20,922 nt of DNA from a virus, in IMG/VR virus record IMGVR_UViG_3300022929_000273, positions 1-20,922 of that record; one strand, written 5' to 3'. The position numbers and the translations under genes are program-made. This document shows positions 1-20,922 of the stretch, in pieces. Every line of letters begins with the position of its first letter. Positions within the stretch are counted from its first letter, which is position 1. The notes beneath the pieces are model-generated. The model saw only the letters and a program-made list of their open reading frames with translations. It was not told the origin of the DNA and did no database searches.

Positions 1-2
1 AA

Positions 3-395
3 AGGAGAGGATACCGCGGTTATTCAATGAACCGACCTGACAGATTATGGAATAAGCTTTCCGTAACTGAAAAGGAGATAGGTGGAATTCCTAACTCAAG
101 CATGGATATGAAGCAAGCACACGCCGCTGCAATTGAAATGTACATTGAAAACCACGTGGGTCTTATAGAAGAAGGCAACTACGGTACTATGTATTTTAAC
201 GATACACTAAACGACTGGTCTAAGTTTGATATAAATAATCGAACAAAATATGATGCCTCTATCAGCTCCGGTCTTGCTATTATGGCGTGTCATAAAGACT
301 TGTATAAACCCGTAGGGGAACAACAGAAAACAAAACTAAACCTAAAGATTGCTAGATACAGTCAAGACGGTTACACTTCAAAAATAATAAAATGA
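3..395 (+). CDS. Probable large terminase subunit, C-terminal end (partial)
   Basis: The reading frame is open to the left edge, so the gene probably starts before the window. An internal ATG at 27 would give a 122-aa protein, but the purine-rich AAAGGAGAGG at 1-10 is too far from it to act as a normal ribosome site, and the other genes here do not use such sites. The segment has a basic MNRPDRLWNKL stretch, an IGGIPNSS motif, a helix with HAAAIEMYIENHVGL, and near the end NNRTKYDASISSGLAIMA. The last resembles the final catalytic-Asp helix of terminase RNase H-like nuclease domains, which cut concatemeric DNA during packaging. Its position just before a portal gene fits the usual terminase-portal order. 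The stop codon lies 4 bases before the portal ATG. The ATPase motifs would be upstream and cannot be seen. Alternative: a separate small protein of unknown function. Confidence 0.6.
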   Translation, partial: RRGYRGYSMNRPDRLWNKLSVTEKEIGGIPNSSMDMKQAHAAAIEMYIENHVGLIEEGNYGTMYFNDTLNDWSKFDINNRTKYDASISSGLAIMACHKDLYKPVGEQQKTKLNLKIARYSQDGYTSKIIK

Positions 396-399
396 CAAT

Positions 400-2823
400 A
401 TGGCTAATGCAGTTGTAAGTAACTTTTTCCCAAGTCAGGTAGCTAGCGACCAAGAAAAAATGTCGCCAGAATATGGCTTACAGGTAGGCCGTGCCATTCA
501 AAACGAATGGTTTACTGGCAACCAAGGGAGCGTAAGGTTTAGAAGTAATCAAGACAGCTTCCATAGCCTACGTTTGTATGCAAGAGGCGAGCAGCCAATT
601 CAAAAGTACAAAGACGAGCTTTCAATTAATGGTGACCTATCATATTTGAATCTTGATTGGAAGCCTGTACCTATATTGTCTAAGTTCGTCGATATTGTTG
701 TTAATGGTATCGCGGATAGAACATTTGATATTAAAGCATTCTCTCAGGACCCATACGGCGTTGAAAAGCGTACGGCTTATATGGATTCTATTATTAGAGA
801 CATGCAAACTAAAGAGCTTAACGATTACGCGGCAGAAGCATTTGGCATTAATCTTTACGAGAACGATCCAGCAGCTTTACCGGAATCTAAAGAAGAGCTC
901 GAGCTACACATGCAACTTAGCTACAAGCAAGGAATTGAAATTGCTGAAGAGGTTGCAATAAACACATTGTTAGATGGTAATAACTACGACCTTATTAAAA
1001 GACGTATCTATTATGATTTAACAACTATTGGTATTGGTGCTGTAAAAAATACATTCTCAGAATCTGAAGGTGTATTAGTTGAGTACGTTGATCCAGCAAA
1101 CCTAGTATACTCTTATACAGAATCGCCATACTTCGAAGACATTTATTATGTTGGTGAAGTTAAAACTATTCCTTTAAGTGAATTAAAGAAGCGCTACCCT
1201 AATCTTACACAAGAAGACCTTGACAAGATTAAAGGCGAAGGTTCACAAAACCTAATGGGTGGATGGAATAGAAGTGAGATAAACGATAACTACTACGATT
1301 CAAATACCGTTCAAGTATTGTACTTCAACTACAAGACATACATGAACGAAGTATATAAGATTAAAGAAACAGCCACAGGCGCTGAAAAAGTAATCTTACG
1401 TGACGACCAATTTAATCCGCCAGCCGATGCTGAAGGATTTGCTAAAGCATCTCGCTCATTAGAAGTACTTTACGAAGGTGCGATGGTTCTTGGCACGAGT
1501 ACATTGCTAGAATGGGGTATCGCCGAGAATATGATGCGTCCTAAGAGTGACTATAATAAAGTAAAAATGAATTACAGCATTGTAGCACCTAGAATGTATA
1601 AAGGTCGTATCGAATCTATCGTAAGCCGTTGTACTGGCTTTGCTGATATGGTTCAGCTTACACACTTAAAGATGCAGCAAGTATTAGCTAAGATGATGCC
1701 TGATGGGGTATACATGGATGCTGATGGTCTTGCTGAAATTGATTTAGGTAATGGCACTAACTACAACCCGCAAGAAGCGCTTAACATGTTCTTCCAAACG
1801 GGTTCTGTTATTGGCCGCTCATTTACACAAGAGGGTGATATGAACCCTGGCAAAGTGCCTATTCAGCCATTACAGACTGGTGCGGGTGGTCAGAAGCTAC
1901 AAACTCTTATTCAGACATATAACTATTACTTGCAGATGATTCGTGACGTTACGGGTCTTAATGAAGCTCGTGATGGTTCTACACCTGATTCAAGAGCATT
2001 AGTTGGTGTACAGAAACTTGCAGCAGCAAATTCAAATACAGCTACTCGCCACATCTTAGATTCAGGATTGTTCTTAACAGCAGACGTTGCAGAATCTTTG
2101 TCACTAAGAATATCTGATATATTAGAGTACAGCCCATCACGCGAAGCATTCATCCAAAAGATTGGTGGATTCAATGTAGCTACGTTAAGCGAATTAACTG
2201 AGCTGCACCTGTACGACTTTGGTATTATGCTTGAGTTGTCACCGGATGACGAAGAAAAAGGCATGCTCGAAAACAATATTCAAACAGCTTTATCGGCTGG
2301 GCTTATTGATTTAGAAGACGCAATAGATATCCGTGAAGTTAAAAACCTTAAGCTAGCTAATCAATTATTGAAGCTACGCCGTAAGAAGAAACTTGAGCGC
2401 GATCAGATGATGCAGCAGCAGAACATTCAAGCACAAGCGCAAGCAAATGCACAAGCACAACAAGTTGCAGCACAAGCTGAAGTACAAAAAGACCAAGCGT
2501 TGTTCCAAACTAAAGCACAGCTAGAGCAGCTTAAAGGACAGCTTGAACAACAAAAAATGCAACAAGAAGTTGCTGCCAAGAAAGAGTTGATGGCATTGGA
2601 ATTCCAATACAACATGCAACTTAAAGGTATTGAGGTTGATGGGCAGAAGCAAAAAGAAGCACAGAAAGAAGACCGTAAGGACAAAAGAACTAAGCTTCAA
2701 GCTACCCAACAAAGTGAATTGATTGAGCAAAGACAGAATCAATCAGGTCCAAAAAACTTTGAATCCTCTGGAAATGATATACTTGGCGGTGGTTTCGGTT
2801 TAGGTACGTTTGAACCTAAGTAA
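400..2823 (+). CDS. Portal protein
   Basis: Probable portal (head-tail connector) subunit, expected to form a dodecamer at one capsid vertex through which DNA is packed and ejected. The 807-aa length fits the large portals of short-tailed phages. Visible marks are an N-terminal clip/wing region with LSYLNLDWKPVPILSKFVDI at about residues 83-102, a long alpha/beta middle, and DVTGLNEARDGSTPDSRAL at about residues 516-534, a pattern typical of portals, followed by a helical stretch. From about residue 668 to 775 the protein is rich in Gln, Ala and Lys and predicted to be a long helix or coiled coil, like the C-terminal barrel of P22-type portals. The gene sits between the terminase end and the scaffold, as in most tailed phages. 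It ends in three consecutive TAA codons (2821-2829). The start has no Shine-Dalgarno box, only AATAATAAAATGACAAT. Confidence 0.88.
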   Translation: MANAVVSNFFPSQVASDQEKMSPEYGLQVGRAIQNEWFTGNQGSVRFRSNQDSFHSLRLYARGEQPIQKYKDELSINGDLSYLNLDWKPVPILSKFVDIVVNGIADRTFDIKAFSQDPYGVEKRTAYMDSIIRDMQTKELNDYAAEAFGINLYENDPAALPESKEELELHMQLSYKQGIEIAEEVAINTLLDGNNYDLIKRRIYYDLTTIGIGAVKNTFSESEGVLVEYVDPANLVYSYTESPYFEDIYYVGEVKTIPLSELKKRYPNLTQEDLDKIKGEGSQNLMGGWNRSEINDNYYDSNTVQVLYFNYKTYMNEVYKIKETATGAEKVILRDDQFNPPADAEGFAKASRSLEVLYEGAMVLGTSTLLEWGIAENMMRPKSDYNKVKMNYSIVAPRMYKGRIESIVSRCTGFADMVQLTHLKMQQVLAKMMPDGVYMDADGLAEIDLGNGTNYNPQEALNMFFQTGSVIGRSFTQEGDMNPGKVPIQPLQTGAGGQKLQTLIQTYNYYLQMIRDVTGLNEARDGSTPDSRALVGVQKLAAANSNTATRHILDSGLFLTADVAESLSLRISDILEYSPSREAFIQKIGGFNVATLSELTELHLYDFGIMLELSPDDEEKGMLENNIQTALSAGLIDLEDAIDIREVKNLKLANQLLKLRRKKKLERDQMMQQQNIQAQAQANAQAQQVAAQAEVQKDQALFQTKAQLEQLKGQLEQQKMQQEVAAKKELMALEFQYNMQLKGIEVDGQKQKEAQKEDRKDKRTKLQATQQSELIEQRQNQSGPKNFESSGNDILGGGFGLGTFEPK

Positions 2824-2850
2824 TAATAAATACATATAATTATATAATAT
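2809..2850 (+). promoter_or_regulatory. AT-rich palindrome with possible -10 boxes before the scaffold gene
   Basis: The 33-base gap holds a perfect 12-base palindrome ATATAATTATAT at 2834-2845 and two TATAAT hexamers at 2835-2840 and 2843-2848. A TTTG (2809-2812) overlapping TTGAAC (2810-2815) lies 19 bases before the first hexamer. This could be a weak internal promoter or merely an AT-rich, unstructured translation leader. It does not fit the Bacteroidota TAnnTTTG -7 box, so the call is weak. Confidence 0.22.
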
Positions 2851-2856
2851 CTTATC

Positions 2857-4026
2857 ATGAGTGAAGAAACTACTAACCCGGTGGCTAGCGTCGATGACGA
2901 CGGTACCATCAAATTAGACTTACGACAAAATGCCGTTCAAGAGCAAAGCACAGATGAGGTTCCTGTACGCGACGAATCCGAAGTTAGCGAAGGAATACCA
3001 GAGCAAGACGTCGAAGAGTCAGTTGCAGAACCTACCCGAGAAGAAGAGGTCAGCGTTCAAGATGAGCAACCTGTTCAAGAAGAAGTAGAGCAACCAGTAC
3101 TTCGTGAAATTACAGACGAAGAGGTTGAAGAAGTAACAGATGAGTTACAAGAAGAGGTTGCGGAAGCAATTGCTGAATCAGCCGTAACAGGTGTAGAACT
3201 ACCGGAAAACATTCAAAAGGTTGTAGACTTTATGAATGAAACAGGCGGAAGTCTTGAAGACTATGTTCGCCTTAATACAGATTACGCATCGTTAAACGAA
3301 GACCAGCTGCTTCGTGAATACTACCAAAACACCAATCCGCATTTAGATGCTGATGACATCGAGTTTATGTTAGAGGATAAGTTCTCTTTCGATGAAGAAC
3401 TGGATGACGAACGGGAAGTACGCCGTAAGAAGGTGGAACGCAAGCAAGCATTAGCAAATGCGAAAAATCACTTAGACAGCTTAAAGTCTAAGTACTACGA
3501 TGAAATTAAGATGGGTTCAAAATTGAATCCAGAACAGCAAAAAGCGGTTGAGTTTTTTAATCGCTATAATAAAGAGAGTGAAGAGGCTGCGAAAGTTGCT
3601 GAACGACAAACTAGCAGGTTTAAACAAGAAAGCGCGAAAGTGTTTAACGAAAAATTCGAAGGTTTCGATTATTCAGTTGGAGACAAGAAGTACCGCTTTA
3701 AGGTTAACAACGCTGGCGAGGTTAAAGAGACTCAAGGTGACATTAACAACTTTATCAAGAAGTTCTTGAATGAAAAGGGGGAGATGAAAGACGCCAAGGG
3801 TTATCATAAATCGCTGTTCACAGCTATGAACGCTGATCAAGTTGCACAACACTTTTACGAGCAAGGCAAAGCTGATGCAGTAAAAGAAAGTATGGCACGC
3901 ACGAAGAACGTCAGTATGAATCCGAGAGGGGTTCATGAAGAAGTAACGGCGTCTAACGGGTGGAAAATACGCGCAGTTGATAGTGGGCAAAGCACTTCTA
4001 AGCTCAAGGTTAAGTTTAGAAAATAA
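2857..4026 (+). CDS. Probable scaffolding protein
   Basis: Likely internal scaffold that guides capsid shell assembly and then leaves the prohead. This call rests on place (between portal and major capsid genes) and composition. Residues 1 to about 115 are low-complexity and very acidic (Glu, Asp, Val, Gln). The middle (about 120-190) has short helices with EDYVRLNTDYASLNEDQL. Residues about 185-275 are rich in Lys and Glu and look like coiled coil, and the last 60 residues are basic, ending KLKVKFRK. An acidic N-terminus and basic C-terminal tail that binds capsid protein are typical of phage scaffolds. No protease motif (Ser or HExxH type) is visible, so it is not an obvious protease-scaffold fusion. 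The start follows ATATCTTATC, with no Shine-Dalgarno box. Confidence 0.72.
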   Translation: MSEETTNPVASVDDDGTIKLDLRQNAVQEQSTDEVPVRDESEVSEGIPEQDVEESVAEPTREEEVSVQDEQPVQEEVEQPVLREITDEEVEEVTDELQEEVAEAIAESAVTGVELPENIQKVVDFMNETGGSLEDYVRLNTDYASLNEDQLLREYYQNTNPHLDADDIEFMLEDKFSFDEELDDEREVRRKKVERKQALANAKNHLDSLKSKYYDEIKMGSKLNPEQQKAVEFFNRYNKESEEAAKVAERQTSRFKQESAKVFNEKFEGFDYSVGDKKYRFKVNNAGEVKETQGDINNFIKKFLNEKGEMKDAKGYHKSLFTAMNADQVAQHFYEQGKADAVKESMARTKNVSMNPRGVHEEVTASNGWKIRAVDSGQSTSKLKVKFRK

Positions 4027-4050
4027 TAATCCATTTAAAAATAATTAAAA
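4027..4050 (+). promoter_or_regulatory. A-rich translation leader of the capsid gene
   Basis: The 24 bases before the capsid ATG read as almost pure A/T, ending AAAAATAATTAAAA, with no GGAG-type box. In Bacteroidota such unstructured A-rich leaders with A at -3 and -6 are known to drive strong translation without Shine-Dalgarno pairing. The most highly expressed phage gene having the most A-rich leader here fits that. Confidence 0.45.
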
Positions 4051-5469
4051 ATGGCTTTAGCAAACACTGGTGCTGCACTACAGCATCTTACTCCACGTCC
4101 TGTTAAAGGATTGTTTGGGGACAACTACTTGTCTGTGGCTGACATGGACTTTACACAACAATTTCTTCCTGAAGTTTACGAAAAGGAAGTAGAGCGCTAC
4201 GGAAAGCGTACTGTAGGTGGATTCCTACGTATGGTTGGCGCTGAAATGCCAATGGCTTCTGACCGCGTTGTATGGTCTGAACAAGGCCGTTTGCACATCG
4301 CTTATGACGGTGTTAACTCAAACGCTGCTGGTTCTACCATCACTTTGACTGGATTGCCTACAGGTTCTGATACTTCACTTATCGGTGTTGGTCAAACTTT
4401 GGTTATCTCTAACGGTACTGTTACTGCAAAAGCTCGTGTAGATAGCATGGGAACTTTCACAAGTGGTGCTGGCGATACTTCTACTCAGGTAGTAAATATC
4501 AAAGTATACGGTGAAACAAGTGCTGTTCTTCCAACTGCATTGCGTAGCGCAAGCGGTACTTTGAACATCTTTGTATTCGGTTCTGAGTACGCTAAAGGAT
4601 CTGGCGATGTAGGTAACTCATTCGACTCTTCTTTCACTACTTTTGAGAACAAACCAATCATCTTGCGCGACAAGTACAATGTGAACGGTTCTGACGTTGC
4701 TCAAATCGGTTGGGTTGAAGTTACTACTGAAGCTGGTACTGGCGGTTACTTGTGGTACTTGAAGTCTGAGCACGAAGCTCGTCTACGTTTCGAAGACTAC
4801 TTGGAAATGAGCATGGTTGAAACTGAAAAAGCAGGTGCTGCTAGCATTGCTACAGGTGTTACAGGTTCTGAAGGTATGTTCGAAGCTATCGAAACTCGTG
4901 GTTTGGTTTACAACTCTACTGATTTCGGTGGTGCTAACGGTCTTGGTCAATTTGACGAAATCCTAGCTGAACTTGACAAGCAAGGAGCTATCGAAGAAAA
5001 CATGTTATTCTTGGATCGCGCTACTTCTTTGGGTATGGATAACATGCTTGCTGCTCAAAACTCTTACGGAGCTGGTGGTACTTCTTACGGTGTGTTTGAC
5101 AACTCAGCTGATATGGCGTTGAACTTAGGATTCTCTGGATTCCGTCGTGGTTCTTACGACTTCTACAAGACTGACTGGAAATACTTGAACGATTCAACTA
5201 CTCGCGGTTCTATCGGCGATATCGAAGGTGTTCTTGTTCCTGCTGGTACTTCTACTGTATACGATGAGCAATTGGGTACGAACATTTCTCGTCCATTCTT
5301 GCACATCCGTTACCGTGCTAACGAAGCAGAAGATCGTCGTATGAAGTCTTGGATTACTGGTTCAGTTGGTGGTAACTACACTAGCGCAGTTGATGAGATG
5401 AACGTACACTTCTTGTCTGAGCGTGCACTTTGTGTACAAGCAGCTAACAACTTCGTATTGTTGAAGTAA
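4051..5469 (+). CDS. Major capsid protein
   Basis: Main shell protein, expected HK97-like fold. The 472-aa protein starts MALANTGAALQHLTPRPVKG and has GFLRMVGAEMPMAS at about residues 57-70, then a beta-rich, Gly/Ser/Thr-rich stretch (about 88-190) that may be an inserted surface domain. A helix with EHEARLRFEDYLEMSMVETE (about 244-263) would be the long spine-like helix, and the C-terminal half ends in a beta/alpha domain. These motifs resemble capsid proteins of marine and crAss-like phages, to my recollection. Codon choice differs from its neighbours: Leu is mostly TTG or CTT, Gly GGT, Thr ACT, Ala GCT, as expected for a very highly expressed gene. It is followed by a strong terminator-type hairpin. 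The position after the scaffold is standard. Confidence 0.88.
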   Translation: MALANTGAALQHLTPRPVKGLFGDNYLSVADMDFTQQFLPEVYEKEVERYGKRTVGGFLRMVGAEMPMASDRVVWSEQGRLHIAYDGVNSNAAGSTITLTGLPTGSDTSLIGVGQTLVISNGTVTAKARVDSMGTFTSGAGDTSTQVVNIKVYGETSAVLPTALRSASGTLNIFVFGSEYAKGSGDVGNSFDSSFTTFENKPIILRDKYNVNGSDVAQIGWVEVTTEAGTGGYLWYLKSEHEARLRFEDYLEMSMVETEKAGAASIATGVTGSEGMFEAIETRGLVYNSTDFGGANGLGQFDEILAELDKQGAIEENMLFLDRATSLGMDNMLAAQNSYGAGGTSYGVFDNSADMALNLGFSGFRRGSYDFYKTDWKYLNDSTTRGSIGDIEGVLVPAGTSTVYDEQLGTNISRPFLHIRYRANEAEDRRMKSWITGSVGGNYTSAVDEMNVHFLSERALCVQAANNFVLLK

Positions 5470-5481
5470 GCTTATAATATT

Positions 5482-5522
5482 GTCCCCGGCTTCGGTCGGG
5501 GGCATTATTCTTTTATTTATTT
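5482..5522 (+). terminator. Intrinsic terminator after the capsid gene
   Basis: A 9-bp GC-rich stem pairs 5482-5490 (GTCCCCGGC) with 5495-5503 (GTCGGGGGC), closed by the very stable C-TTCG-G tetraloop at 5491-5494. Two of the nine pairs are G-T wobbles. It is followed by a T-rich run (ATTATTCTTTTATTTATTT). This is a classical rho-independent terminator, 12 bases after the capsid stop. In the middle of a one-way gene block it probably lets only part of transcription pass, or protects the 3' end of the capsid mRNA. Confidence 0.88.
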
Positions 5523-5536
5523 AATCTTATTATATC

Positions 5537-6391
5537 ATGGCAACAGCTAAAAAACCCGCAGCAAAAGCAGCTCCGGTTAAAAAAGAAACTACAGTAGAGG
5601 CTCCAGTAGCACCGGTTAATAAAATCGAGGTAACGCCTCCTACTCCTAAAAAACCAAAGTGGGAATATAAAGACCGCTTATACGAATTAACAGGCCGTAA
5701 AAAGCCTTTGGTATTTACACTACCCGCAGTGCATTCAGCTAAAAAACCTTTGCTTTGGTTTGACGAAGAAAAAGGTTATCAGCGTGAAATTAGATATGCT
5801 ACAAATCAGCGTTCTTGTTTTGTTGATGAGCAATCTGGGCCTGCAACACTTGGGCGCATCGTATTTAGAAACGGTGTATTGAATGTGCCAAAAGAAAATG
5901 TAGTGCTACAACAACTGCTATCTCTTTATCATCCATTCACAGCTAAAGGCGTTATTGAAGAATACAAGCCTGAAACAATTGCTGAAGACGAAATGGGGTG
6001 GATTGAGCTAGAGCTTGATGCAATGAATGCTGCAAAAGCAATGGATATTGACGAAGCAGAAGCAATCTTGCGTGTAGAATTGGGTTCTAAGGTATCTGAG
6101 ATGAGTTCTAAGGAACTTAAACGTGATCTCCTTGTGTTTGCCCGTCGTAATCCAGAATTGTTCATAGAACTAGCTAATGATGAAAACGTACATTTACGTA
6201 ACATCGGAATTAAAGCAACAGAACAAGGCTTGATTTCATTATCACAAGACAATAGAACGTTTAGCTACACTAGTACTGGACGTAAACTAATGACGGTGCC
6301 TTTTGATGAGCACCCATACTCAGCACTTGCAGCTTACTTCAAAACAGATGAAGGGATGGAAGTTCTGAATACAATTGAAAAACGATTATAA
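5537..6391 (+). CDS. Unknown conserved virion-type protein with K/A/P-rich N-terminus
   Basis: I do not recognise a function. The 284-aa protein begins with a low-complexity, basic tail (residues 1-42, mostly Lys, Ala, Pro, Val), much like DNA-binding or decoration-protein tails. A compact beta-rich part follows with FDEEKGYQREIRYATNQ (75-91), FVDEQSGPATLGRIVFRNG and a hydrophobic helix LQQLLSLYHPF. The middle has two acidic helices (about 150-190) and a helix KRDLLVFARRNPELFIELA (about 195-213). The last 47 residues, starting DNRTFSYTSTGRKLM at 238, have the look of a winged-helix end, but this is only an impression. It lies directly behind the capsid terminator and before the connector genes, so a head-completion, decoration or DNA-contacting role is plausible. 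No signal peptide or membrane segment is seen. Confidence 0.8.
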   Translation: MATAKKPAAKAAPVKKETTVEAPVAPVNKIEVTPPTPKKPKWEYKDRLYELTGRKKPLVFTLPAVHSAKKPLLWFDEEKGYQREIRYATNQRSCFVDEQSGPATLGRIVFRNGVLNVPKENVVLQQLLSLYHPFTAKGVIEEYKPETIAEDEMGWIELELDAMNAAKAMDIDEAEAILRVELGSKVSEMSSKELKRDLLVFARRNPELFIELANDENVHLRNIGIKATEQGLISLSQDNRTFSYTSTGRKLMTVPFDEHPYSALAAYFKTDEGMEVLNTIEKRL

Positions 6392-6397
6392 AACAAT

Positions 6398-6425
6398 AGT
6401 GGGGGTTACTGAGGTAGCCTCCACT
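6398..6425 (+). terminator. 12-bp hairpin between virion genes (weak terminator or mRNA stabiliser)
   Basis: 6398-6409 (AGTGGGGGTTAC) pairs over its full length with 6414-6425 (GTAGCCTCCACT) around a TGAG loop, with two G-T wobbles. The tail after it is only TTAATCACATAAAA, so it lacks a good T-run. It lies 7 bases after one stop codon and 17 bases before the next ATG. It may be a leaky terminator, an RNA-processing or stabilising structure, or both. Confidence 0.65.
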
Positions 6426-6441
6426 TTAATCACATAAAACT

Positions 6442-7128
6442 ATGAGCGTAAGCGTAGACACTGTTTATCAACGAGTATTAGCGATACTCAACAAAGAACA
6501 AAGGGGATATGTTACGCCTCAGGAGTTCAATCTATTTGCCAATCAAGCGCAGCTAGATATCTTTGAGCAATACTTTTACGACATCAATCAGTTCGGTCGT
6601 CTACACGGTAATGATACCGAGTACTCTGATATGCTCAACATCCTAAACGAAAAAATAAACTTATTTGAAGTTACGGCTGCAATGACCTACGCTGTTGGTT
6701 ATTGGTCAGCCCCGAATAATTTATACCGTATTGGTACAGTTATTTACGGCGGTAAAGAAGTGGAGCGCATTAACAACAATGAGTTCTTATATATCAATGC
6801 ATCGCCATTAACTAAACCTTCGAATGCACGCCCTGTATTTATCGCAAGTGCTAATGGATATAAAGTATACGGTGATAGCGAATTAACTACAGGGGTAACG
6901 TGTAATTATATTAAAAAGCCGGCCACTGTATCTTGGGCTTACACTACTGTGCTTGGTGAAGCACAATACAATGCTTCGAATTCAACTGACTTTGAACTGC
7001 ATCCTTCTGAAGAAACAGAATTAGTGATTAAGATACTAGAGCTTGCAGGTATTTCAACTAAAGAGCTACAGGTATATCAAATTGCGGCTCAAGAAGAAGC
7101 TAAAAACACTCAACAAGAAAAATCTTAA
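6442..7128 (+). CDS. Probable tail-connector (ring/adaptor) protein
   Basis: Likely one of the ring proteins that join the portal to the short tail. The call rests mainly on position and likeness to proteins of this place in marine and crAss-like phages, as I recall them. The 228-aa chain starts with helices holding NKEQRGYVTPQEFNLFANQAQ (about 17-37) and DIFEQYFYDINQF, followed by a beta-sandwich-like part (about 80-175) with LYRIGTVIYGGKEVERI and a helix near the C-terminus containing HPSEETELVIKILELAGI. A helical bundle plus a beta part is common in adaptor proteins. The last residues are Gln/Glu/Lys-rich. It begins just after the 6398 hairpin and ends 3 bases before the next gene, so the two are likely co-translated. 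Confidence 0.68.
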   Translation: MSVSVDTVYQRVLAILNKEQRGYVTPQEFNLFANQAQLDIFEQYFYDINQFGRLHGNDTEYSDMLNILNEKINLFEVTAAMTYAVGYWSAPNNLYRIGTVIYGGKEVERINNNEFLYINASPLTKPSNARPVFIASANGYKVYGDSELTTGVTCNYIKKPATVSWAYTTVLGEAQYNASNSTDFELHPSEETELVIKILELAGISTKELQVYQIAAQEEAKNTQQEKS

Positions 7129-7131
7129 TAA

Positions 7132-8049
7132 ATGGGGCTAATAAATCAAACTAACGAACAATACTATGACGGTGCTGATGGCATTTGGAATAGTGGAGAC
7201 GAAAACTACGGCGACTACCAGTTTGCTAGCCTCGACGATATTATAACAAACTTTATGATTGCTTATGTTGGTGAAGATAAAATCATCAGCAAGATTAAGC
7301 GTACGGACGTGATGTTCCATGCTAAGCGAGCAATTCAAGAGTTTAGCTTCGATGTATTCCCATCTGAAAAAGCGCAAGAGGTAGAAGTTGGCCCAGCGTT
7401 AAATATGATACTGCCTCAAGACTACGTTAACTATGTTAAGTTTTCTTACACTGATGACAGAGGTCTTGAAAGAATATTGTATCCAACGCGAGATACTTCT
7501 AATCCAATCGCTATTACTCAGGATGCTAACTACGAATACTTATTTGATAACAACGGTGAGATTATAGAAGCCGATGAATCGACCACATGGGAGCGCTATA
7601 AAGCTTCAGGTGTTGACCAATCAAATAATGTAAATAACGCTAACGACCTCACAGACAGCGAGTTATTCAACTTATACCGATATGGAAGACGCTACGGGAT
7701 TAGCCCTGAACATGCTCAATCTAACGGCGTGTTCTATATCGACAAATTAAAAGGCATTGTACACTTCAGCTCACACCTATCCGGTCAGATTGTAACACTT
7801 AAGTACATTAGCGACGGATTAGGTACAGATGCTGAAATGCGTGTACACAAATTAGCTGAAGAAGCTATCTATAGATACATTGCTCATGCTGTTATAGCTA
7901 CCCGAGCAAATACTCCTGAATACCAAGTTAACCGATTTAAGAGAGAGATGGTTGCGGCTAAGCGTAACGCTAAACTGCGCATGTCTAACCTTAAAATATC
8001 CGAGCTTGCCCAAGTAATGAGAAATCAATCTAAGTGGATTAAACACTAA
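7132..8049 (+). CDS. Probable tail-connector / tail tube-like protein
   Basis: A second connector-type protein of 305 aa. Its N-terminal region has helices with IIKTDVMFHAKRAIQEFSFD-like sequence (about 55-80), which is the pattern of T7 gp11 / P22 gp4-type adaptors. The middle has YRYGRRYGISPEHAQSNG from residue 182, then a beta hairpin (FYIDKLKGIVHFSS), and a stretch LKYISDGLGTDAEMRVHKLA. The C-terminal 60 residues are basic helices ending QSKWIKH. The start ATG (TTAATAAATG) is 3 bases after the previous stop and its own stop is 3 bases before the next ATG, so these three genes form one tight translation unit. Function is inferred from position and fold type. No catalytic motif is seen. Confidence 0.68.
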   Translation: MGLINQTNEQYYDGADGIWNSGDENYGDYQFASLDDIITNFMIAYVGEDKIISKIKRTDVMFHAKRAIQEFSFDVFPSEKAQEVEVGPALNMILPQDYVNYVKFSYTDDRGLERILYPTRDTSNPIAITQDANYEYLFDNNGEIIEADESTTWERYKASGVDQSNNVNNANDLTDSELFNLYRYGRRYGISPEHAQSNGVFYIDKLKGIVHFSSHLSGQIVTLKYISDGLGTDAEMRVHKLAEEAIYRYIAHAVIATRANTPEYQVNRFKREMVAAKRNAKLRMSNLKISELAQVMRNQSKWIKH

Positions 8050-8052
8050 TAT

Positions 8053-11000
8053 ATGGCTAAACTGCAGCATACATTTGTCCAGGGTAAAATGAATAAAGAC
8101 CTTGATGAAAGGTTGGTACCCAACGGGCAATATCGCGATGCTCAGAATATTCAGATAAGTACTTCTGAAGGCTCTGATGTAGGCGCTGTTGAGAATATAC
8201 TAGGTAATACTAAGAAGAACAATAAACCCGGAGGTGGAACATGGAATGCCAACTTTGGGTTAACTAATGCTGAATGTATTGGTGCAGTTCGTGATAGCCA
8301 GAATGAAAAAATATATTGGTTTGTAACTAGTGATAGCGTCGATGCTATACTCGAGTACGATCAGTCAGCGAATGTAATTGCTCCAGTGCTTGTTGATACT
8401 GGTAGCATATTAGACTTTAGTGCATCTAATCTTATTACTGGTATTAATATACTTAGTGGTATGTTGTTTTGGACAGACGATAACTCTGAGCCAAAGAAGA
8501 TAAGCATAAGCAGATTTAAAGCGGGCAGTACACAACCTGGTAGTGTATTAAATACAAAGACACAAGTATACGGTAGAGATTTTATTGAATCAGATATCAC
8601 TGTTATACTTAAGTCCCCAACTAAAGCGACTTCAGTTTTAGCTGAACCTTCGCTGGTAGGCGGAAACGGAACAGGCATTACCCCTGTAACTACAGTTCCT
8701 GTTAATTTTAATACAGGCACCGGCGGTTTTTATTCACTACCTGTAGGAAGTGTAGTGGCTATAGGTTGGGCACCATTTGTTGCACCTAGCTCTAGCTTTA
8801 ACGGTAGAAACGTTAGATTAACAACTAAGATAATAAATTCTGATAATACTACGGATGATTTTGAAGTGGTAGGTACATTGTCAAATTTAACGGCGCCAGA
8901 AGTGCCCGGGCAATATACAGAAGGTGATTTAACGATAGTTAGTATTTCATCTGATGTACCAAATTTAGAGTTGGCATGGGAAATGCTTTTAATCGAAGAG
9001 GAACCTATTTTTCAAAATGACTTTCCTAGATTTTCATATAGATGGAAATATTCAGACGGAGAATACTCTACATATGCGCCTTTTTCCGAAGCTGCGTTTG
9101 TACCAAATAAATTTGACTACGACACTGTAGAGGCGCACAACCTAGGCATGAATAATTTTGTGCGCAAAATAACACTTAGTAACTTTGAAACACCCCCCGC
9201 TAATGTTGTTGATGTTGAGGTGCTTTACAAGGGTGTGTCATCGAACAATGTATACAACCTTGAGACATTTAAGCTAAGTGATGGGGCGTTAACCTCATTC
9301 GTTATTACAACAGAGCTTCTTGGCAATGTAATTGAAAGTGCACAGCTGCTAAGACCTTGGGACAATGTGCCCCGCAAAGCTAAAGCGCAAGAGGTTATTG
9401 GTAATAGAATAGTCTACGGGAATTACTTGCAAAACTACACTATAGATGATACTATAGGCCTTGCAGGAGGGCAGGTTAATACAGCTCACGCTGCAAATTC
9501 ATTAGGCGAAGAATCTGTAAAGTCTAATAGAACATATCAGATAGGTGTAACATTTATAGATAAGTTTAATAGAGAGTCACCTGTATTTACAAATAAAGAC
9601 GGAGCACAAAATGTTCTTCCCACTAAATCCGTTAATAGCAATGCCTTAACAGCCAGTGTATCATCAACCGCACCAAGCTGGGCATCGGCTTACAAATATT
9701 ATGTAAAGGATCCGTCGCCTGAATATTATAACTTAGTGCTTGATCGTGTTTATGATGCTCAGGACGGTAACGTATGGCTAAGTTTTCCTTCTAATGAACG
9801 AAACAAAATTTCAGAGGGCGAATATATATTTTTGAAAAAGCAACACGGTGCCGACGTACCAGTAGTAGCCGAAAATAAATATAAAATATTAGAAATAAAC
9901 AATGAGGCGCCTGAGTTCATAAGCTCGTTGCCTACAGCTGTAGCAACCTCTGGTATATATGTAGACGCAGGTAATTTTGTTTTAGGTAATTCAAAGATAA
10001 CCTTCCACGCTCATTTATACTCTATAATACCGGAATTTCATAAAGAATTTAACAGTGCGGACAGTATACAATTTTATACAGACACTCAAATATCTAAGAG
10101 GTATGAAATAATAAAAGGAGGGCCTAATGGGGAGATAGATGCGCACGGCAGCCCGTCACACGCTGTTTTTGAAGCTATATTAGCAGAAGGTATTTCAGAT
10201 GCTGATACTTGGCTTACAGCTTACACAACGGAAACACAAATTAGCGCTACTCTATATAAAAATGTTAATGAAGGCTTACCTGAATTTCAGGGTAGATTTT
10301 TTATTAAAATCCCTAGGAATTCTGCTTTTATAACAAATGTTGAATTACCGTCGCAAAATAGTGCTAATTTTAGAGTTTCTGTGCAAACAAGAAATAATGA
10401 CTTGTATGAGAACATGCCGGCTGGTCTTAACTCCGCAAGTGATTATTTAGCTTTCGGAGATACCAATGCAAGCCCGTCAGTACCGATAAACACACCGGCC
10501 GACGGATTCTCTGACTTTACATTAGTTTCTTCTGCTTCCCCGACTGGTTCAACCTTAACTACATCGACGTTTAATGCGGTTGAAATAGGCGCTAAAATTA
10601 GATTTAAAAGGAATGGAAACAACGGCGAGGTGTATACCGTTGCTAATGTTACGGAATCGTCTTACACTAGAGTAATTGGATCAAAAACGTTTGGCTTTAA
10701 TGTAAAGCAAGTTACTATTGATAGGAATTACAGCGATACGCTTAGCGGAACGCCAACACGACTTCAAATATTAGATTTACAGGGGACAGGTACGTTTATT
10801 ACTAGAGACCCAGGTATATTCGAAACAGAGCCTGCAGATTTGGCAGATTTAGACATTTACTATGAAGCTAGTGATGCATTAGCGATTGCTAACTTAAGTA
10901 ATACTGTAGCTTTAAACTGGTGGAATTGTTACTCATTTGGCAATGGTGTTGAGTCTGACCGCATTAGAGATGATTTTAATGCACCAAGAATTGGCAAAGG

Positions 11001-12309
11001 GGTTAGAGTATCTTCTACACTTGAAACGCCATACGAAGAAGAAAGACGCGGTTCTAGTATGATATTCAGTGGTATATTTAATTCTATTAGCGGAATTAAC
11101 AATACTAATCAGTTCCTTACTGCAGAGAACATAACTAAAGATTTAAACCCAATATACGGTACAATACAAAAGCTTCATGCACGTGACACTGACTTAGTTG
11201 CATTGTGTGAGGACAAGTGTTTTAAAATATTGGCTAATAAAGATGCATTGTTTAATGCTGATGGTAACACAAACGTTACATCAAATAACAATGTACTTGG
11301 CCAATCAATTCCATATGTAGGCGAGTTTGGTATATCTAAAAATCCTGAATCGTTTGCATCGTACGGATTTAGAGCTTACTTTACAGATAAATCCCGAGGC
11401 ACGGTCATTAGACTATCTAGGGACGGCATTACGGAGATTGCAGACAAAGGTATGTCTGATTACTTCCAGGATAAATTAAAGTCCGCTACAGGCACTCTAA
11501 TTGGCTCGTATGACGAACGTGCTGGCTCATACAATATTAAAATTGGTAATGAGCAGACATCGTTTAAAGAAAAAGTTAATGGTTGGTCAACAAGATTAAC
11601 TTATTCACCGGAATTTGCTGTTTCATTAAACAATGAATACTATAGCTTTAAAGCTGGTGAAATTTGGGAACATTCTAATAGTACAAGAGCAAACTTTTAT
11701 GGTGCACAACAACCGACAACTGTTACATCTGTACTCAATGATGCCCCAACAAGCATTAAGAACTTTAAGACTTTGTCGTACGAAGGGGATGCCGGGTGGG
11801 CAGCCACTATCACAACAAACGAACAAGAAGGAACTATAGATTCTTGGAAGAAAAAAGAAGGTATATACTTTAACTTTATTAAAGGTGTTAATGATACATG
11901 GGATAGTCAGAACCAAACCGGTACACTAAATACTAAAGAGTTTTCGGTTCAAGGTCTTGGTGAAGTTGACTATGTAAACGTTATCGGTAACACGTTTGAG
12001 TTAGGCTTAACAAATGGAGTAAATACTTCTTTACAAATTGGTGATACGGTTTACTACCAAGATCAGGCCGAGGATGTGATAATTATTGGAGAATGTTTAG
12101 CTATAACAGAAAATTCAATAACGGTTAATAACGACGACCCAACTGTTGATGACCCAGAAGACCAAGACTTCTTGTTCTTTGTTAAAGACAATCGCGTTAA
12201 TACGTCTGGTCTACTTGGCTATTATGCTGATGTAGAGCTTTCTATTACGAGTGGCGAGAGAAAAGAGCTGTTTGCTGTAAACTCTGAAATATTTATCAGC
12301 AGCGAATAA
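8053..12309 (+). CDS. Large tail / nozzle (stabilisation-type) protein
   Basis: A 1418-aa, beta-rich protein, probably the tail nozzle (muzzle) or tail stabilisation protein that closes the DNA channel. The N-terminus GKMNKDLDERLVPNGQYRDA followed by QNIQISTSEGSDVGAVENIL is a well-kept signature that I associate with large tail proteins of marine phages and, in pattern, P22 gp10-like beta-propellers. Further conserved-looking blocks are NRIVYGNYLQNYTIDD, KYYVKDPSPEYYNLVLDRVY, YFTDKSRGTVIRLSRDG (about 1109-1125), and the very end GLLGYYADVELSITSG with ELFAVNSEIFISSE. Between about residues 190-315 and 640-980 the sequence is looser, Ser/Thr/Asn-rich and may hold inserted domains. Two Cys (C1052, C1056) sit as CEDKC in the propeller-like region. 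No signal peptide, protease or lysozyme motif is seen. It follows the connectors at 3 bases' distance. Confidence 0.78.
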   Translation: MAKLQHTFVQGKMNKDLDERLVPNGQYRDAQNIQISTSEGSDVGAVENILGNTKKNNKPGGGTWNANFGLTNAECIGAVRDSQNEKIYWFVTSDSVDAILEYDQSANVIAPVLVDTGSILDFSASNLITGINILSGMLFWTDDNSEPKKISISRFKAGSTQPGSVLNTKTQVYGRDFIESDITVILKSPTKATSVLAEPSLVGGNGTGITPVTTVPVNFNTGTGGFYSLPVGSVVAIGWAPFVAPSSSFNGRNVRLTTKIINSDNTTDDFEVVGTLSNLTAPEVPGQYTEGDLTIVSISSDVPNLELAWEMLLIEEEPIFQNDFPRFSYRWKYSDGEYSTYAPFSEAAFVPNKFDYDTVEAHNLGMNNFVRKITLSNFETPPANVVDVEVLYKGVSSNNVYNLETFKLSDGALTSFVITTELLGNVIESAQLLRPWDNVPRKAKAQEVIGNRIVYGNYLQNYTIDDTIGLAGGQVNTAHAANSLGEESVKSNRTYQIGVTFIDKFNRESPVFTNKDGAQNVLPTKSVNSNALTASVSSTAPSWASAYKYYVKDPSPEYYNLVLDRVYDAQDGNVWLSFPSNERNKISEGEYIFLKKQHGADVPVVAENKYKILEINNEAPEFISSLPTAVATSGIYVDAGNFVLGNSKITFHAHLYSIIPEFHKEFNSADSIQFYTDTQISKRYEIIKGGPNGEIDAHGSPSHAVFEAILAEGISDADTWLTAYTTETQISATLYKNVNEGLPEFQGRFFIKIPRNSAFITNVELPSQNSANFRVSVQTRNNDLYENMPAGLNSASDYLAFGDTNASPSVPINTPADGFSDFTLVSSASPTGSTLTTSTFNAVEIGAKIRFKRNGNNGEVYTVANVTESSYTRVIGSKTFGFNVKQVTIDRNYSDTLSGTPTRLQILDLQGTGTFITRDPGIFETEPADLADLDIYYEASDALAIANLSNTVALNWWNCYSFGNGVESDRIRDDFNAPRIGKGVRVSSTLETPYEEERRGSSMIFSGIFNSISGINNTNQFLTAENITKDLNPIYGTIQKLHARDTDLVALCEDKCFKILANKDALFNADGNTNVTSNNNVLGQSIPYVGEFGISKNPESFASYGFRAYFTDKSRGTVIRLSRDGITEIADKGMSDYFQDKLKSATGTLIGSYDERAGSYNIKIGNEQTSFKEKVNGWSTRLTYSPEFAVSLNNEYYSFKAGEIWEHSNSTRANFYGAQQPTTVTSVLNDAPTSIKNFKTLSYEGDAGWAATITTNEQEGTIDSWKKKEGIYFNFIKGVNDTWDSQNQTGTLNTKEFSVQGLGEVDYVNVIGNTFELGLTNGVNTSLQIGDTVYYQDQAEDVIIIGECLAITENSITVNNDDPTVDDPEDQDFLFFVKDNRVNTSGLLGYYADVELSITSGERKELFAVNSEIFISSE

Positions 12310-12340
12310 TACGTAATAATAATTTATAACTTTAATTAAT

Positions 12341-13012
12341 ATGTTCGGAGATATATTTGAAGGCGCTGTTAGGTTTGGCGCATCATATGCCGGTGGCAAA
12401 AAGCGACTAGAACGACAGAAGCAAGCTCAAGCTGAGTATGATGTATCTATGGCTGACTACTTTGCTCAGGATACTTCAAACTTATATTCAGGTCTTCAGA
12501 ACACAATGGAGGACCTCACTATAAACACACAAGCGGCGGATTTTGCAGCGGCACAGCAAGCACAAGGTTTAGCTAATATAATGGGTCAAACAAGACAATC
12601 AGCTGGTGGCAGTGGGATTGCTGCATTGGCGCAGTCTTTAGCTAATCAACAAGCTCAATCAGCACAAGCAGCATCAGCAAGTATTGGTCAACAAGAAGCT
12701 GCTAATCAAAGAATGGCCGCAAGTGAAGCGGGTAGATTGCAAATGGCAGAGCGAATGGGTGAAGGGCAATCAAGAGCATTGCAAGCACAGTTACTTGGTG
12801 AGCAATTTCAAATTAATGCTAATGAGCTCGCATCGTCAGAAGAAGCAATACAAGCAGCACAAGCAGCTAGGATACAAGGTTTAGGACAAATTGTTGGGGG
12901 AGTTGGCAATTTAGGTACAGCTGCAATGGGTCTCCCCACAGAAACATTAGGCAAGCTAGGTAATTTAGGTATCGGTCTAGCAGACGCTGGTAATGCATTA
13001 GGTTTAAGATAA
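12341..13012 (+). CDS. Probable internal virion (ejection) protein, A/Q/G-rich
   Basis: A 223-aa protein with a hydrophobic start (MFGDIFEGAVRFGASYAGG) and a long Ala/Gln-rich helical middle (about 60-180) with AQQAQ- and AAQAA-like steps. Its Gly/Leu-rich C-terminus (about 176-223) holds IVGGVGNLGTAAMG and LGNLGIGLADAGNALG. Such small A/Q-rich proteins with amphipathic or membrane-active ends are known as ejection proteins (T7 gp14-like) that insert in the host envelope. Its place after the tail gene and before two larger internal-type genes matches the gp14-15-16 order of T7-like phages, though sequence identity is not claimed. The stop TAA overlaps the next ATG as TAATG (13010-13014), indicating translational coupling. 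Confidence 0.7.
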   Translation: MFGDIFEGAVRFGASYAGGKKRLERQKQAQAEYDVSMADYFAQDTSNLYSGLQNTMEDLTINTQAADFAAAQQAQGLANIMGQTRQSAGGSGIAALAQSLANQQAQSAQAASASIGQQEAANQRMAASEAGRLQMAERMGEGQSRALQAQLLGEQFQINANELASSEEAIQAAQAARIQGLGQIVGGVGNLGTAAMGLPTETLGKLGNLGIGLADAGNALGLR

Positions 13013-14133
13013 TGGCTAAGCAACAAGGATATGGCGTTGTAAGCGCCGCGGCAAGAGTTTCAAATGTTCAGGGAAGCTTTCAGGACCGAGGAGAACAGTT
13101 TATGACTGGATATAATAAATCCTTGCAAAAGAAAAAAGAACAAGAACAAAAGAATAAAGAAACGCAATCTAGGGTTAACTCTTTGATGGGTGGGTTTAAG
13201 AATGACATCGATGTTCTTAAATTTAAACCTGAAGACCAAACTTTAGTTAAAAATACTATTGTAGGTTGGCGTAATCAATATGCTGAGGCAGCTAACATTG
13301 CAGCTAAAATTCAGGATAAGAGTAGCGCTCAATACCAAGAGCAGATGGACATTATGAACGGTATTGAAAACCGTATGTCTAACCTAAAGAGCAATCTAGA
13401 CCAACTTGCTGCATTTAAAGGTGAATACGCAGATAATATTAAGGCAGGCACATATTCTAATGCTGGACTTAATAGTGCTCCATTAATGCAAGGTGAGGTT
13501 ATGCTTAATAATGCTATTGGTGGTATAAACGACAACGGCGATTTAACATGGAACAGCAAAGAAGCTGGAGAGTTTAACTTCCAAGATTACGAAATGCCTT
13601 TTGAAAAAGCTGTTGGTTTAGCCACTGCATTAGGTAGAATTGCTGATCCAATTAGAAGACAAAAAACACCTCTTGATAATCTTCAGCGAAAAGAAATTAG
13701 AGAGAAGGTTGAAGGTCTTGCAAGTAATCCTAAAGCATTAGCTAGTCTTATATCTGATAGCGATATAGCTGCTTTCGATTTTAGCAACATCGATCCTGAA
13801 GACCCGAATGCTAGAGAAGAAGTAGTTGATTTACTTGTTCAATCTATTTACAATCTTAGAGGTTCTGGTTTAGCACCAACAGATAAAACAACTGCAACTG
13901 GTGGGTCTGCTAAAAAAGATAGAACACCTGAGTATGTAGAAAAGCTTGATGCTATTTTTGAGATGCCTGGTGTACCAAAAACAATTGGTGGTGTAAGAGT
14001 GTATTATGACCCTGATGTTCCAATGACCGACCCAGAAGGTGAGCGCATTCAAAAAGGTGGCTTCGTATATAAAGGTGGTGGCCAAACAATCGTACTTAGC
14101 TACGATGAAATGATTGACTTTTTAAATTCTTAA
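13012..14133 (+). CDS. Probable internal virion protein, function unknown
   Basis: A 373-aa protein that starts by a TAATG overlap with the preceding gene. Residues 1 to about 150 are helical, with a Lys/Gln/Glu run (KSLQKKKEQEQKNKETQ, about 36-52) and coiled-coil character. A more compact part (about 150-290) includes YEMPFEKAVGLATALGRIAD. A flexible Thr/Gly/Ser linker (about 293-308) leads to a small beta-rich C-terminal end (GGVRVYYDPDVP, KGGFVYKGGG, IVLSYDEM). I know no enzyme motif in it. Its size, helicity and place between the small A/Q-rich protein and the giant protein suggest it belongs to the ejected internal core, comparable by position with T7 gp15. It ends 6 bases before the giant gene starts. 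Confidence 0.7.
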   Translation: MAKQQGYGVVSAAARVSNVQGSFQDRGEQFMTGYNKSLQKKKEQEQKNKETQSRVNSLMGGFKNDIDVLKFKPEDQTLVKNTIVGWRNQYAEAANIAAKIQDKSSAQYQEQMDIMNGIENRMSNLKSNLDQLAAFKGEYADNIKAGTYSNAGLNSAPLMQGEVMLNNAIGGINDNGDLTWNSKEAGEFNFQDYEMPFEKAVGLATALGRIADPIRRQKTPLDNLQRKEIREKVEGLASNPKALASLISDSDIAAFDFSNIDPEDPNAREEVVDLLVQSIYNLRGSGLAPTDKTTATGGSAKKDRTPEYVEKLDAIFEMPGVPKTIGGVRVYYDPDVPMTDPEGERIQKGGFVYKGGGQTIVLSYDEMIDFLNS

Positions 14134-14139
14134 TATAAT

Positions 14140-17100
14140 ATGAATACAAACGATTTAACAGCTGGCCAAATTGAATTCTTGGCCAAAAAGCTTGGCATGA
14201 CTGTTGAAGAGTATAAGCTTTCCCAATCTGGCCTGGGAAAGACGACCGGTTCCGAGGAAATAACTCCACCGACGGAACCAGAAAAGAAGGCGGCCGCTGG
14301 GGATTCCAGTTTGGCCGATACTTCATTGGAGTTACAAGATCTTAATCCTGTAGATAAAGCGCTTAAGAGATTAAGCACCGTAAACATATCTCAAGACTAT
14401 TTAGACATTGAAAAAAATATAGATACCCCTAAAAAGGTACCTGTAAAGGAAATGACACCTAAGGGCATATTAATGGCTACAGGTGAATTCTACGATGTAT
14501 ATGCTTACGACGACTTTATTGCACCCGCTAAACAAAAGTTAGGCGAAGGAGCAAAGCCTGAGGATATTACAGCCGAAGCAAAGGCTATGTATCTTAAGAC
14601 TGCAAAATCTAATTTGTTTAACTCAAAGGTTGAAGAAATTTTAGAAGATTTTGATGACGAGATTTACAGTCCTCTTGGTCGCTTGAAGAAATATATGACA
14701 ACTGCATTTGCTGGTGCTGACCTATCGGAAGGCGCTGCGCAAAAGATAGAGTTGCAAAAAGAAATTGAAAAAAGCCGTCAAAACGCTATTGCAGAAATTG
14801 ATAGGCTTGCTAAAAATAGAGTTGCTGAAGAAGCATACTTAGAAACATCGGCAATTAAGTTAAATCAAATTGGCGAGAAATATAAGAAAGACCCTGCATC
14901 TGTTACTCCTCAGGAGATAGAAGAATACAAAGAACTTAGCCAAACCTATAGTGAAGTTTACGATTCTTATAAAGCTACTAATGAAGATTTAGCTAAAACA
15001 GTTGAAACAGGTCAAAATTTAGAAGAGCTAGTAGACTTAACAGCAAGGTCTTATGATAACTTAGATATCGCTGTAGGACGTGTTAGTGCTGCTGCATTAA
15101 ACGCTAGTGGTAACATACTTAACTTTGCTAGAGAAATATCACCAGATAAGATTAAAGAGCGTGTTACAGGAGAAGAAGCTACAGGGTATGTACCTTTTTA
15201 TATAGCTGGTATTCCGATAAAAGCAAGTTTAAATCTTTTGTCTACTACAGGTGATGCGCTTGTAAATGCTTCTGAAGATATTACAGGTAAAATTGAAAAA
15301 CGCCAAGAGCTAGGTAAGGTTAAATCAGTAGAAGACTTTTTAGAGTTTGGTTTAGATTTATTTACTGAGCAAGCGGTTAATACTGCTATTACTGCTGGTG
15401 TACCTGGAGCTGGTCTAGGTTTAATTGCCGCTAGTGCATCTGGCGAGAAGTTTCGTACAATGCAAATAGAAATGGATAATGGTGAAGAAATATCACCATT
15501 ACGTTTTTATACTGCGGGTATTATGTACGGTGCTGGTGAATACATTACTGAGAAAATAGCATTAGACCAGTTTTTAACAGCGAAAAAAAGTATTAAAAAA
15601 TCGTTTGACTTATCTCGCACAGACCTTACTCAGAATCCAATGACTACCCTTAAAGCTTTAGAAACTTGGGGTACTGGTTTGAACAAAGAGGGTAGAGCGG
15701 AGCTTGGATCTCAGCTAATAAGCAACTTTGCAGATAGATGGGTATTAGATAAAAAAGAAGTTGGTATTTGGGACGGAATTGGAGAAGCATACCTTTCAGG
15801 AGCAGTTATGTCTGGTCTTGGATTTGGTGCACCTTCTTTAATGACTAATATATATTCAGCGGCAACAACCGGTAATGAACAAGCAGTAGCGAATAGAAGA
15901 AGTACTCGTGTAATTGAGATTACAAATAAGATTAATGACTTGCAGTCTGGTAATATTAATGACCCGCAAGTTCAAGAAGCTATTGGTGCGTTGCAAGAAG
16001 AAGCAGATGGTTTAATTAAAGAAAACCTTGCTTCAATGAAATTAGCTGAAGCTCGTATAGATGAACTTTCTAGAGCTGATAAGCGTATTTTGTTAAATAT
16101 TGATAGTCAAGTATATAAGGCTAAAGGTGCTATTGATAGAATTAACGCTAATGAAAATCTTTCGAAATCTGAAAAAGAAAGTCTTATTGCAAAACATGCA
16201 ACTAATATTACAAGCTTAGAATTTAGAAAAGAAGACATTTTAGATGCCAGTTTTGAATCCAAAGCAAAAGCAAAGGCTAAAGCATTCCAGATTAGAACAG
16301 CGGTATCAAAAGACCTTAGATTTTCTTATATTAATTCTAATACTATAGAAGAAGGATTAGAAGACGCTATAAAAACTGTTAATGAAAGTGACCTTAGTGA
16401 TGAAACAAAAACTAGGCTGCTTCAAGAAATAGCGGAAACAAAAGCAGAAGTTGCAGAGGCTAAAGGTAAAGGAGAAGCGAGAAATGGTGTTTACTTAGGT
16501 GCTGAATTTGGATTACCTATTGCTATTGTTTCCGAAGCTGGTGCCAAAATAAATCGTTCTGTTGCCGCTCACGAAATTGCGCATGCTACATTGTTTAAAA
16601 AGCTATTACAAGCTGATACAAATATAATAGGTCTTGCTAATGATTTAAGAAGCTATATGGAACGTACTTACGGCCGTATCGCTATAGAAAAATTTGAGGC
16701 ATTTGATCGTGATTATTCCGATGAAACAAACCAGGCTACAAAGGCAGAAGAGTTAATGAATGCTGTTGTAGAATTGTCAAGACATTTTGATTTAAAAACC
16801 ACAGCTAATAAAACTATACTTGGAAAAATATTTAATCGTTTCAATAAAATTGACATGGAAGGCGCCAATACTTCCGAGATTAAAAATGGTAAAGATGTAT
16901 TAGCTGCTATTGAATCTTTTAATGCTGCATTTGACACAGGGGTAATATCTGGACTAGCAGCTAAAATATTTAAAGGCGAAGTAAAAGCAAAGATCGCTAA
17001 GTTTAAAGAACAAGAGCAAAAGCTTCGTGGTGGTAGGAAGTTTAGTATGAGTAAATCTGCTGAACGTGCTAAAGCTCAACTTGAAAAAATGCAAGCAGAA

Positions 17101-20100
17101 GGGTATGACCCAAATAGCATTGAATTATATGAAGCACTTCAAGGTATGGTTGGGGCTCAGCTCTCAAAATACCAAGCTAAAGGTCTTCAAATCACAGATG
17201 AAGAAGAAGCCGTCTCTGATGTTGTATCTCGTTTATATACTCAAAGAGATGTAAACAAATTTGATGGTAGAGGTTCTGCTTATGGTTATTTGAATGGCCG
17301 TATTAAATTCCGTATTCTAGATGCGTTTAAAGCAAATCCAGTATGGGTTGAGAACTTTGAAAATATTGATGTTGAAGGATTAGAAGGTAAAGCTACACGC
17401 CAGGTTGCTACAGAAGAAGTAGAAACAGAAGTTGTACAACCAGCTGTTATTGAGACAGTTACTGAACCTAGTATAAGTACTAAACCGGAATATAAAAACC
17501 TTATTAGAAGACGCGTAGTTGAACCTGAGGTTATTAAATCTATTGAGGGTAAAGTACTTAGAACCATACGTCTTTTAAAATCTCGCATTGATGCTGAGGT
17601 AAGTAAGAATGTTACCGTCACTCCTATTATTAAGGAGATTAAGAATGAAATGGGTAAGCAGGCTGACATTGACCTTAAAACAGCAATGGGCGGTAAAAAA
17701 GACGGCGAACTTCGTAAATTCTTGTTGCGCAATAAAGCGGCTATTCTTGAAAACATGTCTACCACATGGTTAAGCACGGCTATGCCTATTGCTATTCAAA
17801 AAAGCGTTGATGGTGTATGGACAAGTGATTGGAAAGGTAAAAAGATTGATAGAGAAAAAACAACTACTGATTTAGCTGGTAGAACTTCTGGTGCCGACTT
17901 AGTAAGACGTTTACCTAGAGCTGCTATTGTTATATCTGATGCAGACTTTTTAGCCACTATATTACAACCAGATGGCAATCCTATTAGAGGTAAAAAAGAA
18001 TCTTTAGCTAAAGCAATGGCTGAAGAATTGTCATTTGATATTATTAAAGAAGCACTTCAAGATCCTAATAGCCCTATAGCTCAAGCATTTATTGAAAATC
18101 AACAGCGTAAAGGAGTTGAAAATGCTGAAAACTTAGGGCCAGAATTTGTAAGACAGTCTGAAAGAGGCAATGTTAAATATTCTATCACTAAGAAGCAGCA
18201 AGACAATTATAAAAAATCTACTGTTGGTGAAATTCTTTTTAATATTGATGCAAAACGTAAATTTTATAATAACACAATAGATGAAACGTTAAAGGGACAA
18301 TTTGGAAAAGAAAACGGCACATACAATCTTAAAAACGAAGAAGATTTATATAAATTTATAAATATATTTAAAGAAAAGATTGCTCCTTATTTCCCAAAAG
18401 AATTTTTCTTCCGCGAAAATTCTCTTTATACAAGTTTAATGGGGAATGCTGATAGCCACGGTATGAGAAAAAATACCGAACAATTTAAAAAGTTCCGTGA
18501 TATTATTAAAGCGGAAATAGGGCTAGATGAAAAAAATAATTCTATACCTGGGGTTAAGGCTATAAAATGGGGTGAGCCTCTTAAAAATTTAGAAGGATAC
18601 CGCATTAAAGGTAAAAATGGAAAACTTCTTACGCAAGAAAATATTTTAGAAACAGAAAAAGAATTAGAGGGATACATGAAAGCGGGGGATGTGCTCCGCT
18701 ATAATAGAATGGTTGAAACCATGCATAGAGAAATGTGGTTAAGATTTAATTCTATTATTCAAGAAGAAATGAAAGACCCTAATTCAAACGGCGAAGCAGC
18801 AAGATTTATAGGAACTTACATAGCTTCTTCACACAGTGATTCGAATCATCCGCAAAGAATGGGTGCAGGAATAGCTGGTTATTCTAAAGGATATGGTACG
18901 TCTGAAAATATTATAAAAGAGCATGCAAGCCCAAACTCTTTTATTGGCAGAATTTTGCTAGAAACAGCGCTGCAAAAACCAAATCCACTTACAGATTTTG
19001 AAAGAGATTATAGATTTATTACAAGAAATTATGTTCTAATAGCTTTCAAAAAAGAATTTAATAAAATATTAGATGCAACAAATCTTAAGGAGGCTATGCC
19101 TGCTGGCTATGATCCTATAAATGGAAATTATGGCGAAAGATATTTTAATAAAGAAACCGGATTAAACCCAGAGGAGCTTATTTTAATGTCTGGCAACTCA
19201 TATGCTTCGGTAGCTGGTGTTGATGAAAACGGTAAATACATTAGCGATAAGCTAATTGACTTTATTAAAAATACATCGGACGAAAGGTTTGCAAAAATTA
19301 TTAAAGACTTTAAAAGCAAAAATGAAATAGTAAAATCTAAAATATCTAGCGCATTAGCTCAAACTGCTTTAATAGAAGATAGATTTGTCAACGGTCAAAG
19401 AAAGTATTCTAAAAGCTTCCCTCCAGCACAAGTATTAAACAATGAGTTTAATAACATGCTTGAGCGCGGCAGTGGCATATCCGCTGAGCAACAGTTTTCT
19501 AGAATTAGAGGTCAGCTAGCCGGTAAAGGTAAAGGCCGATTTAAATTCTTTATTGCACCCGGTGCAGACGATTTTAGAGGATTAGTGCATTACGCTTTTG
19601 CTGGTAAAGGAGCTCAAGGAGATAAGGACATGGCGTTCTTAGAAAAGAACCTTATGGAACCTTACTTTAAAGGTATTGCTGCTATCGATACTATGCGCCA
19701 AGTAATTAAGCGCGAGTTTAAGGTTGTTACAAAAGAATTCCAAGCAGAATATAAAATGCTTAGTGAGCCTATTCCGGGTAGCCCATTTACATATGACCAC
19801 GCTCTTCGCGTTTATATGTGGGCATCACAAGGCACTAAAATTCCTGGGCTTAGTGCTGAGGACCAAGCGTTATTAGAAAATGCAATCTTAGATAACCCTC
19901 AATTAGCCGACTTAGGTGAGGCGCTAATGATTGTTGGCCGCAAAGAAACATGGCCTAAACCGTCCGAATTTTGGGAAGGTGATTCTGTATTAGCAGACCT
20001 TAACAGCATGACCGAAAAAATTGGGCGTAAAGAAATTTTAGCTCAATTTATTACAAATGCCGATGCCCTCTTTAGCGAGGAAAACCTTAATAAAATTGAA

Positions 20101-20922
20101 GCAATCAAGGGTCGTGCACATCGTGAAGCCATTGAGGACGCTTTATATTCTATGAAGAGTGGGGTAAACCGCCCTTCTGGTGCAAACCGACAAATGAATA
20201 AATGGTTGAATTGGATTAATGGTTCTACCGGAGCAATCATGTTCTTCAACCGTCGTTCTGCATTGCTGCAGATGTTATCGTTCACCAACTTTATTAACTG
20301 GTCTGATAACAATCCTGCTAAAGCAGCGATGGCATTTGCTAATCAAGCTCAATACTGGAAAGACTGGGTATATATATTTAATTCAGATAAACTAAAAGAA
20401 CGTCGTGGCGGTTTGAAGCAGGATGTTAGTGATTCTGAAATTGCTCAGGTTGCAGGACAATCTAAAAATAGCCCACAAGCAATTCTTGCTTACCTATTAA
20501 AAATTGGTTTTACACCAACACAGATAGCGGATAGTATGGCAATTGCTACTGGTGGTGCAAGTTATTACCGTAACCGTGTAAATACTTATTTAAAACAAGG
20601 TAAGTCGGTTAAAGAAGCTGAAGAGCAAGCTTTCATGGATTTCAGTAAAGTATCCGATGAAGCACAGCAGTCATCTGATCCAGCATTGGTATCACAACAG
20701 CAGAGAAGCGTTTTAGGACGCCTTGTGCTAGCTTTTGCGAATACTCCTATGCAATACACTCGTTTGATGAAAAAGGCTGGTCAGGATCTTATAAATGGCC
20801 GTGGTGACTGGAAGACAAACGTAAGTAAGATTGCTTATTACGGATTTGCACAAAACTTTATATTTTCAGCTTTGCAGAGTGCATTATTTGCTTTAATGTT
20901 TGACGACGAAGAGGAAGACGAA
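14140..20922 (+). CDS. Giant polyvalent internal virion protein (5' complete, 3' open)
   Basis: The frame from ATG 14140 runs 2261 codons to the window edge with no stop, so the true protein is longer. I translated it throughout. Layout: short N-terminal helix MNTNDLTAGQIEFLAKKLGM; GC-rich Pro/Thr/Glu linker (about 28-62); helical and coiled regions (about 90-330); hydrophobic or amphipathic stretches (about 348-370, 408-435, 548-572); another coiled region (about 590-790); metallopeptidase core HEIAH at 811-815; a sigma-70 region-2-like stretch (about 1008-1067); a further domain (about 1090-1340); an AT-rich module (about 1348-1755); and a long conserved-looking block (about 1800-2261) ending in a hydrophobic helix and an acidic patch. 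This many-domain build matches 'polyvalent proteins' of phages, thought to be packed in the head and delivered with the DNA. The start follows TTAATATAAT, 6 bases after the previous stop. Confidence 0.85.
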   Translation, partial: MNTNDLTAGQIEFLAKKLGMTVEEYKLSQSGLGKTTGSEEITPPTEPEKKAAAGDSSLADTSLELQDLNPVDKALKRLSTVNISQDYLDIEKNIDTPKKVPVKEMTPKGILMATGEFYDVYAYDDFIAPAKQKLGEGAKPEDITAEAKAMYLKTAKSNLFNSKVEEILEDFDDEIYSPLGRLKKYMTTAFAGADLSEGAAQKIELQKEIEKSRQNAIAEIDRLAKNRVAEEAYLETSAIKLNQIGEKYKKDPASVTPQEIEEYKELSQTYSEVYDSYKATNEDLAKTVETGQNLEELVDLTARSYDNLDIAVGRVSAAALNASGNILNFAREISPDKIKERVTGEEATGYVPFYIAGIPIKASLNLLSTTGDALVNASEDITGKIEKRQELGKVKSVEDFLEFGLDLFTEQAVNTAITAGVPGAGLGLIAASASGEKFRTMQIEMDNGEEISPLRFYTAGIMYGAGEYITEKIALDQFLTAKKSIKKSFDLSRTDLTQNPMTTLKALETWGTGLNKEGRAELGSQLISNFADRWVLDKKEVGIWDGIGEAYLSGAVMSGLGFGAPSLMTNIYSAATTGNEQAVANRRSTRVIEITNKINDLQSGNINDPQVQEAIGALQEEADGLIKENLASMKLAEARIDELSRADKRILLNIDSQVYKAKGAIDRINANENLSKSEKESLIAKHATNITSLEFRKEDILDASFESKAKAKAKAFQIRTAVSKDLRFSYINSNTIEEGLEDAIKTVNESDLSDETKTRLLQEIAETKAEVAEAKGKGEARNGVYLGAEFGLPIAIVSEAGAKINRSVAAHEIAHATLFKKLLQADTNIIGLANDLRSYMERTYGRIAIEKFEAFDRDYSDETNQATKAEELMNAVVELSRHFDLKTTANKTILGKIFNRFNKIDMEGANTSEIKNGKDVLAAIESFNAAFDTGVISGLAAKIFKGEVKAKIAKFKEQEQKLRGGRKFSMSKSAERAKAQLEKMQAEGYDPNSIELYEALQGMVGAQLSKYQAKGLQITDEEEAVSDVVSRLYTQRDVNKFDGRGSAYGYLNGRIKFRILDAFKANPVWVENFENIDVEGLEGKATRQVATEEVETEVVQPAVIETVTEPSISTKPEYKNLIRRRVVEPEVIKSIEGKVLRTIRLLKSRIDAEVSKNVTVTPIIKEIKNEMGKQADIDLKTAMGGKKDGELRKFLLRNKAAILENMSTTWLSTAMPIAIQKSVDGVWTSDWKGKKIDREKTTTDLAGRTSGADLVRRLPRAAIVISDADFLATILQPDGNPIRGKKESLAKAMAEELSFDIIKEALQDPNSPIAQAFIENQQRKGVENAENLGPEFVRQSERGNVKYSITKKQQDNYKKSTVGEILFNIDAKRKFYNNTIDETLKGQFGKENGTYNLKNEEDLYKFINIFKEKIAPYFPKEFFFRENSLYTSLMGNADSHGMRKNTEQFKKFRDIIKAEIGLDEKNNSIPGVKAIKWGEPLKNLEGYRIKGKNGKLLTQENILETEKELEGYMKAGDVLRYNRMVETMHREMWLRFNSIIQEEMKDPNSNGEAARFIGTYIASSHSDSNHPQRMGAGIAGYSKGYGTSENIIKEHASPNSFIGRILLETALQKPNPLTDFERDYRFITRNYVLIAFKKEFNKILDATNLKEAMPAGYDPINGNYGERYFNKETGLNPEELILMSGNSYASVAGVDENGKYISDKLIDFIKNTSDERFAKIIKDFKSKNEIVKSKISSALAQTALIEDRFVNGQRKYSKSFPPAQVLNNEFNNMLERGSGISAEQQFSRIRGQLAGKGKGRFKFFIAPGADDFRGLVHYAFAGKGAQGDKDMAFLEKNLMEPYFKGIAAIDTMRQVIKREFKVVTKEFQAEYKMLSEPIPGSPFTYDHALRVYMWASQGTKIPGLSAEDQALLENAILDNPQLADLGEALMIVGRKETWPKPSEFWEGDSVLADLNSMTEKIGRKEILAQFITNADALFSEENLNKIEAIKGRAHREAIEDALYSMKSGVNRPSGANRQMNKWLNWINGSTGAIMFFNRRSALLQMLSFTNFINWSDNNPAKAAMAFANQAQYWKDWVYIFNSDKLKERRGGLKQDVSDSEIAQVAGQSKNSPQAILAYLLKIGFTPTQIADSMAIATGGASYYRNRVNTYLKQGKSVKEAEEQAFMDFSKVSDEAQQSSDPALVSQQQRSVLGRLVLAFANTPMQYTRLMKKAGQDLINGRGDWKTNVSKIAYYGFAQNFIFSALQSALFALMFDDEEEDE
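14163..14185 (+). repeat. Inverted repeat just inside the giant gene
   Basis: TGGCCAA (14163-14169) and TTGGCCA (14179-14185) are perfect inverted copies with a 9-base spacer containing GAATTC. A hairpin this close to the start codon (23 bases in) could slow translation start. It may also be chance, since both arms encode ordinary residues (AGQ and LAK). Confidence 0.4.
16480..16776 (+). other. Zincin-type metallopeptidase region inside the giant protein
   Basis: Residues 811-815 read HEIAH within RSVAAHEIAHATLF, the HExxH zinc-binding signature: two His ligands and the catalytic Glu. It is preceded by hydrophobic strands (VYLGAEFGLPIAIVSEAG), as in zincins, where an edge strand lies before the active helix. 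About 55 residues on, KAEELMNAVVELS (868-880) offers E870 or E871 as a possible third, gluzincin-like ligand. Metallopeptidases of this kind are common within phage polyvalent proteins. The substrate is unknown: candidates are self-cleavage of the giant chain or host proteins. Confidence 0.68.
17161..17370 (+). other. Sigma-70 region-2-like stretch inside the giant protein
   Basis: Residues about 1016-1062 contain DEEEAVSDVVSRLYTQRDV followed by FDGRGSAYGYLNGRIKFRI and LDAF. The order acidic helix, then 'KFDxxRGS-aromatic-x-x-aromatic-L', then a basic helix with 'LDAF' resembles region 2 of sigma-70/ECF sigma factors, which binds RNA polymerase and the -10 DNA. No clear region 4 was seen afterwards. 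This is motif resemblance by eye, not a search result. Confidence 0.35.
19522..20922 (+). other. Conserved-looking C-terminal block of the giant protein
   Basis: From about residue 1796 the protein becomes compact and dense in aromatic and charged residues: FFIAPGADDFRGLVHYAFAG (1803-1822), NADALFSEENLNKIEAIKGR, MFFNRRSALLQMLSFTNFIN, GFTPTQIADSMAIATGGASY and NGRGDWKTN. I recall very similar strings in giant proteins of marine phages, but know no proven function. It ends at the window edge with a hydrophobic helix (about 2235-2254, GFAQNFIFSALQSALFALMF) followed by DDEEEDE. Confidence 0.5.

Follow-up and report, generated by a model that had tools for sequence, protein, structure and literature searches.

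The window, by which we mean the whole 20,922-base stretch of viral DNA analysed here, is an entire IMG/VR record that carries a virion gene cassette on its forward (+) strand, in the order terminase end, portal, capsid, muzzle, a 223-aa protein, a 373-aa protein and, last of all, a giant open reading frame. The portal (400-2823) matches phrog_6547 at E 5e-159 and the putative capsid protein (4051-5469) matches phrog_13704 at E 2e-98, and together with further head and tail genes (400-8049) they place the cassette among virion genes. Next comes a muzzle protein (8053-12309) with crAss_MUZ and crAss_MUZ_C domains, followed by an Ala/Gln-rich protein of 223 aa (12341-13012), which is homologous to the phi38:1 virion structural protein gp099 (profile E 5e-8), and by the 373-aa protein (13012-14133), the immediate upstream neighbour of the giant, which has 48 family members in related loci. 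Against NCBIfam, the 223-aa protein scored weakly (22.5 bits versus a cut-off of 130) for SseD, a type III translocon protein, and this match is probably compositional. Identity of the portal is 53-54% with its counterparts in MW202828 and Maribacter phage Panino and ~43% with those of the Flavobacterium elemo phages, and on the strength of these flavobacterial affinities the host is likely a flavobacterium. It should be noted that a crAss-type muzzle here co-occurs with a portal closest to those of Pervagoviridae/Pachyviridae/Elemovirus-like flavophages, a combination that links those groups to Crassvirales tails.

The giant frame itself starts with an ATG at 14140, runs for 2,261 codons (14140-20922) and is still open where the contig ends, which means that the 3' end of the gene lies beyond the record. 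Because complete relatives stop ~200 residues past the end point of the window, we estimate a full length of ~2,460 aa, and the 68 full-length relatives range from 2,252 to 3,383 aa with a median of 2,810. Its nearest relative (L002) is 86% identical at the amino-acid level and reads through the same frame without interruption, although its contig likewise breaks off within the giant gene. In every module, dN between the two is well below dS (dN/dS about 0.05-0.3), and this excess of synonymous over amino-acid change identifies the giant as a maintained coding gene. Thus, the uninterrupted frame of at least 2,261 codons described in the original prediction is not a chance frame, and the coiled coils proposed for it agree with the long-helix character predicted for the protein.

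When IMG/VR was scanned with the final 362 residues of the giant, 80 loci from uncultured viruses were recovered, most of which retain the muzzle-223-373-giant cassette. A corresponding scan of bacterial and archaeal genomes returned only 12 loci, all of them from metagenome-assembled bins whose taxonomy is mixed, and the host is therefore not fixed by these loci. Searching 50,697 phage records by tblastn with the giant, including its conserved C-terminal domain, gave no match at E 1e-5, and scans of Pfam, PHROG and NCBIfam with the whole giant gave no match either. The same gene order is nevertheless found in six phages (phi38:1, phi19:3, elemoA, MW202828, Panino and Calle_1), in each of which a set of smaller genes, several with virion-protein annotations, separates the muzzle from a single giant downstream. 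These syntenic giants comprise 1,691-3,859 residues in the five phages for which length was computed, and in four of the six (phi38:1, phi19:3, elemoA and Calle_1) the giant is called structural, taking the GenBank annotation as deposited. Two syntenic giants carry misleading annotations: that of L003 (741-12320; 3,859 aa, two HExxH motifs) is labelled a "reticulocyte binding/rhoptry protein", while that of L004 (23229-28718), which has an LPD38 match below the cut-off, is labelled a "tRNA methyltransferase". Across the family, the architecture comprises an N-block, an HExxH zincin, a sigma-2-like module, a conserved block, an exchangeable enzyme slot and a helical C-terminal domain.

The N-block (aa 193-705; 14716-16254) connects the giant to cultured phages by sequence, being homologous to the giants phi38:1 gp101, phi19:3 gp129 and elemoA gp21 (blastp E 4e-12 to 1e-9). 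At its core lies a Gly/Ala-rich hydrophobic region (~aa 392-600; 15313-15939) that is common to other giants: a four-sequence profile of this core, limited to the first two iterations since the third drew in reversed decoys, matched 34 giants below 1e-3, including that of Panino at 1.6e-4, with the best decoy at 0.83. The membrane-active-looking stretches of the original prediction are only moderately borne out: they can be placed in this hydrophobic block, but in the window giant the mean hydropathy of every 19-residue stretch stays at or below 1.5, a value that one such stretch exceeds in each of the phi38:1, phi19:3 and elemoA giants.

Downstream of the N-block is a zincin-like metallopeptidase region (aa 740-960; 16357-17019), in which the motif HEIAH occupies aa 811-815 (16570-16584) and Glu871 (16750-16752), invariant in 26 aligned members, corresponds to the expected third zinc ligand. 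The metallopeptidase core proposed earlier is therefore borne out by its motif and its invariant glutamate, with catalysis being predicted, and no peptidase family scored above its Pfam cut-off in this region. Of 68 full-length giants, 67 contain a single HExxH, where shuffled sequences give an expectation of 0.51, and the zincins that fill this position across the family fall into at least three sequence types. The region is also the fastest-changing module, with only 57% identity between the window and L002 as compared to 94-98% for the later modules (dN 0.35 and dS 1.19 over 16357-17019), a divergence that suggests either recombination or rapid change. HExxH is missing from the giants of phi38:1, phi19:3 and Panino, from which it follows that the zincin is not needed for a role in the virion. 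We infer that the zincin processes the chain on which it resides: it is nearly universal and always located on that same chain, which fits the processing role proposed for the zincins of polyvalent proteins (PMC5512222). That it instead cuts host proteins or virion partners is possible, if doubtful; its rapid change and its several sequence types are what would be expected of an enzyme with a changing target.

The stretch that follows (aa 996-1065; 17125-17334) resembles region 2 of sigma-70 factors. PF04542 (Sigma70_r2) is its top Pfam family, and the window match (E 0.0016) spans profile positions 1-67 of 71. The match is sub-threshold, with the module scoring 18.5-18.6 bits against a curated cut-off of 24 bits; 5 of 24 members were matched, the best at E 3.9e-4, and every match in a giant fell below that cut-off. 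Across 25 related virus records, a scan with PF04542 picked out this module in giant frames, solo sigma genes of about 251-261 codons and a single stray. A search with the sigma module alone yielded 33 loci, all in long frames, 32 of which carry an HExxH 134-223 aa ahead of the module. In the structure model of the middle region (aa 640-1365; pLDDT 70), the predicted aa 966-1068 (model residues ~327-429) have fold matches that are almost all sigma factors, with Z 5.7-6.5, which is below Z 8, and rmsd mostly 2.2-4.5; among them are SigE (8b3z; Z 6.3, 2.5 Å, 72/74 residues) and SigA domain 2 (4x8k; Z 5.7). Foldseek E-values of the middle model were >0.4, and a search of PDB sequences with the sigma-2 profile found no sigma match. 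Aligned profile to profile with the solo sigma factors of relatives, the module falls in the right register with a weak score of 21.4 (P 0.013), above all 20 shuffles (highest 19.9). From the sub-cut-off sequence match and the predicted fold together, we consider it probable that the stretch is homologous to sigma region 2, and the sigma-like stretch named in the original prediction is indeed present in this form.

Separate sigma factors also occur beside the giant in some relatives. L088, L089, L090 and L091 (records G017, G022, G004 and G020) are sigma-70 family factors of 251-258 aa in which region 2 is joined by what appears to be a region 4 and which, on reading, look like complete sigma factors, and further giant-bearing records contain similar solo sigma matches.

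What the module might do once at the polymerase can be read in two ways. If it acts as a sigma factor, it would start phage early transcription. The other reading is that it is a decoy or shut-off factor, which would occupy the sigma-2 site of host RNA polymerase and direct no promoter use. Only region 2 was detected in the giant, a segment scan with E values up to 5 having yielded nothing for Sigma70_r4, and the full-type sigma encoded separately in some relatives could supply the promoter use. Against this, inspection by eye suggests that ECF-like residues spanning regions 2.2 to 2.4 are partly retained, and overall we regard a pure decoy as somewhat unlikely.

The sigma-like module is followed by a "KDGEL" conserved block (aa 1115-1350; 17482-18189), which was found in 37 sequences and is modelled with pLDDT of about 90 in parts, and then by a slot (aa 1360-1740; 18217-19359) at which modules are exchanged among relatives. 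The version in the window is found in about 25 relatives, while in others the slot is occupied by a HAD phosphatase and/or a zeta-toxin-like kinase (Pfam Zeta_toxin, E 1e-15 in relatives). Counted over the 80 giants, a HAD motif is present in 50 and a zeta-type P-loop in 11. In some relatives, such as L038 (from giant aa 1999) and L086 (from giant aa 1980), the zeta-toxin-like P-loop kinase apparently lies inside the HAD phosphatase, between the first two HAD motifs; it is inserted 30-33 residues after HAD motif I and ahead of the LTAR motif, which is the cap position.

The remainder of the frame (19360-20922) encodes the first ~520 of the ~718 residues of a conserved, all-helical C-terminal domain. 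Identity to the family member L008 is 38-94% across 53 others. No other part of the family is as conserved, and the model is helical throughout (pLDDT 65). The large uncharacterised end block of the original prediction does exist as a conserved domain, but it is not one more effector. In a viral fold library, the first matches of the model are marine proteins of 40-45% identity, one of them named UDP-N-acetylglucosamine kinase (zeta-toxin activity), and the next, at 10-16% identity, are polyvalent, LPD, ART-PolyVal and MuF proteins. These distant matches also include the giants of Gundel_1 and elemoC, both structural proteins (10-16% identity). Since hhalign of the C-terminal profile against the giants of five phages detected no homology, it is the fold search alone that speaks for the C-terminal pattern seen by eye to be shared. 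PF18857 (LPD38) was found neither in the window nor in most relatives, Panino alone having a match, which was below the cut-off, and no curated polyvalent or LPD Pfam domain exceeded its cut-off in the window giant. Fold matches of the model in the PDB are mostly to single long channel helices and were judged non-specific, and the C-terminal profile had no relevant match among PDB sequences. We propose that this domain probably serves packaging and ejection, which makes it a candidate delivery signal.

An ejection role for the C-terminal part raises the question of whether the giant could be a purely structural protein like T7 gp16, forming a trans-envelope channel, with its middle domains being periplasmic or mere spacers. 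The succession of a small, a medium and a giant gene resembles T7 gp14/15/16, the PDB matches of the C-terminal model include the ejectosome of PhiM1 (8vb2 chain A; 170 residues at Z 5.4 and 5.4 Å) and the ejectosome tunnel of T7 (Z 3.9), and "Internal virion protein D" is among its weak viral fold matches. However, these Z scores are within the range that the tool flags as non-specific for helical models, and a structural role leaves both the exchange of kinase and phosphatase modules and the sigma-2 module unexplained. As an account of the whole chain it is unlikely, although as a role for the C-terminal part it is compatible with the explanation that we prefer. Finally, the giant is most improbably a virion RNA polymerase or associated subunit of the crassvirus or N4 type, since, despite a size and position that match the crassvirus cargo proteins gp47/gp49/gp50 (PMC10172136) and the fusion of N4 virion polymerases to metallopeptidases (PMC5512222), no DxDxD or DFDxD motif exists in the window protein (scanned up to its last ~200 residues, which relatives cover) or consistently in relatives, no polymerase was matched in Pfam, PHROG or NCBIfam, and a sigma-2 module would sooner serve host polymerase.

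The explanation that we favor, at a probability of about 0.72, is that the giant is a virion-carried polyvalent protein that processes itself, binds host RNA polymerase through its sigma-2 module and carries an interchangeable effector in its slot. According to this model, the giant would be made late, at the same time as head and tail proteins, would be loaded into the head as cargo and would leave it behind the 223-aa and 373-aa proteins of the cassette. Packaging and passage through the envelope would be the task of the hydrophobic N-block and the helical C-terminal domain. Inside the cell or en route, the zincin would cut the chain into functional parts, whereupon the sigma-2-like module would bind host RNA polymerase and either start phage early transcription or draw polymerase off host genes, while the slot ahead of the C-terminal domain would contribute whichever effector it carries. 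Packing into the virion and delivery are probable in light of the synteny, the homologies of the N-block and the 223-aa protein and the order of crassvirus cargo genes. Head packing and ejection had been proposed in the original prediction, and both the position of the gene and its homology to annotated virion proteins favor them, the argument being one of comparative genomics. The more specific proposal that a virion-delivered, protease-processed sigma-2 module captures host RNA polymerase before any phage gene is expressed is tentative, and we put it a little short of an even chance. An anti-host action of the giant is likewise something that we infer. The original prediction of a delivered multi-tool protein was right in kind and is partly supported. 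A marine phage protein family present in dozens of uncultured viruses combines protease, sigma-like module and exchangeable effectors in a single chain that is probably delivered, which makes it testable how phages lacking a polymerase of their own take charge of host transcription during the first minutes of infection and whether the zincins in such chains process them.

Among known systems, the giant is best compared with the polyvalent proteins. Polyvalent proteins have been proposed to be injected with the DNA, are encoded beside virion genes and often include a zincin proposed to process them, and a jump-start of transcription or replication has been suggested as their purpose (PMC5512222). 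The window giant is similarly a huge multidomain chain encoded among virion genes (portal, capsid and muzzle cassette), with putative LPD-type helical regions and predicted injection. Several unrelated activities are predicted on the one polypeptide (zincin and sigma-2-like, plus HAD and kinase in relatives), the zincin, which is frequent but not obligatory in such proteins, is represented by HEIAH at aa 811 and E871, and the exchangeable effectors include zeta-toxin-like kinases, as in polyvalent proteins (PMC5512222). The domain order, the near-universal single zincin, the exchangeable enzymes of relatives and the location as last gene of the cassette all fit a polyvalent protein, as the original prediction had anticipated. 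What differs is the sigma region-2-like module, as "sigma" occurs 0 times in that description (PMC5512222), and no fusion of a polyvalent protein to a sigma factor is described in the titles and abstract openings of the papers returned by an open-access search for the two together, which is not proof of novelty. The combination of a protease, a sigma-like module, a swappable slot and a conserved tail domain appears to be undescribed so far.

With phi38:1 gp101, phi19:3 gp129 and elemoA gp21, the giant shares the N-block and a position after the muzzle and smaller virion genes, whereas its C-terminal domain has no detectable sequence homology in those giants, no sigma module was found in them and the phi38:1 and phi19:3 giants are without HExxH. 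The muzzle of the window has crAss_MUZ domains and precedes the putative cargo genes, just as in PhicrAss001 gp45-gp50 (PMC10172136), and mass spectrometry of virions from a crassvirus has detected the cargo proteins encoded after its muzzle gene (PMC10172136). The giants of crassviruses are RNA-polymerase-associated, while the window giant has no polymerase motif. Like the ejectosome core proteins of T7 and PhiM1, it belongs to a putative three-protein ejection cassette of rising size and has a weak C-terminal fold resemblance, but no sequence similarity to them was found and the Z scores are too low to claim membership. The N4 virion RNA polymerase proteins are also giant virion proteins that combine a metallopeptidase with delivery into the cell, which is predicted for the window giant, except that the latter has a sigma-like module in place of the polymerase. 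If this is true, the delivered sigma-2 would represent a sigma-based counterpart to the injected polymerase of N4 and the injected Alt of T4.
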